Assembly (NCBI RefSeq): GCF_000008545.1
Contig: NC_000853.1
Location: forward strand, 1,316,465-1,380,464
Origin: Thermotoga maritima MSB8
GTDB lineage: Bacteria > Thermotogota > Thermotogae > Thermotogales > Thermotogaceae
Direction of reading: 5' to 3'
Length of the DNA: 64,000 bases
Both the position numbers and the translations under genes were made by a program. The notes beneath the pieces are model-generated. The model was given only the letters and a program-made list of their open reading frames with translations, was not told where the DNA came from and made no database searches. Of this stretch, positions 1 to 64,000 are shown in pieces; positions within the stretch are counted from its first letter, which is position 1, and each line of letters starts with the position of its first letter.

Positions 1-233
1 ATGCTCACCACGTCGAAATCATACCGGTGCCTCTTCACGAACCCTTTCAACTCTTCTTCGAACACCTTCAACGGAAAGAACGTCTGCCTTTTCACGGTGA
101 AGTTCGTTGTTCTTCCAAGCTGGCAGTACACGCACGAATACGTGCACGTTTTGAACGGAATAGGGGAGACACCGAGAGATCTGCCGAGCCTCTTAGAGGG
201 AACGATCCCGTACACACGGCTGTTAGAACTCAT
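1..233 (-). CDS. radical SAM enzyme, N-terminal part (runs off the window)
   Basis: The reading frame starts at ATG 233-231 and is open to the window edge. Residues about 24-34 read CTYSCVYCQLG, a CxxxCxxC motif that binds the 4Fe-4S cluster of radical SAM enzymes. The lead-in (GIVPSKRLGRSLGVSPIPFKT) resembles the COG0731 family of Fe-S oxidoreductases related to wyosine-type enzymes. The start overlaps the end of the upstream ferredoxin gene by 11 bases, so the two are probably translated together. Only about 77 residues are visible, so substrate and full domain layout cannot be stated. Confidence 0.8.
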   Translation of the reverse strand, partial: MSSNSRVYGIVPSKRLGRSLGVSPIPFKTCTYSCVYCQLGRTTNFTVKRQTFFPLKVFEEELKGFVKRHRYDFDVVS

Positions 234-510
234 CCCATCTTCCTCGCCCTCTACCGTATCCTCTTCCCATGCCTCTGCCGAAACCTCTTCCAAGCCCTCT
301 TCCAAAACCTCTTCCCATTCCTCTCAGCGCGGGATTCTCATAATTAGGTCTGATGGCTCCAACAGGGCATGCATCGAAGCACTTTCCACATCGAATACAC
401 TTGTAGTTGTCGATAACGGCCTTTCCGTTCTCTATTCTAATTGCACCTTCAACTGGACACACTTTGACACAATTTCCACAGCCAACACACTTCGAATTCA
501 CCCAGGGCAC
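223..510 (-). CDS. two-cluster 4Fe-4S ferredoxin with Gly-Arg tail
   Basis: The 95-residue protein starts at GTG 510. Two cluster motifs are visible in the first 52 residues: CVGCGNCVKVCP and CIRCGKCFDACP, the layout of a bacterial 2[4Fe-4S] ferredoxin. After residue 60 the protein becomes a low-complexity tail in which GRG-plus-aromatic/aliphatic units repeat (GRGFGRGLGRGFGRGMG). Such a basic tail is unusual for a ferredoxin and could bind a nucleic acid or an acidic partner. It lies between the NifX-like gene and the radical SAM gene, and is probably an electron carrier for the adjacent Fe-S enzymes. That role is inferred from context. Confidence 0.85.
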   Translation of the reverse strand: MPWVNSKCVGCGNCVKVCPVEGAIRIENGKAVIDNYKCIRCGKCFDACPVGAIRPNYENPALRGMGRGFGRGLGRGFGRGMGRGYGRGRGRWDEF

Positions 511-514
511 ATCC

Positions 515-865
515 TCACCCCTCTCTGGTGAAGGTCGTCAACTCCTCGAGCCTTCCTTCGCTGAAAGCGTCGATTGCCTCCTGAACCGTTCCTCCTTCGA
601 ACCGATAGACCTTCACTCCAGCCGCCTTCAAAGTCTCAAACGCGTTTCTGCCGACATTCGAGGCTATGAGATACTCTACTCCCTTCGAAACGAGACTTTG
701 AACAACCTTCGGGCCTGTCCCATGCGCATCGGCGATGGTGTTTTCAACGACTTCCACATTTCCAGACTCCGTGTCATAGATGATGAAATACTCTGCCCTG
801 GCGAATCTATCGCTCACCATGGAAGACAGATCCTTCCCCACAGATGGAATCGCTACCCTTGCCAT
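515..865 (-). CDS. NifX/MTH1175-like dinitrogenase cofactor family protein
   Basis: A 116-residue protein with the pattern of the dinitrogenase iron-molybdenum cofactor (NifX/NifB C-terminal/NafY) fold: MARVAIPSVGKDLSSMVSDRFARAEYF at the start, then the GPKVVQSLVSKGVEYLIAS core. The small stand-alone form occurs in many anaerobes without nitrogenase, commonly beside MinD-type ATPases, as here. It may bind or carry a metal-sulfur cluster, but no nitrogenase gene is visible. It is encoded 12 bases downstream of the ATPase gene in the same operon. Family assignment is firm and function is open. Confidence 0.85.
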   Translation of the reverse strand: MARVAIPSVGKDLSSMVSDRFARAEYFIIYDTESGNVEVVENTIADAHGTGPKVVQSLVSKGVEYLIASNVGRNAFETLKAAGVKVYRFEGGTVQEAIDAFSEGRLEELTTFTREG

Positions 866-877
866 GATGCCACCTCC

Positions 878-1744
878 TCAAGAAATTTTCTCTATGATCT
901 TCTCAACTATCTTCTTTATGGACTCTGCAGCGGGACTGTTTTCGTACGTAACCACCGGTTTACACTCCACAGAAGCCCTCACCACCGTTTCGTCGAACGG
1001 GATTTTCCCCAGTAAATCGAGCCCTTCACTCAAACAGTAATCCTCTATCTCTCGAGACACGACCGAGTTTATATCGTACTTGTTGATCACTATTCCAAAT
1101 TCTCTCTTGAGACACTTCAACGTTTCCACGATTCTCTTGAGGTCGTGAAGTCCGGACATGGTTGGCTCAGTGACAACAACCACATAGTTCACTCCGACGA
1201 TAGACGACGTGGCAGAGCACCCTATACCGGGAGCCCCATCTATGATCACATAGTCTCGTTTCAGTTCTTTCGCTTTCTCGAGAGCGAGCTTGCGAACTTC
1301 CGCTACGAGTCCACCGGAATTTTCTTCACCGGGGCTCAGCCGGGCGTAAACAATGGGTTTGCCTCCAGACCAGGCGAAGAAATACCTTCCAGCGAGGGAC
1401 TGAACCAGAGTGATGGCATTTCTGGGACAGGAAACCACACACGCGTTGCACCCTTCGCAAGCGTACTGGTCAACTCCGTATTTCTCACCCGGGATTATCG
1501 CGTCGAATCTGCACACCCTTTCACAAATACCACATCTGTCACACTTCTCTTGATCTATAACGGCCTTCTTCCCTCTGTAGTATTCGTGCTCTTCCACGGG
1601 ATCTCCGGGAAACAGGATGTAGAGGTTGGACGCATCGACATCACAATCTGCGAGCAGGGAATTTTCAAGAAGAACCCCGAGAGACGCGGTGAACGTTGTT
1701 TTCCCTGTTCCACCTTTTCCACTCACGACAGCGATCTGCTTCAT
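878..1744 (-). CDS. MinD-superfamily ATPase with inserted ferredoxin domain
   Basis: A 288-residue P-loop ATPase of the MinD/Mrp/NifH superfamily. The deviant Walker A motif GKGGTGKTT is at residues 9-17. An inserted ferredoxin domain (about 65-112) carries CDRCGICERVC and CEGCNACVVSCP. The Walker B-like segment VIIDGAPGIGC follows. The start ATG overlaps the stop of the paralogous upstream gene, and the two have the same layout, so they probably form a heterodimer. Such pairs are thought to assemble or transfer Fe-S clusters, or to couple ATP hydrolysis to electron transfer. The exact client is unknown. Confidence 0.88.
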   Translation of the reverse strand: MKQIAVVSGKGGTGKTTFTASLGVLLENSLLADCDVDASNLYILFPGDPVEEHEYYRGKKAVIDQEKCDRCGICERVCRFDAIIPGEKYGVDQYACEGCNACVVSCPRNAITLVQSLAGRYFFAWSGGKPIVYARLSPGEENSGGLVAEVRKLALEKAKELKRDYVIIDGAPGIGCSATSSIVGVNYVVVVTEPTMSGLHDLKRIVETLKCLKREFGIVINKYDINSVVSREIEDYCLSEGLDLLGKIPFDETVVRASVECKPVVTYENSPAAESIKKIVEKIIEKIS

Positions 1745-2592
1745 CGAACCATCACCTCGATCTTTTCGAACAGCTCCAGGAAGTCTTTTTTCATATCCTG
1801 GAAGGCCTCGACAATCAGCTTTCCTTCGGCGCAGAGAGAAGCTATCTCCCTTTTGAACGGTATCTTCAGAAGAACAGGTATTCCCTCTTCATCGGCGAAC
1901 TCTTCGATGATGGTGTTACCTGGAATGTATCTGTTGACAACGATACCGGAGGGTATCCCCATCTCTTTTGTGAGCTCGACTGCCAGTTTCAAGTCGTGAA
2001 GGCCAAAAGCGGTCGGCTCGGTTACCAATAGAGCGAAATCTGTGTTTCTCAAGCTTTCCACGACAGGACAGGACGTGCCCGGAGGAGCGTCAACGATCAC
2101 AACATCCGCTTTCTCATCGATGTGCTTTTTCAACTTCCTGATGACGGGAACTCCCGTTCGCTCTCCGATGTTCAGAATCCCCATACCGAACGAGATGTTT
2201 CCATCGGCCGTTCCAAATCTTATCTTTCCTATCTCCTTTGGCCTTTCGGAGATCGCGTTGACGGGACACATTATAGAACATGCACCGCACCCATGACAGA
2301 GACTTTCGAAAACGAACGTTCCGCTCGGAAAGACGGATATGGCTCCAAACTGACAGGTGCTTGCACACTCACCGCATCGAATACACACGGAGTTGTCCAC
2401 AACCGGAATCATCAGGTGGACTGGCTCTTCGAAAGAAACATCGACGTTGAAAAAGATGTGATCGTTGGGTTCCTCCACGTCCGCATCGAGAAGCTGCACC
2501 CTGTAACTTTCCGAGAGCGCTTTTGCCATGTTGACAGAAACGGTGGTCTTTCCTGTTCCTCCCTTTCCGCTGAGAACAGTTATCTTCGTCAT
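1741..2592 (-). CDS. MinD-superfamily ATPase with inserted ferredoxin domain (paralog, first in operon)
   Basis: A 283-residue paralog of the next gene in the operon. It has GKGGTGKTT at residues 9-17, ferredoxin motifs CIRCGECASTC and CHGCGACSIMCP near residues 70-110, and VIVDAPPGTSC as the Walker B-like region. The gene opens a minus-strand operon of two ATPases, a NifX-like protein, a ferredoxin and a radical SAM enzyme. This suggests a shared job in Fe-S or metal cofactor handling. Upstream, at 2618-2613, the minus strand has a TATAAT box, but the -35 element is weak. Assignment to the family is firm. Confidence 0.88.
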   Translation of the reverse strand: MTKITVLSGKGGTGKTTVSVNMAKALSESYRVQLLDADVEEPNDHIFFNVDVSFEEPVHLMIPVVDNSVCIRCGECASTCQFGAISVFPSGTFVFESLCHGCGACSIMCPVNAISERPKEIGKIRFGTADGNISFGMGILNIGERTGVPVIRKLKKHIDEKADVVIVDAPPGTSCPVVESLRNTDFALLVTEPTAFGLHDLKLAVELTKEMGIPSGIVVNRYIPGNTIIEEFADEEGIPVLLKIPFKREIASLCAEGKLIVEAFQDMKKDFLELFEKIEVMVR

Positions 2593-2669
2593 GCATATCC
2601 CTCCACGGTTTTATTATATACCATAAACATATATTATTGCGAACATTTCTCAATAAATTCAAAGAAAAG

Positions 2670-3293
2670 TCATTTCTTCGTTCCTCTTATCACCACAAAA
2701 GCACCTTCACCGTAGCCTTCCTTAACCGGTTCGATCTCACTGAGCTCCGATGGGTGTTTGAAGAGAGTTTGGACGACTTTGAATTCTTCAAAACCCGCTT
2801 TTCTCATCAGATCCATCAGTTCCTCCGTTGAGAAGAATCGAGCGTTTTTGTAGAAAACGCTCTTTTCTTTGTTTTTTTCGTATTCTCTTCCAAGAAAACT
2901 CTCCCTGTCCACGATACCGACGATGAGATACCCACCCTTTTTGAGGATACGATAGGCTTCTTTCAACGCCCTTTCCGGATCATCCACAAAGCAGATCGTT
3001 GTCACCATCAACGCGAAATCGAAGCTTTCATCCTTCAAGGGAAGGTTCTCCGCTGTACCCTTCAAAACGAACACGCCTCGCTTTCTTGCTATCTCTGCCA
3101 TGCGCTCTGAAGGTTCCACTCCGATCTTTATTTTGAGAGGAACGGCAAATCTTCCCGTTCCTACACCTATTTCCACACCTCTCCCTTCTGGAAGAAGGCA
3201 CTTCACCGCTTGCAGTTCGGAAAGGTACGCGAACCTGTGGACCAGAAACCACCGCTCGTATTCGTTCACGAAACGTTCAAAGATATGCCACAC
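2670..3293 (-). CDS. class I SAM-dependent methyltransferase
   Basis: A 207-residue methyltransferase of the UbiE/type-11 fold. Motif I is VEIGVGTGRFA (about 41-51), motif II-like residues are KGTAENLPLKDESFD (about 76-91), and LKEAYRILKKGGYLIVGI is the post-motif strand. No substrate-binding insertion is recognisable, so the substrate is unknown. It stands alone between the ATPase operon and the divergent RND transporter gene. Confidence 0.85.
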   Translation of the reverse strand: MWHIFERFVNEYERWFLVHRFAYLSELQAVKCLLPEGRGVEIGVGTGRFAVPLKIKIGVEPSERMAEIARKRGVFVLKGTAENLPLKDESFDFALMVTTICFVDDPERALKEAYRILKKGGYLIVGIVDRESFLGREYEKNKEKSVFYKNARFFSTEELMDLMRKAGFEEFKVVQTLFKHPSELSEIEPVKEGYGEGAFVVIRGTKK

Positions 3294-3345
3294 GAATCTT
3301 CACTCTCCTTTCTGATAGAATTGAAATCTGTGGGGAGGGATCCTC

Positions 3346-5430
3346 TTGTTCGAAAAGTACACCTCTTTTGTTTTCAAAAACAGAAAGAGAATATTCGCTC
3401 TCGTTCTTGTGATCAATATTTTAGCACTCTTTGGCCTTTTCAGACTCCACTTCACAACGGAGTTCTCCATTTTGATGCCGCAGAAATCCCATCAGAAAGA
3501 GATCTATGACAGGATGAACACCATCTTCAAGAGCGGAGAACAGCTCGCGGTGATGGTGAAGATGAACACGGACCCTCTGAGCAGGGAAGGACTGAACAAG
3601 GTCTTTGAGATCAAAGAAAGGCTCTCCTCTATAGAAGGTGTTAAAACGGTCATAACACCCGTTCCAGAGAAATTCCCCGTCGGCTTCAGGCTCGTGGAAA
3701 CAAAAGGCATGGCAGAAAAGGAGTACGAAGATTTTCTGAGTTATGTTCAGAGCGTGAAGGACCTTCTCAACGTGAAGAAAACAGATGATGGATACTACGC
3801 CCTTTTCATGATACTACCCGAAGAGAGCGTTCCACCTGAAAAAATCGAAAAGGTTCTCTCGGACTACGAGCATTATCTGTCCGGAACTCAGTACTTGGAA
3901 GACCAGATATTTCGCTATCTTCTTTTCATGATCTTCACGCTACCACCCTTTGCGGTCGTTCTTCTTTTGAACGTGTTCAGAGTACAGCTTGGAAGGTTCA
4001 AATACGCGATCTTTTCTCTCATTCCAGCTGGTTTCGCTGCTCTCTGGACACTCGGCATCGTCATGGGATGGTTCGGCCAGGATCTTTCGATAATCACTTT
4101 TCTGGTACCCATCTTCACCATTGTTATGGGTAGCGCTGATGGTCTTCACTTCGTTTCTCATTTTCTCGAGAGAAAAAGAGAGGGAGAAACCACGTTCAAC
4201 GCGGTAAAGAATACCCTTGAAAGCGTTGGAAGGGCGATGATACTGACTACCCTCACCACGATGGCCGGATTTCTTTCTTTTCTCACGTTGAACTCCGAAT
4301 CCATGAAACAGATGGGAGTGCTCGCGTCGATCGGTATAGGGCTCGCCGGTGTCTCCACTTGGATCGTCCTCCCCGTGATCCTCTCGAGGGTAGAGAAGGT
4401 AGAACCGAAAAACAAAGAAAGCGGAGTGTTTCGCGTCTTTCAGAAACTTTCGAAACGCGCCTTGGTTGTCACAATCGTCTCTGTTCTCATCTTTCTTCCC
4501 GGTCTGTTTTTCCTGAAAGCCGATCTCAACATCCTGAAACTCTACAAGAGCTACACACGGGTGAGAAAGAATGTGGAGAAGATCGAGGAAGTCTTCGGGA
4601 GGGCGCTTCCTGTGTACATTCTTTTCGAGTCGGAAAACCTGTTTGATCCTTCCTTCGCACAGAAGGTTCTGTCCATGGAGGAAGATCTGAAGAAAGAAGG
4701 TTTCGATGCCTTTTCGATGTACGACATCATCTCGAAGTTGAACGAACGCCTCTTCAAAGAAAAAGGATATCCGAAAATTCTCGCGAGAGCCCTGATACTG
4801 AAAAGACTCCTTCCAGACGAGTACACAGAAAATCTCGTCTCCGGAAACACGGGAAGGGCTTTTGTCTTTCTGAACGACCTGGACAGAGAAATCTTGGTGA
4901 AGGTAGAAAACGTGGTAGAGAAACACGGTTTTCAGGTCACCGGCATTCCTTACATCATAAAGGAGATGAACGATTCGATAGTACCTCAGCAACTACTTTC
5001 TGTGTTTCTGGCTATCAGCATGGTTTTTCTCCTGCTCGTGCTGTTTCAAAGAAGTTTTCTTTATCCTGCGAAAGCGATCGTTCCCGTTGGTATCTCTCTT
5101 GTGTCGCTCTTTGGTTTCATGGGGCTTTCCGGGATCCCACTCAATCTGATCACCGCGAACATGGCTGGAATAGTGATAGGTGTGGGAATAGACTACGCTA
5201 TACACGTGACGGAACTGTTCAGGTACTACGGTGACATAGAAAAGACTGTCAGGATAGCGTCCACTCCCGTTCTTGCCAACGCGTTCGGACTCTCTATAGG
5301 ACTTTCCGCATTGATACTCTCTCCTTTCACCTTCCACACCTATCTTGTTGCGATCATGTGGGTGACCATGACGGTGAGTTCTTTCATGAGCCTTGTGATT
5401 CTTCCAAAACTCCTGGAGGCGAAAAAATGA
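3346..5430 (+). CDS. RND/MMPL-family transporter
   Basis: A 694-residue membrane protein starting at TTG 3346, with GGGAGGGA upstream. It shows the duplicated RND plan: one transmembrane helix near residues 15-32, a periplasmic-type loop, a bundle of about five helices at roughly 190-350, a second loop, and a second bundle at about 545-690. Conserved RND helix patterns are visible in each half (GSADGLHFVSHF and GVGIDYAIHVTE). Relatives move lipids, hopanoids or drugs using the proton or sodium gradient, and the substrate here is unknown. The stop overlaps the start of the next gene (ATGA). Confidence 0.85.
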   Translation: MFEKYTSFVFKNRKRIFALVLVINILALFGLFRLHFTTEFSILMPQKSHQKEIYDRMNTIFKSGEQLAVMVKMNTDPLSREGLNKVFEIKERLSSIEGVKTVITPVPEKFPVGFRLVETKGMAEKEYEDFLSYVQSVKDLLNVKKTDDGYYALFMILPEESVPPEKIEKVLSDYEHYLSGTQYLEDQIFRYLLFMIFTLPPFAVVLLLNVFRVQLGRFKYAIFSLIPAGFAALWTLGIVMGWFGQDLSIITFLVPIFTIVMGSADGLHFVSHFLERKREGETTFNAVKNTLESVGRAMILTTLTTMAGFLSFLTLNSESMKQMGVLASIGIGLAGVSTWIVLPVILSRVEKVEPKNKESGVFRVFQKLSKRALVVTIVSVLIFLPGLFFLKADLNILKLYKSYTRVRKNVEKIEEVFGRALPVYILFESENLFDPSFAQKVLSMEEDLKKEGFDAFSMYDIISKLNERLFKEKGYPKILARALILKRLLPDEYTENLVSGNTGRAFVFLNDLDREILVKVENVVEKHGFQVTGIPYIIKEMNDSIVPQQLLSVFLAISMVFLLLVLFQRSFLYPAKAIVPVGISLVSLFGFMGLSGIPLNLITANMAGIVIGVGIDYAIHVTELFRYYGDIEKTVRIASTPVLANAFGLSIGLSALILSPFTFHTYLVAIMWVTMTVSSFMSLVILPKLLEAKK

Positions 5431-6083
5431 GGAAAGATGAATACAGAGCCACACTTCTTGAGCCGAATGTGTGGCATATCGCAGATTACAGGGGAGACAG
5501 CATGTACCTCGTGGTAGGAGAAGAGAAAGCCCTTCTTGTAGACACGGGAATGGGAGAAGGAGATTTGAAGGGCTTTGTGAGATCCATTACAGAAAAACCT
5601 GTCGAAGTTGTCCTCACCCACGCCCACTGGGATCATATCATGCAGGCAAATCAATTTGAGAAGGTGTATCTCAACCACAGGGATTTCCAGATCATAGAAC
5701 TGTTCAAAATAAACGTGAATTATGAAAACTTTCTGAACGTGAAAGAAGGTGACAGGTTCGATCTCGGTGGTAGAACTCTTGAAGTGATAGAAGTTCCGGG
5801 ACACACGCCCGGCTCGATCGTTCTCCTCGATAGAGAAAACAGACTTCTTTTCAGCGGGGACTCCGTGGGAGCCGGTCACACCTGGATGCACCTTCCTGGG
5901 TGTCTCCCTTTAAGGGAATACCTGAAGAGTCTCAAGAAACTGAAAGAAACTGACAGCTTCGAAAAGATCTACCACGGGCATCTCACAGGAACTCAGCTGA
6001 AACCCTTCGGCCCGGATTATCTGGACGATCTGATAAAGGCCGTCGAAGGTGTGATAGATGGTTCTCTGAGAGGTGAACCCTGA
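5427..6083 (+). CDS. metallo-beta-lactamase-fold hydrolase
   Basis: ATG 5427 overlaps the stop of the transporter gene and gives 218 residues. The zinc motif HAHWDH is clear near residues 68-73, followed by GHTPGS, a later FSGDSVG and a C-terminal GHLTG. This is the glyoxalase II/flavoprotein-like metallo-beta-lactamase fold. No flavodoxin domain is attached, so it is a stand-alone hydrolase. Substrate is unknown. Coupling to the RND gene suggests joint expression but not necessarily a joint function. Confidence 0.85.
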   Translation: MRKDEYRATLLEPNVWHIADYRGDSMYLVVGEEKALLVDTGMGEGDLKGFVRSITEKPVEVVLTHAHWDHIMQANQFEKVYLNHRDFQIIELFKINVNYENFLNVKEGDRFDLGGRTLEVIEVPGHTPGSIVLLDRENRLLFSGDSVGAGHTWMHLPGCLPLREYLKSLKKLKETDSFEKIYHGHLTGTQLKPFGPDYLDDLIKAVEGVIDGSLRGEP

Positions 6084-6166
6084 CCTTTACGGGAATTTCA
6101 AGGGACTTTACGTAACGTGCGGTTCTGCAGTACTGGTGTACGATCCAAAGAACATCTAAACAGTTC

Positions 6167-6327
6167 TCATTGATCTTTTTTTCTCTCCACCAGATATTTG
6201 ATAAGTAATCCAACGCCAACTCCTATAAGGAATGCAGTAGCAAAGTAAAACACAGAGTATCTGAAAAGAATAAAACCAATTCCAAGGCCTATCAGGGTCG
6301 TTCCACCTGTTATACTATTTTTTTCAT
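6167..6327 (-). pseudogene. small membrane protein gene with frameshift in an A7 run
   Basis: ATG 6327-6325 overlaps the TGA of the RNase H gene (TTATGA) and has AAGGAGG at the right distance, so this is a real translation start. It is followed by seven A residues (6318-6324), after which the frame stops at once (ATG AAA AAA ATA GTA TAA). One extra A would open a frame to the TGA at 6169-6167 encoding about 52 residues. These include two hydrophobic stretches (TLIGLGIGFILF and FATAFLIGVGVGLLIKYLV) and end in VERKKDQ. Either the gene is broken by a one-base loss or polymerase or ribosome slippage on A7 makes the protein. Confidence 0.6.
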
Positions 6328-6998
6328 AAACATCCTCCTTTTTTAGTCAGTGTTCTTATTATACTCTCAAAATCCTCCGGCATCCACTCGACGTTTGATT
6401 CTTTTTTGCTGGCTTTCTTTGCCAGACTGTCAGCCTCGTCGTTGCAGAAGTTCCCGGAGTGGCTTTTTATCTTTTCGAATACCACCTTCAGTCCCATCTG
6501 ACAGAATTTTCGATAGTAGTGTCTGTACACCTTCGTTACCAGCTTGTTTGTCCTGTACTCCTCCGTTGCCCACTTTTCCAGACCTTCAAGGTCGTACCTG
6601 AGAACGAGTTTTCTCGCTCCCTTTTTGAGAGCGTAATCCATCGCAAAGAGTGCCGCCATAATTTCACCGGTGATGTTTCTTGAGTCTTTGAACTCCTCGA
6701 TGTTCGTCCAGAAGTAGTATTCTTCCTTTTTTCCTCTATAGCACAAAACAATTCCAGATCCGCACACCTCATCGTAACTTCCATCGACGTAGGCGATCAT
6801 CGTCTCTGTGTCCAGTTCTGGACAGATGCACTCGTTCTTTCCTTCCATATAGGCTTTCGCGTCTTCCAGTCTTTCAAAACTTTTGTACTCGGCTCCCGGG
6901 AAACCTTTTACCTGTTCTTCCGCCTCTTTCCAGGTTTTGTAGATCCCGGGAACTCTTCCTTTTCTTACAGCGTAGTATTTTTTTGCCAACTTCATCAC
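6324..6998 (-). CDS. rnhA: ribonuclease HI with N-terminal hybrid-binding domain
   Basis: A 224-residue two-domain RNase H1. Residues about 6-52 (KKYYAVRKGRVPGIYKTW, then FERLEDAKAYMEG) are the hybrid-binding domain typical of eukaryotic and some bacterial RNase H1. The catalytic domain has the acidic residues in AYVDGSYDE, the Glu in GEIMAALFAMDYAL, the Asp in LRYDLEGLEKW and the Asp in NDEADSLAKK. It degrades RNA in RNA-DNA hybrids. The stop overlaps the start of the short membrane-protein frame. Confidence 0.9.
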   Translation of the reverse strand: MMKLAKKYYAVRKGRVPGIYKTWKEAEEQVKGFPGAEYKSFERLEDAKAYMEGKNECICPELDTETMIAYVDGSYDEVCGSGIVLCYRGKKEEYYFWTNIEEFKDSRNITGEIMAALFAMDYALKKGARKLVLRYDLEGLEKWATEEYRTNKLVTKVYRHYYRKFCQMGLKVVFEKIKSHSGNFCNDEADSLAKKASKKESNVEWMPEDFESIIRTLTKKGGCL

Positions 6999-7101
6999 CT
7001 CTCAAACCCATTTATACCATGTCCATTTAAAATCGATACAATTTGGAGAAATTAAGGTCCTGGATGTATAATAGACCCAGTCGTTGAAGGGGGGATTTTC
7101 C

Positions 7102-7959
7102 GTGGAAAAAAGAGTTCTGGGGAAAACAGGTGAAAAGCTCTCTGTGGTCGGATTCGGCGGAATCGTTGTGATGAACGAGTCCGTGGAATCTGCAAAAAAG
7201 ATAGTTGCCAGAGCGATCGAGAGGGGCATAAACTACTTCGACGTTGCTCCTTCCTACGGAGACGCCGAGGAAAAACTTGGCCCAGCGCTGAAGCCTTACA
7301 GAGACCAGGTGTTTCTGGCCTGTAAAACGATGGAGAGAACAAAAGAAGGTGCCTGGAAAGAATTGAACGAATCTCTGAAGAGACTCCAGACGGATCACTT
7401 TGACCTTTATCAGTTCCATGCTGTGACCACGCTCGATGAGGTGGAGGCCATCTTTTCACCGAATGGAGCTATAGAGGCCTTTTTGAAGGCAAAAGAAGAA
7501 GGACTGATAAGGTACATCGGTTTTTCTGCTCACAGTGAGGAAGCTGCACTTTCGATGCTGGAAAGGTTCGATTTCGATACGGTACTTTTTCCACTGAACT
7601 GGGCAAGCTGGCTGGGAAAAGGATTTGGCAAAAGACTTTACAGCAAAGCCCGGGAGAAAAACATGGGAATTCTGGCAATAAAGGCTCTGGCAAAAAGACG
7701 TCTGGAGGAAGGAGAAGAAAAACGCTGGGAAAAATGCTGGTATCATCCTGTGGATGATTTCGAAGAAGCATCCATGGCACTTCGCTTCACACTATCACTG
7801 CCCGTCACCGCAGCTGTGAGTCCAAGTCACCAGGAATTTCTCTGGTGGATGTGTCAAATCGTTGAAAATCAGGGAACAAAAATCAGCGAAGAAGAACTGC
7901 AGATACTGAAAGAAAAAGCACAGAAACTGACACCCGTTTTCCCACTCGATCACTCTTGA
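7102..7959 (+). CDS. aldo/keto reductase
   Basis: GTG 7102 was chosen because GGGGGG lies about eight bases upstream; a longer TTG frame (7084) runs through that site. The 285-residue protein has the reductase tetrad: Asp and Tyr in YFDVAPSYGDAEEKLG, Lys in LACKT, and His in LYQFHAV. It lacks the Cys-rich tail of the ferredoxin-fused members. It should be an NAD(P)H-linked (beta/alpha)8 oxidoreductase of unknown substrate. The 3' end overlaps by 10 bases, tail to tail, the regulator remnant that begins the accessory island. Confidence 0.88.
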   Translation: MEKRVLGKTGEKLSVVGFGGIVVMNESVESAKKIVARAIERGINYFDVAPSYGDAEEKLGPALKPYRDQVFLACKTMERTKEGAWKELNESLKRLQTDHFDLYQFHAVTTLDEVEAIFSPNGAIEAFLKAKEEGLIRYIGFSAHSEEAALSMLERFDFDTVLFPLNWASWLGKGFGKRLYSKAREKNMGILAIKALAKRRLEEGEEKRWEKCWYHPVDDFEEASMALRFTLSLPVTAAVSPSHQEFLWWMCQIVENQGTKISEEELQILKEKAQKLTPVFPLDHS

Positions 7960-8400
7960 GTCATCCAGTGTAATATCCTCACCAGTCTTCTTCTTGCCCT
8001 GCCGTCCTCTTCACACCAGAAGGCAACAAACAGGGGCTGAACCTTGAGAGAGTGCCTCTTTGCAAACTCTCTCACCACATCCGGCTTCCTTAGCCTGATC
8101 CCAAACCTCACTCCATCGTACCTTCCGTAGTTCCTCAGAAATCTATCAAGGAATTTTCTGTCAGGCTCTTTCATCTCGATGTATTTCAAAGTGAATCTTT
8201 CTAGTTTCTTTCTTTTCATCTATTGCGCTATCTATTTCTGAGAGAGCCTCCTCATAAAGCTTTTCATGACGGTATTTCAGAAATCTTATGTAATGTTTCC
8301 AGGATGCATCATGGCATGTTTTGAAGCAGTATGTAACAAGTGGTCGTGAGAAGAGAAATCCATGCTGAAATGGTGCTTTCAAAAGTTGATGACTTTTCAA
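7950..8400 (-). pseudogene. TPR-HTH signalling regulator, remnant with internal deletion (module 1)
   Basis: Two pieces of the regulator found intact at 16846-18453 survive. About 60 N-terminal residues (MKSHQLLKAPFQHGFLFSRP onward, to about 8222) are joined to about 89 C-terminal residues (from MKRKKLERF, 8219-7950). The central 380 or so residues, including the helix-turn-helix, are missing, and the join is out of frame. The flanking divergent promoter region and exported-peptide gene are preserved, so module 1 has lost its own regulator and may answer to a paralog. Confidence 0.8.
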
Positions 8401-8595
8401 TCCTTTCCCTCCAAAACTATTATTTTTACGCTATTTTATCACACTGCTGTGTAACGTTAGGAGTGAAATTGCACAAAACATGAAATCTCAATGAAAATCC
8501 TTTATCGCAGAACGCTTTAAAAAGGGCTTTTCAAAACCAGGAAGATTTGAAAGGTCACAAAAGATCTGTTCTAATGAGGAAGGGGGATGAAAATC
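8401..8595. promoter_or_regulatory. divergent promoter region, modules 1 and 2 type
   Basis: This stretch between the regulator start and the exported-peptide start is nearly the same as 18454-18648. That preservation next to a ruined regulator suggests it still works as control DNA. It includes the inverted repeat ACAC-tgct-GTGT at 8441-8452, also present at 18494-18505, which could be an operator. I could not fix -10/-35 boxes with confidence. Confidence 0.5.
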
Positions 8596-8826
8596 GTGAG
8601 AAGGATCATTCTCACAATAGTTATTCTGCTTTCTCTCTTATACACGCTTGTGTTTCCCAGTCCTTCTGATGATTATCAAACGACAGTGAGGAAAAAAACT
8701 GTTGTTCACACCCTCCTGCTAGAGAAGTCACACTCGGAAGATTTAACGGCTGGAAATCAAATTTTACGGTTTAATAAAAGCCTCGCGAGGCTTCTAATAT
8801 CGAATGAAAGGGGGGACAAAGGATGA
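8596..8826 (+). CDS. Sec-exported signalling peptide precursor, module 1
   Basis: GTG 8596 is preferred over ATG 8587 because GGAAGGGGG ends right at 8586, giving good spacing only to 8596. It also matches the MRR start of the copies at 26168 and 36196. The 76-residue product has a hydrophobic N-terminal export helix (IILTIVILLSLLYTLVF), then a polar region containing SEDLTAGNQ. The module 2 copy stops at TVGN and copies 3 and 4 end TAGNQSF, so this copy is extended by about 21 residues. Its stop overlaps the start of the 29-residue peptide gene (ATGA). Likely a Phr/PapR-like propeptide; this is inference. Confidence 0.65.
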   Translation: MRRIILTIVILLSLLYTLVFPSPSDDYQTTVRKKTVVHTLLLEKSHSEDLTAGNQILRFNKSLARLLISNERGDKG

Positions 8827-8912
8827 ATGTACTTAAGCGAATCGCGAACCATTCTATTCCTTTAGGTGGATGCACTAACAGAAGTCAAAGATGTGCAGTA
8901 GTAACTCCTTAG
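8823..8912 (+). CDS. 29-residue Cys-containing peptide, candidate RiPP precursor (module 1)
   Basis: ATG 8823 overlaps the TGA of the exported-peptide gene and is preceded by GGGGGGACAAAGG. The 29 residues end in PLGGCTNRSQRCAVVTP, with two cysteines seven apart. It sits in the same place as the 31-residue Gly/Cys peptide of module 2: after the exported-peptide gene, before a hairpin, and before an AT-rich radical SAM-SPASM gene. A short genetic leader plus Cys-bearing C-terminus fits a substrate for a thioether-forming maturase. Not a family I recognise. Confidence 0.6.
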   Translation: MNVLKRIANHSIPLGGCTNRSQRCAVVTP

Positions 8913-8934
8913 ACTGAGGTTAGAAATTTTTAAA

Positions 8935-8950
8935 GAAGGCGGCCGCCTTC
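8935..8950 (+). repeat. perfect 16-base palindrome between precursor and maturase
   Basis: GAAGGCGGCCGCCTTC is a perfect palindrome 23 bases after the peptide stop and 61 bases before the maturase start. It is not followed by a T run, so it is not a standard terminator. It may be a partial stop or an mRNA end that keeps peptide levels above enzyme levels. A hairpin sits in the same place in module 2. Confidence 0.6.
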
Positions 8951-9011
8951 TCTATTAGGAATATCTAGGAATATTTGATTATTAAGTACTCTACAAAAAT
9001 GGGGTGGTTGT

Positions 9012-10340
9012 ATGTCAGGGTACAAATTCTCGGATTTTCTCATTAAAGTACAAGAAAAGAACCGGATCCTTCTTTATAACGTGTTGTTAAGAAGTTATGC
9101 GGAAACCAATGTGGATGAGCTGAGAAGATTACAAGCTGCACTCAACGGTGCTAATGAGGAGTTTCTCTTGTCAACTTTTGTAGATAGAGGTATTGTATTG
9201 GAGAATCATATTAATGAGTATGCATTGTTCAAGTATATTTCGAATAAAATCAAGTATGACCGCTCTGTTTTATCAATAACAGATGTCATAACATTGAACT
9301 GTAATTTAAACTGCATTTATTGTATGCAGCAAGGTATCAAACCACATAATAAAGAAAGAAATGGTTCACTTTCTCCTCAAGATAGAGTAAATTTATGGCT
9401 AGCCTTGATGGATCTGTTTGACACGAAGACCATTGCTGTGACATTTTTTGGTGGAGAGCCTTCTCTCTATCCTGAAAAGTTGAGTGAAATTATTAGAATT
9501 GCTGAAAAAGAGCAAGTGCCGATCAAGCAGTACAATATAATAACAAATGGTGTGAGTTTTTCTAATCATATGTTTGAAGTACTAAGTAATTCCAAATTCA
9601 GGTTTATTCAAATAACCATAGATGGGCCAAAAAACATTCATGATAAAAGAAGGATCTCGCAAAACTACGACGGGACTTGGGAAGTAATAATAGATAACAT
9701 AAACAAATTACTTAATAAAACAAATTTAACAATAGTTATCCATACTGTTTTAGACAGAATGAATTCAGAGGAAAAATACGGTATGATGATAGATGAGCTC
9801 ATAGACATCTTCGGTAAAAATACGATAAAAGAGAGATTTTTGTTCAACATTGGATTACTAAGTCATCCAAATAGTTCTTGTGCCTATACGATCGAGAATA
9901 TACCTGATATTGCAGAGTATGCAAATATTTATGTAAATACTATAAAAGTTGCTCTAGAACGGGACATTTTCCTATTGGATTTTCTCAACATCTGGCCATG
10001 TACCTACCATAAGGAAACAGATCTAGTTGTTGCTCCTAACGGAGATTTGTACAATTGTATTTCGGGAGTGGGAAGAGAGGAGTTTAGGATATGTTCCTAC
10101 AGTGAATTTCTTAATTCTCCAATAGACTTTTTGAGGCGTTACTCTCAATTCATGGAAAACGATAATACTGACAACGAGTGTAAGGACTGTATCTATTTAC
10201 CTATATGTAATGGTGGCTGTAGGTTTAACGCCTATATTTTGAAAACAAAGAAAGATTGCTGGAAAGTTTTTCATCAAAATTCTTATCCAGAACTTTTGAG
10301 ATTATTTTCAAAGTTCCGTGAAAGGGTGAAGTTGGTATGA
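9012..10340 (+). CDS. radical SAM-SPASM peptide maturase (module 1)
   Basis: A 442-residue protein. The radical SAM motif CNLNCIYC is at residues 97-104. The middle has FFGGEPSLYP and ITIDGPKNIHDKRR, hallmarks of peptide-modifying members. The C-terminal SPASM-type region has Cys in WPCTYH, YNCIS and CKDCIYLPICNGGC (390-403), which should hold auxiliary 4Fe-4S clusters. Such enzymes form thioether or carbon-carbon links in ribosomal peptides. The likely substrate is the 29-residue peptide upstream. The gene is AT-rich with many AAT, ATA and TTA codons, unlike the ABC genes that follow, which suggests separate acquisition. The stop overlaps the next start. Confidence 0.88.
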   Translation: MSGYKFSDFLIKVQEKNRILLYNVLLRSYAETNVDELRRLQAALNGANEEFLLSTFVDRGIVLENHINEYALFKYISNKIKYDRSVLSITDVITLNCNLNCIYCMQQGIKPHNKERNGSLSPQDRVNLWLALMDLFDTKTIAVTFFGGEPSLYPEKLSEIIRIAEKEQVPIKQYNIITNGVSFSNHMFEVLSNSKFRFIQITIDGPKNIHDKRRISQNYDGTWEVIIDNINKLLNKTNLTIVIHTVLDRMNSEEKYGMMIDELIDIFGKNTIKERFLFNIGLLSHPNSSCAYTIENIPDIAEYANIYVNTIKVALERDIFLLDFLNIWPCTYHKETDLVVAPNGDLYNCISGVGREEFRICSYSEFLNSPIDFLRRYSQFMENDNTDNECKDCIYLPICNGGCRFNAYILKTKKDCWKVFHQNSYPELLRLFSKFRERVKLV

Positions 10341-11113
10341 GAAAAGTCGTAGAAGTGTCCGGTGTCAGGAAATCCTTCGGAGAACTTCGAGTTCTCGATA
10401 AAGTTGATTTTTACGCAGAAGAGGGAGACTTCAAGGTAATCGTCGGCGAGAACGGTTCGGGAAAAAGCACACTGCTGAAAATCATGATAGGTCTCTTGCT
10501 TCCTGACGATGGGGAAGTGAAGGTTCTCGGCGTTGATGTGAAAAAGCACTGGAAGAAACTATCTGCGAGAATAGGGGTGGTTCTTGCAAACGAGAGAAGT
10601 CTGTACTGGAAACTCACTGCCTGGGAAAACCTCGATATCTTTGGGGGTGTATACGGCGTACCGAAAAAAGTCAGAAGAGAACGAATGGAAGAGCTTCTCA
10701 AAAGATTCGGTCTGTTCGAATACAAAGACAAACCCGTCGAAGAGTTTTCAACGGGCATGAGGAAAAAGTTGATGATTTGTAAAGCGCTAATTCACGATCC
10801 AGAGGTACTGTTCATCGACGAGATACTCAACGGTCTGGATCCACCGTCGGTGCGTGAAATGGTCGGTTTTTTGGATGAACGGAACAGGAGGGGATTGACT
10901 ATCGTAATGATAAGTCATGTACTTCACGTTCTTCCCGAGAATGCCTGCGTTGTTCTTCTTAGAAACGGTCGTGTACAGATGGAAGTGAGATACAAGGATA
11001 TCCGCAGCGAAAGAAGCGAAGTATATGAGGTGTTCGAAAACCTCATCAGGGGGCGAAATATGGATGAGGAAGATACTCCATCTGGTTCTGAAGGAGATGA
11101 AGATAAGGCTTAA
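10337..11113 (+). CDS. ABC transporter ATP-binding protein (module 1)
   Basis: A 258-residue ATPase whose ATG overlaps the stop of the maturase. Walker A is GENGSGKST (about 37-45), the signature region is FSTGMRKKLMICKAL, Walker B is VLFIDEILNGLD, and the switch His is in VMISHVLHV. It belongs to the ABC-2 export type, such as bacteriocin and drug exporters. It should work with the two permeases just downstream to export the modified peptide or give self-protection. Confidence 0.88.
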   Translation: MRKVVEVSGVRKSFGELRVLDKVDFYAEEGDFKVIVGENGSGKSTLLKIMIGLLLPDDGEVKVLGVDVKKHWKKLSARIGVVLANERSLYWKLTAWENLDIFGGVYGVPKKVRRERMEELLKRFGLFEYKDKPVEEFSTGMRKKLMICKALIHDPEVLFIDEILNGLDPPSVREMVGFLDERNRRGLTIVMISHVLHVLPENACVVLLRNGRVQMEVRYKDIRSERSEVYEVFENLIRGRNMDEEDTPSGSEGDEDKA

Positions 11114-11825
11114 ATACAGGTTCGTGTGGGTGAACATGGCTCTGACACCATTTTTCATCATAGGACCTTATGTGTTTTCTTCCAGAATCGCTGATGTGAA
11201 CTCGCTTGCAGAGAACGTGTTGATAGGAGCCCTGCTCTGGTACTGGCTGAACCAGTACTTCTTTGGGGTGGGAGACGGATTCACAGAAGAAAGAGAAGAA
11301 GGTGCCCTCATCTCCGTGGTACTTGCTCCAATCAGTCTTTTGGCTTTTTTGTTCTCAAAAGCCGCTGACACATTCTTAATGAACCTGTACATAACATTCT
11401 TCACATTGCTTTTCTTCTACCTTTCCGGTATAAAGCTTGAGATCCATCTTTACTTTCTTCTTTTGCTGGCGGTGAGCGGTGTTTACATAACATTCTTTTC
11501 GATATTTTTCGCAGCGTTGTCGTTGTGGAAGAAGAGAATCAGAAGCATAAATTCCACTGCCCAATTCTTTTTTGGCGTCCTCTCAGGGATGGTCAATCCT
11601 GTTGAGAATTTCCCTTCTTACGTTCGACTCATCTCGTACATGATACCGCTCACCTACCTCATCTCCATAGGAAGAAGCATAATAAAAAACGGAAACATGA
11701 GTGGCTTTGTTCCCCAACTCCTGATACTGACAGGTTTGAGTTTTGCCTATCTGATCCTCGGAGTATGGTTGCTTAAAAAGGCAGAAAACGAGATTCGAAA
11801 AAAAGGAGAATGGGAATCATGGTGA
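11064..11825 (+). CDS. ABC-2 type permease (module 1)
   Basis: ATG 11064 gives 253 residues and overlaps the ATPase gene by 50 bases. Six hydrophobic segments are apparent, and the ABC-2 family stretch GMVNPVENFPSYVRLISYMIPLTY is present near residues 175-200. It likely pairs with the next gene as the membrane half of a heterodimeric exporter. Confidence 0.82.
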   Translation: MRKILHLVLKEMKIRLKYRFVWVNMALTPFFIIGPYVFSSRIADVNSLAENVLIGALLWYWLNQYFFGVGDGFTEEREEGALISVVLAPISLLAFLFSKAADTFLMNLYITFFTLLFFYLSGIKLEIHLYFLLLLAVSGVYITFFSIFFAALSLWKKRIRSINSTAQFFFGVLSGMVNPVENFPSYVRLISYMIPLTYLISIGRSIIKNGNMSGFVPQLLILTGLSFAYLILGVWLLKKAENEIRKKGEWESW

Positions 11826-12625
11826 GAAGTCTGTATCTTGCAAAAGCCAGTTTCCTGAGTGCGAAAAGATACAGAATAGACTGGTATGGAGCTTTCCTCA
11901 CACCCCTTCTGACGATAATGCCCGTTGTCCTGCTCTATTACTTTGGCACAGAATCAGGCCTTGTACGGTTTTTCTACGGTGCGACGAACACGAAGAACAT
12001 CATCGGATACCTCCTGCTAGGGGCAGCTTACTGGAACTACGTTGAGGTACTCTGGGGATCTGTCTTTGCTTTGAGGTACTACATGAGAATAGGACAGCTG
12101 GAAGAACTGTTCATCATGCCCGTGAGTTCCATAGGGTACATCCTCTCGTGGTCGGTTTTTGGTCTTGTGAAAGTTACCGTGGAGTCTGTTCCGATAATCG
12201 TCCTGGCAGTGCTGCTGAATCTGATGACCTTCAACCTGGTTGAGTTTGCCCTTGCAGCGGGTGTTGTTATTCTTTCCATAATCGCTTCTTTCGGTCTTGT
12301 CTTTCTGTTTTTTGGCATCACGTTGAGATTCAAAGAAGGGGACGAACTGGTGAGTTTGCTTGGTAATGCCGCTCCTCTGATTGGTGGTATGTTTTTTCCT
12401 GTGAATGTTCTTCCAAAAGTGCTGGAATATCTTGCATATGCTTTTCCATTTACGTGGGGGTTGGACCTCACACGCTATTTTCTCATGAAAACAAACACAT
12501 TGCTTGACTTGAAAAAAGAATTCATCATCTTGATTGTTTTATCTTTACTGTACTTAGCTTTTGGCACCATTTCTTTTAAGGTACTTCAAACCAAAGGAAG
12601 GAAAAATGGGTTGCAGGGTTTTTGA
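11819..12625 (+). CDS. ABC-2 type permease (module 1)
   Basis: ATG 11819 is preferred over 11810 because AAAAGGAG lies too close to the earlier codon. The 268 residues have about six membrane segments and the family pattern GGMFFPVNVLPKVLEYLAYAFPFTW near residue 195. It overlaps the previous permease by seven bases. The pair plus the ATPase form a complete ABC-2 exporter. Confidence 0.82.
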   Translation: MVRSLYLAKASFLSAKRYRIDWYGAFLTPLLTIMPVVLLYYFGTESGLVRFFYGATNTKNIIGYLLLGAAYWNYVEVLWGSVFALRYYMRIGQLEELFIMPVSSIGYILSWSVFGLVKVTVESVPIIVLAVLLNLMTFNLVEFALAAGVVILSIIASFGLVFLFFGITLRFKEGDELVSLLGNAAPLIGGMFFPVNVLPKVLEYLAYAFPFTWGLDLTRYFLMKTNTLLDLKKEFIILIVLSLLYLAFGTISFKVLQTKGRKNGLQGF

Positions 12626-12842
12626 TGATTCTTTCACGTCCCATTGCTATATTGTTCAACAGTGGATAAGTAGCAATCACCGTGGGAATTTATCAAATGA
12701 AAATAGGTCTCGTGCAAGCGGGTGGTTTGGTGGCAGTGTTGGTGGTCGCAATCTTTCTGGAAAAGAGTGCCAGAGGCTGCTACTTTGCAAAAATTTCTGC
12801 ATTATCAGAATCCGCTGATATTGATTGAAGCGGGGGAATTAG

Positions 12843-13277
12843 ATGGAAGCCGCCGTGGTTGTGGCTTATTCTTATTTTGTCTTGAAGTTGGAGTTTGCCA
12901 TTTCGAATCCCGTGATGTTTGCCTGTTCGTTTCTGATACTGGTCCTTTCCTTCATTTCCACCTCTTTCGTTTTTGCAACGCTTTTGACACTCTCAAAGAA
13001 CGCCTTTTCATGGATGTCAACGATCCAGTATCCGGTGTATTTCATCTCGGGAATGCTCTTTCCGATAGACATTCTTCCAAAATGGATTCGGGTGATTTCC
13101 AGTTTCCTTCCCATAAGCTGGTCAGTTACGCTGATGAGAGATTCCTTTGAAGTTGGCAGTGCTGGAAAGGATTTGATTTTCAACGCACTTTTACTCACGC
13201 TTTTTTACTTTCTTTTAGGACATGTTCTTTTCAAAAAGATAGAAAGAAAAAGCAGAGCGGAAGGGGAGCTGGTTTGA
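12843..13277 (+). pseudogene. C-terminal half of an ABC-2 permease
   Basis: The 144 residues match only the last half of an ABC-2 permease, with FISGMLFPIDILPKWIRVISSFLPISW in the family position. The N-terminal half and any matching ATPase gene are absent. The stretch before it (12626-12842) has no recognisable gene apart from a 43-codon frame at 12697-12828 without a ribosome site. Most likely a relic of an older exporter. Confidence 0.65.
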
Positions 13278-13280
13278 GAA

Positions 13281-14051
13281 GTGAGGCTGCTCAGACATTT
13301 TTGGATTTCGTACAAAGGGGTTTCCCTGTGGCTGAACTGGAAAGCCTATGCCGCTGAAAAGATCATCAATCCGATTTTTCGGCTGCTCTTTTACTCAACA
13401 CTTCTTGCATATGGATATAAAACGCTGCACGATGCGAGAGCTTTCATAATAGCAAATATCATGGCTCTGTCTTCAATAAGCGTTTTTAAAGGGCTCGGTA
13501 TAATATTTTTTCTCCGAGCGAGATCAGGGATCGTTGATTTTCTTCGTTGTTTCGCCTTCATCGAAATTCAAAGTAATGCTAAAAAAGATGCCTTTTCACA
13601 TAATCGATGCACTGGCCACGGTGATTCTGGGACTGGCTGTTTCATTTTGCTTTTTAAAACTTGATCCCTCCATTACTGCGAGCCTTTTTGCCCATATGAC
13701 GATAGGTGTACTGGCTCTGAGCAGTTTCGGAATGACGGTGGCAGCTCTTGGACTGCTGACGAGAGATATCAACATGCTTCTTGGTGTTGCAGAGATGATG
13801 GTTTTCATCTTAAGCGTGCAAGTTTTCCTGTAGAAAGACTGCCCGTGTTTTTCAGATGGCTTTCACAGCTTTTGCCGCTTTCGCGTTCGGTCGAAAGCAT
13901 AATATACGCTCTGCAAGGATTTAAAATGAAGGCCTGGATTTCAAGTGCCTGGGAAGCGGCAGTAGGTCTTGCATACCTCGTTTTGGCCTATTTCACACTG
14001 CGGTTGATTGAATTTGCAGCAAGAAAGTACGGAAACATCGATATGTATTAG
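13281..14051 (+). pseudogene. ABC-2 permease broken by two frameshifts
   Basis: Three frames must be joined to recover one permease: GTG 13281 to about 13535, then about 13534-13820, then about 13822-14051. The second break is clear, because one frame stops at CAAGTTTTCCTGTAG while the adjacent frame reads on as SFPVERLPVFFRWLSQLLPLS, the usual ABC-2 segment. The intact parent would be about 255 residues. It probably paired with the half permease just upstream. Confidence 0.7.
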
Positions 14052-14113
14052 CGAACATTGGTGATGGGAAGGCCTTTCTGAAAAATCTTCCAGAACACCA
14101 GGGAGGGAAAGTC

Positions 14114-15856
14114 ATGAATCTCAGGAGTATCCAGAAAATTCTTCGCTTTTACTCTCTGATTCGAAAGCGTTTTCTGGTGCTCATAGTTATAGGTGGCTTT
14201 CTTGCAACGTCTTCGGTCGTGTTCGATTTCTTCATCCCTCTTCTTGTGAGAGATGTCATCGATGGGCTGGCCGGACTGGAACTGAGGTTAAACACGATCT
14301 ACCTTCTTGGATTTCTCTATGCACTGTCTTTCGTTCTTACGTACGCTGGAGACCAGATCTACCTGAAAGCAAAGTACAGAGCCGTAGCAGATCTGTCCAG
14401 TCGCATTTTCAGCCAGTCGTTTTTCTTTCCCTGGCAAAAGCTAAAACAACAGGGCTCTGCCTACTATGCCACTCTGATAAACCATCAACTCAACGACGCA
14501 TTTTTCCTGCTGGATTACGGATTTTTTCAGAACGTTCTGGTGATAATACGTAGTGTATTCATACTGGCAACCGTCTTCGTATGGAACAAAGCCTTTTTTG
14601 GCCTGTTTGTGGCAAACGCTGTGATAGTCGGTATTTATCTGAACATCATCGGCAGAGTAACCGAACGGCCGTACGCACAGATGTATGAAATTCTACGTCG
14701 TGTAACAGGTTTCATCACCGAGACGTTTGAAAACATCCACGAAGTACTTGCCGGAGAAGCTCAAAAGAAACGTCAGAAAGAGTGCGAGACGATGTATCAG
14801 CAGGTGGCAGACACCGTTTTGAAGGCAGAACTTCCCCGCTCAAGATTCGACAAACTGATGGTGAACCTGCCGGAGTATTTCACACGGCTCTTCATTCTCA
14901 CCTACGGAGCATACCTTGTGATAGACGGAAAGATGACCGTGGGAACGATATGGGCACTGTGGACATACTTTTCTTTTGTGACGGCACCTCTGTACATGTT
15001 CAGAGAACTGGCACGTGTCATAACACGAGTGTCGGCGAACCTCGATGCTGTACTTGACTACTTCGATGAGGTAAAACGTGCTGAAGAGACCTTCAAAAAA
15101 CGTGAAATAAAACCCGTTCCCGGAAGTCCTGTTTATGAACTGATAGACGTTACTTTTGGCTTCGAGCCAGGAAAACCCATTTTAAAGCAGGTCAGTTTCA
15201 CGATTCAACCCCGTGAAATTGCTGCCATAGTGGGACTTTCCGGAGAAGGAAAGTCCACTCTGCTGAACATACTGCTTGGCCTGGAACAGAACTACGAAGG
15301 TGTGGTGAAACTCTTTGGAAACGATCTGAAGCAGGTAATGCCCTCGGCTGTTTTCGAACATGTTGCTTTTTATTCTCAGAACGTCGGTATATTCAACGAC
15401 ACTCTGGAAAACAACATAGTTCTTGGAAGAGAGTACGATGAGAAAAAACTCGAAAGAATCATAAAAGAACTTGGAATAGAACATCTGAGAGGAAGAAAAC
15501 TTGGAGAAGGAGGAAGTTTCGTCTCAGGAGGAGAAAAACAGAGGATACAACTTGCCAGACTCTTCTATGCAGACAAACCAGTTGTTGTTCTGGATGAACC
15601 TCTCACAAACCTGGACACGATAACAGAAAAATTCTTACTGGAGAAATTGATTGAATTTTTGAAAGAAAAAACAGCCATCATGATATCGCACAAACCGAAT
15701 ATCATAAGGGTTGCGAGTAAGATAATCTTCCTTGAAAACGGAAAAGTTTCGTCTGTCGGAGGGTTCGAAGAGTTGATGCAAAACAACACAACGTTCAGAA
15801 GGATAATAGAAACGTACGTGAATGAATCGAAAAGGATCGCTGATAAAGATGTCTGA
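14114..15856 (+). CDS. ABC exporter, fused membrane and ATPase domains (module 1)
   Basis: A 580-residue type I exporter. The membrane domain (about 1-310) has six helices. The nucleotide-binding domain follows, with Walker A VGLSGEGKST (about 374-383), the Q-loop in YSQNVGIFND, signature VSGGEKQRIQLAR and Walker B VVVLDEPLTNLD. No N-terminal C39 peptidase is present, so leader removal must be done elsewhere. GGGAGGG precedes the start. Probably exports the module 1 product. Confidence 0.87.
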   Translation: MNLRSIQKILRFYSLIRKRFLVLIVIGGFLATSSVVFDFFIPLLVRDVIDGLAGLELRLNTIYLLGFLYALSFVLTYAGDQIYLKAKYRAVADLSSRIFSQSFFFPWQKLKQQGSAYYATLINHQLNDAFFLLDYGFFQNVLVIIRSVFILATVFVWNKAFFGLFVANAVIVGIYLNIIGRVTERPYAQMYEILRRVTGFITETFENIHEVLAGEAQKKRQKECETMYQQVADTVLKAELPRSRFDKLMVNLPEYFTRLFILTYGAYLVIDGKMTVGTIWALWTYFSFVTAPLYMFRELARVITRVSANLDAVLDYFDEVKRAEETFKKREIKPVPGSPVYELIDVTFGFEPGKPILKQVSFTIQPREIAAIVGLSGEGKSTLLNILLGLEQNYEGVVKLFGNDLKQVMPSAVFEHVAFYSQNVGIFNDTLENNIVLGREYDEKKLERIIKELGIEHLRGRKLGEGGSFVSGGEKQRIQLARLFYADKPVVVLDEPLTNLDTITEKFLLEKLIEFLKEKTAIMISHKPNIIRVASKIIFLENGKVSSVGGFEELMQNNTTFRRIIETYVNESKRIADKDV

Positions 15857-16065
15857 AATCAATCTACAACAACCTTCCAATCCAGGGGGGATGGGGGTTG
15901 TTCAATGCTGATTCCATGGTACGCAACTACATCTTGTGAACCGGTACGGTTATGAAGTGTTTTCCTCTATAGGAGAGACGTACGTGACTCCCTCGTTGTC
16001 TGACAACCTCATATTCTAGATCTTCTAACTTATCAAACGATCCGCAGATACATCCCTCGGTAGTT

Positions 16066-16278
16066 TCATACCGCAATCGTCACATCCTTCACAAAGCGAG
16101 CATGTACGTACTTAGGAGCACCCTCATCGAAATGGCATTTGACCGCATCTTTTATCATCTCAAGGAGCTCTTCCCAGGTATCTCCCTGCGTGAATATCGA
16201 ATACCTCTCAGTTTTTTCGATGTATCCTCCGTCCTCCGATTCCACGGCGATGAAGACTATCTCCTTTTGCGTCTCCAT
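16066..16278 (-). CDS. HicB-like antitoxin-family protein
   Basis: ATG 16278 gives 70 residues: METQKEIVFIAVESEDGGYI, then a Gln-Gly-Asp turn and EELLEMIKDAVKCHF. This is the partial RNase-H-like fold of HicB-type proteins, without a DNA-binding tail. It follows hicA on the same strand with 22 bases between. It could be a second antitoxin for HicA or a stray copy. No copy is found in the module 3 version of this locus. Confidence 0.6.
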   Translation of the reverse strand: METQKEIVFIAVESEDGGYIEKTERYSIFTQGDTWEELLEMIKDAVKCHFDEGAPKYVHARFVKDVTIAV

Positions 16279-16300
16279 CTTCCCAATCTCCCTGAGGAGA

Positions 16301-16534
16301 TCACAGATTCTCAAGTACTTTCTTGAATTCCTCCACTGATATACCCGCTTCACGGATGATTTTTCTTATTAAGTGACTTGGGCAAGTCTCTTTTGCATGA
16401 AATGGGATGGTCGTATACTTTCCATTGCTGTGCCTGTAGAACACATGACTTCCTTTTTGGCGAACACGTTGAAATCCAAGTTTCAGTAAAACCTTTTCCA
16501 TAGTTTTTGGATCAACTATTGGAAGATAACTCAA
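16301..16534 (-). CDS. hicA: HicA toxin (mRNA interferase)
   Basis: A 77-residue double-stranded-RNA-binding-like protein. [21 protein letters not shown] contains the GSH catalytic histidine motif of HicA, and TTIPFHAKE follows. HicA cleaves mRNA and is held by HicB. Its start overlaps the hicB stop by four bases, giving the order hicB-hicA, downstream of the TPR-HTH regulator. The second copy, in module 3, is frameshifted at the codons for HAKET. Confidence 0.85.
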
Positions 16535-16758
16535 GTTTCCACCTCTATCATCTCAAGAGCCACGAATTCCTGGAGATTTATTTCATCTCCTGCTTCCTCC
16601 AATACGAGTTCAAGCACCTCTTTTAAATTCCTTCTCACTTCTTCTAAGGAACTACCTACAGTATGTACACCTGGAACATCTGGAACCATTCCAACATATT
16701 GCTTTTTTTCAGGATCGTATTCAATGATAGCTGTGAAAATTTTACGCACGTTTTTCAC
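16531..16758 (-). CDS. hicB: HicB antitoxin
   Basis: A 75-residue protein: [20 protein letters not shown], then [27 protein letters not shown], the standard HicB core. No separate DNA-binding tail is visible, so self-repression may be weak or be done by the neighbouring regulator. It is nearly the same as the module 3 copy (24178-24405). It starts 87 bases after the regulator gene ends on the same strand. Confidence 0.85.
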
Positions 16759-16845
16759 CCCTCATTTTTCCATCATGACAAATGATATGGCAATTTCGAT
16801 TAAATTATAGCAGGAGAAAGAGATTCTAAGGCTGGAACTCCGGGT

Positions 16846-18453
16846 TCAATTCAGGACCATATGCTTCAAGACTCTTTCCAGTCTTCTTCTCACTCTTCCA
16901 TCCTCTTCACACCAGAAGGCAGCAAACAGGGGTTGAACCTTGAGAGAGTACTTTTTTGCAAATTCTCTCACTACTTCTGGACCTTTTAACCTGATGCCAA
17001 ACCTCACACCATCGTACCTTCCGTAGTTCCTCAGAAATCTATCAAGGAGCTTTCTGTCTGACTCTTTCATCTCGATGTATCTCAGAACAAATCTTTCCAG
17101 TCTCTTTCTTTTCATCCTTGCAAGGGCTCTCTTCACTGCTTCTTTTCTTCCTTCAACGAAAGGATGAGCCTTCACCATTGAAACAACAAATTCCATGGTC
17201 CGGTGATCTTTTGCCATGAAGTCAGCGAACGATTCAATATCTTCAAGGAGTGTGTATGCCTTTTTGAGTCTTTCTTTCCTTGAAAGGAATTTCCTATCAA
17301 TAAGAGCCGTGTAGGTGGAAAGGAAAAGGATTTGTCTTTCCTCCAATCTTTTTGTTTTTATCTCTCTCAATGCAGCCGAGAAATTCTCTTCTATCCTCAG
17401 TTTTACCCATTCACTTAATAAGGGAGGAGGAAAAGACAAAATGTTGGACTTTTCAAAAGCTTTTGCTATTTTCCTCAACGTCTCTCCCCGAATCTTTTGT
17501 GTTTTCCCGTTTAATATGTCGCTCAGTCTGTTTCTTGCAACTCCTGTTATTTCTGAGAGGTGTTTGATGGATGTGGTGTTTCTTCTCAGAAATCTCTGGA
17601 GAGATTTTGTGTTCCTATAGAGAGAATTGTTCAATCTCAAAAACAGTCTCTGGTCTTTTTTCAAGAGATCACTTGCGCTGTCTTTTAATCCTTCAGAAGC
17701 GATTTCAATCAGTCTGGCAGTTTCAACGATTGCGGGATCAGAAGTTGTCCTTTGAACCTCAAACAATGTGTCCAGCGCATAGAAACGCGGAGCATCAAAA
17801 AAGTATCCATTCCAGTAGAGTGCCTCTTCTGCCATATCTTTGGCTTTTTCTGGATCTTTCTCCTTTGTATACCATGCCATATCGTTAAGACAGGCAATTA
17901 TTCCAGAAGGATGAGGAATTTCTTGCAGTATTTTCAATGCTTTTTCATAGGACTCTATTGCTTCTTTGACGTTTCCTGTTCTTGCCATATATCTTGCTTT
18001 TCCTATCAGTATAAAAGCATAAGAGGATTTCTCCAGATGATGAGCCTCTGGCTTTATTCTCCCTAAACATTCAAAAGCGTTGTGTAGATACATGGAGCAA
18101 TAGTTCAGAAGGTTTCCAATAAATATGCTCCTGAGATTCGGTGAAACGTTTCTCATTCTACCGCGTAAATGAGAGTAAAGTTTTATTCCTTCCTCGTGTT
18201 TTCCCATATAACCGAGCACGGTGAGTTTTTCTGAAAGAAGAAAGTAGCGAAAGGCGATCGAGTTGCAAACCTTTATTGCGTTATCTATCTCTGAAAGAGC
18301 TTCCTCGTAAAGCTTTTCATGACGGTATTTCAGAAATCTTATGTAATGTTTCCAGGCTGAATCATGGCATGTTTTGAAGCAGTACATAACAAGTGGTCGT
18401 GAGAAGAGAAATCCATGCTGAAATGGTGCTTTCAAAAGTTGATGACTTTTCAA
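16846..18453 (-). CDS. TPR-like regulator with central helix-turn-helix (module 2)
   Basis: TTG 18453 with GGAGGG upstream gives 535 residues. Residues about 40-270 are helical repeats of TPR character (ARTGNVKEAIESYEKALKIL at 157-176). Residues about 294-333 hold a helix-turn-helix of Cro/XRE type (TTSIKHLSEITGVARNRLSD, then GETLRKIAKAF). A conserved helical domain follows (340-535). RRNPP quorum sensors combine an HTH with peptide-binding TPRs but put the HTH first, so this would be a variant. It is divergent from a small exported-peptide gene, the arrangement expected of a receptor-pheromone pair. Function is inferred. Confidence 0.7.
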   Translation of the reverse strand: MKSHQLLKAPFQHGFLFSRPLVMYCFKTCHDSAWKHYIRFLKYRHEKLYEEALSEIDNAIKVCNSIAFRYFLLSEKLTVLGYMGKHEEGIKLYSHLRGRMRNVSPNLRSIFIGNLLNYCSMYLHNAFECLGRIKPEAHHLEKSSYAFILIGKARYMARTGNVKEAIESYEKALKILQEIPHPSGIIACLNDMAWYTKEKDPEKAKDMAEEALYWNGYFFDAPRFYALDTLFEVQRTTSDPAIVETARLIEIASEGLKDSASDLLKKDQRLFLRLNNSLYRNTKSLQRFLRRNTTSIKHLSEITGVARNRLSDILNGKTQKIRGETLRKIAKAFEKSNILSFPPPLLSEWVKLRIEENFSAALREIKTKRLEERQILFLSTYTALIDRKFLSRKERLKKAYTLLEDIESFADFMAKDHRTMEFVVSMVKAHPFVEGRKEAVKRALARMKRKRLERFVLRYIEMKESDRKLLDRFLRNYGRYDGVRFGIRLKGPEVVREFAKKYSLKVQPLFAAFWCEEDGRVRRRLERVLKHMVLN

Positions 18454-18648
18454 TCCTTTCCCTCCAAAACTATTATTTTTACGCTATTTTATCACACTGC
18501 TGTGTAACGTTAGGAGTGAAATTACACAAAATATGAAATCTCAATAAAAATCCTCTATCGTAGAATGCCTTAAAAATGGCTTTTCAGAACCGGAAAAGTT
18601 TGAAAGATCACAAAAGATCTGTCTTAATAAGGAAGGGGGGTGAAAATC
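18454..18648. promoter_or_regulatory. divergent promoter region (module 2)
   Basis: Nearly the same as 8401-8595. It carries the ACAC-tgct-GTGT inverted repeat at 18494-18505 and lies between the regulator and the exported-peptide gene, so it should hold both promoters and any operator for the regulator. Confidence 0.5.
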
Positions 18649-18813
18649 GTGAGAAGGATCATTCTCACAATAGTTATTCTGCTTTCTCTCTTATACACGC
18701 TTGTGTTTCCCAGTCCTTCTGATGATTATCAAACGACAGTGAGGAAAAAAACTGTTGTTCACACCTTCCTGATAGAGAAGTTGCATTCGGAAGATTTAAC
18801 TGTTGGAAATTAG
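18649..18813 (+). CDS. Sec-exported signalling peptide precursor, module 2
   Basis: GTG 18649 lies eight bases after GGAAGGGGGG; GTG 18640 is an alternative with no space for the ribosome site. The 54 residues have the same export helix as module 1 (IILTIVILLSLLYTLVF) and end EKLHSEDLTVGN. Here the frame stops right after GN, so the likely mature signal is the last few residues, as for Phr or PapR peptides. It is divergent from the intact regulator. Confidence 0.65.
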   Translation: MRRIILTIVILLSLLYTLVFPSPSDDYQTTVRKKTVVHTFLIEKLHSEDLTVGN

Positions 18814-18844
18814 GGTTTCTTTTGTTTATTAAGTAATTCTGAAT

Positions 18845-18862
18845 CCGAACACCGGTGTTCGG
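18845..18862. promoter_or_regulatory. perfect 18-base palindrome upstream of the 31-residue peptide gene
   Basis: CCGAACACCGGTGTTCGG lies 31 bases after the exported-peptide stop and 27 bases before the peptide ATG. It has no T run on either side. It could be an operator for the regulator or another dimeric repressor, or an RNA hairpin in the leader that limits readthrough from the signal gene into the peptide gene. Confidence 0.55.
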
Positions 18863-18889
18863 AAACCACATACGAAAGGAGGGGATGCT

Positions 18890-18985
18890 ATGCAGAAGAT
18901 GCCAAAACCAGTTGTTCCTAATGATTATTTGAACCCAGGAAAAGGATGTGGAGGAGCTGGTCTCGTCTGTGGTTGGTGTGGTTAA
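18890..18985 (+). CDS. 31-residue Gly/Cys-rich peptide, TM1316-like RiPP precursor
   Basis: ATG 18890 has a strong site, AAAGGAGGGG. The 31 residues split into a leader (MQKMPKPVVPNDYLNPG) and a core GKGCGGAGLVCGWCG with cysteines at 20, 27 and 30. I recall a 31-residue peptide of T. maritima called TM1316, described as induced in stationary phase within a locus of radical SAM and ABC genes. This looks like its ortholog, but I could not check. It precedes a hairpin and a radical SAM-SPASM gene, so it is the expected substrate. A Cys-Gly-rich core fits sactipeptide or ranthipeptide chemistry. Confidence 0.75.
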   Translation: MQKMPKPVVPNDYLNPGKGCGGAGLVCGWCG

Positions 18986-19008
18986 GGAAAAATAGCAGCC
19001 GCTTTTTT

Positions 19009-19041
19009 CCCTTTCCCCTGGCGAAAGGCCAGGGGAAGGGG
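19009..19041 (+). terminator. strong 14-bp hairpin between precursor and maturase, no T run
   Basis: The arm at 19009-19022 pairs with 19028-19041 (one G-T pair) around the loop GAAAG. The stem is very stable but is followed by GTTCATCAAG, not by T residues. It may act as a partial terminator or as a barrier to 3' decay, so that the peptide message is abundant and the maturase message scarce. It sits where module 1 has its 16-base palindrome. Confidence 0.6.
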
Positions 19042-19086
19042 TTCATCAAGAGGCTCTATTTCATTTTACCAAGGAGGTTTTAAGAG

Positions 19087-20478
19087 ATGATAACCATTAA
19101 TCTACCCAAGGTCTTTTTCTCATTGATCGAAGCTCCTCGCAATAATAGGTATCTTCTAGACAAGGTTAATTTTGATTTCTACAAATTAGATGATAGTATA
19201 CAAATAACAAGAAAGGCTTCTTCTTACCTAGTTCGCACTAAAGCCAAAAATGTCATAGAAGAGCTCGAAAAGTTAAAGAAAAATACTTTAATTTCTCTGA
19301 AAAGAAAGTTGGTTAAAGATAATGATATTTTGCGTTTAGCGCTAAATGTATCTCAGGTTTGTAGATTAAAATGCAGATACTGTTATGCTAACGCTGGAAC
19401 ATATGGTAATCCTGGCTTTATGAAGAGAAATGTATTAGTACGGACCCTTGATTTCTTTCTTTCGAATTATAATGTGCACAATATACATATTTTTGGTGGA
19501 GAACCTCTCCTAAATATTGAAATGATAGAAGAAATGTTCAGAATATTGACATCAAAGTATGCTAAAAAATTCAATAATCTGCGAATAACCGTAGCTACAA
19601 GTTTATTTGTTTCAGAGGAAACTATCAATCGCTTTATTAAAATTTACGAGTCCTATAAGGATAAATTCCAAATCTATATGGTTGTTAGTCTAGATGGGCC
19701 GAAAGAAATACAAGATAATACAAGACCTAGTCTTGATAGCAAGTCTAGCAGTTTTGATCGGATAAAGAATAACATAAATTTGCTTAAACAGAAAGGTTTT
19801 TCTATATCATTTGAAGTTACCTACACCAAGTTACACAAGCAACTCGGTTGGAATATTTTGAAAATATACAAATATTTCTATACCGAATTCAATGCTGCAA
19901 ATGTGATTATCTCTCCGGTGTACGACTGGAATGGTTCTTTAGACAAAAATTTACGAATCGATATTTCCATTGCTCAAGAATATTATGAAATAATAGCTTC
20001 TCTGTTAGAAAAAAGTCGCAGAGGAGATTTAAATGACTTTGATCGTGCCCTGCTGTGTAAATTACTGATGAATTATCTCAACCCTAGTGACTCTTCTGGC
20101 AAGATAATTGTTAGTACATTTTGCCCTGCTGGGTCGAATTCATTTATTGTAGATATTTTTGGAAACATATACCCATGCCAGCTGGTTGTAGGAAATTTAA
20201 AATACAGAATATCGAATGTTGTAAAAGATAATGAAGAAAAAATACTAAAGAATTTGAAAGACTGGAGGTATAAAGCTTTGAGATTATTTACCAAAGCTAG
20301 ATACAGCAAGTGCAAGGATTGCTATTTCTTGTTTTACTGCAGTAGATGCATTTTTAAGCGTGATTACCAAAAAGATATGTTCAAAGCATGTGATGTTGAA
20401 AAGAAAATAATAGAAACAATTTTGGAATTTGATCCATGGACATTATTACCTTTAATGGATAATTTTAACGGAGGATGA
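19087..20478 (+). CDS. radical SAM-SPASM peptide maturase (module 2)
   Basis: A 463-residue protein with AAGGAGG before ATG 19087. The radical SAM motif CRLKCRYC is at 92-99, followed by IFGGEPLLN and VSLDGPKEIQDN. The C-terminal SPASM-type cysteines are in TFCPAG, YPCQL, CKDCYFLFYCSRC and KACDVE. The gene is clearly AT-rich (many AAT, AAA, ATA codons) against the exporter that follows. The first 90 residues do not look like a typical RRE domain. The likely substrate is the 31-residue peptide. Confidence 0.88.
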   Translation: MITINLPKVFFSLIEAPRNNRYLLDKVNFDFYKLDDSIQITRKASSYLVRTKAKNVIEELEKLKKNTLISLKRKLVKDNDILRLALNVSQVCRLKCRYCYANAGTYGNPGFMKRNVLVRTLDFFLSNYNVHNIHIFGGEPLLNIEMIEEMFRILTSKYAKKFNNLRITVATSLFVSEETINRFIKIYESYKDKFQIYMVVSLDGPKEIQDNTRPSLDSKSSSFDRIKNNINLLKQKGFSISFEVTYTKLHKQLGWNILKIYKYFYTEFNAANVIISPVYDWNGSLDKNLRIDISIAQEYYEIIASLLEKSRRGDLNDFDRALLCKLLMNYLNPSDSSGKIIVSTFCPAGSNSFIVDIFGNIYPCQLVVGNLKYRISNVVKDNEEKILKNLKDWRYKALRLFTKARYSKCKDCYFLFYCSRCIFKRDYQKDMFKACDVEKKIIETILEFDPWTLLPLMDNFNGG

Positions 20479-20483
20479 AAACT

Positions 20484-22201
20484 ATGAACCTCTTCTTATT
20501 TACAGGTCATCTCAGAGACGATATCAGAAAATTCGAGAGGAAGTACAAAAAACACTATCCGATTTTCTTCTTACTGGAAGGCCTGTTTTTGACCACCAAC
20601 GTTCTTACTCCACTTCTCATCAAAAAGACCATCGACAGTGCGTTTTACAGAGGTGATGTGGGAGAAATCGCTCTGTTCTCAGTACTATACTTCATCGTTC
20701 TTGTGGCCCAGTCTTTCATCATGTACAAACTCAACTACTCAGCTGCGAAGTACTTGCTGAACGCATCCCGGGCTAGGGAATCGAAGAGCGCATACGCAAA
20801 AATCCTGGCGCTTCCACTGACTTACGCGAACTCACAGAACACCGGTGATTATCTTTCGGTTTTCATGAGGGATGTTCCGAAGTAGCTTCGGGAGTTTACC
20901 TTGGAAGGTTGCAGTTTTTCTTCAACCTGGGATTTTTCCTTGCTGTTCTTTTCCTTTTGTTCATTCTGAGTGTAAAACTCACTCTTGTGGTCCTGGTGAG
21001 CATCGTTCTGTTTTTTGTGTCAACCTCGATTCTGAGGAAGATGGTCATCAGGGCTTCTCAGAGAGATCAGGAATCCTACCAGAGGTTTTTGAAAAGATCC
21101 AGAGAAGTGGTGGAAGGAACACCGGTTCTCAAACAGTTTTCTGGCCTTTTGTTTCTCAGAGATTTCCTCGATTCAAGTGCCAGAGAGTGGAGCAGGGCAA
21201 GCATCATCCACAGCACGGTAAACGAACTTTCGAACAGGAACATCGAGATGAACAGATGGGTCGGGAGTACCATTGTCCTTGCCTTCGGTGTTTACCTTCT
21301 CTGGAAGGGTGAGATAAGTGTTGGAACGCTTCTGGCTTTTGAATCCTATATGAACTGGATATACGACATCGTCAGAATGGCACTCACAGGTCTGACGACG
21401 TTTTTCTCTACAGTTCCAAACTGGGAAAATTTTACAAGAGTGTTTTCCCTGCCCTTTGAAAGAGCAAGCGGAATAGATCTTGAAAGGTTCGAAAAACTGC
21501 AGTTGAAAAACGTGCATTTTAAATACGATGAAACACCTGTTCTCACTGGTTTGAATTTCGAGATAAACTCCGGGGATAAGATCGCAATTGTGGCAAGATC
21601 TGGTGCAGGAAAGAGCACGCTCGTTTCTCTTTTCAACAGGCTACTGTCTCCCACAGAGGGTGAAATTCTCATAAACGGTGTTCCCATCGAACAGTACTCT
21701 CTTCAATCACTCAGAAGAAACATCGTTCTTGTTCGCTCGAACGATATACTCTTTGATACAACAATCAGAAACAACATCACCCTTTTTGAAGACTTTCCAG
21801 AAGATGAAATCGAAAATGTTCTCAAAATGTGTGAGTGTGACTTTGTTGAGAAACTGGAAAGCGGAATAGACACGATCGTAGGAGAGAGGGGAACAAAACT
21901 CTCAGATGGTCAAAGGCAGAGAATAGTCCTCGCGAGAGCTTTGATAAGAAAACCACAGGTTCTCATCCTAGACGAGGCCACCTCTGGTGTTGATGGCAAG
22001 ACGGAGGAGAGGATTTTCGAGAAAATCTTGAGGGAAATAGAAACTGTGATTATCATCTCACACAGGCTTTCCACTGTGAGAAAGGCCAAAAAGATATACG
22101 TCATGGAGAACGGACGGATTCTGGACTCTGGTTCTCACGAGGAGCTGATCGTCAGGTGTGAAAAATACACAGAGATTCTAAAGGAGCAGTTTGTAGAATG
22201 A
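20484..22201 (+). pseudogene. ABC exporter broken by one-base loss (module 2)
   Basis: ATG 20484 opens a frame that ends early at 20885 (CCG AAG TAG). The paralog at 31362 reads CCG AAG GTG GCC here, so one G is missing near 20881-20882. The second frame continues to 22201 with a full ATPase domain: ARSGAGKST, LSDGQRQRIVLAR, LILDEATSGVD. If real, the shift removes the product, unless the 430-residue second part (ATG 20909) is made alone. A sequencing error or recoding is possible. Confidence 0.75.
21086..21735 (+). repeat. 650-base tract identical to 31962-32611
   Basis: By direct comparison the two exporter genes show no difference across this tract, at a fixed offset of 10876, while the sequence on both sides differs at many positions (for example GAGG/GAGA just before and CGCTCG/CGATCG just after). 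This is the pattern of recent gene conversion. The other copy is at 31962-32611. Confidence 0.85.
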
Positions 22202-22220
22202 ATTGGGAGGAAAAGTGGGC

Positions 22221-23915
22221 ATGAAAACTGGAAAGTTTCGGCTCTTGAGGAAGAATCACATAGCACTTGCCGTTTTGACAACTGCGAGCTTAGTTGCCTC
22301 GGGTTTTTTCTATTCCAGAAGGGTCACTTTGCTTCAAAGTGCCGTTGACAGAGCGATTCACAGCAAAGAACTTTCATCTTTCCTTGGAGACATTCTGTTG
22401 TTTCTTGTGTTCCTCTTGTTAACCATTATTTTCGATTTCCTGGCCAGTTTCATGTCCGCTGTCAACAACGTCGGTATGTTCAAAAATTTGGTCAGAAGTC
22501 AGATAAGACTGATGCTCGACGCTGATATGCTTGAACTGAAAAAGCAAAACACAGGAGAGATAATAACCCGCATGTTCGATGATGGGTGGTATATAATCAG
22601 TCTGTACTCCTCTACAATTCCAGACCTTGTGGCAACATCGTTCAAAGTAGGACTGCTCGTTTTCGTGTTCTACCAGCTCAGTCCCAGGATTCTTCTCATT
22701 GCCCTGCTTCTGTCTCCTCTCTACAGTTTTCCACTATCGAGTCCCAGACGGAGAATAATGGAACATCAGGAAAAAGAACGCTCGAGTTTTGAGAAATGTG
22801 TCAAGTTTATAAACGAGACGTTGAGTGGGGCGGCGGTTATCAAGGCATTCGAATCGAAGAGATTTTTCTACAAAGAATTCGGAAAATTAACTAACCTGTG
22901 GTTGAACACGTCGAATACGCTCTTCAATGTGGTGGCGAAAACGGAGAGTCTCTATCCGTTTTTAAACGGATTGCTCCCGATACTCGTTGTTGCTCTATCG
23001 TCTTTTCTCATCGCGAAAAAGGAAATAACAATCGGAAGTGCGATATCGTTTTTCTACTTCATCAGCGGTTTTTATTCATCAATAAGCAACGTTTACAGTT
23101 CTGTTCTAGACATTATGAGATCAAGGACGTATAAAGAACGAATTTCAGAGGTTATGGAACTCAGCGCTGAGAAAGGTGGTGGAAAAGAGCTCGGAGACTT
23201 CAAACAGATGAGTTTGCAAAATGTTTCCTTTGGATATCCAGATGGCGGGGAGATACTCACTGATTTAAACATAAAGATAGACGCAGGCGACAGGGTGGCC
23301 ATAGTGGCGAGTTCTGGGGAGGGAAAGAGCACACTTGTGTCACTCTTCAACCGCTTTCTCACACCCACAAAAGGTCAGATCCTCATCAACGACATCCCTA
23401 TCGAGCAGTATTCACTTTCTTCACTCAGAAAGAAAATCATCCTTGTTCGATCGAACGACATCTTGTTCGATACTACCATCAAAAACAACATCACGCTTTT
23501 TGAGGACTTCCCGGAGGATGAGCTGGAACGTATTCTCAGGATGTGTGAGTGCGATTTCGTCGAGAAACTGGAAAACGGGATACACACCGTTGTTGGTGAA
23601 AGAGGAACAAAACTCTCGGACGGTCAAAGGCAGAGGATCGTCCTTGCAAGGGCTTTGATCAGGAAACCACAGGTTCTCATCCTGGACGAAGCCACCTCTG
23701 GTGTGGACAGCGAGACAGAGGAGAAAATCTTTGAAAAAATTCTGAAGGAAATCAACACCGTGATCATAATCTCCCATAGGCTTTCCACAATAAGAAAAGC
23801 AAAGAAGATCATCGTACTGAATAATGGAAGAGTGGAAGCCGAAGGAACACACGAAGAACTCATGGAAAAATCTCCCCTTTACAGGGAGATTGTAAGGAGT
23901 CAATTGGAGGTATAA
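22221..23915 (+). CDS. ABC exporter, fused membrane and ATPase domains (module 2)
   Basis: ATG 22221 after GGGAGGAAAAG gives 564 residues. Six membrane helices lie in the first 300 residues. The ATPase domain has ASSGEGKST (Walker A), LSDGQRQRIVLAR (signature) and VLILDEATSGVD (Walker B). It probably formed a heterodimer with the exporter just upstream, which is now frameshifted. It shares long near-identical ATPase stretches with the other exporters of the island. No peptidase domain is present. Confidence 0.87.
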   Translation: MKTGKFRLLRKNHIALAVLTTASLVASGFFYSRRVTLLQSAVDRAIHSKELSSFLGDILLFLVFLLLTIIFDFLASFMSAVNNVGMFKNLVRSQIRLMLDADMLELKKQNTGEIITRMFDDGWYIISLYSSTIPDLVATSFKVGLLVFVFYQLSPRILLIALLLSPLYSFPLSSPRRRIMEHQEKERSSFEKCVKFINETLSGAAVIKAFESKRFFYKEFGKLTNLWLNTSNTLFNVVAKTESLYPFLNGLLPILVVALSSFLIAKKEITIGSAISFFYFISGFYSSISNVYSSVLDIMRSRTYKERISEVMELSAEKGGGKELGDFKQMSLQNVSFGYPDGGEILTDLNIKIDAGDRVAIVASSGEGKSTLVSLFNRFLTPTKGQILINDIPIEQYSLSSLRKKIILVRSNDILFDTTIKNNITLFEDFPEDELERILRMCECDFVEKLENGIHTVVGERGTKLSDGQRQRIVLARALIRKPQVLILDEATSGVDSETEEKIFEKILKEINTVIIISHRLSTIRKAKKIIVLNNGRVEAEGTHEELMEKSPLYREIVRSQLEV

Positions 23916-23950
23916 GAACAGTAGAAATGTTTGTGTGGGGAAAGTACTGA

Positions 23951-24181
23951 TATAGATTTTCGAGTATTTTCTTGAATTCTTCCACTGATATACCCGCTTC
24001 ACGGATGATTTTTCTTATTAAGTGACTTGGGCAAGTCTCTTGCATGAAATGGGATGGTCGTATACTTTCCATTGCTGTGCCTGTAGAACACATGACTTCC
24101 TTTTTGGCGAACACGTTGAAATCCAAGTTTCAGTAAAACCTTCTCCATAGTTTTTGGATCAACTATTGGAAGACGACTCAA
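23951..24181 (-). pseudogene. hicA toxin, frameshifted copy (module 3)
   Basis: Residues 1-47 equal the intact HicA at 16301-16534, including the GSH motif. A two-base loss (TCTCTTTTGC in the intact gene, TCTCTTGC here, near 24040) then shifts the frame and adds a short unrelated tail ending at 23999. The correct frame continues past it as [20 protein letters not shown] but has also lost its normal stop. The truncated toxin is likely inactive, leaving the antitoxin gene alone. Confidence 0.8.
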
Positions 24182-24405
24182 GTTTCCACCTCTATCATCT
24201 CAAGAGCCACGAATTCCTGGTGATTTATTTCATCTCCTGCTTCCTCCAATACGAGCTCAAGCACCTCTTTTAAATTCCTTCTCACTTCTTCTAAGGAACT
24301 ACCTACAGTATGCACACCTGGAACATCTGGAACCATTCCAACATATTGCTTTGTTTCAGGATCGTATTCAATGATAGCTGTGAAAATTTTACGCATGTTT
24401 TTCAC
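24178..24405 (-). CDS. hicB: HicB antitoxin (module 3 copy)
   Basis: A 75-residue protein differing at only a few positions from the module 2 HicB (EINHQEF for EINLQEF, ETKQYV for EKKQYV). It begins three bases after the end of the regulator gene on the same strand. Since its partner toxin gene is broken, it may survive by neutralising the HicA of module 2. Confidence 0.82.
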
Positions 24406-24408
24406 CTC

Positions 24409-26013
24409 TCATTTTTCCACCATGACAAATAATATGGCAATTTCGATTAAATTATACAGGACCATATGCTTCAAGACTCTTTCCAGTCTTCTTCTCACTC
24501 TTCCATCCTCTTCACACCAGAAGGCAGCAAACAGGGGTTGAACCTTGAGAGAGTACTTTTTTGCAAATTCTCTCACTACTTCTGGACCTTTTAACCTGAT
24601 GCCAAACCTCACACCATCGTACCTTCCGTAGTTCCTCAGAAATCTATCAAGGAGCTTTCTGTCTGACTCTTTCATCTCGATGTATCTCAGAACAAATCTT
24701 TCCAGTCTCTTTCTTTTCATCCTTGCAAGGGCTCTCTTCACTGCTTCTTTTCTTCCTTCAACGAAAGGATGAGCCTTCACCATTGAAACAACAAATTCCA
24801 TGGTCCGGTGATCTTTTGCCATGAAATCAGCGAACGACTCAATATCTTCAAGGAGTGTATATGCCTTTTTGAGCTTTTCTTTCCTTGAAAGGAACTCTCT
24901 ATCAAGAAGAGCCATGTAGGTGGTAAGAAAAAGGATTTGTCTCTGATGAAAGGGGAGCTCTTTAAGCTTTTCTGACGACTCCCTGTATTTTCTTTCAATC
25001 TCCATCTTTATCCACTCGTTCCAGACAGGAAAAGGTGCCCCTGTATCAACACCAGATGTCAACAGTTTTCTTATCGTATCTGCACGAATCATTTTTGTTT
25101 TCCCTTTCAATATATCTGAGATACCTTTGGAGCTGAGAGTTTTTCCTTTCCAAGCGACCTTTTCAACATATCTTCTCAACTGACTTGTGTTCGGATAAGT
25201 TGATCCTGTGTAGTCCAACACAAATTTCTTCGCTTTTTTGAGTAGAGACAGATAATCTTCTGGTACGGGAAGCGAAACGATGATATGTGCAGTGCTGTGG
25301 ATAGACGGTGAATCCATGTCTTTTTCCACAACAAACAGAGTATCCAGGGCTCCAAAGAGATTTCCTGGTTCCTCTCTGTAGTATCCTAGCCAGAAAACGG
25401 CTCCTTGAGAAAGAGCATGGGCAAGTTTTGGATGTTTTTCCCTGATATCCCATGCAAGATCGTTCAGGGAGGAAACAATACAGGTTGGGTGAGGAACCTC
25501 CCTGGATAGTCTGTAGGCCTGTATGTAATCGTGTACCGCCTCAGAGAGTCTTCCAGAATCTGCTTCCCTTCTTGCCAGGGAAAGATATAAAAAGGAAAGT
25601 GTGGATTTTCTGTAATCGTTTTTCCACACCCTCACCTTCCGTAGTGGCTTTATTCCGCTTGCTTCAAAGTTTATTAAAGTAACGATCACAGTATCTCTTA
25701 TTGATTTTGACATCTTGGGAAGGTTTCTTTTCAGGTATCTGTATAAGTTCACATCCGTTTTACCTGTATATTTTAAAAATGCCAGTTTGTTCGCTAAAAG
25801 GAAGTACTTCGCAGTTTCAGACCTGCTGTTCTCCACAGCTTTGTCTGCTCTCCGAATCGCTTCTTTGAAGTTCCCTTTCCACGCGAGTTTTAAAACATCA
25901 AGAATTCTCTTACAATCTCCTGGAATGTTTCCCTCACAGAGAAGATAATTGGCGACCGGGAGAGAAAATGCACCATACTTGAAGATTTCTTTGAGACTCT
26001 CAATACCTTTCAT
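24409..26013 (-). CDS. TPR-like regulator with central helix-turn-helix (module 3)
   Basis: ATG 26013 is preferred to TTG 26019 because AGAGGTGA ends next to the TTG. The 534 residues have helical repeats (about 40-280, including LSLARREADSGRLSEAVHDY) and a central HTH-like segment (LSSKGISDILKGKTKMIRAD, about 300-325). The C-terminal 200 residues are nearly the same as in the other copies. The last 14 residues differ (extended into NLIEIAILFVMVEK). It is almost a duplicate of the module 4 regulator and is divergent from the exported peptide at 26168. Confidence 0.7.
   Translation of the reverse strand: MKGIESLKEIFKYGAFSLPVANYLLCEGNIPGDCKRILDVLKLAWKGNFKEAIRRADKAVENSRSETAKYFLLANKLAFLKYTGKTDVNLYRYLKRNLPKMSKSIRDTVIVTLINFEASGIKPLRKVRVWKNDYRKSTLSFLYLSLARREADSGRLSEAVHDYIQAYRLSREVPHPTCIVSSLNDLAWDIREKHPKLAHALSQGAVFWLGYYREEPGNLFGALDTLFVVEKDMDSPSIHSTAHIIVSLPVPEDYLSLLKKAKKFVLDYTGSTYPNTSQLRRYVEKVAWKGKTLSSKGISDILKGKTKMIRADTIRKLLTSGVDTGAPFPVWNEWIKMEIERKYRESSEKLKELPFHQRQILFLTTYMALLDREFLSRKEKLKKAYTLLEDIESFADFMAKDHRTMEFVVSMVKAHPFVEGRKEAVKRALARMKRKRLERFVLRYIEMKESDRKLLDRFLRNYGRYDGVRFGIRLKGPEVVREFAKKYSLKVQPLFAAFWCEEDGRVRRRLERVLKHMVLYNLIEIAILFVMVEK
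24478..25398. repeat. about 921 bases identical to 34506-35426
   Basis: At a fixed offset of 10028, I saw no differences between these parts of the module 3 and module 4 regulator genes. They encode the HTH and C-terminal half. Scattered differences begin at 25399 and are concentrated at 25399-25800, the TPR part, then fade again towards the start codon. The module 2 regulator shares the 3' third of this tract. Confidence 0.8.
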
Positions 26014-26019
26014 TTTCAA

Positions 26020-26167
26020 TCACCTCTTTATAGTTATACCCCAAAAAATCAAATTGTTTCAAAGCCCATGAAATCTGGTGCTGAAAATGTGCTTCTAGAG
26101 AGGATTTTGGAACAGCCAAAACTTGAAAACCATATAAGGTTTGATAAGGTGATGACAGGTGATCAGA
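26020..26167. promoter_or_regulatory. divergent promoter region (modules 3 and 4 type)
   Basis: This stretch is the same as 36048-36195 except for a few bases and unlike the modules 1 and 2 version. It includes AAAACTTGAAAACCATATAAGG (about 26113-26134). A close match (AAAACTTGAAAACCATATAGGG) occurs again at about 36502-36523, upstream of the module 4 enzyme genes, which points to a shared control site. Confidence 0.45.
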
Positions 26168-26365
26168 ATGCGAAGGGTTTTGATGATAATCTTTTTGATA
26201 CTCGTTCTCCTGTCTACAATCATTTTCGCTGACAAAGTGAAGACAGATAACGAAACGCATTCCTGGAAAAGTGAGATTACGGAACAGGTTCAGGTTGCAC
26301 CCAAAAGTGCAGCTACTTGTGAGGTTACTTTCAAAGGTTCAACTGCTGGAAATCAGAGTTTTTAA
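26168..26365 (+). CDS. Sec-exported signalling peptide precursor, module 3
   Basis: ATG 26168 gives 65 residues (GTG 26159 is possible). The N-terminus MRRVLMIIFLILVLLSTIIFA is a signal peptide with a plausible signal peptidase I site after IFA. The mature part is polar and ends CEVTFKGSTAGNQSF. The closing TAGN is shared with the otherwise different module 1 precursor. It is the same as the module 4 copy and is divergent from the regulator. Likely a pheromone precursor. Confidence 0.65.
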   Translation: MRRVLMIIFLILVLLSTIIFADKVKTDNETHSWKSEITEQVQVAPKSAATCEVTFKGSTAGNQSF

Positions 26366-26469
26366 CCTTTTGCTGTTACTTACAATCTGACTAAATGAAG
26401 TTAAAGGGCATTATTAGTATCAATAAAGGATATTTAAAGCAAAATAAAAAATGGAAAGGAGGGTAAGTC

Positions 26470-26637
26470 ATGGAATTTTTAAATAATCCGACTATAGGAA
26501 AGATTGGACTGGAGTGTTGTCAAAGTAATGGGAACTGTTCTGAGTGTTTCAATCCGGATTGTAATGGGATATGTGACCCTTCATGCAATGCGGTATGTGA
26601 TTGTAATGCTCTATGCACACTGTGTATTGTGCCATAA
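26470..26637 (+). CDS. 55-residue Cys-rich peptide, MEFLN family (peptide A)
   Basis: ATG 26470 is preceded by AAAGGAGGG. The peptide begins MEFLNNPTIGKIGLE and then has 11 cysteines in 37 residues, in CC, CxxC and CxxxC spacing (CCQSNGNCSECFNPDC, then CDPSCNAVCDC). The leader MEFLN is shared with three more peptides here. Position directly upstream of two radical SAM-SPASM genes marks it as a RiPP precursor, with thioether crosslinks as the likely modification. Metal binding is an alternative. Confidence 0.75.
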   Translation: MEFLNNPTIGKIGLECCQSNGNCSECFNPDCNGICDPSCNAVCDCNALCTLCIVP

Positions 26638-26655
26638 GAAGGAGGGTGAAAACTT

Positions 26656-26772
26656 ATGGAGTTCCTGAACGATCCATTAGAGGTTTTTAAACCAGTTGGA
26701 GATATCATGTGTTGTGATAAGAACGGTAACTGTGATTGCATAAACACAGTATGCAACGATTGTGCGTGCTAA
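26656..26772 (+). CDS. 38-residue Cys-rich peptide, MEFLN family (peptide B)
   Basis: ATG 26656 is preceded by AGGAGGGTG. It reads MEFLNDPLEVFKPVGDIM, then CCDKNGNCDCINTVCNDCAC: seven cysteines in the last 20 residues. It is the shortest family member and starts 18 bases after peptide A, with the same leader and the shared CC-x4-NC motif. Confidence 0.72.
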   Translation: MEFLNDPLEVFKPVGDIMCCDKNGNCDCINTVCNDCAC

Positions 26773-26797
26773 AAATATTTACCGTGGGGGTAATAAC

Positions 26798-26968
26798 ATG
26801 GAATTTTTGAATTTCCCAGATAACTCTCTTTCTCCTCTTTGCTGTTCTACAAATCCCAATTGTGATTGCTGGGATTTGAACTGTTCTGGATGTTTTGATG
26901 ACATGTGTGCTGGTTGTCTGGTGTGTTCTCCAAACGCGAACTGTACCAGCTGTTTGGCGAAAAACTAA
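26798..26968 (+). CDS. 56-residue Cys-rich peptide, MEFLN family (peptide C)
   Basis: ATG 26798, after GTGGGGG, was chosen to match the MEFLN start of the sister genes. It has MEFLNFPDNSLSPL, then 11 cysteines (CCSTNPNCDCWDLNC, CFDDMCAGCLVC, CTSC). It ends 13 bases before the start of the first module 3 maturase, whose ribosome site GGGGGGAT fills the gap. Confidence 0.74.
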   Translation: MEFLNFPDNSLSPLCCSTNPNCDCWDLNCSGCFDDMCAGCLVCSPNANCTSCLAKN

Positions 26969-26981
26969 GGGGGGATCTTTC

Positions 26982-28310
26982 GTGTTCAAACCTTCAAGAT
27001 ACAATGTGATTTTCAGAGATGGCGACTACGTTGTGTTTGTGAACTTTCTAACCAGAGCGATCGCTCGTCTGGAAAAAAGCAAAGCAGAAATTGCAGAGAA
27101 GATTCTCAAAGATCCAGACGAAGAGATCCCTGAAGAATGGCTTTCCATAAAGAAAGATTTGATCTACGGTGGGTATATCGTTGATGAGGACTTCGACGAA
27201 ATAGAGCATCTGAAACTTATGAACAGAATGACCCGCTATGATTCTTCCTCGGTTATGGTCACGATCATACCCACCCTGGCATGCAATTTTGATTGTATCT
27301 ACTGCTATGAATCGAAAACAGGACCTTCGATGACAGCGAAAACGGCAGAAAGGATCGTAGAATATCTGAAAAGGCTGATTCGAACCAGAAGATCTATAAG
27401 TGTAGGCTGGTTCGGCGGGGAACCCCTCCTGTGTTTTGACGTGGTGAAGTTCGTAAACTCATCGCTGATAGAAGCATGCAGAGAAAACAATGTGGATTTT
27501 CACTCCTCCATGTCAACGAATGGATACCTTCTCGACAAAGAAAAAGCGGAATGGTTTGACAGGCTCGAAATAAGAAACGTTCAAATAACGATCGATGGCC
27601 CAGAAGATGTTCACAATAAATACAGGCCTTTGAAAGGTGGCAAGGGAACTTTCGACACCATTGTGGAAAATCTGGAGAATCTCTTCAGGGTCACGGAGAA
27701 ACTTCAGGTCACGTTCAGAATGAATGTGGGACCTGACAACTTCCATCGTGTAGAAGAGTTTCTGAACGTTCTGGAGCGATTTCCGAAAGACAGAACGAGG
27801 GTATATTTCAGGTGGATTTTTGGATCGAACAGCAGGGAATTCTTTTTCAGGAAGGTCTATGAGATCAGAGATCGGGAGTCTCTGAACATTCTCAATTTCT
27901 ACGAAAGTGCTGCGAAAAGAGGCTTCAATGTGTTTCTTCCCGTTCTTGTGCAAAACAGATACTGTGAGTACGACTGTGTGTCTTCTGTTGTGATAGGTCC
28001 ACAGGGAGAGTTGTATCCATGCACAGTGAGAGTGGGAAAAGGCATGGAGATAGGAAGATTGACCAACCGAGGACTGGAATACGACAGGAAAAAATATCTC
28101 AGATGGCATTCTTTCGATGCTTTCGAAAGCGAAGAATGCATGAGGTGCAAACTCCTTCCTGTGTGCATGGGAGGATGTAGAAGTGCCAGGTTCGATGGCA
28201 AAACGGGATGCCCTGAAGAGAAAAAGGATCCGGAGAAATTCGCAAGGGAATGGTACAGGATAAAACTCCTTGAAAGGCAGGTCGAAAAACTTGAAGCCTT
28301 CAAGATTTAA
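26982..28310 (+). CDS. radical SAM-SPASM peptide maturase with RRE-like N-terminus (module 3, first)
   Basis: GTG 26982 is set by the ribosome site GGGGGGATC and by the matching start FKPSRYN; an upstream ATG frame only overlaps peptide C. The 442 residues begin with a PqqD/RRE-like region (1-80) likely to bind the MEFLN leader. The radical SAM motif CNFDCIYC is at 101-108, followed by WFGGEPLL and ITIDGPEDVHNKYR. SPASM-type cysteines are in YCEYDC, YPCTVR and CMRCKLLPVCMGGC. Codon use matches the Thermotoga background. Confidence 0.88.
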   Translation: MFKPSRYNVIFRDGDYVVFVNFLTRAIARLEKSKAEIAEKILKDPDEEIPEEWLSIKKDLIYGGYIVDEDFDEIEHLKLMNRMTRYDSSSVMVTIIPTLACNFDCIYCYESKTGPSMTAKTAERIVEYLKRLIRTRRSISVGWFGGEPLLCFDVVKFVNSSLIEACRENNVDFHSSMSTNGYLLDKEKAEWFDRLEIRNVQITIDGPEDVHNKYRPLKGGKGTFDTIVENLENLFRVTEKLQVTFRMNVGPDNFHRVEEFLNVLERFPKDRTRVYFRWIFGSNSREFFFRKVYEIRDRESLNILNFYESAAKRGFNVFLPVLVQNRYCEYDCVSSVVIGPQGELYPCTVRVGKGMEIGRLTNRGLEYDRKKYLRWHSFDAFESEECMRCKLLPVCMGGCRSARFDGKTGCPEEKKDPEKFAREWYRIKLLERQVEKLEAFKI

Positions 28311-29655
28311 TTTGGTAATAAATGAAAGCGATGGCACACTTTTGTTCAACACGCTTTCTCAAGCCCTTCTGTGGATAGATAGGAAAAACACCAACAAGGT
28401 ACTGAAGACCCTGGAAGATCCTTCCTCGACAGAACTTTCGAAAACGGAAGTTGAAAAGTTGAAACGGGGAATGTTTTTGCTTGATGACAACTTCGATGAA
28501 CTGGAGTTTCTAAAATTTCGCTTCAACACGTATCGCTACAGTGACAGATTTTTGAGATACACAATTGTTTTAACCCACTCCTGTAACTTCGATTGCGTTT
28601 ACTGTTATCAGAAGGTACTTCATATTTCCTCGGGATCCTACATTTCTGAAAAAGTGCAAAGCAACTTCCTCCTGGATGTGGAAAGAAAATTAGAATACCA
28701 AAAACCAAACCTGCTGAGCGTTACTTTCTACGGGGGAGAACCTTTGCTTCTGGAAGAAACAGTGGTGAATCTGAGCAGCAAACTGAAAAGACTCTGCGAA
28801 AAATATGGTGTGAAGTACGATTCCTTCATCGTGACAAATGGCTACCTTCTGACGGAGAAGATGGTAGATGATCTTCAGAAAGCAGGAATAAAGGCACTGG
28901 ACATAACACTGGACGGTACAGAGGTGTACCACGATCGGTACAGGAAAGCCAGAAACGGTGCTCCAACTTTCAGCTCCATTTTCGAAAATATCTTTCGTGC
29001 TGTCAACAAAGGCTTATTCGTTCAGATCAGAGTGAACGTGTCTAGAGAGAACATTGAAGATGTGAAGAAACTCATCGATAGGATAGCAGAGAAAAAGTTG
29101 AGAGTGGAGTTCAATTTCCAGCCCATAGAGATCGTTGAGGGAAATCCCACAGGCTTTCAGGACACAGCACTGAACACAGAAGAGTTTGCGGAGATAGAAA
29201 CGAAGCTGTGGTGGTACATCAGGGAGAAAATTCCTGAGTATCCTTTTGAATATTTCAAAAAACCACGTTTTGCAAGATGTGATGCCATGTGTAAGAACAG
29301 TTTCGTGGTCGATGTGGATGGAAGAGTGTACAAATGTTGGGGAGAACTTGGTATGGAGAACTGTTCAGGTTTTTTGAAAGAAACCGGAGTCGAATTCACT
29401 GGATCGTATTTGAAGTGGTTGACGTATGACCCACTTGAAGACGAAGAATGCAGAAGATGCCTTGTGCTTCCTTTCTGTATGGGTGGATGTGCTTTCAACA
29501 GGGTGGTTTATAGAACCCTGAAATCCTCAAAGGTAAAAAAGCCTCACACATGCATCCCGTTGAGGTACAATTTAAATGAGTTTATAAAGATAGTTGCAGA
29601 TTACAAAAGGAGGAGTGCCGTTCATGGAATTTCTCAACGATCCAGTGGTGGATGA
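28291..29655 (+). CDS. radical SAM-SPASM peptide maturase with RRE-like N-terminus (module 3, second)
   Basis: TTG 28291 gives LKPSRFN, aligning with FKPSRYN of the preceding paralog, and has AAAGGCAGG upstream. The genes overlap by 20 bases. The 454 residues carry an RRE-like start, CNFDCVYC at 98-105, FYGGEPLLLE, ITLDGTEVYHDRYR, and C-terminal CDAMCKN, YKCWGE and CRRCLVLPFCMGGC. Two diverged maturases in tandem with four precursors suggest either different substrates or two successive steps. Confidence 0.88.
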   Translation: MKPSRFNLVINESDGTLLFNTLSQALLWIDRKNTNKVLKTLEDPSSTELSKTEVEKLKRGMFLLDDNFDELEFLKFRFNTYRYSDRFLRYTIVLTHSCNFDCVYCYQKVLHISSGSYISEKVQSNFLLDVERKLEYQKPNLLSVTFYGGEPLLLEETVVNLSSKLKRLCEKYGVKYDSFIVTNGYLLTEKMVDDLQKAGIKALDITLDGTEVYHDRYRKARNGAPTFSSIFENIFRAVNKGLFVQIRVNVSRENIEDVKKLIDRIAEKKLRVEFNFQPIEIVEGNPTGFQDTALNTEEFAEIETKLWWYIREKIPEYPFEYFKKPRFARCDAMCKNSFVVDVDGRVYKCWGELGMENCSGFLKETGVEFTGSYLKWLTYDPLEDEECRRCLVLPFCMGGCAFNRVVYRTLKSSKVKKPHTCIPLRYNLNEFIKIVADYKRRSAVHGISQRSSGG

Positions 29656-29809
29656 AAAGGTCTATCTGAGTTTCTGCGATAGTCTGAAAGACCGATGTGG
29701 AGACAGAGTGGGAAACTGTGATGAATGTACGAACAGTCACTGTGTAGGCCTTTGCAACACCGAATGTGATCATGTTCCATGGTGGAAGCGAATTTTCCTC
29801 TGGTGGTGA
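29624..29809 (+). CDS. 61-residue Cys-containing peptide, MEFLN family (peptide D)
   Basis: ATG 29624 with AAAAGGAGGAG upstream overlaps the end of the second maturase gene. It starts MEFLNDPVVDEKVY and has seven cysteines (SFCDSLKDRC, NCDECTNSHC, CNTEC), then a distinct basic-aromatic end VPWWKRIFLWW. That amphipathic tail is absent from peptides A-C and could interact with membranes. Its separate position between enzyme and exporter suggests a different role, such as a second product or an immunity-linked peptide. Confidence 0.72.
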   Translation: MEFLNDPVVDEKVYLSFCDSLKDRCGDRVGNCDECTNSHCVGLCNTECDHVPWWKRIFLWW

Positions 29810-29816
29810 AGGTCAT

Positions 29817-30629
29817 TTGAAACTTCTGATCAAAACGTTGTACTTCATTAGAAAAGATATCCTCATCTGGCTTTCTTACAGAACACAGCTTGTTCTCGGG
29901 CTCTTATCCGGTTTTGTGGGAATTGTCCAGTTCGGTTTCATTGGAAAATTCATCGCACAGGGGAACTACTTTCCCCTGATAGAGCGATACGGTGGTGACA
30001 TCCTGGCGTACTTCATCACTGGTTCTGTTTTCATGTCTTACACGAATCTTGCCCTCATGACCTTCAAAGGTGTCATACAGAGAGAACAGAGCATGGGAAC
30101 TCTCGAGTACATCCTTCTTTCAAAGACACCTCTCTGGCAGCTTTTTCTCTTCAGTTTCGTGTCTTCCTTCTTTTTCACCACGCTGAACATCACACTGATT
30201 TTTCTGGGACTGGTCTATCTCTTCTCGGTTCATATCACACCGAACTTTCTTGAAGCCCTGGTTGTTCTTTTCACTGTAATGCTTCCTCTCATGGGTATTG
30301 GCCTTCTCTCTGCGTCCATCGTTCTCGTCACAAAAAGAGGAGATCCTGTGGGGTGGCTTTACACCACACTCAGTGGCTTGTTTTCTGGTATCTACTTTCC
30401 CGTGGAAATTCTTCCAGACTGGATAAGACCTGTTTCGTACCTCATTCCCAGCACTTATGGCATAGACCTTTTGCGAAGAGTCCTCATGAGAGGCGAACAC
30501 CTTTCCAGTGTGTCGGAAGGACTGGTTCTTCTTGCAGCAACAGGAACAGTATTGATATCAGCGGGAATCGTTGCGTTCAAAAGATCCTTCAATCAGGCCC
30601 GATTGAGAGGAAGTCTGAGCTGGTACTGA
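29817..30629 (+). CDS. ABC-2 type permease (module 3)
   Basis: TTG 29817 gives 270 residues; an earlier ATG frame lies inside peptide D. Six hydrophobic segments are present, with the family pattern LFSGIYFPVEILPDWIRPVSYLIPSTY near residue 190. It works with the ATPase encoded next and should export the MEFLN-family products or give protection from them. Confidence 0.82.
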   Translation: MKLLIKTLYFIRKDILIWLSYRTQLVLGLLSGFVGIVQFGFIGKFIAQGNYFPLIERYGGDILAYFITGSVFMSYTNLALMTFKGVIQREQSMGTLEYILLSKTPLWQLFLFSFVSSFFFTTLNITLIFLGLVYLFSVHITPNFLEALVVLFTVMLPLMGIGLLSASIVLVTKRGDPVGWLYTTLSGLFSGIYFPVEILPDWIRPVSYLIPSTYGIDLLRRVLMRGEHLSSVSEGLVLLAATGTVLISAGIVAFKRSFNQARLRGSLSWY

Positions 30630-30638
30630 GGTGAAAAC

Positions 30639-31355
30639 GTGCTAGAGGTGATCGATGTCTGGAAGAAATACCCTCCGAAAACACAGGCTTTAAGGGAAGT
30701 GAGTTTTGAGGCGGAAGAAGGAAGTATCACGGCGGTCTTCGGCGAGAACGGTTCTGGAAAGACGACGCTTTTGAAGGTTATAGCCTCCTTTCTCATTCCT
30801 GACAGAGGGAAGGTTCTCATAGACAGTGTGAACATCGTGGAAAAGCCTTCCTTTGCAGTAGAAAAGGTCAGCATATCAACCGGGTATGAGAGGAGCTTCT
30901 ACTACAGGTTGAGTGTGGAAGAGAATCTGAAGTTTTTTGGTATGTTGAACGACCTTCTTGGAAAAACGCTGAAGAGAGAAACAGAAAGAGTGATGAAGGA
31001 ACTGGGTCTTCTGGAGTGCAGGAAAAAGAGGTACATGGAACTTTCCACCGGGTACAAAAAAAGAGTTGATGTGGCAAGAGCCCTGATGAAAAAGGCGAGC
31101 ATATACATCTTCGATGAGCCGTGCAGTGGAGTTGATCTCAGAACGAGATTGAAGATACACGAGATCATGAAAAGACTCAAAGAGAGTGGTAGAATCGTCA
31201 TCTTTGCAAGTCATGACCTGGAGGATCTAAAGATCGCAGACAGGGTGATCGTTTTGAAAAAGGGCGAAAAAGTTCTCGAATTTTCTCCAAAAAAGGAAGA
31301 TTTGGCGGCAGTGTTGAGAGGTATTTTAGAGATACAGGCATTTCCGGGGGATTGA
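30639..31355 (+). CDS. ABC transporter ATP-binding protein (module 3)
   Basis: GTG 30639 after GAGGTG gives 238 residues. Walker A is GENGSGKTT, the signature region LSTGYKKRVDVARAL, Walker B IYIFDEPCSGVD, and the switch is FASHDLE. It lies nine bases after the permease gene and forms an ABC-2 exporter with it, probably as a homodimer since only one permease gene is present. Confidence 0.87.
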   Translation: MLEVIDVWKKYPPKTQALREVSFEAEEGSITAVFGENGSGKTTLLKVIASFLIPDRGKVLIDSVNIVEKPSFAVEKVSISTGYERSFYYRLSVEENLKFFGMLNDLLGKTLKRETERVMKELGLLECRKKRYMELSTGYKKRVDVARALMKKASIYIFDEPCSGVDLRTRLKIHEIMKRLKESGRIVIFASHDLEDLKIADRVIVLKKGEKVLEFSPKKEDLAAVLRGILEIQAFPGD

Positions 31356-31361
31356 GAGGCT

Positions 31362-33077
31362 ATGAAATTTTTCTCAGCAAGTAACGTCAGAGACGATATC
31401 AAAAAATTCGAGAGGAAATACAAAAGGTACTATCCGATCTTCTTGTTACTGGAGAGCCTGTTTTTAACCACCAACGTTCTCACTCCACTTCTCATAAAAA
31501 AGACCATCGACAGTGCGTTCTACAGGGGTTCTGTAGAAGAAGTCGCTCTGTTTTCCATACTTTATTTTGTCGTTCTTGTGTCTCAGTCCTTCATCATGTA
31601 CAGACTGAACTTCTCAGTTGCGAAACACCTGCTGAACGCATCACGGGCTAAGGAATCAAAGGGGGTTTATGCGAAAATCCTGACACTTCCACTATCTTTT
31701 CTGAACTCGAAAAACACCGGTGATTATCTTTCGATCTTCATGAGGGATATTCCGAAGGTGGCCTCGGGGGTTTATCTTGCGAGGCTTCAGTTTTTCTTCA
31801 ATCTGGGATTTTTTCTTGTTGTTCTTTCGCTTCTGTTCATTCTGAATGTGAAACTTGCCCTTGTGGTTCTGGCGAGCATCGTTCTGTTTTTTGTATCGAC
31901 TTCAATCCTGAAAAAGATGGTCATCAGGACATCTCAGAGAGATCAGGAAGCCTACCAGAGATTTTTGAAAAGATCCAGAGAAGTGGTGGAAGGAACACCG
32001 GTTCTCAAACAGTTTTCTGGCCTTTTGTTTCTCAGAGATTTCCTCGATTCAAGTGCCAGAGAGTGGAGCAGGGCAAGCATCATCCACAGCACGGTAAACG
32101 AACTTTCGAACAGGAACATCGAGATGAACAGATGGGTCGGGAGTACCATTGTCCTTGCCTTCGGTGTTTACCTTCTCTGGAAGGGTGAGATAAGTGTTGG
32201 AACGCTTCTGGCTTTTGAATCCTATATGAACTGGATATACGACATCGTCAGAATGGCACTCACAGGTCTGACGACGTTTTTCTCTACAGTTCCAAACTGG
32301 GAAAATTTTACAAGAGTGTTTTCCCTGCCCTTTGAAAGAGCAAGCGGAATAGATCTTGAAAGGTTCGAAAAACTGCAGTTGAAAAACGTGCATTTTAAAT
32401 ACGATGAAACACCTGTTCTCACTGGTTTGAATTTCGAGATAAACTCCGGGGATAAGATCGCAATTGTGGCAAGATCTGGTGCAGGAAAGAGCACGCTCGT
32501 TTCTCTTTTCAACAGGCTACTGTCTCCCACAGAGGGTGAAATTCTCATAAACGGTGTTCCCATCGAACAGTACTCTCTTCAATCACTCAGAAGAAACATC
32601 GTTCTTGTTCGATCGAACGATATTTTGTTCGACACCACTATCAAAAACAATATCACCCTTTTTGAAGACTTCCCAGAAGATGAGATCGAAAATGTTCTCA
32701 AAATGTGTGAGTGTGACTTTGTTAAGGAACTGGAAAACGGAATAGACACGGTTGTTGGAGAAAGAGGGACAAGACTCTCAGATGGTCAGAGACAGAGAAT
32801 CGTCCTTGCAAGGGCCCTGATAAGAAAGCCGCAGGTTCTGATTCTGGACGAGGTTACATCTGGTGTTGACAGCGAAACAGAGGAAAAGATCCTTGAAAAA
32901 ATTCTGAATGAGATCGAGACGGTGATCATCGTCTCTCATAGACTTTCTACCATAAAAAAGGCCAGCAGAATCATTGTACTGAACGATGGAAGGGTGGAAG
33001 CTGAAGGGACCCACGAAGAACTCATGAAGAAATCTCCTCTCTACAGAGAAATTGTGAAGAGCCAGCTGATGAGATGA
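31362..33077 (+). CDS. ABC exporter, fused membrane and ATPase domains (module 3)
   Basis: A 571-residue intact exporter starting at ATG 31362. The membrane domain spans about 1-320; the ATPase domain has ARSGAGKST, LSDGQRQRIVLAR and LILDEVTSGVD. The signature uses LSDGQ for the common LSGGQ, as do its paralogs. It is the intact twin of the frameshifted gene at 20484-22201 and shares 650 identical bases with it. No C39 peptidase domain is attached. Confidence 0.88.
   Translation: MKFFSASNVRDDIKKFERKYKRYYPIFLLLESLFLTTNVLTPLLIKKTIDSAFYRGSVEEVALFSILYFVVLVSQSFIMYRLNFSVAKHLLNASRAKESKGVYAKILTLPLSFLNSKNTGDYLSIFMRDIPKVASGVYLARLQFFFNLGFFLVVLSLLFILNVKLALVVLASIVLFFVSTSILKKMVIRTSQRDQEAYQRFLKRSREVVEGTPVLKQFSGLLFLRDFLDSSAREWSRASIIHSTVNELSNRNIEMNRWVGSTIVLAFGVYLLWKGEISVGTLLAFESYMNWIYDIVRMALTGLTTFFSTVPNWENFTRVFSLPFERASGIDLERFEKLQLKNVHFKYDETPVLTGLNFEINSGDKIAIVARSGAGKSTLVSLFNRLLSPTEGEILINGVPIEQYSLQSLRRNIVLVRSNDILFDTTIKNNITLFEDFPEDEIENVLKMCECDFVKELENGIDTVVGERGTRLSDGQRQRIVLARALIRKPQVLILDEVTSGVDSETEEKILEKILNEIETVIIVSHRLSTIKKASRIIVLNDGRVEAEGTHEELMKKSPLYREIVKSQLMR
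31962..32611 (+). repeat. 650-base tract identical to 21086-21735
   Basis: Second copy of the gene-conversion tract described at 21086-21735. It covers the end of the membrane domain through Walker A and the Q-loop. Confidence 0.85.
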
Positions 33078-33189
33078 TTCGATTTTTCTGCCACACGTCA
33101 ACTGAATTGTAACAAATCGTCCATTTGTAAAATTATGACTTATTTAGGTTATAACCGCTAACGGGTGTATAGGGGAAAGGACGGTGTTC

Positions 33190-33530
33190 ATGAAAAAAGA
33201 GATAATAACATTGGACGAGTTTCAGAAAGAATTCGAAGAACTGATAAAAAGGTATGTTCCAAGACGAAGAAGGGATAAATTGATATCGAAATATGAAAGT
33301 CTGATAAATACTCTGGCCATTGAAGGAGAAAAAGTCTTAGTGCAACCTTACTTCGAAAAACTCAAAGGGATTGGTGATGTGAATTTATATGCTCTTAGGT
33401 TGGAAAAGAAAAATCCAAAAAGAACTATGTAGTTTTTCTCTGCGCTTTTTTAGAAAAGGAAAGCAGCGATTATGACAGAGCTATAAACAACGCAAAGAAA
33501 AGATTACAAAAGATCACGGGAATATTGTGA
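33190..33530 (+). pseudogene. HigB/RelE-type toxin with internal deletion and frameshift
   Basis: From ATG 33190 the frame encodes 80 residues of a RelE/HigB-like protein (LVQPYFEKLKGIGDVNLYALRLEKKNPKRT), then stops at 33430. A second frame picks up the expected C-terminus just before it: KKNYVVFLCAFLEKESSDYD, then RAINNAKKRLQKITGIL, ending at 33528-33530. About a dozen residues of the central strand appear lost between two A-rich segments. The toxin is probably dead. It stands directly before the antitoxin gene, as in higBA. Confidence 0.72.
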
Positions 33531-33554
33531 AAGATCTAAGAGGAGGTGACGGAG

Positions 33555-33938
33555 GTGAAGGAATTCAAAAAGTATTCCGATGTTTTTGAATTGTTCGAAG
33601 AAATGGGATTTCATCATTCTGAAGAGGAAAAAGTTTTTATCGAAGTGATGTCTCAGATAGGAGGTCAGCTGCTAGCCTATAGGAAGATGCACAACCTGAC
33701 CCAGAAAGATCTGGCCAAAAAGCTTGGAGTATCCCAGTCTATGGTTTCAAAAATTGAAACAGGAGAGAAAAACATATCTATTAGGGTGCTGGCAAAGATA
33801 GTCGCTGCACTTGGTGGTAAAATCAAAATATCTCTTGGGTTACTGCCGGAAGAAGAAAACAAATCACCAAGATATGGCTTTGGAGTGTCTGAAGAAATAA
33901 TCACATCTTTTGAAGCTCAAAGGAGTGTCGCTGCATGA
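33555..33938 (+). CDS. XRE-family antitoxin (HigA-like)
   Basis: GTG 33555 is placed eight bases after AGGAGG. The 127-residue protein has a Cro/C1 helix-turn-helix at about 45-90 (LTQKDLAKKLGVSQSMVSKI, then ISIRVLAKIVAALGGKIKI). A roughly 30-residue tail (EENKSPRYGFGVSEEIITSF) ends next to the chaperone-like gene. In toxin-antitoxin-chaperone systems such an antitoxin tail is what the SecB-like chaperone grips; that link is inferred. Confidence 0.8.
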   Translation: MKEFKKYSDVFELFEEMGFHHSEEEKVFIEVMSQIGGQLLAYRKMHNLTQKDLAKKLGVSQSMVSKIETGEKNISIRVLAKIVAALGGKIKISLGLLPEEENKSPRYGFGVSEEIITSFEAQRSVAA

Positions 33939-34369
33939 TGAAGCAAAAAAATAGTATTATCCCTTCAAGGAGTTTTTTCAGAATGCTGGGTTACTTCATT
34001 GAAGAAGCAAAATTTCAGTTAAAAGAAGTAAAAGGCAATTTTATTGATTACCAACTCGAACTCGAGCCAGAATTTGGAAAAATAGTTCATCAAAAAGATT
34101 ATTTTTCTAGGAGCATCGTTTTAGGTGTTTACATAAGAGGAAGGCAAGGAAATGTACAGGTTCACGATATGTATGTAAGAATAAAAGGTAAATTCGAAGC
34201 CAATATTGAAGAAAGCAGCGAAGATTTGTTTGACAAACTTTGTAAATACAATGGTTTAATGAACCTACTCATTATAGTTCGATCTTTCGTAGCCACAACA
34301 ACTGCTCAAATGGGGATTCATCCTGTGCTCATTCCTATGATAGACTTAACAAAGGTTGAGGTAAATTAG
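33935..34369 (+). CDS. SecB-like chaperone of a toxin-antitoxin-chaperone module
   Basis: ATG 33935 overlaps the antitoxin stop. The 144 residues end LLIIVRSFVATTTAQMGIHP, then VLIPMIDLTKVEVN, which matches the SecB C-terminal pattern (a final helix with a Thr/Ala-rich turn, then a PP-I-like strand). The middle (DYFSRSIVLGVYIRGRQGNV) fits its beta sheet. The order HigB-HigA-SecB is that of the known TAC modules, such as Rv1955-Rv1957 of M. tuberculosis. The gene is AT-rich relative to its surroundings. Confidence 0.68.
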   Translation: MMKQKNSIIPSRSFFRMLGYFIEEAKFQLKEVKGNFIDYQLELEPEFGKIVHQKDYFSRSIVLGVYIRGRQGNVQVHDMYVRIKGKFEANIEESSEDLFDKLCKYNGLMNLLIIVRSFVATTTAQMGIHPVLIPMIDLTKVEVN

Positions 34370-34478
34370 TCTTTGATTGACAGATCTTCAACTGTACAAG
34401 CCACTCTTCTTTAGAAGAATGGTAAGCGGTCAGTGGAGACAGGATTCACAGATTCCATAAAGAGTTAGGGCATCGTGT

Positions 34479-36041
34479 TCAATTTAGAAACATGTATTTC
34501 AAAATTCTTTCCAGTCTTCTTCTCACTCTTCCATCCTCTTCACACCAGAAGGCAGCAAACAGGGGTTGAACCTTGAGAGAGTACTTTTTTGCAAATTCTC
34601 TCACTACTTCTGGACCTTTTAACCTGATGCCAAACCTCACACCATCGTACCTTCCGTAGTTCCTCAGAAATCTATCAAGGAGCTTTCTGTCTGACTCTTT
34701 CATCTCGATGTATCTCAGAACAAATCTTTCCAGTCTCTTTCTTTTCATCCTTGCAAGGGCTCTCTTCACTGCTTCTTTTCTTCCTTCAACGAAAGGATGA
34801 GCCTTCACCATTGAAACAACAAATTCCATGGTCCGGTGATCTTTTGCCATGAAATCAGCGAACGACTCAATATCTTCAAGGAGTGTATATGCCTTTTTGA
34901 GCTTTTCTTTCCTTGAAAGGAACTCTCTATCAAGAAGAGCCATGTAGGTGGTAAGAAAAAGGATTTGTCTCTGATGAAAGGGGAGCTCTTTAAGCTTTTC
35001 TGACGACTCCCTGTATTTTCTTTCAATCTCCATCTTTATCCACTCGTTCCAGACAGGAAAAGGTGCCCCTGTATCAACACCAGATGTCAACAGTTTTCTT
35101 ATCGTATCTGCACGAATCATTTTTGTTTTCCCTTTCAATATATCTGAGATACCTTTGGAGCTGAGAGTTTTTCCTTTCCAAGCGACCTTTTCAACATATC
35201 TTCTCAACTGACTTGTGTTCGGATAAGTTGATCCTGTGTAGTCCAACACAAATTTCTTCGCTTTTTTGAGTAGAGACAGATAATCTTCTGGTACGGGAAG
35301 CGAAACGATGATATGTGCAGTGCTGTGGATAGACGGTGAATCCATGTCTTTTTCCACAACAAACAGAGTATCCAGGGCTCCAAAGAGATTTCCTGGTTCC
35401 TCTCTGTAGTATCCTAGCCAGAAAACAGCTCCTTTAGAAAGATCGTAGGCGAGTTTTGGGTGTTTTTCCTTAATGTCCCATGCCAGATCGTTCAAAGAGG
35501 AAACCATACAGGTTGGATGGGGAATTTCTCTGGACAGTTTGTAAGCCTGTATGTAACCGTGCACCGCTTCAGAGAGGTCTCCAGAATCTGCTTCCCTTCT
35601 TGCCAGGGAGAGATATAAAAAAGAAAGTGTGGATTTTCTGTAGTTGTTCTTCCACACCCTCATCTTCCGCAGTGGCTTTACTCCGCTTGCTTCAAAGTTT
35701 ATTAAAGTAACGATCACAGTATCTCTTATTGATTTTGACATCTTGGGAAGGTTTCTTTTCAGGTACCTGTACAGATTCATATCTACTTTGCCTGTATATT
35801 TTAAAAATACCAGTTTGTTCGCTAAAAGGAAGTACTTCGCAGTTTCAGACCTGCTGTTCTCCACAGCTTTGTCTGCTCTCCGAATCGCTTCTTTGAAGTT
35901 CCCTTTCCACGCGAGTTTTAAAACATCAAGAATTCTCTTACAATCTCCTGGAATGTTTCCCTCACAGAGAAGATAATTGGCGACCGGGAGAGAAAATGCA
36001 CCATACTTGAAGATTTCTTTGAGACTCTCAATACCTTTCAT
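34479..36041 (-). CDS. TPR-like regulator with central helix-turn-helix (module 4)
   Basis: ATG 36041, with AGAGGTGA upstream, gives 520 residues. It is a near-duplicate of the module 3 regulator: the HTH and C-terminal half are identical at DNA level, while the TPR part has scattered changes (RLSEAVHDY to DLSEAVHGY, REKHPKLAHALSQG to KEKHPKLAYDLSKG). It is divergent from the exported-peptide gene at 36196, and no hicBA follows it. Likely a peptide-responsive transcription factor for module 4. Confidence 0.7.
   Translation of the reverse strand: MKGIESLKEIFKYGAFSLPVANYLLCEGNIPGDCKRILDVLKLAWKGNFKEAIRRADKAVENSRSETAKYFLLANKLVFLKYTGKVDMNLYRYLKRNLPKMSKSIRDTVIVTLINFEASGVKPLRKMRVWKNNYRKSTLSFLYLSLARREADSGDLSEAVHGYIQAYKLSREIPHPTCMVSSLNDLAWDIKEKHPKLAYDLSKGAVFWLGYYREEPGNLFGALDTLFVVEKDMDSPSIHSTAHIIVSLPVPEDYLSLLKKAKKFVLDYTGSTYPNTSQLRRYVEKVAWKGKTLSSKGISDILKGKTKMIRADTIRKLLTSGVDTGAPFPVWNEWIKMEIERKYRESSEKLKELPFHQRQILFLTTYMALLDREFLSRKEKLKKAYTLLEDIESFADFMAKDHRTMEFVVSMVKAHPFVEGRKEAVKRALARMKRKRLERFVLRYIEMKESDRKLLDRFLRNYGRYDGVRFGIRLKGPEVVREFAKKYSLKVQPLFAAFWCEEDGRVRRRLERILKYMFLN
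34506..35426. repeat. about 921 bases identical to 24478-25398
   Basis: Second copy of the regulator tract described at 24478-25398, covering the HTH and C-terminal coding region. Confidence 0.8.
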
Positions 36042-36195
36042 TTTCAATCACCTCTTTATAGTTATACCCCAAAAAATCAAATTGTTTCAAAGCCCATGAA
36101 ATCTGGTGCTGAAAATGTGCTTTTAAAGAGGATTTTGGAACAGCCAAAACTTGAAAACCATATAAGGTTTGATAAAGTGATGACAGGTGATCAGA

Positions 36196-36393
36196 ATGCG
36201 AAGGGTTTTGATGATAATCTTTTTGATACTCGTTCTCCTGTCTACAATCATTTTCGCTGACAAAGTGAAGACAGATAACGAAACGCATTCCTGGAAAAGT
36301 GAGATTACGGAACAGGTTCAGGTTGCACCCAAAAGTGCAGCTACTTGTGAGGTTACTTTCAAAGGTTCAACTGCTGGAAATCAGAGTTTTTAA
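36196..36393 (+). CDS. Sec-exported signalling peptide precursor, module 4
   Basis: A 65-residue product identical to that at 26168-26365, with signal peptide MRRVLMIIFLILVLLSTIIFA and C-terminus CEVTFKGSTAGNQSF. Identity of the two peptides means modules 3 and 4 would answer to one signal. The DNA stays nearly the same as module 3 only up to the stop codon and then diverges. Confidence 0.65.
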   Translation: MRRVLMIIFLILVLLSTIIFADKVKTDNETHSWKSEITEQVQVAPKSAATCEVTFKGSTAGNQSF

Positions 36394-36731
36394 CCCTTGT
36401 TCTGCTGTACGTAAAAAATCATTTTTATTTAAGTTCACAGAAATTTTGCGATCTAAAAAACAGCCCTGTAAGTTCTTTTCAAATCATTGAAGAATTTTCT
36501 TTAAAACTTGAAAACCATATAGGGTGTTTTAGCATCTGTGCGGGGGGTGAGAAATATTGGCACCGTGCAGATGTGGGAAAGTTCCTGAGTTGTTGAGGAG
36601 GATTTTGATTCTGATGGCAAGACAGACGCAGGGAACGAAATGCAAACTTTTTGAGAGAGTGTATATAATATCTTTTAATATACTTTTTAGGAGAAGCGAA
36701 AAAGACCGATGGCTCAAGTGAGAGGTAAAGG
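36394..36731. other. intergenic stretch with possible control site
   Basis: These 338 bases hold no convincing gene. At about 36502-36523 is AAAACTTGAAAACCATATAGGG, a near copy of a sequence in the divergent promoter regions at 26113 and 36141. A GTATATAATATC segment (about 36660-36671) could be a -10 box, but no good -35 box pairs with it. Together these may be the promoter region of the module 4 enzyme operon. Confidence 0.4.
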
Positions 36732-36785
36732 ATGAAAATTTGTACAAAGGGCAAGAAATGGTTCATTTTGGGGGATGAAACATGA
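36732..36785 (+). CDS. 17-residue peptide overlapping the radical SAM gene
   Basis: ATG 36732, after GAGAGGTAAAGG, opens an 18-codon frame reading MKICTKGKKWFILGDET. Its TGA overlaps the next start (ATGA). It contains one Cys, two Gly, a Trp and a Phe. It could be a very short precursor, or a leader whose translation controls entry to the downstream gene. Coding status rests only on the ribosome site and the overlap. Confidence 0.4.
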   Translation: MKICTKGKKWFILGDET

Positions 36786-38566
36786 GAACTTCTCTTCTTT
36801 ATAAGATCAAGGAAGAAGAAAGAATACTTCCTTCCAAAAATTTAAAAGGCAATGAAATCATCTTCATTCTGGCTTTTCCTGACATATACAAGTACGGTTT
36901 GCCGAATCTAGGAATCCAGACCCTGTATAAAGAGCTGTATCTTAGAGATGATGTTGCTGTTGATAGGTATTACACAGACGAAGATCAGCCTTTCTCTTTC
37001 GAATACGGTTTCAAACTAAAAGATAGTGATTTCATAGGTATTAGTTTTCAATACGAAGGAATCGTGTTAAATGCTTTCAAAATATTGAAAGCAGGTTCTA
37101 TACCATTGATCAATCTTCTCAGAGAAGAGAACGATCCCATTATAATAGGTGGAGGACCTGTAGCTAATTATAATCCACTGCCGTTATCTCTAGTTTGTGA
37201 TGTCATAGTCTTAGGAGAGGCAGAAGAGGCTATTCATAAAATCATAGATTCATACAAAGTTTATCGAAATGTAAAAAGAAAGCGTATGAAATTCCTGCAG
37301 GCTGTCTCTCAAATAGAAGGGATTTACGTGCCTTGTATTCACGGTTTTTTCCAAACGGGTATGGTGAAACAAACCAGTCCTGTTGATATAAACGAACATC
37401 CAGCACATAGTATATTCGTTACTAAAAATACCGTTTATGAGGAAAGAGTTTTTTCTATAGAAGTGAGACGAGGATGTACCCAAAGATGCAGATTTTGTTA
37501 TATGGGGCATAGGTTAAAACCACCTAGAACTTTAAGATGGGAAACATTCAAGAAAATAGTTGATCTAGCAATTGATCAGTGCAATGTGGAAATAATTAAA
37601 CTCTTCTATGAAGGACTAGAAACTAGGATTGTAGAGCATTATCTTGAATACATCATTAAAAAAGGAGGGAGAGTGAGGATCGGTTCTCAGAGATTAGAAA
37701 AATTGTCGAAGCGGATAATAGAGATTGCTGCAATTTCCGGCCAAAGAAAGATAACTGTAGCACCAGAAACGAGCGGAAGATTACGCAAAGTAATAGGTAA
37801 ACACGAAATAAAGGATGAGGAAATATTGGAAGTGGTTAGGATCTCTTCCCTCTATGGCATACCAGATTTCGGTCTTTACTTTATCTTAGCCATACCTGGC
37901 GAGACATTTGAGGATTTAGATAAGATAGCAGATCTTATAATGAAGGTTCGGCATCAAATGAACAAACTAAAGAATACTGATGGGCGCTTGGAAATAGGTA
38001 TAAATCCTTTATATCCTAAACCTTTCACTCCTTTCCAGTATGTGAAACTTCCGTCGCTTAAGAATATTGAGGACAGATTTCTTTACATTGTAGAGAAAGT
38101 TAAAAAAGAAGGATTTCCTGTGGTTATATCAAATGATGTTGTTGACGAAAAAGTGGAAAAAAGACAAAAAGATGAAAATGAAAATGAGTCGCTTGTAAAA
38201 TTTGAAACAACGGTGTTTCATCCAATTTCTTTACTCCAACCAATGATTTCAAGGGGAGGATTAGAAATAGCTTTCTTGCTACACTATTTGCATAGCAAAC
38301 GCTTCAATACTGTCAGTGATCTTGAGAATCTCCTGAATGAGTTTGGTATAAATGCAGCTTGGTACTTTGAGGAATATATTGATAAATACTGTCCTTGGAA
38401 GATCCAGAAAACTTTAATATCAGAAGATTATCTATTAAAAGAATATTTTAAGGCTTTGAACTTTATATCAACAGATGAGGAATGTAAGTTAAATTGTTCT
38501 CAATGCTTTAATCGATGTATTGATATATCGACGACCAACTATCAGGGGGGAATGTCGAATGCTTGA
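36782..38566 (+). CDS. radical SAM protein with cobalamin-binding-type N-terminal domain
   Basis: A 594-residue protein. An N-terminal Rossmann-like domain of B12-binding type (IIIGGGPVANYNPLPLSL and DVIVLGEAEEA, about 119-150) lacks the DxHxxG cobalamin ligand motif. The radical SAM motif CTQRCRFC is at 232-239. A C-terminal Cys set (CKLNCSQCFNRC) may hold another cluster. The layout resembles the family often labelled TIGR03960, but the gene is AT-rich and diverged. The usual partner of that family is absent; an unknown protein and an MFS exporter follow instead, which suggests a role in making a small product. Confidence 0.75.
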   Translation: MRTSLLYKIKEEERILPSKNLKGNEIIFILAFPDIYKYGLPNLGIQTLYKELYLRDDVAVDRYYTDEDQPFSFEYGFKLKDSDFIGISFQYEGIVLNAFKILKAGSIPLINLLREENDPIIIGGGPVANYNPLPLSLVCDVIVLGEAEEAIHKIIDSYKVYRNVKRKRMKFLQAVSQIEGIYVPCIHGFFQTGMVKQTSPVDINEHPAHSIFVTKNTVYEERVFSIEVRRGCTQRCRFCYMGHRLKPPRTLRWETFKKIVDLAIDQCNVEIIKLFYEGLETRIVEHYLEYIIKKGGRVRIGSQRLEKLSKRIIEIAAISGQRKITVAPETSGRLRKVIGKHEIKDEEILEVVRISSLYGIPDFGLYFILAIPGETFEDLDKIADLIMKVRHQMNKLKNTDGRLEIGINPLYPKPFTPFQYVKLPSLKNIEDRFLYIVEKVKKEGFPVVISNDVVDEKVEKRQKDENENESLVKFETTVFHPISLLQPMISRGGLEIAFLLHYLHSKRFNTVSDLENLLNEFGINAAWYFEEYIDKYCPWKIQKTLISEDYLLKEYFKALNFISTDEECKLNCSQCFNRCIDISTTNYQGGMSNA

Positions 38567-40487
38567 GATTGTGGCCTTCAGAGGGGATGAATATGGTCTT
38601 TCAGCCAGGATACTGGCTGATTTTCTCGATGAATTCAGAATCCATGAAATGTCCCCCGATAACTTCAACGGGAAAGAAGAGATAGAAAATGACTTCATAA
38701 TCGTGTGCAATCCAAAACTGCTGACGGAAAATTTCCTGAGGCAGGCGTATGAATACTCCAGAGACAGGGGCATTTACTTTGGAGTCATATCTGCCCTCTC
38801 CATCGATCTGCTGAGAGAAAAACTCGCAAATTACCAGGAACAGATCTCACTTGATCCCCAGCAGTATCTTATAATCTTGAGGAAGGAAAACAAAAGTATA
38901 AAACACAGACTCAACGCGGAAGTTTTCACGCGGTACGAAAGCACGGTGGACAACTTCGACAGAGTGAAGCACAAAAAGCTCTGTTTGAGCATGGTGATAG
39001 ATGGAAACAGAAGGCATCTGCATCTGAGTGACGGAAAGATCTGCGGAATCAACAGAGACATCCCTCTGGAAGAGATTTACAGATACTTCCCGGACTGTCA
39101 GAACTGCGAATATGAGAGGGTTTATGCTCAGGATGTTCAGGCTGAGTGTATCTTCATGGACTCGTGCTCAAGCACTCTCATTTCCACCTCAGAGAAGGGA
39201 GAGTACATAAACGTTGGAATGAACTTTTTGAAGAACGCAAAGGTCCTCATCAGCTCTTACAGGCCAAAACAAGGCTATAACAGTGAGGCTCTTCTTTTCC
39301 ATCATCTCATCTCTCACGGATTCGAGGCAGGAGAAGTGCTCTACATTCTGAACACGAACTCCTACAACCACTGCTCGGACTACCTTCCGTACATACTCTA
39401 CGGCTTTCCAAACGCAAAGGTGACCATTCCAGAAAAACTGGAAGTGGACAGGCTGAGAATGGGGAAAAGCGAGATCGTTTTAGAAATCGACAGAATTGCT
39501 GGGATGAGGCTTTTAGAGATTCATGCAGGAGAGGATATTCTCAATGAAGTATTGAAAAGGCAGTTCTATGTGTTTTCCAGCGACGAGATAAGGAAGGACG
39601 TGTTCTACTCGGTGATACCCTATCCGCTCAAAAACAGTATCAAACTCTTTTTGTATTCATGGGAAGAAGTGAATGGGCCGTTGAGAATTGTTTTCGGAGT
39701 GGGGAAAAGGCTAAGAGAAGATGTGTATTCAAAAAGATATTTCAACATGAGAAAACTGGAACTTCTGGGATTCAGGCACAAGAAGATTCAGAATCAGGTT
39801 CACGATTACTTCTCGAAGATAAACGAGCAAACGGAGGTTCTGGACGAAGCAAACAGAAACCTGAAAAACTTCGATTTGCACAGATTGAGTAAGAATCTGT
39901 CAGCAGTGGAGGAGAGAATCTACAACCTTCTGGCCGATCATCTTCTTTCACAGAATCCGAAGTTTTTCATAGAGGTGTACGGCGAAAACATGACGGTCAG
40001 ATGTGCAGAAGAAGACCTTCACAAAACCATCAGGTGTCCGTACTGTGGTAATTACCTGTCAATAAAAGAGAGCGAAAACACTCTCGTACCCATGAAAAGA
40101 TACTCTGGATTTTGCAGCAACTGTCACAACGTTTTCGACACCGAGAGCGTTCATCCCCCGAAGTATCCTGAGATAGTCCTTGTTCACGAGCAACCCGACA
40201 GAAAGATCTTCTACGTGAAAGTCTGGAATGAAAATGCCCACACCACGAACAACCTGGTGTGTTTCAACCTGTGGTGTGAGAACAGAAGTGAAATGGAAAA
40301 CATTTATTTGAGCAGAGATTTTCAGGTCTTCACGCTTGAGCCTGGTGGGGAGGAAAAGTTCGAAGTCGAGGTGGCCCTGAAAAGGACAGATCAGAGAATC
40401 AACAAGACCTACTGTCTCTACGTATACTGGTTTGAAGACTTCAATCTCAGTGTCAGCACCTACACCTTCAGACTGAAGAACGTGTAG
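38559..40487 (+). CDS. unknown protein with possible CHAT/caspase-like domain, zinc ribbon and beta-rich tail
   Basis: ATG 38559 overlaps the radical SAM gene by eight bases and gives 642 residues. Residues about 142-260 resemble a CHAT (caspase-like) peptidase: LHLSDGKICG, then FMDSCSS with a candidate catalytic Cys203, then FLKNAKVLISSYRPKQG. The usual catalytic His-Gly is replaced by Asp148-Gly149, though His153 and His155 are close. A zinc ribbon (CPYC at 493-496, CSNC at 519-522) and an immunoglobulin-like C-terminal domain follow. No signal peptide is seen. A peptidase acting on a leader, or a non-catalytic relative, are both possible. Confidence 0.5.
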   Translation: MLEIVAFRGDEYGLSARILADFLDEFRIHEMSPDNFNGKEEIENDFIIVCNPKLLTENFLRQAYEYSRDRGIYFGVISALSIDLLREKLANYQEQISLDPQQYLIILRKENKSIKHRLNAEVFTRYESTVDNFDRVKHKKLCLSMVIDGNRRHLHLSDGKICGINRDIPLEEIYRYFPDCQNCEYERVYAQDVQAECIFMDSCSSTLISTSEKGEYINVGMNFLKNAKVLISSYRPKQGYNSEALLFHHLISHGFEAGEVLYILNTNSYNHCSDYLPYILYGFPNAKVTIPEKLEVDRLRMGKSEIVLEIDRIAGMRLLEIHAGEDILNEVLKRQFYVFSSDEIRKDVFYSVIPYPLKNSIKLFLYSWEEVNGPLRIVFGVGKRLREDVYSKRYFNMRKLELLGFRHKKIQNQVHDYFSKINEQTEVLDEANRNLKNFDLHRLSKNLSAVEERIYNLLADHLLSQNPKFFIEVYGENMTVRCAEEDLHKTIRCPYCGNYLSIKESENTLVPMKRYSGFCSNCHNVFDTESVHPPKYPEIVLVHEQPDRKIFYVKVWNENAHTTNNLVCFNLWCENRSEMENIYLSRDFQVFTLEPGGEEKFEVEVALKRTDQRINKTYCLYVYWFEDFNLSVSTYTFRLKNV

Positions 40488-40502
40488 AGGAGGTGAAAGG
40501 AG

Positions 40503-41675
40503 TTGAACAGAAACCTCCTTCTTTTCGCCTCCGGTTCGTTCGTTTCGCTGATCGGCACCAGGATCTATCAAGTTGCACTGGCATGGTGGCTCTACTCGAA
40601 AACCGGCTCGAGCGAATACGTGGGCCTCTTCATGATATCCTCTTTTCTTCCCGCCATAATAGTGAGTCCCTTCGCTGGAACGGTGGTGGACAGGCACAGC
40701 AGAAGAAACATGATGGTTGTGATGGATATTCTCAGGGGAGTTCTGTTCATGTATCTGTTTCTCATGGAATATTTCTCAGAGTTAACGATGGCGCTTCTTC
40801 TGATCGTCACCGTTCTTGTCTCCGTGTTCGATTCTTTCTTCAATCCAGCAGTTGATTCCCTGCTTCCCGATCTGGTCAGAAAAGAAAACCTGGTCAGGGC
40901 GAATTCACTCTACAGGTTGCTGAAGAACCTCTCAAAAATACTTGGACCTGCCCTTGGAAGCCTCCTTCTGAAGGTAGTGGGACTTGCAGGAGTGATTCTC
41001 ATAAATTCTCTGTCCTTTTTGATTTCAGGAATCTTTGAGATGTTCATAAAGGTTGAAGAAAAGCATCTGAAGAAAGTGTCGAAGGAAAGAAATATGTGGC
41101 AGGACATAAAATCTGCTCTTTTGTACATAAGATCGGTGAGGTTCATCCTGGTGACGATACTGGTCATTGCCATCATGAACTTCTTCACAGGTTCAATGCA
41201 CGTTCTGCTACCTGAACACGTCTCGAAACTGGGAAAGAGCGAGTGGGTCTATGGAACGTTGATGAGTATGCTGTCGTTTGGGGGACTGATAGTCACATTT
41301 CTGATGGCAACGATAAGAACAAGAGCCAGCGTGAAAACCCTGGGTTTGAATCTGGTGGGGTACGGGCTGGCTGTTTTCGTGTTTGCCATGACGGGTAACC
41401 ATTGGCTTATGTTTGCCATGTATTTCCTCATTGGAATCTTTCAAACCCTTTTCAACATAAACGTTATCACACTGCTTCAACTGGCAATACCGGAGGAAAT
41501 GAGGGGAAAGATCTTTTCCCTGATCTCAGCCGTATCTTTCTCGCTACTGCCCGTTTCCTATGGTTTCTTTGGATTTCTCTCCAGTTACGTTGCAACGGCG
41601 CACATCTTCATAACCACTTCCATGGCGCTCATCGCAGGAGGCGTGCTGATTTCTCTTCAGAGGTTTGAGGGGTGA
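40503..41675 (+). CDS. MFS family exporter
   Basis: TTG 40503, eight bases after AGGAGGTG, gives 390 residues with about 12 hydrophobic helices. SSFLPAIIVSPFAGTVVDRH is the loop 2-3 signature of major facilitator exporters of the macrolide-efflux (MefA) type. It ends the module 4 operon and likely exports its product or protects the cell from it. Confidence 0.85.
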   Translation: MNRNLLLFASGSFVSLIGTRIYQVALAWWLYSKTGSSEYVGLFMISSFLPAIIVSPFAGTVVDRHSRRNMMVVMDILRGVLFMYLFLMEYFSELTMALLLIVTVLVSVFDSFFNPAVDSLLPDLVRKENLVRANSLYRLLKNLSKILGPALGSLLLKVVGLAGVILINSLSFLISGIFEMFIKVEEKHLKKVSKERNMWQDIKSALLYIRSVRFILVTILVIAIMNFFTGSMHVLLPEHVSKLGKSEWVYGTLMSMLSFGGLIVTFLMATIRTRASVKTLGLNLVGYGLAVFVFAMTGNHWLMFAMYFLIGIFQTLFNINVITLLQLAIPEEMRGKIFSLISAVSFSLLPVSYGFFGFLSSYVATAHIFITTSMALIAGGVLISLQRFEG

Positions 41676-41765
41676 GCGGTTGAAATATCAAGAAGATCTG
41701 TTTACCAGCATCAATGAGTGTAATCAAAGGACCGTGATACCAAACACTCCTAATAATAAAATAAC

Positions 41766-41794
41766 GAAAAGGAGCATTACTACTCCTTTTCTTT
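41766..41794 (+). terminator. rho-independent terminator after the MFS gene
   Basis: GAAAAGGAG at 41766-41774 pairs with CTCCTTTTC at 41783-41791 around the eight-base loop CATTACTA, followed by TTT. It lies 91 bases after the MFS stop and marks the right end of the island. Confidence 0.6.
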
Positions 41795-41927
41795 GGTTGT
41801 GAGTGATTTTGCTTTATCTTGTTTGACAAAGTAAATGCGTGTAGGAACTGAATAATATCTCGTCACTCTTTCAGTATCATCTCCCACCAAACTTCTTTGA
41901 TTCAAAGGTAAGCCACAAAGGCTCACC

Positions 41928-42704
41928 TCACTGCCAACCAAGCTTCACAACCCAAAAATCAGCGCTTCCATGATTTCCAGTCACATCTCCATCGTTTGAT
42001 TTGGTAAATCCAGCCACTATGTATCCTCCATCTGTTGTCTGCTGAACTGACCAAGCACTATCCGAACCAGATCCGCCCAGTGCTTTTTGCCACTGCATGT
42101 TCCCATTGCCGTCAAGCTTTACTACCCAAGCATCGAGTGATCCATGATTTCCTCGGATAACCCCATCGGTTGAATAGGTTCCTCCAGCCACTATGTAACC
42201 TCCATCGGTTGTTTGTTGAACTGAAGTGGCCCAGTCATTTCCGGATCCGCCAAGGGTTTTCTGCCATTCTATGTTTCCATCTTTGTCAAGCTTTACTATC
42301 CAAGCGTCAAGCGAGCCATGATTTCCACTAACATCTCCATCATTAGACCAGGTAAATCCAGCTACTATATACCCACCATCGGGTGTTTGTTGAACTGAAA
42401 AAGCCCAATCCCAATTGGATCCACCGAGAGTTTTCTGCCATTCTATGTTTCCATCTTTATCAAGCTTTACTATCCAAAAGTCACCGTTTTCATGATTCCC
42501 TTTGACATCTCCATCGTTTGACTCGGTATATCCAGCCACTATATACCCACCATCGGGTGTTTGTTGAATTGAAAAAGCATAATCATCACTGGATCCACCA
42601 AGAATTTTCTGCCAAATAATTTCTGGCGCAGTTTCAGCTATGCAAATTAAAGAAACAGTAACAAGCATTATACCAAAGAACACAGTGATAAACATCTTGC
42701 TCAT
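41928..42704 (-). CDS. secreted protein of four tandem WQKTLGG repeats
   Basis: A 258-residue protein with an N-terminal signal peptide (FITVFFGIMLVTVSLICIAET). Then come four repeats of about 53 residues, each reading roughly WQKTLGGS..D.AxSVQQTPDGGYIVAG, then NDGDVxGNHGSxDxWIVKLD. This pattern resembles short beta-propeller or beta-helix blades of extracellular proteins. A complete propeller would need more blades, so oligomers or recent contraction are likely. The gene stands alone with its own promoter. Role unknown; adhesion or the toga sheath are guesses. Confidence 0.75.
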   Translation of the reverse strand: MSKMFITVFFGIMLVTVSLICIAETAPEIIWQKILGGSSDDYAFSIQQTPDGGYIVAGYTESNDGDVKGNHENGDFWIVKLDKDGNIEWQKTLGGSNWDWAFSVQQTPDGGYIVAGFTWSNDGDVSGNHGSLDAWIVKLDKDGNIEWQKTLGGSGNDWATSVQQTTDGGYIVAGGTYSTDGVIRGNHGSLDAWVVKLDGNGNMQWQKALGGSGSDSAWSVQQTTDGGYIVAGFTKSNDGDVTGNHGSADFWVVKLGWQ

Positions 42705-43035
42705 AAAAACACCCCCCTTACACCATTTAAGTGAACTCTGTCGATTTCTCCAGGCTTTCTGAAAACCTCATTTACTATTTAATTGGTGGTATTGTATCAC
42801 AAAGCCCCTGATATGCAAAATCTTCTCACTTCAAACCTTAAAGCAAAGAATTCTTTAAAAGCTTCTTTTCCCTTCTGCCTCAACAAAAAAATAATATTTC
42901 ACCAGTACAGGATATGAGCTTTGCCCTTTTCTGATACACCCTGGCTATTATGACCTCACCTCCTTCCACTAGTTATAGTCCGTTTCTTTGTGTTTCAACT
43001 CTGGAACAATTTGGTGAGGACCCATAAAAAACAAA
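42705..43035. other. intergenic stretch
   Basis: This holds the promoter and leader of the repeat-protein gene and the T-rich tail of the terminator of the next minus-strand gene. I see no other gene. The part at 42830-43010 has no feature I can name. Confidence 0.5.
42791..42818 (-). promoter_or_regulatory. sigma-70-type promoter of the repeat-protein gene
   Basis: Reading the minus strand, TTGCAT (42818-42813) and TACAAT (42796-42791) are 16 bases apart, about 85 bases upstream of the start codon. Confidence 0.5.
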
Positions 43036-43060
43036 AAGCCCGGCCATTTCGACCGGGCTT
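43036..43060 (-). terminator. rho-independent terminator
   Basis: AAGCCCGG (43036-43043) pairs with CCGGGCTT (43053-43060). On the minus strand the stem is followed by TTTGTTTTTTATGGG, so it ends the gene at 43067-43372. Confidence 0.8.
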
Positions 43061-43066
43061 CCCTAT

Positions 43067-43372
43067 TCATTCAACGTACAGCAGGATAGAACGGTCTATT
43101 CTTCTTCGTTCCACTAGTGGTAAAAAGAGACGAACAAGTTCTTCTTCTGTCTCACTGTCGATGGGAACACGGTTTACAACACGAAACGTCATAATCCAGG
43201 CTCTGAGGCCTTCTTCTCCGTCTTCTAAAATGCCGTAGAAAGGAGAGTCCGTTCCAGGTATGTGCCCTCTGATGGTCGTACCAAGCCCTGTAAGCTTTTC
43301 AAACGTTCCTTCTTTTGCCACAAAAGTGTACTCTCTGCCGTCTGTACCCTTCACAGTTTTTCTGATCACCAC
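43067..43372 (-). CDS. hypothetical protein, about 101 residues
   Basis: The open frame extends to 43480, but GAGGAGGTG at 43384-43376 points to GTG 43372 as the start. The product begins VVIRKTVKGTDGREYTFVAK and contains GTTIRGHIPGTDSPFYGIL, then EEELVRLFLPLVERR. No cysteines, no signal peptide and no membrane segment. I do not recognise the family. A terminator lies seven bases after the stop. It is the last native-looking gene before the foreign block. Confidence 0.6.
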   Translation of the reverse strand: MVIRKTVKGTDGREYTFVAKEGTFEKLTGLGTTIRGHIPGTDSPFYGILEDGEEGLRAWIMTFRVVNRVPIDSETEEELVRLFLPLVERRRIDRSILLYVE

Positions 43373-43483
43373 AATCACCTCCTCATTCGACCGTTCTGAG
43401 ATCACTCTCGTTTTTTCCAATTCCAAAACTATGGTATCATTAAGAAAAAACAAACAACGGACGATGGGGGGGCGCCGCAAGAA

Positions 43484-44458
43484 GTGTCTTCAATGTGGTT
43501 TGCAGTTCTTTCATCGAATGAGGTGAGGAGAAAACCCGTTGGAGTTAGGCGACTCGGGAGAGACCTGGTGTTCTGGAGGGACAGCTTGGGAAAAGTCTAC
43601 GCCCTGGAAGACTTCTGCGTGCACCGGAGGGCTAGGCTCTCAGCGGGGAAGGTTATAAACGATAGAATCCAGTGCCCCTTTCACGGGTTTGAGTACGACG
43701 GTAACGGCAGGGTGAGGCTTATACCGGCCCTCGGGAAGAACTACAAAGTTCCTGATAGATTTAGGGTTAATTCATACCCGGTTTACGAAAAAAATAACAT
43801 AATATGGCTCTGGTCCGGAGAAGGAGAGCCAGAGAAGGAGCCAAAGTTCTTCGATGATATAGATGAGGACTTCGCTTATGCGGAGTTCAGGGAGCTCTGG
43901 AACGTCCCGTTCCCGAGGGCGGTTGAGAACCAGCTCGACGTCATGCACCTACCTTTCGTCCACAGAACCACCATAGGCCGGGGAAACAGGACCCTGGTCC
44001 ACGGCCCCGTCGTCAAGTGGATAGACGAAGACAGTTTCATTTTTTACGTGTTCAACGAGGTCGATAGGGGGCAGAGGGTCAAAAGACCCGAGGAACTCAG
44101 CGGGGAGGAGTCGAGGGTTTACCTTGAGTTCATATTTCCCAACCTCTGGCAGAACCACATAAGTGAAGGTACGAGAGTGGTAGCCTTTTTTGTTCCCGTG
44201 GACAGGCAGAAAACCATGATATACCTCCGCTTTTACGTGAAAATGACGGGATTGAAACCCGTTGATTCCATCATAGCCCGTTTAAGCATGCCCTTAAACA
44301 GGATAATCCTCCACCAGGATAGGAGAGTTGTGGAGACCCAGGAGAGGGACATAAGGAAAGATGTCCTCGTCCAGGGTGACCTGCCCATAATGGAGTTTCG
44401 CAAAAGGCTTTATAAGGAAAAGAAACTGATTGATTTCCTGTTTGGTGGAGGTCAGTGA
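43484..44458 (+). CDS. Rieske non-heme iron oxygenase
   Basis: A 324-residue protein (GTG 43484; ATG 43493 is as likely). The Rieske 2Fe-2S motif is CVHRRARL and CPFHGFEYDG. The mononuclear iron site is ENQLDVMHLPFVH, with the Asp-His-His order of ring-hydroxylating and chlorophyllide-a-oxygenase-like enzymes. Such enzymes need molecular oxygen, which is strange in a strict anaerobe. Codon use (AGG, GGG, CTC, CCC) is unlike Thermotoga genes and recalls Thermococcus-like archaea. It begins a block of three transferred genes. Confidence 0.82.
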   Translation: MSSMWFAVLSSNEVRRKPVGVRRLGRDLVFWRDSLGKVYALEDFCVHRRARLSAGKVINDRIQCPFHGFEYDGNGRVRLIPALGKNYKVPDRFRVNSYPVYEKNNIIWLWSGEGEPEKEPKFFDDIDEDFAYAEFRELWNVPFPRAVENQLDVMHLPFVHRTTIGRGNRTLVHGPVVKWIDEDSFIFYVFNEVDRGQRVKRPEELSGEESRVYLEFIFPNLWQNHISEGTRVVAFFVPVDRQKTMIYLRFYVKMTGLKPVDSIIARLSMPLNRIILHQDRRVVETQERDIRKDVLVQGDLPIMEFRKRLYKEKKLIDFLFGGGQ

Positions 44459-44459
44459 G

Positions 44460-45151
44460 ATGTCCGGAGTGAAAACCTATGACCCGACTTCATGGAGACC
44501 AAAGCACCTTGACCTCCTGCTTTCAGCTGTAATAGCCTTCTCTCTCCCTGCTGTGGCGGGATGGCTCTATGATCTGAGCGGGGTCCTCATTCCCATGCTT
44601 ATCTACTACTCCCTCGCCTGGGGCCTTGTGAAGCTGAGAAGAGGCGTTGTAGGCTATGGAACACCCTTCCCGAAAAAGCCTCCCAAGTGGTTCTATGTGA
44701 ACGTCCTTGTAATACTCACGGCCCTATTCTTTGCCTACCAGGCACGGATTAGAGTTGAGGAAGTTGACCGGTTTGGTGTTCTCCTTACGGCACTTTTGTG
44801 GGCTCCGGTGAATGCTTCGACCGAACAGATACTCTGGCTCTACCTGTTTGATTCATGGGACCTGTACCCTGAAAAACCCAGGCTCAGATATCGCTTGCAG
44901 GCCTGGTGTTCTTCGCCGCCTTCGTGGGGCTAATACACACGATGTTCTGGACAAAGTTCCTCCATGTAGCAAGTCCCGAGGGATTCTTTGGGGTGGCGTT
45001 TGTGCTGATGACGACCATTTCAGGGTTCATCCACATAGTGGTATGGCGTCAGTCCGGAAACATGGTTTTCACGTTCATACCACACTTTCTTCTGAACCTC
45101 GGCCCGCTCTTCTGGACGGGCTATAGCATAGTACCATACCTGTGGAGGTGA
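44460..45151 (+). pseudogene. CPBP-like membrane protein with frameshift
   Basis: ATG 44460 opens a frame to 44933. The conserved sequence then continues one frame over from about 44885 (ISLAGLVFFAAFVGLIHTMF) to 45151. The joined product, about 230 residues, has some seven helices and late His and Asn residues (FVGLIHTMFW, FIPHFLLNLG), as in CPBP/CAAX-type intramembrane proteases. Base use is like the Rieske gene next to it. One base lost near 44880 would explain the break. Confidence 0.65.
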
Positions 45152-45155
45152 GAAC

Positions 45156-45593
45156 CTGCGTCTCTGGTCGCTCCACCCAAAATACCTTGACGCCAAAGGG
45201 CTCGTGGCACTCTGGAGGGAAAGTTTACTGGCTAAAAAAGTGCTCGAAGGAAAGACCAGGGGGTACAGAAACCACCCGCAGCTTGAACGTTTTAAAAACC
45301 ATTCAGAGCCGTTAAAGGCCATAAACGCCTACCTCTTTGAGGTATAGAGGGAAGCGGAAAGGAGGGGCTACCGCTTTGACATCAGGAAGATAGAGGTAGT
45401 GGAACTCAAGGAAAAGATCCCGGTCACGAAGGGCCAACTTGAATATGAGTTTCACCACCTCCTCAAGAAACTTCAGAAAAGAGATCCAGAGCGATATGAA
45501 ACATTGAAAAGCGAAAAGGATATCCACGCCAGTCCTGTGTTTCTGATCATCGAGGGAAAAGTAGAACACTGGGAAAAAGGAGTCTTCCCTTGA
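45156..45593 (+). pseudogene. pyrimidine-dimer DNA glycosylase gene with in-frame amber codon
   Basis: From CTG 45156 (GGAGGTGA just upstream; family members start MRLWSLHPKYLD) the frame reads LRLWSLHPKYLDAKGLVALW and YRNHPQLERFKNH. It meets TAG at 45345-45347, then continues REAERRGYRFDIRKIEVVEL to the end. This is the Pyr_excise/T4 endonuclease V-like family. The amber sits where relatives have Tyr. The last third has more Thermotoga-like codons (AGA, GAA), so the gene may be a recombinant of foreign and native copies. Confidence 0.7.
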
Positions 45594-45713
45594 ATGGATA
45601 CGAACCTTTTCTGGTTTACCCCGTTCTCATGCCTTCGTTTTCTTTCACTGGATACAGTCATATCCTTTTCTATCCACGAACACTTAAGGCAAGAACCCAT
45701 AAAAACAAAATAA

Positions 45714-45732
45714 CCCGGCCAAAACGGCCGGG
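45714..45732 (-). terminator. terminator of the initiator tRNA gene
   Basis: CCCGGCC (45714-45720) pairs with GGCCGGG (45726-45732) around AAAAC. On the minus strand it is followed by TTATTTTGTTTTTATGGG, so it terminates the tRNA transcript 16 bases past the CCA end. Confidence 0.75.
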
Positions 45733-45747
45733 CTGTTCATATCGATC

Positions 45748-45824
45748 TGGTAGCGGGGGTGGGATTTGAACCCACGACCTTTGGGTTATGAGCCCAACGA
45801 GCTGCCAGACTGCTCCACCCCGCA
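45748..45824 (-). tRNA. initiator tRNA-fMet (CAT)
   Basis: A 77-base tRNA with encoded CCA (45750-45748) and anticodon CAT. Two initiator marks are present: the anticodon stem has three G-C pairs next to the loop (GGG-CTCATAA-CCC), and position 1 does not pair with position 72. Here the mismatch is T1 with T72, not the usual C1-A72. The T-loop GTTCAAATC is standard. Confidence 0.92.
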
Positions 45825-45844
45825 CCGTCTAATCCCGTTTTTAT

Positions 45845-45873
45845 AATATAGCATCACCCCGTTAGGTTGTCAA
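45845..45873 (-). promoter_or_regulatory. promoter of the initiator tRNA gene
   Basis: Minus strand TTGACA (45873-45868), a 17-base spacer, then TATATT (45850-45845). It lies 21 bases upstream of the tRNA and is a near-consensus sigma-70 promoter. Confidence 0.8.
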
Positions 45874-45886
45874 GAGGGAGAAACTC

Positions 45887-45916
45887 TTGAAAGGTTTCCC
45901 CAATGTATGATAAAAT
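45887..45916 (+). promoter_or_regulatory. promoter of the tRNA-Gly gene
   Basis: TTGAAA (45887-45892), an 18-base spacer and TAAAAT (45911-45916), 14 bases before the tRNA. Back to back with the initiator tRNA promoter. Confidence 0.7.
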
Positions 45917-45929
45917 AATCAACGAACGA

Positions 45930-46005
45930 GCGGGTGTAGCTCAGCTGGTAGAGCACCAGCTTCCCAAGCTGGGGGTCGCGGGTTCGAATCCCGTCGCCCG
46001 CTCCA
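45930..46005 (+). tRNA. tRNA-Gly (CCC)
   Basis: A 76-base tRNA with acceptor GCGGGTG/CGCCCGC, anticodon stem CCAGC/GCTGG around TTCCCAA (anticodon CCC), T-arm GGGTTCGAATCCC and encoded CCA. Confidence 0.93.
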
Positions 46006-46008
46006 CAA

Positions 46009-46034
46009 CCCGGCACATGCCGGGGTATGTTTTT
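46009..46034 (+). terminator. terminator after tRNA-Gly
   Basis: CCCGGC (46009-46014) pairs with GCCGGG (46019-46024), followed by GTATGTTTTTG. It begins three bases after the tRNA end. Confidence 0.75.
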
Positions 46035-46111
46035 GTGGTATAATCATCCTTGACCCCAGTCTGGGGAAGAACCTGGGCTGGCGGAGACTGATAAAATGGA
46101 GGTGTTCGGTG

Positions 46112-46381
46112 GTGTCTCTCGACCCTGAAAAGAAAAACGAAATCATCAAGGAATTCCAGATCCACGAGAACGACACAGGATCCGTTGAGGTGCAGATCGC
46201 TCTTCTCACTGCGAGGATCAAACATTTGACAGAGCACCTGAGAAAGCATCCAAAGGATTTCCACTCCAGAAGAGGACTCATGAAGATGATCGGAAGAAGA
46301 AGAAAAATGTTGAAGTACCTGAGACACAAGAAACCGGAAGTTTATCGAGAACTCATCGCCAAGTTAGGAATCAGGAAATAA
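46112..46381 (+). CDS. rpsO: 30S ribosomal protein S15
   Basis: GTG 46112 (GTG 46109 also possible) with GGAGGTG upstream gives 89 residues: [20 protein letters not shown], then the four-helix S15 sequence with [20 protein letters not shown]-like [12 protein letters not shown] and RRRKMLKYL. It binds 16S rRNA in the 30S platform. It is followed by a hairpin and pnp, the same order as in E. coli. Confidence 0.96.
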
Positions 46382-46395
46382 AATTCTAAGGAGGG

Positions 46396-46420
46396 GGAAG
46401 CGGGCTTGTTGCCCGCTTCC
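46396..46420 (+). promoter_or_regulatory. rpsO-pnp intergenic hairpin
   Basis: GGAAGCGGGC (46396-46405) pairs perfectly with GCCCGCTTCC (46411-46420) around TTGTT. It is followed by TGATTTAAATTG, a poor T run. It may be a leaky terminator or an RNase III site like that between rpsO and pnp in E. coli. Confidence 0.65.
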
Positions 46421-46454
46421 TGATTTAAATTGATTGGGTAGAGGTGATAGGAAT

Positions 46455-48552
46455 ATGAAGGAATGGCGACGTAACATCCTTGGAAGAGAACTCGTAGTTC
46501 AGTACGGAAAAGTAGCGAAACAATCGAGTGGTTCAGCCCTGGTGAGGTTTGGTGACACAGTTGTTCTGGCAACCGCAAACATTTCAGACAAAGCAGTGGA
46601 AGGAATCGACTTTGTACCTCTCACCGTTGAGTTCCAGGAAAGGTTCTACGCTGCCGGAAAGATCCCCGGTGGTTTCATAAAGAGGGAAGGTAAACCCAGC
46701 GAATCCGCTATTCTCTCAGCCCGCCTCATCGACAGACCGATAAGGCCTCTCTTTCCAAAAAAACTCAGAAACGAGGTCCAGGTTATCGTGACCGTGCTTT
46801 CGGTGGATCCGAACGTTCCACCGGACGTTGTGGGAATCTTTGCCGCGTCCCTCGCATTGAACGTTTCAAAGATACCGTTTGAAGGTATAGTGGCGGGTAT
46901 TAGGGTTGGTTACAGAGACGGACAGTTCATAGCCTTACCCAGTGAGGAAGACATAGAAAAGGGTCTGATGGATATCACCGTTGCTGGAACAAAAGACGCT
47001 GTCACCATGGTCGAAGGTGAAGCAAAAGAAGTAACAGAAGAAGATATGGTGAAGGCCTTGAGATTCGCCCACTCCGTCATAAAAGAACTAGTCGATTTCC
47101 AGGAAGAGATTCTCTCAGAGTTCAACGTGGAGAAAATCCCCGTTGTCGAGCCCACACCACCTGAAGGCCTCGTTGAGGCTTTCAAAGATCTTCTAAACAA
47201 AGAAGAACTGGAAAGAAGAATCCTCGTAAAGGTGAAGAAGGAAAGAGAAGTGGCTCTCAAAGAGTACGAAGAACAGCTTCTGAATCAGATTGCAGAAAAA
47301 TTGTCCGTAACCGATTTGGAAGGAATCAAACCCTTTGTCTCGGAACTCTATGAAGATGCCGTCAAAAAAACAATGAGGAGATTGATAGTGGAGAAGGGTA
47401 TCAGAGCGGACGGGAGAAAACCGACCGAGATCAGACCCATCTCCTGCGAGGTTGGATTGTTCCCGAGAACACATGGCTCTGCTCTTTTCACCAGAGGGGA
47501 AACACAGAGTCTCGGTATCGTTACTCTCGGCGCTCCCATGGACGTTCAGATCATAGACACACTCCTCGAAGAAGGCGTTAAGAGGTTCATGCTGCACTAC
47601 AACTTTCCTCCGTTCTGTACAGGAGAGGTGAAGCCGCTCAGAGGTCCCAGCAGAAGGGAAATCGGGCATGGACATCTGGCAGAAAGAGCTCTGAAGAACA
47701 TGCTTCCACCCGAAGAAGAGTTCCCCTACACCATAAGAGTGGTTTCTGAGATCCTGGAGTCCAACGGTTCTTCCTCAATGGCCACGGTGTGTTCAGGATC
47801 CCTGGCGCTGATGGATGCTGGAGTTCCTATCAAGAAACACGTTGCAGGAATAGCGATGGGGCTCATTCTTGAAGAAGACGCCGAGATCATACTCACAGAC
47901 ATCATTGGAATGGAAGACCACTACGGTGATATGGACTTCAAAGTGGCTGGAACGAGAGATGGAATAACTGCCTTCCAGATGGACTGTAAGGTCTCAGGTG
48001 TCTCAGATGAACTCCTCATGAAAGCGCTCATGCAGGCAAGGGAAGCGAGAATGTACATTCTCGACAGGATGTATGAAACCATCTCTGCTCCAAGACCGCA
48101 TCTGTCCAAGTATGCACCGATCATAAAGGTAACCAAGGTCGATCCAGAAAAAGTGGCAGATGTCATAGGACCTGGAGGCAGAGTGATAAAGAAGATCATA
48201 AAAGACTTCGATGTGAAGGTGGAGATCGACGACGAAACAGGCCTCGTCAAGGTCGTTGGAAGTTCTGAAGAAAACGTTGACAAGGCCATCGAACTCATAA
48301 GGGAAATAGCCAAAGAAATAGAAGTGGGAGAAGTTCTGGAAGGAAAGGTCACAAGGATAGAACCTTACGGACTGTTCATAGAGGTGAGACCAGGTAAGAT
48401 AGGCCTCCTTCATCAGAGCAAAGTAGGAGAAGATATGAGGCAGTTCTTGAAAAAGGTGAAAGTCGGTGATACCATAAAGGTACAGGTGATCAACATAGAC
48501 GACCTCGGAAGACTGCAGTTCAAACGTGTCACAGAGGGGGAAAACACTCAGC

Positions 48553-48581
<29 letters not shown>
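46455..48581 (+). CDS. pnp: polyribonucleotide nucleotidyltransferase (PNPase)
   Basis: ATG 46455 with GAGGTGATAGG upstream gives 708 residues. It has two RNase PH-like domains (first about 1-220; second about 310-540, with [10 protein letters not shown]-like [11 protein letters not shown] and [20 protein letters not shown]), then a KH domain ([20 protein letters not shown], about 555) and a C-terminal S1 domain ([17 protein letters not shown]). It degrades RNA from the 3' end using phosphate. The 3' end overlaps the peptidase gene by 29 bases. Confidence 0.96.
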
Positions 48582-52302
<3,721 letters not shown>

Positions 52303-52306
<4 letters not shown>

Positions 52307-53319
52307 CCCGCCTCAAAAAGGGGCCTGAGAAATTTCCTCCAGAAGACTTTGAAAAACAGAGCGAGCGGCACTCCCACAAAAGATCCGAACAATCCGAAGA
52401 GTTTCCCAAAAAACAGGATGGACAAGATTATGTAAACGGGATTCAGCTTTTCGAGGCCTTTCATCAGCTGAATGAAGACAACGAAGGCAACGGCATGTAT
52501 GAGGATCGCAAAGAGTGCTATGAGAAGAACACCTTTCACACCGAGAGTGAGAGAAAAAAGAAGTACAGGGATGTATTCCAGGACCACTCCAACGATTGGA
52601 ATGAAGTTGGTCACAAAAGCCCAGAGGCTTATGATGGCGCTGTACTTCAAGTTGAAAGCTTCGAAAACAATCCAGTAAGAGAGTCCTATTATCACAGCAT
52701 TTATGAAGATGACCCTTATGTACCTCCCCATACTCGCGTACACATCACGGAAAAACTCTCTCGCTTCCGCTCTTACACTCTTTGGATAGATGAGAACAAA
52801 GAAGCTGGCTATTTCGCGAATATAGAACACGGTGTAGCCGAGTCCGAAAAGCGTGAAAACAATTATCGTGGTAACAGAGACAAAATTCGTTGTTACAAGC
52901 GAAAAGACATAGTTCAGGAAATCTGTGAGCTTTGGTTCAAGAAAATTCATGATCTTATCGAACACCGGCATCAGTTCAGGAGATTTTATGTAGTCTTTCC
53001 ATATCTTGCTTTCAAAAACTTTTGTCATGAATTCGATGAAACTCCCAAACTCGTTGAAAACAGGAGGAATGATCATGTAAAGCGAATAAACCATCACGAA
53101 AAAGAAGAGAAGAAGTGCTGCTACCCTGGAGAAGTACTTTCCAAATTTCAGCTTCTCCAGGAAACGAATGACCGGATCCAAAAGGAGCGTGAAGAACACC
53201 ATCAACACAATCACTGCAAAGACATCCGGGAAAATCTTGAATACGAGAAATGAAATCAATATGTACAGTGTCGTGAAGAAAAAAGCTTTGTCCTCTAAGA
53301 TCTTCCTGAACTCCTTCAA
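52303..53319 (-). CDS. AI-2E family (PerM-like) permease
   Basis: A 338-residue membrane protein with about eight hydrophobic segments and the AI-2E family pattern: VLMVFFTLLLDPVIRFLEK early, LWAFVTNFIPIVGVVLEYIP in the middle, and GLFGSFVGVPLALFFKVFW near the end. Members export AI-2 or act as sodium-proton antiporters; which applies here is not visible. Confidence 0.85.
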
Positions 53320-53320
53320 C

Positions 53321-54100
53321 TTATTTCCCTCCGAGTTTTTCGAGACTCCACTCGACTATCGTTTTGAAAAACTCTTTCTGGTGCTCTGGATCTTCAAAAA
53401 GTTCATGGTATCCTCCAGGAAAGCTCACCAGTTTTTTCTCTGTGCTCAGTGCTTCGAAAAACTTCTTGCTTCCCTCAAAAGACACCACCCTGTCATCAGT
53501 TCCGTGAAAAATGAGAACAGGAACCTTTATCCTTTCAGCGTCTTTGAGAACCTTTTTCATATGGGAGAGCATATCTGAAGCGAGCTTGAAAGAGATCCTG
53601 TCGTGAACGAGGGGATCTCTTATGTACGCTTCCACCGCTTCTCTGTTCCTGGAAAGATCGCTCGGGTTTATCCCGTTGCTCATCGTGAGGAATGGAACAA
53701 AAAAGGACAGAAACCTCACCATGAATTCAAGGACCGGAGAATGGGTATCTGGAAGCAGGATAGCGGGGGCCGACACCACCAACCCTTTCTGGTTCTCTGG
53801 CTGAAAAATCTGAGTGAATCTGATAGCTATCAATCCACCGAGACTGTGACCAAAGAGCACGAACCTTTCCAGATCTTTCGTGATCTCGTTCAATATTTTA
53901 AAAACGTCATCAAAACGAAGGTGCCCTCTTCTTCCGGGAGATTTGCCGTGACCTGGTAGATCGAATGTGACCACCTGAACACCCTCTGAAACGAATTCTC
54001 TCACAAGTCTTCTGTACCTCCCGGAGTGTTCACCGAGACCGTGTACGATCACAACTGTACCTTTCCAGTCTTCTCCGTGTTTCTGGATGTTCATTCTCAT
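53321..54100 (-). CDS. alpha/beta hydrolase, monoacylglycerol lipase-like
   Basis: A 259-residue serine hydrolase: oxyanion region [13 protein letters not shown], nucleophile elbow GHSLGG (Ser about 96), Asp in FHGTDDRVV and His in GGYHELFED. This is the lysophospholipase/monoglyceride lipase pattern (Hydrolase_4). It lacks a signal peptide. The start overlaps the gltX stop by four bases. Confidence 0.88.
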
Positions 54101-55506
54101 CCCCCCAGAGATCTTTCTATTCTTCTCAAAAAGATCTCCTTTCCAAGAAGAGGAATAATGTTGACGAGTTCAGGACCTTCTTCTCTACCAGTCAGAACTC
54201 TTCTCAACGTCATATAGAATTCTTTGGGCTTTACACCGTGTTGTTTCAGTACCTTCTTGAAGACAGGTGTGATTTCTTCCATGGTCCACCGAACGTTCTG
54301 GAGCTCTTCTTTGAGCTGTGAAAACACTTCTTTCATTTCTTCTGGTATTTCAACAGGTGCTGGATCTTCAAAGAAGAAGCGGGACTCTTCAGGAAATTCT
54401 GAAAGCACCTCTACTCTCTCTTTTGTGATCTCCAATACCTTTTTAAAGTACTCCTCGTCGATTATTTTTATCCCGGCTTTCTCAAAGAACGGCTTTGCCA
54501 GTTCTGCGAGCTTCTCAATCGGCATGTTCCTCAAATAGTAACCGTTCATCCATTTCAACTTCTGTGGGTCGAAAATCGCAGGGTTCGGGCTGAGCCTGTC
54601 CAGAGAAAACGAAGAAATCAATTCTTCGAGAGTGAGGAGTTCTTTACCCTCTGGGTGAGACCATCCAAGAAGTGCCAGATAGTTGACAAGCGCCTCCGGA
54701 AGATATCCCATGTCTCTGAACGCTTCCACAGAAGTGGCTCCATGTCTCTTGCTCAGTTTTTTTCCATCGGGTCCCAGTATGGTGGAAACGTGCGCAAAAA
54801 CGGGGGGAGCCTTTTCAAACGCTTCATAGAGAGCGAGCTGTCTCAGTGTATTTGAGAGATGGTCGTCTCCACGGATAACGTGTGTTATTTCCATGAGCAT
54901 GTCATCCACCACACAGGCGAAATTGTAGGTGGGAAGACCGTTGCTTCTCATTATCACAAAATCCCCAATTGCTCCTGTCTTGAACACAACTTCACCTTTC
55001 ACCACATCGTTCAACACATAGTCTTTTCTGGGCATCTTGAAAAACACAGCCGGCCTCAAACCCTTTTCTTCGTATTCCCTTCTTCTCTCGGGAGTATCAA
55101 ACTTTTCGAACATCTCCTGGGAGTAGTGTGGTGCCTTTCCTTCAGAGAGGAGTTTCTCCCTCATCTCTTCGATCTCTTCAGGGTAAGCGTAAACGTAATA
55201 GGCCTTCCCCTCCTTTACAAGCCTTTCAGCGTGTTCTCTGTATATCTCCACTCTCTCGCTCTGCCTGTATGGACCGTGGTCTCCTCCCACGTCCGGTCCC
55301 TCATCCCACAGAAGACCAAGCCACCTGAGAGATTCCATGAGCTTCTCTTCGTACTCCCTCTCAGATCTCTCCAAATCGGTGTCTTCTATTCTGAGGATGA
55401 ACTTTCCTTTTTCTTTCCGTGCGAAAAGAAAGTTGAACAGAGCGGTTCGAGCTCCTCCAACGTGGAGAAAGCCAGTGGGGCTCGGTGCGAATCTCACCCT
55501 TACCAA
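54097..55506 (-). CDS. gltX: glutamyl-tRNA synthetase
   Basis: TTG 55506 with GGAGGTG seven bases upstream gives 469 residues. Class I signatures are [17 protein letters not shown] (HIGH-like) and KKLSKRHGA (KMSKS-like). [13 protein letters not shown] and the C-terminal helical anticodon-binding domain are present. Thermotoga is thought to have two GltX-type enzymes, one possibly charging tRNA-Gln; which this is cannot be told here. It overlaps the PHP gene by seven bases. Confidence 0.95.
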
Positions 55507-56198
55507 TTCAGAACACCTCCCAGTGTGTATTCGCTGTTGAGGATCTTTTTCAGTACTTCCTCGGGTGAATTCGGCGCTCCTGATATGTCGATGTACCTTC
55601 TTCCTATATCAGAGGGAAAATGGGCGTCCGATGTCACTATCACCCTGAGATTCTTTTTCTGGGCATTTTCTTTTCCCTCTCTACTCACCACTTCAGCAAC
55701 AGGAATCTCGAGATCTGGAAAGAAACCGAGCTGGTAGAGAACACCGAATCTCTTCTCAACATGCGCGTAAACCGGTATCCCTCCAAATGATCGAATCAGC
55801 TCTACAGCCTGAGACAGTGTGAGATCTGAAGGAAAACCGAGTGGAACGTCTTCGTAGCCCGTGTAATTCCCCTTTTCGTCTACAAAGAGCTGATAGCCCA
55901 TTTTCTCATGATCGTGTTTCACCGATGGAAGATGTTCGTAAACGATCTTCGTGACTTTCAATGCGCTTTCGATATCGGAAAAAAAGCCGAGCACGTGAAC
56001 ATCTTCCACCGTCTGTATCTCTATTCCAGGGACAACGAGTTTCTTCATTTTCAGAAAAGCAGGAACGTTTTTTGCGCTGTTGTGATCAACTATGCCGAGA
56101 ATCTGTACATCTCCCGATGCCCTCTCCACAACGGGCGGTATCATGAGCAGATCTGCGCACGGTGACAGACACGTGTGCACATGTAAATCCGCCTTCAT
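55500..56198 (-). CDS. PHP-domain phosphoesterase
   Basis: A 232-residue protein with PHP metal motifs: [14 protein letters not shown] at 4-17, [10 protein letters not shown] near 35, a mid-chain [11 protein letters not shown] and a late [12 protein letters not shown]. It is a stand-alone metal-dependent phosphoesterase; the substrate is unknown. In other anaerobes this type neighbours DRTGG and CBS-ATPase genes, as here, often near electron-bifurcating hydrogenase genes. Its ATG overlaps the upstream stop. Confidence 0.85.
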
Positions 56199-56524
56199 CT
56201 CAACCCCAGCTCGTACACCTTCCCAGAAACTATGAAGGAGTTCTCCTGAGATTTAAGGAGCACCACTCCGTTCTCCTCTGCCTTCTTCACAGTGTCCTTT
56301 TCGTATTCGTGACCGTCACAGAGAACGATTCCCTTTATTCCGACAACCGTGGCAACCGCTATTATGTTGACGTGAGACTGCACTGTGATCCAGAGTGTCG
56401 AAGGCTGGGCTTTCCCCAGCACTTCACTCAAAAGGTCACAGGTGAAACCGTGTTCCACTTCCGTGTTCAGATCACCGCACACATGTTCAAGCCCCAGTTT
56501 TTCCACTATCTCCCTTATCCTCAC
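56195..56524 (-). CDS. DRTGG-like small protein
   Basis: GTG 56524, with GGAGGGATAGAG upstream, gives 109 residues: VRIREIVEKLGLEHVCGDLN, then LGKAQPSTLWITVQSHVNII and VVGIKGIVLCDGHEYEKDTV. The pattern is that of the DRTGG/HPr-kinase N-domain-like proteins, parallel to the gene at 57449-57799. It overlaps the CBS-ATPase gene by 38 bases. Probably a nucleotide- or ligand-sensing subunit acting with its neighbours. Confidence 0.65.
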   Translation of the reverse strand: MRIREIVEKLGLEHVCGDLNTEVEHGFTCDLLSEVLGKAQPSTLWITVQSHVNIIAVATVVGIKGIVLCDGHEYEKDTVKKAEENGVVLLKSQENSFIVSGKVYELGLR

Positions 56525-57452
56525 CTCTATCCCTCCTGAAGAACACCATCTCAACGATTACACCCTTTCCCACTTCTGAGATGATGACCATTTTATCGGA
56601 GTACCTTTTCATGTTTGGAAGCCCCATCCCTGCACCAAAGCCGAGCTCTCTGATGTGGTCTGGAGCCGTTGAATAGCCTTCTCTCATCGCGAGTTCCAGA
56701 TTTTCTATCCCTTTTCCTCTGTCTTCTACCCTCACCGTGATTTTCTCATTGTCGATGAAGCAGTATATGTACCCATCGGATTCGCTGTGAATGACAACGT
56801 TTGCTTCCGCTTCGTAAGTAGCTATTGCGATTCTTCTTGCCAGTTCTTCATCCACTCCTCGCTCCAGGAGAAACCTCTTCAATTTGGAAGCCCCTATCCC
56901 GATCATGTTCACATCGAAGTAATCTATGTGGAAAACAAAATCCGCTTTTCCTTTTTCCAGGACTTCTCCCGTGATCAGTGAAGTTCCTTTTTCCAGGACT
57001 TCTTCCATCCTTTTGTCGTGCAGATACATGATACCGAGTTTTGCCAGGAGAAAATAGATGATGTCGTGCTTTGTCACGATCCCCACCAGTTTTCCCTCAT
57101 CGTCGACAACGGGAAATCTCCCATAACCGTATTTCTCAAAGGTCTTGACGGCGTCCTGGAGGGTGTCTGTTTCTTTCAGACATACCACGTTCTTCGTCAT
57201 GCGCTTTTCAACACTGTCTTTTATGTAACTTCCCTCAAGGGCTTTTATGATGTCTTCCAAACTGACGATTCCCACTACCCGTTTTTTGTCATCCACTACG
57301 GGCACACCTGAGATCCTCTTTATCCTCATAATCTCTTTCACGTGAAGAAGTGTCTTGTCCGGTGTTACGTATATAACGTCCGGATTCATGAACTCGGAAA
57401 CTCTGACATCCTGGAAGATGGCTTGCAATCTGTCTATGATGGAAACGCTCAT
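56487..57452 (-). CDS. CBS-pair protein with GHKL ATPase domain
   Basis: ATG 57452 overlaps the DRTGG gene stop (ATGA) and gives 321 residues. Two CBS motifs are at about 15-135 (VKEIMRIKRISGVPVVDDKK and AVKTFEKYGYGRFPVVDDEG), a DRTGG-like linker lies at about 140-185, and a GHKL ATPase is at 190-310 (EAEANVVIHSE, RVEDRGKGIENL, GFGAGMGLPNMKRY). It resembles an anti-sigma-factor kinase fused to adenylate sensors, so it may phosphorylate a regulator in response to energy state. Confidence 0.8.
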   Translation of the reverse strand: MSVSIIDRLQAIFQDVRVSEFMNPDVIYVTPDKTLLHVKEIMRIKRISGVPVVDDKKRVVGIVSLEDIIKALEGSYIKDSVEKRMTKNVVCLKETDTLQDAVKTFEKYGYGRFPVVDDEGKLVGIVTKHDIIYFLLAKLGIMYLHDKRMEEVLEKGTSLITGEVLEKGKADFVFHIDYFDVNMIGIGASKLKRFLLERGVDEELARRIAIATYEAEANVVIHSESDGYIYCFIDNEKITVRVEDRGKGIENLELAMREGYSTAPDHIRELGFGAGMGLPNMKRYSDKMVIISEVGKGVIVEMVFFRRDRGEDKGDSGKTGA

Positions 57453-57799
57453 TCTATCGCTCTCCTGACGGGCTTCAAACCGTTCATGTAAAGTCTGCCA
57501 CAAGTTTCGAACATGGAAAGATTCGTTGCAAGAACGGTGATGTTGCATTCTTTCGCAAAATTGACTATAGTCTCAGGAATATCTCTTTTTCTGACGAAGA
57601 GAACAGCGGGTATCCCCACCACCATGGCGGTTCGCACGGCCTGTGGAGAGTGAAGTCCTGTGATCAGAAGAACGTTCGGCTCAGCAAACGCGAGAACATC
57701 ACTCATGAGATCTGTGGCAACGGCTCTTTCTATGTTCAGATCTTTGTTTCCACAAAGGATCTCTCCTTCTACGATTCTGGCGATCTCTTCTATTGTCAC
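57449..57799 (-). CDS. DRTGG-domain protein
   Basis: A 116-residue protein, MTIEEIARIVEGEILCGNKD, then VATDLMSDVLAFAEPNVLLI and MVVGIPAVLFVRKR. This is a stand-alone DRTGG domain, as occurs in the N-terminal part of some phosphotransacetylases and next to CBS domains. It heads a four-gene set with the CBS-ATPase, a second DRTGG-like protein and PHP. Likely a ligand-binding regulatory subunit. Confidence 0.75.
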   Translation of the reverse strand: MTIEEIARIVEGEILCGNKDLNIERAVATDLMSDVLAFAEPNVLLITGLHSPQAVRTAMVVGIPAVLFVRKRDIPETIVNFAKECNITVLATNLSMFETCGRLYMNGLKPVRRAIE

Positions 57800-57810
57800 G
57801 CAAACACCTC

Positions 57811-58191
57811 CTAAGAGACCTTCCTGAGAATTCTAGGAGGTTTTCTGTCTTTTCTTCTGAAACGAAACAGAGAATAATAGGCGAAAACGCTTCCCAGCGC
57901 AAGTACGAAGGTTACCCAATCTTTCAGCCTAAAAAGGTATCCAGTTATCACAGTCACCGCGAATATCACAAGCGGAAGAAAATAAACGAGTGTTGATACC
58001 TTCAAAGGATCGTACTCGGGTATGTCTACCACAACCTCATCACCGGGCTTCAAATCTTCTCCACACCAGTCTATCTCGAGTTTTATCTCGTTGTCGGAAA
58101 GACAGATGTTCTTTGCCGGGCAACTCCCACAAGCGCTCGTTCTAGCTTTTGCCACCACCACTTTCCCGTCTTTCACTTCTCGAACATACAT
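57811..58191 (-). CDS. RseC/MucC-like membrane protein
   Basis: A 126-residue protein with an N-terminal Cys cluster (ACGSCPAKNIC, about 20-30), GDEVVVDIPEY, and two membrane helices (LVYFLPLVIFAVTVITGYLF and TFVLALGSVFAYYSL). This is the SoxR-reducing-system RseC family, which often goes with the Rnf electron-transfer complex. The Cys cluster may hold an Fe-S centre. Confidence 0.8.
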   Translation of the reverse strand: MYVREVKDGKVVVAKARTSACGSCPAKNICLSDNEIKLEIDWCGEDLKPGDEVVVDIPEYDPLKVSTLVYFLPLVIFAVTVITGYLFRLKDWVTFVLALGSVFAYYSLFRFRRKDRKPPRILRKVS

Positions 58192-58207
58192 TTTTTCTAC
58201 GATGGTA

Positions 58208-59632
58208 TCACCCCTTCACAACACCAAGAGGAATCATCCTGGCTACTTTTCTCGAAATACCTATCTCATGAACGATCTGCACCACTCTGTCCACGTCTTT
58301 GTAAACTTCAGGAGCTTCTTCAACCAGAGTCTTTTTACTCTTGCTCATGACGACAATATTTTTTTCTGCCAGTTCATCGAGAACTTCCCTGTAATCCAGC
58401 TTCTTCAGGGCAGCGGACCTTCCAAGGACTCTCCCCGCTCCGTGTGCGGTGGAACCGAAGGTCTTTTCTTCGGCTTTCTTTGTTCCTACCAGAAGATAGG
58501 AAGCAGTCCCCATGTCACCCGGTATGATGACGGGCTGTCCCACTTCTCTGTAGATCGAAGGAACCTTTTCGCTTCCGGGACCAAGAGAACGTGTGGCACC
58601 CTTTCTGTGGACGACCAGTTTTCTTCTTTTTCCGTCAACTTCGTACTCTTCCACTTTTGCGATGTTGTGAGCAACGTCGTAGATGAGATCAACACGTGTG
58701 TCTCTCCCGAACACTTTCCAGAAAGCTTTTCTAACGAGATGCCCGAGGATCTCCCTGTTCGCGAACGCGTAGTTCGCTGCACAATTCATGGCAGAATAAT
58801 AGGCCTGTCCAAGTGGATGTTCGAACGGAGCGTTTATAAGCTGTTTGTCGGGTAGATTTTTGTTGTGTTCCTTCAGATTATCCCTCATGAGCCTTATGTA
58901 GTCGGTCGCAACCTGATGTCCGAATCCTCTGCTTCCGGAGTGAATCATCACCGTGATGGTACCGATCTCCAGACCGAAAAATTCAGCGAGTTCTTCGTCG
59001 TATATTTCCTGAACCATTTGAACCTCCACGAAGTGGTTTCCCGCACCGAGAGTTCCGAGCTCGTCACTTCCTCTCTCGAACGCTTCCTCCGATACGTACG
59101 AGGGATCCGCTGGATGTATCTTTCCACCGTCTTCGATTCTTTCCAGATCTTCCTCAAGACCGTACCCTGACTTGACAGCCCACTCCGCACCTTCAACGAG
59201 AACTTTCCTGAGCCCCTTCTTGCCGAGAACGATGTCTCCCGTTGAACCAACACCCGCGGGAACGAATTCGTATATAGCTTCGACAAGAGACCTCATTCTA
59301 TCTTTCACATCTTCGTAGGTGAGATCTGTCTTCATCAGGCGTACTCCACAGTTTATATCGAAACCCACACCACCCGGCGAAATGATTCCTTCTTTCACAT
59401 CGAAAGCGGCGACTCCTCCTATTGGAAAGCCGTAACCCCAGTGTATGTCCGGCATGGCGAGGGCGTATTTCACAATGCCGGGAAGCGTGGCCACGTTCAT
59501 GAGCTGTTTCATCGCTTCTCTGAACTGAGGATCGTTCACACTCTCGGCGTCCGTGAATATGATCGCGTCAACCTTCATATCTCCCTCTTTTGGAATTTTC
59601 CAGATGTATTTATCGAGTCTTTCTATCTTCAT
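58208..59632 (-). CDS. rtcB: RNA-splicing ligase RtcB
   Basis: A 474-residue protein with the RtcB metal-site and guanylylation motifs: GGVGFDINCGVRL (catalytic-site Asp and Cys), LGAGNHFVEVQ, HSGSRGFGHQ, HRKGATRS and a C-terminal His-containing TAHGAGR. It joins RNA 2',3'-cyclic phosphate or 3'-phosphate ends to 5'-OH using GTP. No archease gene is adjacent. The first gene of the long minus-strand operon that runs to 51248. Confidence 0.95.
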   Translation of the reverse strand: MKIERLDKYIWKIPKEGDMKVDAIIFTDAESVNDPQFREAMKQLMNVATLPGIVKYALAMPDIHWGYGFPIGGVAAFDVKEGIISPGGVGFDINCGVRLMKTDLTYEDVKDRMRSLVEAIYEFVPAGVGSTGDIVLGKKGLRKVLVEGAEWAVKSGYGLEEDLERIEDGGKIHPADPSYVSEEAFERGSDELGTLGAGNHFVEVQMVQEIYDEELAEFFGLEIGTITVMIHSGSRGFGHQVATDYIRLMRDNLKEHNKNLPDKQLINAPFEHPLGQAYYSAMNCAANYAFANREILGHLVRKAFWKVFGRDTRVDLIYDVAHNIAKVEEYEVDGKRRKLVVHRKGATRSLGPGSEKVPSIYREVGQPVIIPGDMGTASYLLVGTKKAEEKTFGSTAHGAGRVLGRSAALKKLDYREVLDELAEKNIVVMSKSKKTLVEEAPEVYKDVDRVVQIVHEIGISRKVARMIPLGVVKG

Positions 59633-59682
59633 AATTTATCCCTCCCACTTTTAGTTTATCATTAAATAGTGGAGGATAGATT

Positions 59683-60177
59683 ATGAGTGAGGTTCGATTC
59701 GCTGTCGATGCCTCGCTGGTACCGCTTGCAAAAAAGTTGAGAATCCTCGGGGTGGATGTGAAGGTTTGCTACTCTGAAGAACCCGGGAAAGTCCTTCTGA
59801 TATGCAGGAAAGAGGGTAGAATTCTTCTCACAAAGAAATGTTCTCTTATAAAATTTTTCGAAAAATATGGGCAGAAAGTCTTCTATATCAAAGATGAAAA
59901 AGATTTGAAAAGGGTGATAGAACATTTTAAACTGAAACCAGAACGTGCAAGGTGCCCGTACTGTAACAGAGAACTCTTGCCGACTCCACGTGAGGAAGTG
60001 ATTGAAAAGGTGCCTCTGTACGTTTTTCTGAACGCAGAGAAATTCTCCAGATGTCCCAGCTGCGGAAGAATCTTTTGGAGAGGATCTCATTTAGACTGGG
60101 TGAAGGAAGTGATACCAGATGGTTCCGGAGAGACTGAAACAGATAAAGGGAATAAGGATTCTGGAAAGCGAGGATGA
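59683..60177 (+). CDS. Mut7-C RNase-like protein with zinc ribbon
   Basis: A 164-residue protein. Residues 1-80 (RFAVDASLVPLAKKLRILGV, then ILLTKKCSLIKFF) form the Mut7-C PIN-like RNase domain. Residues about 90-145 hold the zinc ribbon (CPYC, then CPSCGRIFWRGSHLDW), the standard Mut7-C end. Probable RNA-processing nuclease. It overlaps the kinase gene by 59 bases. Confidence 0.85.
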   Translation: MSEVRFAVDASLVPLAKKLRILGVDVKVCYSEEPGKVLLICRKEGRILLTKKCSLIKFFEKYGQKVFYIKDEKDLKRVIEHFKLKPERARCPYCNRELLPTPREEVIEKVPLYVFLNAEKFSRCPSCGRIFWRGSHLDWVKEVIPDGSGETETDKGNKDSGKRG

Positions 60178-62386
60178 AATCCCTCAGGAAGGTTTCACCT
60201 GCAGATTTGGAAAGCATACAGTTGTGGCAAATGATGAAGAGTCTTTCGAAATCGTCAGACTCTACAAAAGGCTCACCGTTTATGAGCTGTTGCTCTCTCT
60301 TGTGGATTCAATATGTGTTCACCCGAAAGAGGAAGCTCTCAGGTTTTCCCTCAAAAAAGTCAGAGAATTTCTGGATGCGGAAGAAGTCTATCTGATAGAG
60401 GGCGATGCTTCTTATTCTTCGAAGGGAGAGAAACTCTCCATCGATGAGATAAAAAAGAAACATCCAGGGGCGAGTGTGAGAGAGTGGAGGAACAAACTGC
60501 ATCTTGTTGTGGTTCGCGAAGGCGCATTCGATGAAGAAGAAGAGGTACTCTGTACGAAACTTTTAGAATTCATCGGAAACGTATCAGAAAAACTCTGGAG
60601 GCTTAAAGAAGAAGTCCAGAAATTGAAAAAGTCGTACGAAGAACAGCTGAAAGTTTCAGAGATACAGAAAGAACACATAAAGAAAATGAGAATAATTTAT
60701 TACGTCAGCCAGGCCATGAGATCTGTTTATGATCCGAACAACCTTTACCGTGTGATTTTGCTCAGCCTTGTTTCAGAGAGAGGATTCAATTTCGACCGTG
60801 CTGTTCTTCTCAAAAAAGATGAAGGTACAGGCTCTCTGATGGTCGTTTCCGCGGTGGGTGGCGATACACTTCAGGAACACGAAGAACTCAAGAGATACCT
60901 CAGAAAAAGAACCTTGAGATACACAGATCTGGTACAGTTTTTAAGGGAGGAGGCGCTCACATTCTCGTTTGAAACGAAGTTCAATGAAAAAATAAGGGGA
61001 AAGAGATTTTACTACAGAGAACATCCGATATTCGAAAGGGTGGTTTTGAGAAAGAGTATAGTGAGGACTTCGAGAGAAACTCTCGAAAAAATCAGGTACG
61101 AAATAGAAGATGTTATAAGTATCCTTGAAAACGATGAGTTCATAGTCTTTCCACTTGTTGGGCGATGGGACACTCTCGGTGTTGTGGTGGTGGACAACAA
61201 ATTCAGCAAAAAGGAAGTCACCGATCTGGATCTGGACGTGCTCAAACTTTTCTCTGAAAGTGCAGGTCTTGCTCTGGAGAACGCATATAATTACGAAAAC
61301 CTGAGAAAGAAAACTCTGGATCTTCAGCGTCAAAACGAACTCGTGGAACACCTCAGGAACTTCAGTGAAAGCATTCTGGAGAGCCTGGAAACAGCCATCA
61401 TAACGCTGAGCAAAGATGGGCGTATAACCGAATGGAACAAAAAGGCCGAACAACTGTTTGGTCTGAAGAAAGAAAACGTACTCGGAAGAAGGCTCAAAGA
61501 TCTCCCCGACTTTGAAGAGATCGGATCAGTCGCAGAAAGCGTTTTTGAAAACAAAGAACCCGTGTTTCTCAACTTCTACAAATTCGGAGAAAGGTATTTC
61601 AACATAAGATTCTCCCCTTTCAGAAATGCCAAAACACAGTTGCTCGAGGGAGTCATCATCACGATCGACGATGTCACAGAGCTGTACAAATACGAAGAGG
61701 AAAGAAAAAGAAGAGAAAGACTTTCCATACTGGGAGAGATGACTGCAAGAGTCGCTCACGAGATAAGGAATCCAATAACGATAATAGGCGGTTTCATAAT
61801 GCGCATGAAGAAACATCTTGACGATCCAGAGACGCTGAAGAAATACATCAACATAATAACGAACGAACTATCCAGGCTTGAAACGATTGTCAAGGAAATC
61901 CTGGAATACAGCAAAGAACGGCAGGTGCTGGAATTCACCGAATTCAATCTGAACGAACTCATAAGAGAGGTCTACGTTCTATTCGAGGAAAAGATCAGAA
62001 AGATGAACATAGATTTTTGCTTTGAAACGGACAACGAAGACCTCAGAGTTGAAGCCGATAGAACGAGGATAAAACAGGTACTGATAAACCTTGTTCAAAA
62101 TGCAATAGAAGCGACAGGGGAAAATGGTAAGATAAAGATAACGTCGGAAGATATGTACACCAAGGTGAGAGTGAGTGTCTGGAACTCGGGTCCCCCCATA
62201 CCGGAGGAGCTGAAAGAAAAGATATTCTCACCGTTCTTCACCACAAAGACTCAGGGAACAGGTTTAGGACTTTCAATCTGCAGAAAGATCATAGAGGATG
62301 AACACGGAGGAAAAATATGGACGGAAAACAGAGAAAACGGGGTTGTTTTCATCTTTGAAATTCCAAAGACACCAGAAAAGAGGTGA
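60119..62386 (+). CDS. soluble sensor histidine kinase (GAF-PAS)
   Basis: A 755-residue kinase without membrane helices. An N-terminal unknown region (1-150) leads to a coiled coil (about 160-195), a GAF-like region (about 200-390) and a PAS domain (about 415-525; ITLSKDGRITEWNKKAEQLF). Then come HisKA with His547 in VAHEIRNPITIIGG and HATPase_c (NLVQNAIEATGE, FSPFFTTKTQGTGLGLSI). It should sense a cytoplasmic signal and phosphorylate the regulator encoded five bases downstream. Confidence 0.92.
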   Translation: MVPERLKQIKGIRILESEDEIPQEGFTCRFGKHTVVANDEESFEIVRLYKRLTVYELLLSLVDSICVHPKEEALRFSLKKVREFLDAEEVYLIEGDASYSSKGEKLSIDEIKKKHPGASVREWRNKLHLVVVREGAFDEEEEVLCTKLLEFIGNVSEKLWRLKEEVQKLKKSYEEQLKVSEIQKEHIKKMRIIYYVSQAMRSVYDPNNLYRVILLSLVSERGFNFDRAVLLKKDEGTGSLMVVSAVGGDTLQEHEELKRYLRKRTLRYTDLVQFLREEALTFSFETKFNEKIRGKRFYYREHPIFERVVLRKSIVRTSRETLEKIRYEIEDVISILENDEFIVFPLVGRWDTLGVVVVDNKFSKKEVTDLDLDVLKLFSESAGLALENAYNYENLRKKTLDLQRQNELVEHLRNFSESILESLETAIITLSKDGRITEWNKKAEQLFGLKKENVLGRRLKDLPDFEEIGSVAESVFENKEPVFLNFYKFGERYFNIRFSPFRNAKTQLLEGVIITIDDVTELYKYEEERKRRERLSILGEMTARVAHEIRNPITIIGGFIMRMKKHLDDPETLKKYINIITNELSRLETIVKEILEYSKERQVLEFTEFNLNELIREVYVLFEEKIRKMNIDFCFETDNEDLRVEADRTRIKQVLINLVQNAIEATGENGKIKITSEDMYTKVRVSVWNSGPPIPEELKEKIFSPFFTTKTQGTGLGLSICRKIIEDEHGGKIWTENRENGVVFIFEIPKTPEKR

Positions 62387-62390
62387 GAGA

Positions 62391-62741
62391 ATGAAAAGGA
62401 TACTGGTTGTCGATGATGAGCCGAACATAAGGGAACTTCTGAAAGAGGAACTTCAGGAAGAGGGTTACGAAATTGACACGGCAGAAAACGGGGAAGAAGC
62501 CTTGAAAAAATTCTTCTCTGGAAACTACGACCTGGTGATTCTCGACATAGAGATGCCCGGTATCAGTGGACTGGAGGTAGCCGGTGAGATCAGAAAGAAA
62601 AAGAAAGACGCAAAGATTATCCTCCTCACGGCCTATTCTCATTATAGATCCGATCTTTCTTCGTGGGCAGCGGATGAATACGTTGTGAAGTCGTTCAACT
62701 TCGACGAATTGAAAGAGAAAGTGAAGAAGCTACTTTCGTGA
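62391..62741 (+). CDS. single-domain response regulator (CheY/Spo0F-like)
   Basis: ATG 62391, four bases after the kinase stop, gives 116 residues. Acidic residues DDE are at 8-10, phosphoacceptor Asp52 is in VILDIEMPG, Thr is in LLTAYSHY and Lys in EYVVKSF. There is no output domain, so it must act through protein contacts or a phosphorelay. Confidence 0.92.
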   Translation: MKRILVVDDEPNIRELLKEELQEEGYEIDTAENGEEALKKFFSGNYDLVILDIEMPGISGLEVAGEIRKKKKDAKIILLTAYSHYRSDLSSWAADEYVVKSFNFDELKEKVKKLLS

Positions 62742-62762
62742 CACAGGAGGTGTGAAAAGTTT

Positions 62763-64000
62763 ATGGAATACAAAAACACACTGAACTTGCCAAAAACTTC
62801 ATTTCCAATGAAGGCAAACTTGGTGAACAAAGAAAAAGTTTTTCTCGAAGAATGGGAAAAGATGGACCTTTACAACTACGTACTCGAACAGAGAAAAGGA
62901 AAACCCCTTTTTGTCCTGCACGATGGACCCCCTTACGCAAACGGTCACATCCACATTGGAACGGCCCTGAACAAGATTCTGAAGGACATCGTCGTCAAAT
63001 ACAAAACGATGAGAGGATACAGGGCACCGTACGTTCCTGGCTGGGACACCCACGGTCTTCCCATAGAACACAGGGTGTCTCAGGAACTGGGTGAAAAGAT
63101 AAAAGAAATGTCACCCGCAGAGATCAGAAAGAAGTGTGAGGAATTCGCTCTCAGATTCGTTGATATACAGAGAGAAGAATTTAAAAGACTCGGCGTTCGG
63201 GGAGACTGGGAAAATCCATACATCACGTTGAAGCCAGACTACGAGGTGAAAATACTGGATGTTTTCAAAACCCTTGTAGAACAGGGAAACGTTTACAGAT
63301 CTTTGAAACCCATCTACTGGTGTCCGAGATGCAGAACTGCCCTCGCGGAAGCGGAAATCGAATACCACGATCATAAATCTCCTTCCATATACGTGAAGTT
63401 CAGATCCAAAGAAGATCCGAATTTCTTCATCGTGATATGGACCACAACACCCTGGACACTGCCGGCAAACGTCGGTATCGCTCTGCACCCCGATTACGAA
63501 TACTCGGTGGTGAAAGTCGGAGAAGAGAAATGGGTCATCGCAACGGATCTTCTCGATGCTTTTTCGAAGGAGACTGGAATCGACTGTTCCAATGTCGTCG
63601 AGAAAATAAAAGGAAAAGATCTGGAAGGAAAAGAGTTCGTTCATCCCATCTTCGATGACAGGACCTCCAGAGTCATTCTGGCCGATTACGTATCTCTCGA
63701 AACAGGAACAGGATGTGTTCACATAGCCCCCGGTCACGGTGAAGAAGACTACATCTACGGTCATGTGCAATACGGTCTTCCCATCGTCTCTCCCGTTGAT
63801 GAGGAGGGACGTTTCACGGAAGAAGCGGGAAAATACAAGGGAATGTTCATAGAAGATGCCAACGAGGTGATCATAGAGGATCTGAAGAGAAAGGGTATTC
63901 TCGTTCACGCTTCAAGTATCACACACTCCTACCCGCACTGCTGGCGCTGTAAAGGACCTGTGATCTTCAGAGCAACTGAGCAGTGGTTCATTTCTGTGGA
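62763..64000 (+). CDS. ileS: isoleucyl-tRNA synthetase, N-terminal part (runs off the window)
   Basis: ATG 62763 after GGAGGTG, 21 bases past the regulator stop. The frame is open to the edge, about 412 residues. Class I HIGH motif is [14 protein letters not shown] (near 60-73), followed by [11 protein letters not shown], zinc-type CPRC, the editing-domain motif [12 protein letters not shown] and GHGEEDY. There is no space for a T-box leader. A 265-codon antisense frame over this gene is a shadow. Confidence 0.95.

Follow-up and report, generated by a model that had tools for sequence, protein, structure and literature searches.

Described systems and the Thermotoga locus

Ranthipeptides are defined by thioether bonds from a Cys to a beta or gamma carbon, and sactipeptides by bonds to an alpha carbon. 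The SPASM domain carries a seven-Cys motif, CX(9-15)GX4C...CX2CX5CX3C...C. The closest known relatives of the four peptides described here (A-D) are the Clo7bot peptides (TIGR04333), although the tests for membership in that family fail. In Paraclostridium bifermentans, Cys-containing peptides 41-53 aa long, several in tandem and headed by a short leader at the N-terminus, are placed upstream of a related SPASM maturase (TIGR04334, ctpM) and ABC genes are found downstream, an arrangement that resembles that of A-D and their maturases, M1 and M2. However, the Clo7bot cluster examined contains one maturase instead of two. Its leaders are basic, mostly MKFIKKP (MKFI[KR][KQ]P in seven of nine ORFs and MKYIVKP in one), whereas the MEFLNxP leader of A-D is acidic. 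The latter still matches M-x-[FY]-[IL]-x-x-P, a pattern drawn from eight of the nine ORFs of this single Clo7bot cluster.

Other systems share part of these features. SCIFF and its enzyme CteB resemble the locus in two respects: the enzyme fold agrees along almost the entire chain, N-terminal domain included, and the short peptide holds several Cys. In CefA the Cys residues occur at every fifth position, as indicated by the family name, whereas their spacing in A-D is irregular. The available part of the description of NxxcA/NxxcB from Streptococcus reports an NxxC motif in the core and a radical SAM enzyme with a SPASM-type auxiliary cluster, as here; the likeness is drawn from core motif and cluster type rather than from a comparison of enzymes or leaders. 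NxxcA has one ring, whereas A-D contain up to five NxxC motifs per peptide and are accompanied by two maturases. Thuricin CD, as described in the accessible portion of PMC12093266, also combines two different RRE-containing radical SAM/SPASM enzymes (TrnC and TrnD) with more than one precursor. Each of the two peptides of this sactibiotic has three thioether bridges, whereas the present locus has one constant peptide position and the optional peptides A-C.

The locus, in Thermotoga maritima MSB8, is located in the same island as the TM1316 peptide, another RiPP that contains Cys and is accompanied by a radical SAM gene of its own. The leader and core of TM1316 differ from those of A-D, and its enzyme is placed on a long separate branch of the maturase tree. 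A 2013 study of this island reportedly covered the locus TM1298-TM1336 and mentioned further Cys-rich peptides.

Plain membership of A-D, M1 and M2 in the Clo7bot, SCIFF, CefA and TM1316 families was rejected, as the cut-offs are missed. The maturase models of NCBIfam closest to M1 and M2 are those of Clo7bot (the best), CefB and TIGR04463, all under their cut-offs. M1 and M2 score 248 and 244 bits for TIGR04334 (cut-off 600 bits), 227 and 242 bits for the CefB model NF038107 (cut-off 600 bits), and 107 and 60 bits for the SCIFF maturase model TIGR03974 (cut-off 425 bits). None of the 103 Thermotogota genomes has a match above the 31-bit cut-off of TIGR04333, and G000 has none even at E<=10. 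The TM1316 family model NF033413 (cut-off 35 bits) gives no match for A-D, and the TM1316 ORF itself scores 84.5 bits.

The first-pass annotation regarded the peptides as a new-looking family without a named class. This stands insofar as no NCBIfam family matches A-D at E<=1 and no Pfam model covers them, but the TM1316 island was already studied in 2013 and the Clo7bot leader M-x-F-I-x-x-P recurs here in variant form. The system is partly foreshadowed by the 2013 work. None of the literature titles listed treats these four peptides, of which an earlier mention in that work is possible. In the papers searched, nothing was found on Clo7bot, nor on Cys-rich peptides, radical SAM and Thermotoga together, and the literature examined holds no mass spectrum or mutant for this system. 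For Thermotogae, the available text of a 2014 survey of RiPPs in anaerobes names a single sactipeptide cluster, that of Thermosipho melanesiensis (PMC4289311). The present analysis adds to the first-pass annotation the phylum-wide co-occurrence and synteny, the conserved maturase pair and the NxxC rule in the cores.

Peptides, maturases and transporters

The features of the locus are listed in Table 1. The four Cys-rich peptides with a MEFLN-[N/D/F]-P leader that the first-pass annotation had claimed were all recovered as ORFs, and the two tandem radical SAM-SPASM enzymes placed between C and D were likewise confirmed (PF04055, E 3.5e-25 for M1 and 9.6e-22 for M2). The ABC exporters announced downstream are present after D. 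Together, A-B-C-M1-M2-D and the ABC genes form an apparent operon.

Table 1. Features of the locus and its surroundings, with positions in the window (the whole 64 kb stretch of DNA analysed)
Feature	Position	Strand	Description
TM1316 ORF and its radical SAM gene	18890-18985 and 19087-20478		
Candidate regulator	24409..26019	-	relative of the HTH/TPR protein at 16846-18453 (itself without Pfam hit)
Precursor peptide A (putative)	26470..26637	+	55 aa, 11 Cys, leader MEFLNNP; NxxC at residues 20, 28, 32, 40, 46
Precursor peptide B (putative)	26656..26772	+	38 aa, 7 Cys, leader MEFLNDP; NxxC at residues 23, 25, 30
Precursor peptide C (putative)	26798..26968	+	56 aa, 11 Cys, leader MEFLNFP; NxxC at residues 19, 21, 46
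Maturase M1 (putative)	26982..28310	+	radical SAM; RRE-like N-terminal domain (about residues 1-86); SPASM-type cysteines
Maturase M2 (putative)	28291..29580	+	radical SAM/SPASM; RRE-like N-terminal domain (about residues 1-81 of the modelled chain)
Precursor peptide D (putative)	29624..29809	+	61 aa, 7 Cys, leader MEFLNDP, Trp-rich tail; NxxC at residues 37, 45
ABC-2 type permease	29817..30629	+	start codon uncertain
ABC transporter ATPase	30639..31355	+	DrrA-like, under the cut-off of the DrrA family
ABC exporter	31362..33077	+	membrane region and ATPase

The peptides have a common leader at the extreme N-terminus and divergent cores that are dense in CC, CxC and CxxC spacings. A G-rich or purine-rich stretch of the ribosome-binding type lies closely upstream of each start. 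A count over the window gave 1,434 start codons with an ORF of 30-100 aa behind them. Of these ORFs, 18 contain at least 11% Cys and four, precisely A, B, C and D, begin with xEFLN. Compared with the genome G096 of the same genus, A-D show 41.3 synonymous changes over 117 sites and 18.7 nonsynonymous changes over 507 sites, a pooled dN/dS of 0.08. A-D are real genes under purifying selection, and their interpretation as chance ORFs is ruled out by the common leader, the ribosome-binding sites, this dN/dS and the synteny.

M2 would start at the TTG codon at 28291, as suggested by its likeness to the start of M1. The radical SAM motif CX3CX2C (C101, C105 and C108 in M1) and the seven SPASM-type cysteines (in M1, C328, C347, C386, C389, C395, C399 and C410) are invariant across alignments of 11 M1 and 10 M2 sequences. 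The SPASM model PF13186 is below the Pfam cut-off in M1 and absent from the M2 listing. For the PqqD-like N-termini proposed earlier, no PqqD model from Pfam matches at E<=1, but the predicted structures are RRE-like, with high confidence. The N-termini are predicted to form three strands, with a short extra one in M1, followed by three helices; within the whole-chain models the pLDDT is 88-96 per ten residues, except for 73 at residues 81-90 of M1. In the available part of PMC12093266 the RRE is described as an N-terminal unit of three strands and a winged helix-turn-helix, and the models of both M1 and M2 present this arrangement. Over nearly the whole length, the M1 model aligns with TigE (Z 22.4, rmsd 3.8, 385 residues) and CteB (Z 21.8, rmsd 4.7, 389 residues), and the M2 model with CteB (Z 25.5, rmsd 4.1, 381 residues); the alignments begin at model residues 1-5.

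Relatives of the ABC-2 permease lie downstream of M2 in all 13 loci with enough sequence (16 were scanned), and the ATPase is also downstream in 12 of these 13. The ABC exporter that follows probably belongs to the operon but is not constant in the module; Pfam lists no peptidase domain in it, and no protease was recognised among the operon genes. Genes resembling that at 24409..26019 are found near several related loci, and its product is a possible regulator.

Conservation in Thermotogota

A peptide profile located such peptides in 18 of 103 Thermotogota genomes, the same 18 that contain the M1 and M2 pair. No match of this profile, of 42 in all, lies farther than 1,114 bases from M1 or M2. 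Since the peptides of these very loci went into the profile, their presence is partly circular, but the silence in the other 85 genomes is not. As start sites and Cys content were judged by simple rules in the locus scans, some peptides may be missed. A MEFLN pattern match in contig C222 of G014 contains no Cys and was taken as chance.

A family peptide directly follows M2, in the D position, in all 17 readable loci; in the eighteenth the contig ends within M2. The A-B-C-M1-M2-D order recurs with similar lengths in a genus of another family (g32). Since relatives retain the same two-enzyme module, A-D with M1 and M2 look like a real, uncharacterised peptide natural-product system. The M1 reading frame is interrupted in G041. 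In the maturase tree, M1 and M2 each form one clade with 100/100 support, and the P. bifermentans Clo7bot enzyme falls outside both; long branches and uneven composition were flagged, M1 of T. maritima included, and the joining order of M1, M2 and the Clo7bot group is not settled.

The M1 alignment was also searched across the genomes of 84,980 species. Among the matches listed (80 of 141 relatives were kept), L087, a Thermotogota MAG, has 51% identity to the M1 query, and no other exceeds 30% over more than half of the query; short radical SAM segments reach up to 37%. A maturase scan of viral contigs gave 69 relatives, the best with 31% identity over most of the length. At 12 loci of distant relatives (L088-L092 and L111 re-examined), no convincing leader-type Cys-rich peptide was found on the maturase strand. 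Two weak ORFs at these loci were set aside: one of 41 residues in L090 with the start MRFLNLIP and four Cys, on the opposite strand and taken as chance, and one of 67 residues in L089 with a GG-type leader and six Cys.

Asn three residues before Cys and the proposed modification

Among the 142 core Cys of 18 peptides, 42 have an Asn three residues before them (NxxC), compared with 15.6 +/- 3.4 expected by shuffling, which ignores kinship among the peptides; the set was obtained from 24 peptides by removing six close relatives by hand. This is the strongest of 228 residue/offset tests around the core Cys. In the four window peptides the 13 NxxC motifs were equalled in none of 2000 shuffles. Asp at +1 and Asn at +5 of Cys are likewise enriched, some D-type peptides have a central Asn at -4 of the next Cys, and one of the 18 peptides has no C-x-[ND]-x(2,3)-C core. 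The Clo7bot control, nine ORFs from one cluster of which one lacks Cys, has eight NxxC motifs against 5.5 expected (p 0.16, not significant), and eight control peptides of the WIEK/WIMK type show no excess (two against 3.9).

NxxC is the site of the Cys-to-Asn beta-thioether made by NxxcB, according to the available part of its description. Taken with the Asn excess, this chemistry favours a two-enzyme ranthipeptide-like system, although as a hint of ranthipeptide membership the enrichment in the sequences is only suggestive. Since the motif occurs at 42 of the 142 core Cys only, it cannot account for all of them, and it may instead be a folding or metal-binding signature.

The reading given somewhat better than even chances is that A-D are RiPP precursors on which M1 and M2 act as a pair, likely forming Cys-to-Asn thioethers at NxxC, with the ABC-2 pair exporting the product or protecting the producer. 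Direct evidence covers the genes, the purifying selection, the co-occurrence, the predicted fold, the intact cluster motifs and the NxxC statistics, whereas the modification itself, its chemistry, the M1-M2 pairing, the export and the biological role are inferred. Points against this reading are the other residue enrichments around Cys, the peptide with no C-x-[ND]-x(2,3)-C core, the SPASM model that Pfam places under its cut-off in M1 and omits for M2, the interrupted M1 frame of G041 and an operon in which no protease was recognised. The MEFLN-x-P leader would dock to the RRE-like domains of M1 and M2, which would serve the same substrate, in the manner of TrnC and TrnD for thuricin CD; the pairing is suggested by the one-peptide loci. 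Most likely, each ring would link a Cys sulphur with the side chain of the residue at -3, an Asn or sometimes an Asp. Several small rings per peptide would thereby arise, where NxxcB makes one in NxxcA, and the remaining Cys may engage in disulphides, metal sites or additional links. The permease/ATPase pair may export the product or protect the producer, and the product may act in antagonism or signalling.

Within the same RiPP system, it is possible, though rather unlikely, that the chemistry differs (an alpha-carbon link as in sactipeptides, a gamma-thioether, or C-C or C-O links) and that NxxC is irrelevant to the crosslink. SPASM enzymes with the fold of M1 and M2 produce many link types, and the closest maturase models are all under their cut-offs. 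The near-whole-chain structural matches are TigE and CteB, the latter termed a ranthipeptide enzyme in the accessible portion of PMC12093266, and a C-gamma thioether is reported for one SCIFF in that of PMC8326336. Against this, Asn at -3 is the top residue signal near the core Cys, with no significant excess in the Clo7bot and WIEK controls.

A division of labour in which each enzyme acts on its adjoining substrate, M1 on A-C and M2 on D, would agree with the gene order and with the separate clades of M1 and M2. It is unlikely, as eight of the 18 genomes, from about three independent lineages, have a single peptide match, placed after M2, and still keep both maturases, so that both probably act on one substrate. 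In addition, A, B and the 5' part of C are gone from G091 and G092, yet M1 and M2 remain 99% identical and D unchanged.

It is quite improbable that A-D are metal-binding peptides, metallothionein-like or Fe-S-like, with little or no crosslinking, and that M1 and M2 act on D alone or introduce some different minor change: the dense Cys spacings would suit metal storage or detoxification, and a precedent is given by the MNIO bufferins, metal-chelating Cys-rich RiPPs in the available part of their description, but all 42 peptide matches are linked to the maturase pair by genome and physically, the leader is common while the cores diverge, and exporter genes are present.

The reading of A-D as paired-enzyme RiPP precursors may be extended, tentatively and with considerable doubt, to a phylum-wide class that includes hyperthermophiles. 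Such a class would combine an obligate pair of dissimilar RRE-SPASM enzymes, many Cys-to-Asn beta-thioether rings at NxxC (at most five per 55-residue peptide), a constant D and exchangeable A-C, under one leader and one machinery. If true, it would provide two presumably heat-stable enzymes that have several natural substrates and place thioether rings by a simple NxxC code, and it would allow a clear test of the reasons for which certain RiPP systems require two different radical SAM enzymes. A peptide family would also be defined for a good share of the phylum (18 of the 103 Thermotogota genomes searched), and four genes of a model hyperthermophile, so far uncharacterised, would receive a concrete, cheap prediction.

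Gene layout and spread of the peptide-maturase module

In the window (1,316,465-1,380,464 of a one-contig genome of 1,860,725 bases), four Cys-rich peptides with a MEFLNxP leader (A-D) and two tandem radical SAM/SPASM maturases (M1 and M2) were found as open reading frames where the first-pass annotation had placed them. Since short gaps separate A from B (18 bases), B from C (25) and C from M1 (13), M2 starts before M1 ends and 43 bases lie between M2 and D, the stretch from A through the ABC genes is read as a putative single operon. The probable M2 start is the TTG at 28291, because the resulting MKPSRFN resembles the MFKPSRYN of M1.

Features of the window
Feature	Position	Strand	Basis
Island	8000-41700
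Small ORF	8587-8826	+
Further radical SAM and ABC genes	8823-13833
29-residue ORF, two Cys	8823-8912
Further radical SAM gene	9012-10340
ORFs similar to HicA/HicB pair	16301-16758
Repeated protein, near-identical C-terminal part	16846-18453	-	sequence comparison
Small ORF	18640-18813	+
NF033413 (RiPP_TM1316)	18890-18985		full-length match
Split ABC exporter by TM1316 operon	20475-22201 (frames 20475-20885, 20909-22201)
HicA/HicB-like pair	23999-24405
Repeated protein, near-identical C-terminal part	24409-26019	-	sequence comparison
Small ORF	26159-26365	+
A	26470-26637	+
B	26656-26772	+
C	26798-26968	+
M1	26982-28310	+
M2	28291-29580	+
D	29624-29809	+
ABC-2 permease	29817-30629	+
ATPase	30639-31355	+
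ABC exporter	31362-33077	+
Repeated protein, near-identical C-terminal part	34479-36047	-	sequence comparison
B12-type radical SAM gene row	36782-41675

At the sequence level A-D behave as genes. Between the window and G096, a genome of the same genus, 41.3 synonymous changes over 117 sites and 18.7 nonsynonymous over 507 give a dN/dS of 0.08, and 36/36 Cys are retained; the pooled value for two genomes of g32, a genus of another family (G040 and G042), is 0.09, with C taken over its first 54 residues only in both comparisons. NCBIfam holds no family for A, B, C or D at E<=1, nor Pfam for A, B or C; the one Pfam match of D (E 0.048, 14 bits) stays below its cut-off of 28.5. Membership of Clo7bot, the nearest known peptide family, was rejected, both curated cut-offs being missed. 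In the Paraclostridium bifermentans Clo7bot cluster 8 of the nine ORFs begin MKFI[KR][KQ]P or MKYIVKP, and CefA of Methylomagnum begins MQYLVQP. The likeness of these starts to MEFLNxP may reflect a single ancient docking element, M-x-[FY]-[IL]-x-x-P, in which each family has its own side chains.

Relatives of M1 (E<=1e-30) occur in 26 of the 103 Thermotogota genomes searched. Eighteen of them hold an M1 of 43-100% identity with a paired M2 (on two contigs in G096, with an interrupted M1 frame in G041 and with the contig stopping inside M2 in G001), and the remaining eight hold only relatives of <=33%. The peptide profile matches in 18/103 genomes, the same 18, and 42/42 matches lie <=1,114 bases from M1 or M2. 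The profile rows were drawn from these same loci, which makes the positives partly circular, but not the silence of the other 85 genomes. A family peptide directly follows M2 at 17/17 loci whose contig continues; among 16 loci scanned, the ABC-2 permease lies downstream at all 13 with enough sequence, and its ATPase at 12 of these. The order A-B-C-M1-M2-D, with matching lengths, recurs in g32 (57-40-57, then 53 residues in G040). The peptides and M1/M2 belong to a phylum-wide module.

M1 and M2 as a pair

The two maturases probably form a constant pair. A tree built from 42 enzymes places M1 (n=11) and M2 (n=10) in one clade each (support 100/100), with broadly alike internal branching; a further, weakly supported group (88/89) gathers the enzymes that belong to Clo7bot, TIGR04463 and WIEK-leader peptides, deeper joins being unsettled. 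A single peptide match, after M2, occurs in 8/18 genomes, yet both enzymes are present; given near relatives, these represent about three independent lineages. In G091 and G092, other sequence with a transposase-like remnant (our reading of the translation) takes the place of ~645 bases that hold A, B and the 5' part of C, and M1 and M2 are still 99% identical and D identical, which argues that both enzymes serve D. Such two-enzyme action would have a precedent in thuricin CD, for which PMC12093266 describes no effective precursor modification by TrnC or TrnD singly and an active complex by both together.

Models from 12-sequence alignments (mean pLDDT 81 for M1, 84 for M2) are both predicted to open with strands, then three helices. 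In VIA-align 2, M1 aligns from residue 1 with TigE (Z 22.4, rmsd 3.8, 385 residues) and from residue 5 with CteB (Z 21.8, rmsd 4.7, 389 residues); M2 aligns from residue 3 with CteB (Z 25.5, rmsd 4.1, 381 residues) and from residue 1 with TigE (Z 23.1, rmsd 3.7, 370 residues). Further SPASM enzymes lie within 1 Z unit of the top row; CteB and TigE stand apart because the N-terminal part of the models is aligned too, within full chains, whereas the other alignments begin at ~residue 80-90. Cysteines of radical SAM and SPASM type are invariant in the M1 and M2 alignments; the Pfam SPASM model is under cut-off for M1 and unlisted for M2.

NxxC sites in the peptide cores

With Cys positions fixed and other residues permuted, a statistic inflated by peptide relatedness, Asn at -3 of Cys was observed 54 times in 24 peptides against 21 expected. 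After removal by hand of six close relatives, 42 were observed in 18 peptides against 15.6 +/- 3.4, the strongest among 228 tests; A-D alone hold 13, reached in 0/2000 shuffles. NxxC is present in 18/18 peptides (10.8 expected, maximum 17 in 2000 shuffles) and C-x-[ND]-x(2,3)-C in 17/18 (9.5 expected, maximum 16). On the other hand, enrichment around Cys also extends to Asp at +1 and Asn at +5, and the motif lies on 42/142 core Cys only, both of which count against the NxxC reading. No significant excess was found in the Clo7bot cluster (nine ORFs, one without Cys; NxxC 8 against 5.5 expected, p 0.16) or in eight WIEK/WIMK-type peptides (2 against 3.9).

In NxxcA, a Streptococcus ranthipeptide, the beta carbon of Asn20 is bonded to Cys23, as described in PMC8326336 and PMC13361665, exactly the Asn(-3)-Cys spacing of the window family. 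Because the enrichment matches this spacing, Cys-Asn chemistry is proposed: M1/M2 would form a Cys-to-Asn beta-carbon bond at NxxC sites. By analogy this bond type is a tentative assignment, held with slightly less than even confidence. The first-pass interpretation, a new-looking precursor family beside its SPASM enzymes, is supported in part, and sharpened by the NxxC code, the pair and the phylum-wide module.

The WIEK/WIMK-type peptides come from further Cys-rich sets beside single maturases in g32 (L068-L070, L073, L084; leaders e.g. MKWIEKN, MLWIEKP, MEWIMKP) and could represent a distinct family. In G078 and G086, other short ORFs (L054 13755-13934; L055 10283-10462 and 11856-12029), each with 5-6 Cys, precede M1 by ~1-5 kb; they have K-[IV]-LNP close to the start in common, and their cores contain AQLC. 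A neighbour of the P. bifermentans Clo7bot maturase is a 206-residue hypothetical protein (L171 6325-6945) in which HEFIH was noticed by eye and which may act as a leader peptidase; no counterpart was recognised in the window operon.

The surrounding island

The island, which includes the known peptide TM1316, has a G+C of 41.4% against 46.6% elsewhere in the window, fitting horizontal acquisition. The exporter by the TM1316 operon is split by either a frame break or a sequencing error; its close paralogue after D is intact. For the further radical SAM gene CefB is the nearest model, below cut-off, and the 29-residue ORF, which has no NCBIfam match, may be its substrate. A possible further pathway is the row formed by the B12-type radical SAM protein (TIGR03960-like, below cut-off), a 644-residue protein that NCBIfam does not match convincingly, and an MFS transporter. 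A HicA/HicB-like toxin-antitoxin pair also lies within the island.

The first repeated protein matches TPR and Cro-type HTH models, and the other two have no Pfam match. Next to two of the three, in divergent orientation, lies a small ORF whose N-terminus is hydrophobic; another ORF of this kind adjoins a truncated copy near 8 kb. The arrangement is reminiscent of regulator pairs that sense peptides. According to the TM1316 paper, the island is reportedly expressed in stationary phase, and TM1316 is said to lack antimicrobial effect on the organisms tested, which tempers a bacteriocin reading. The exporter genes, the several diversified peptides and the nearby regulator-like TPR genes would fit antagonism or signalling as a candidate role.
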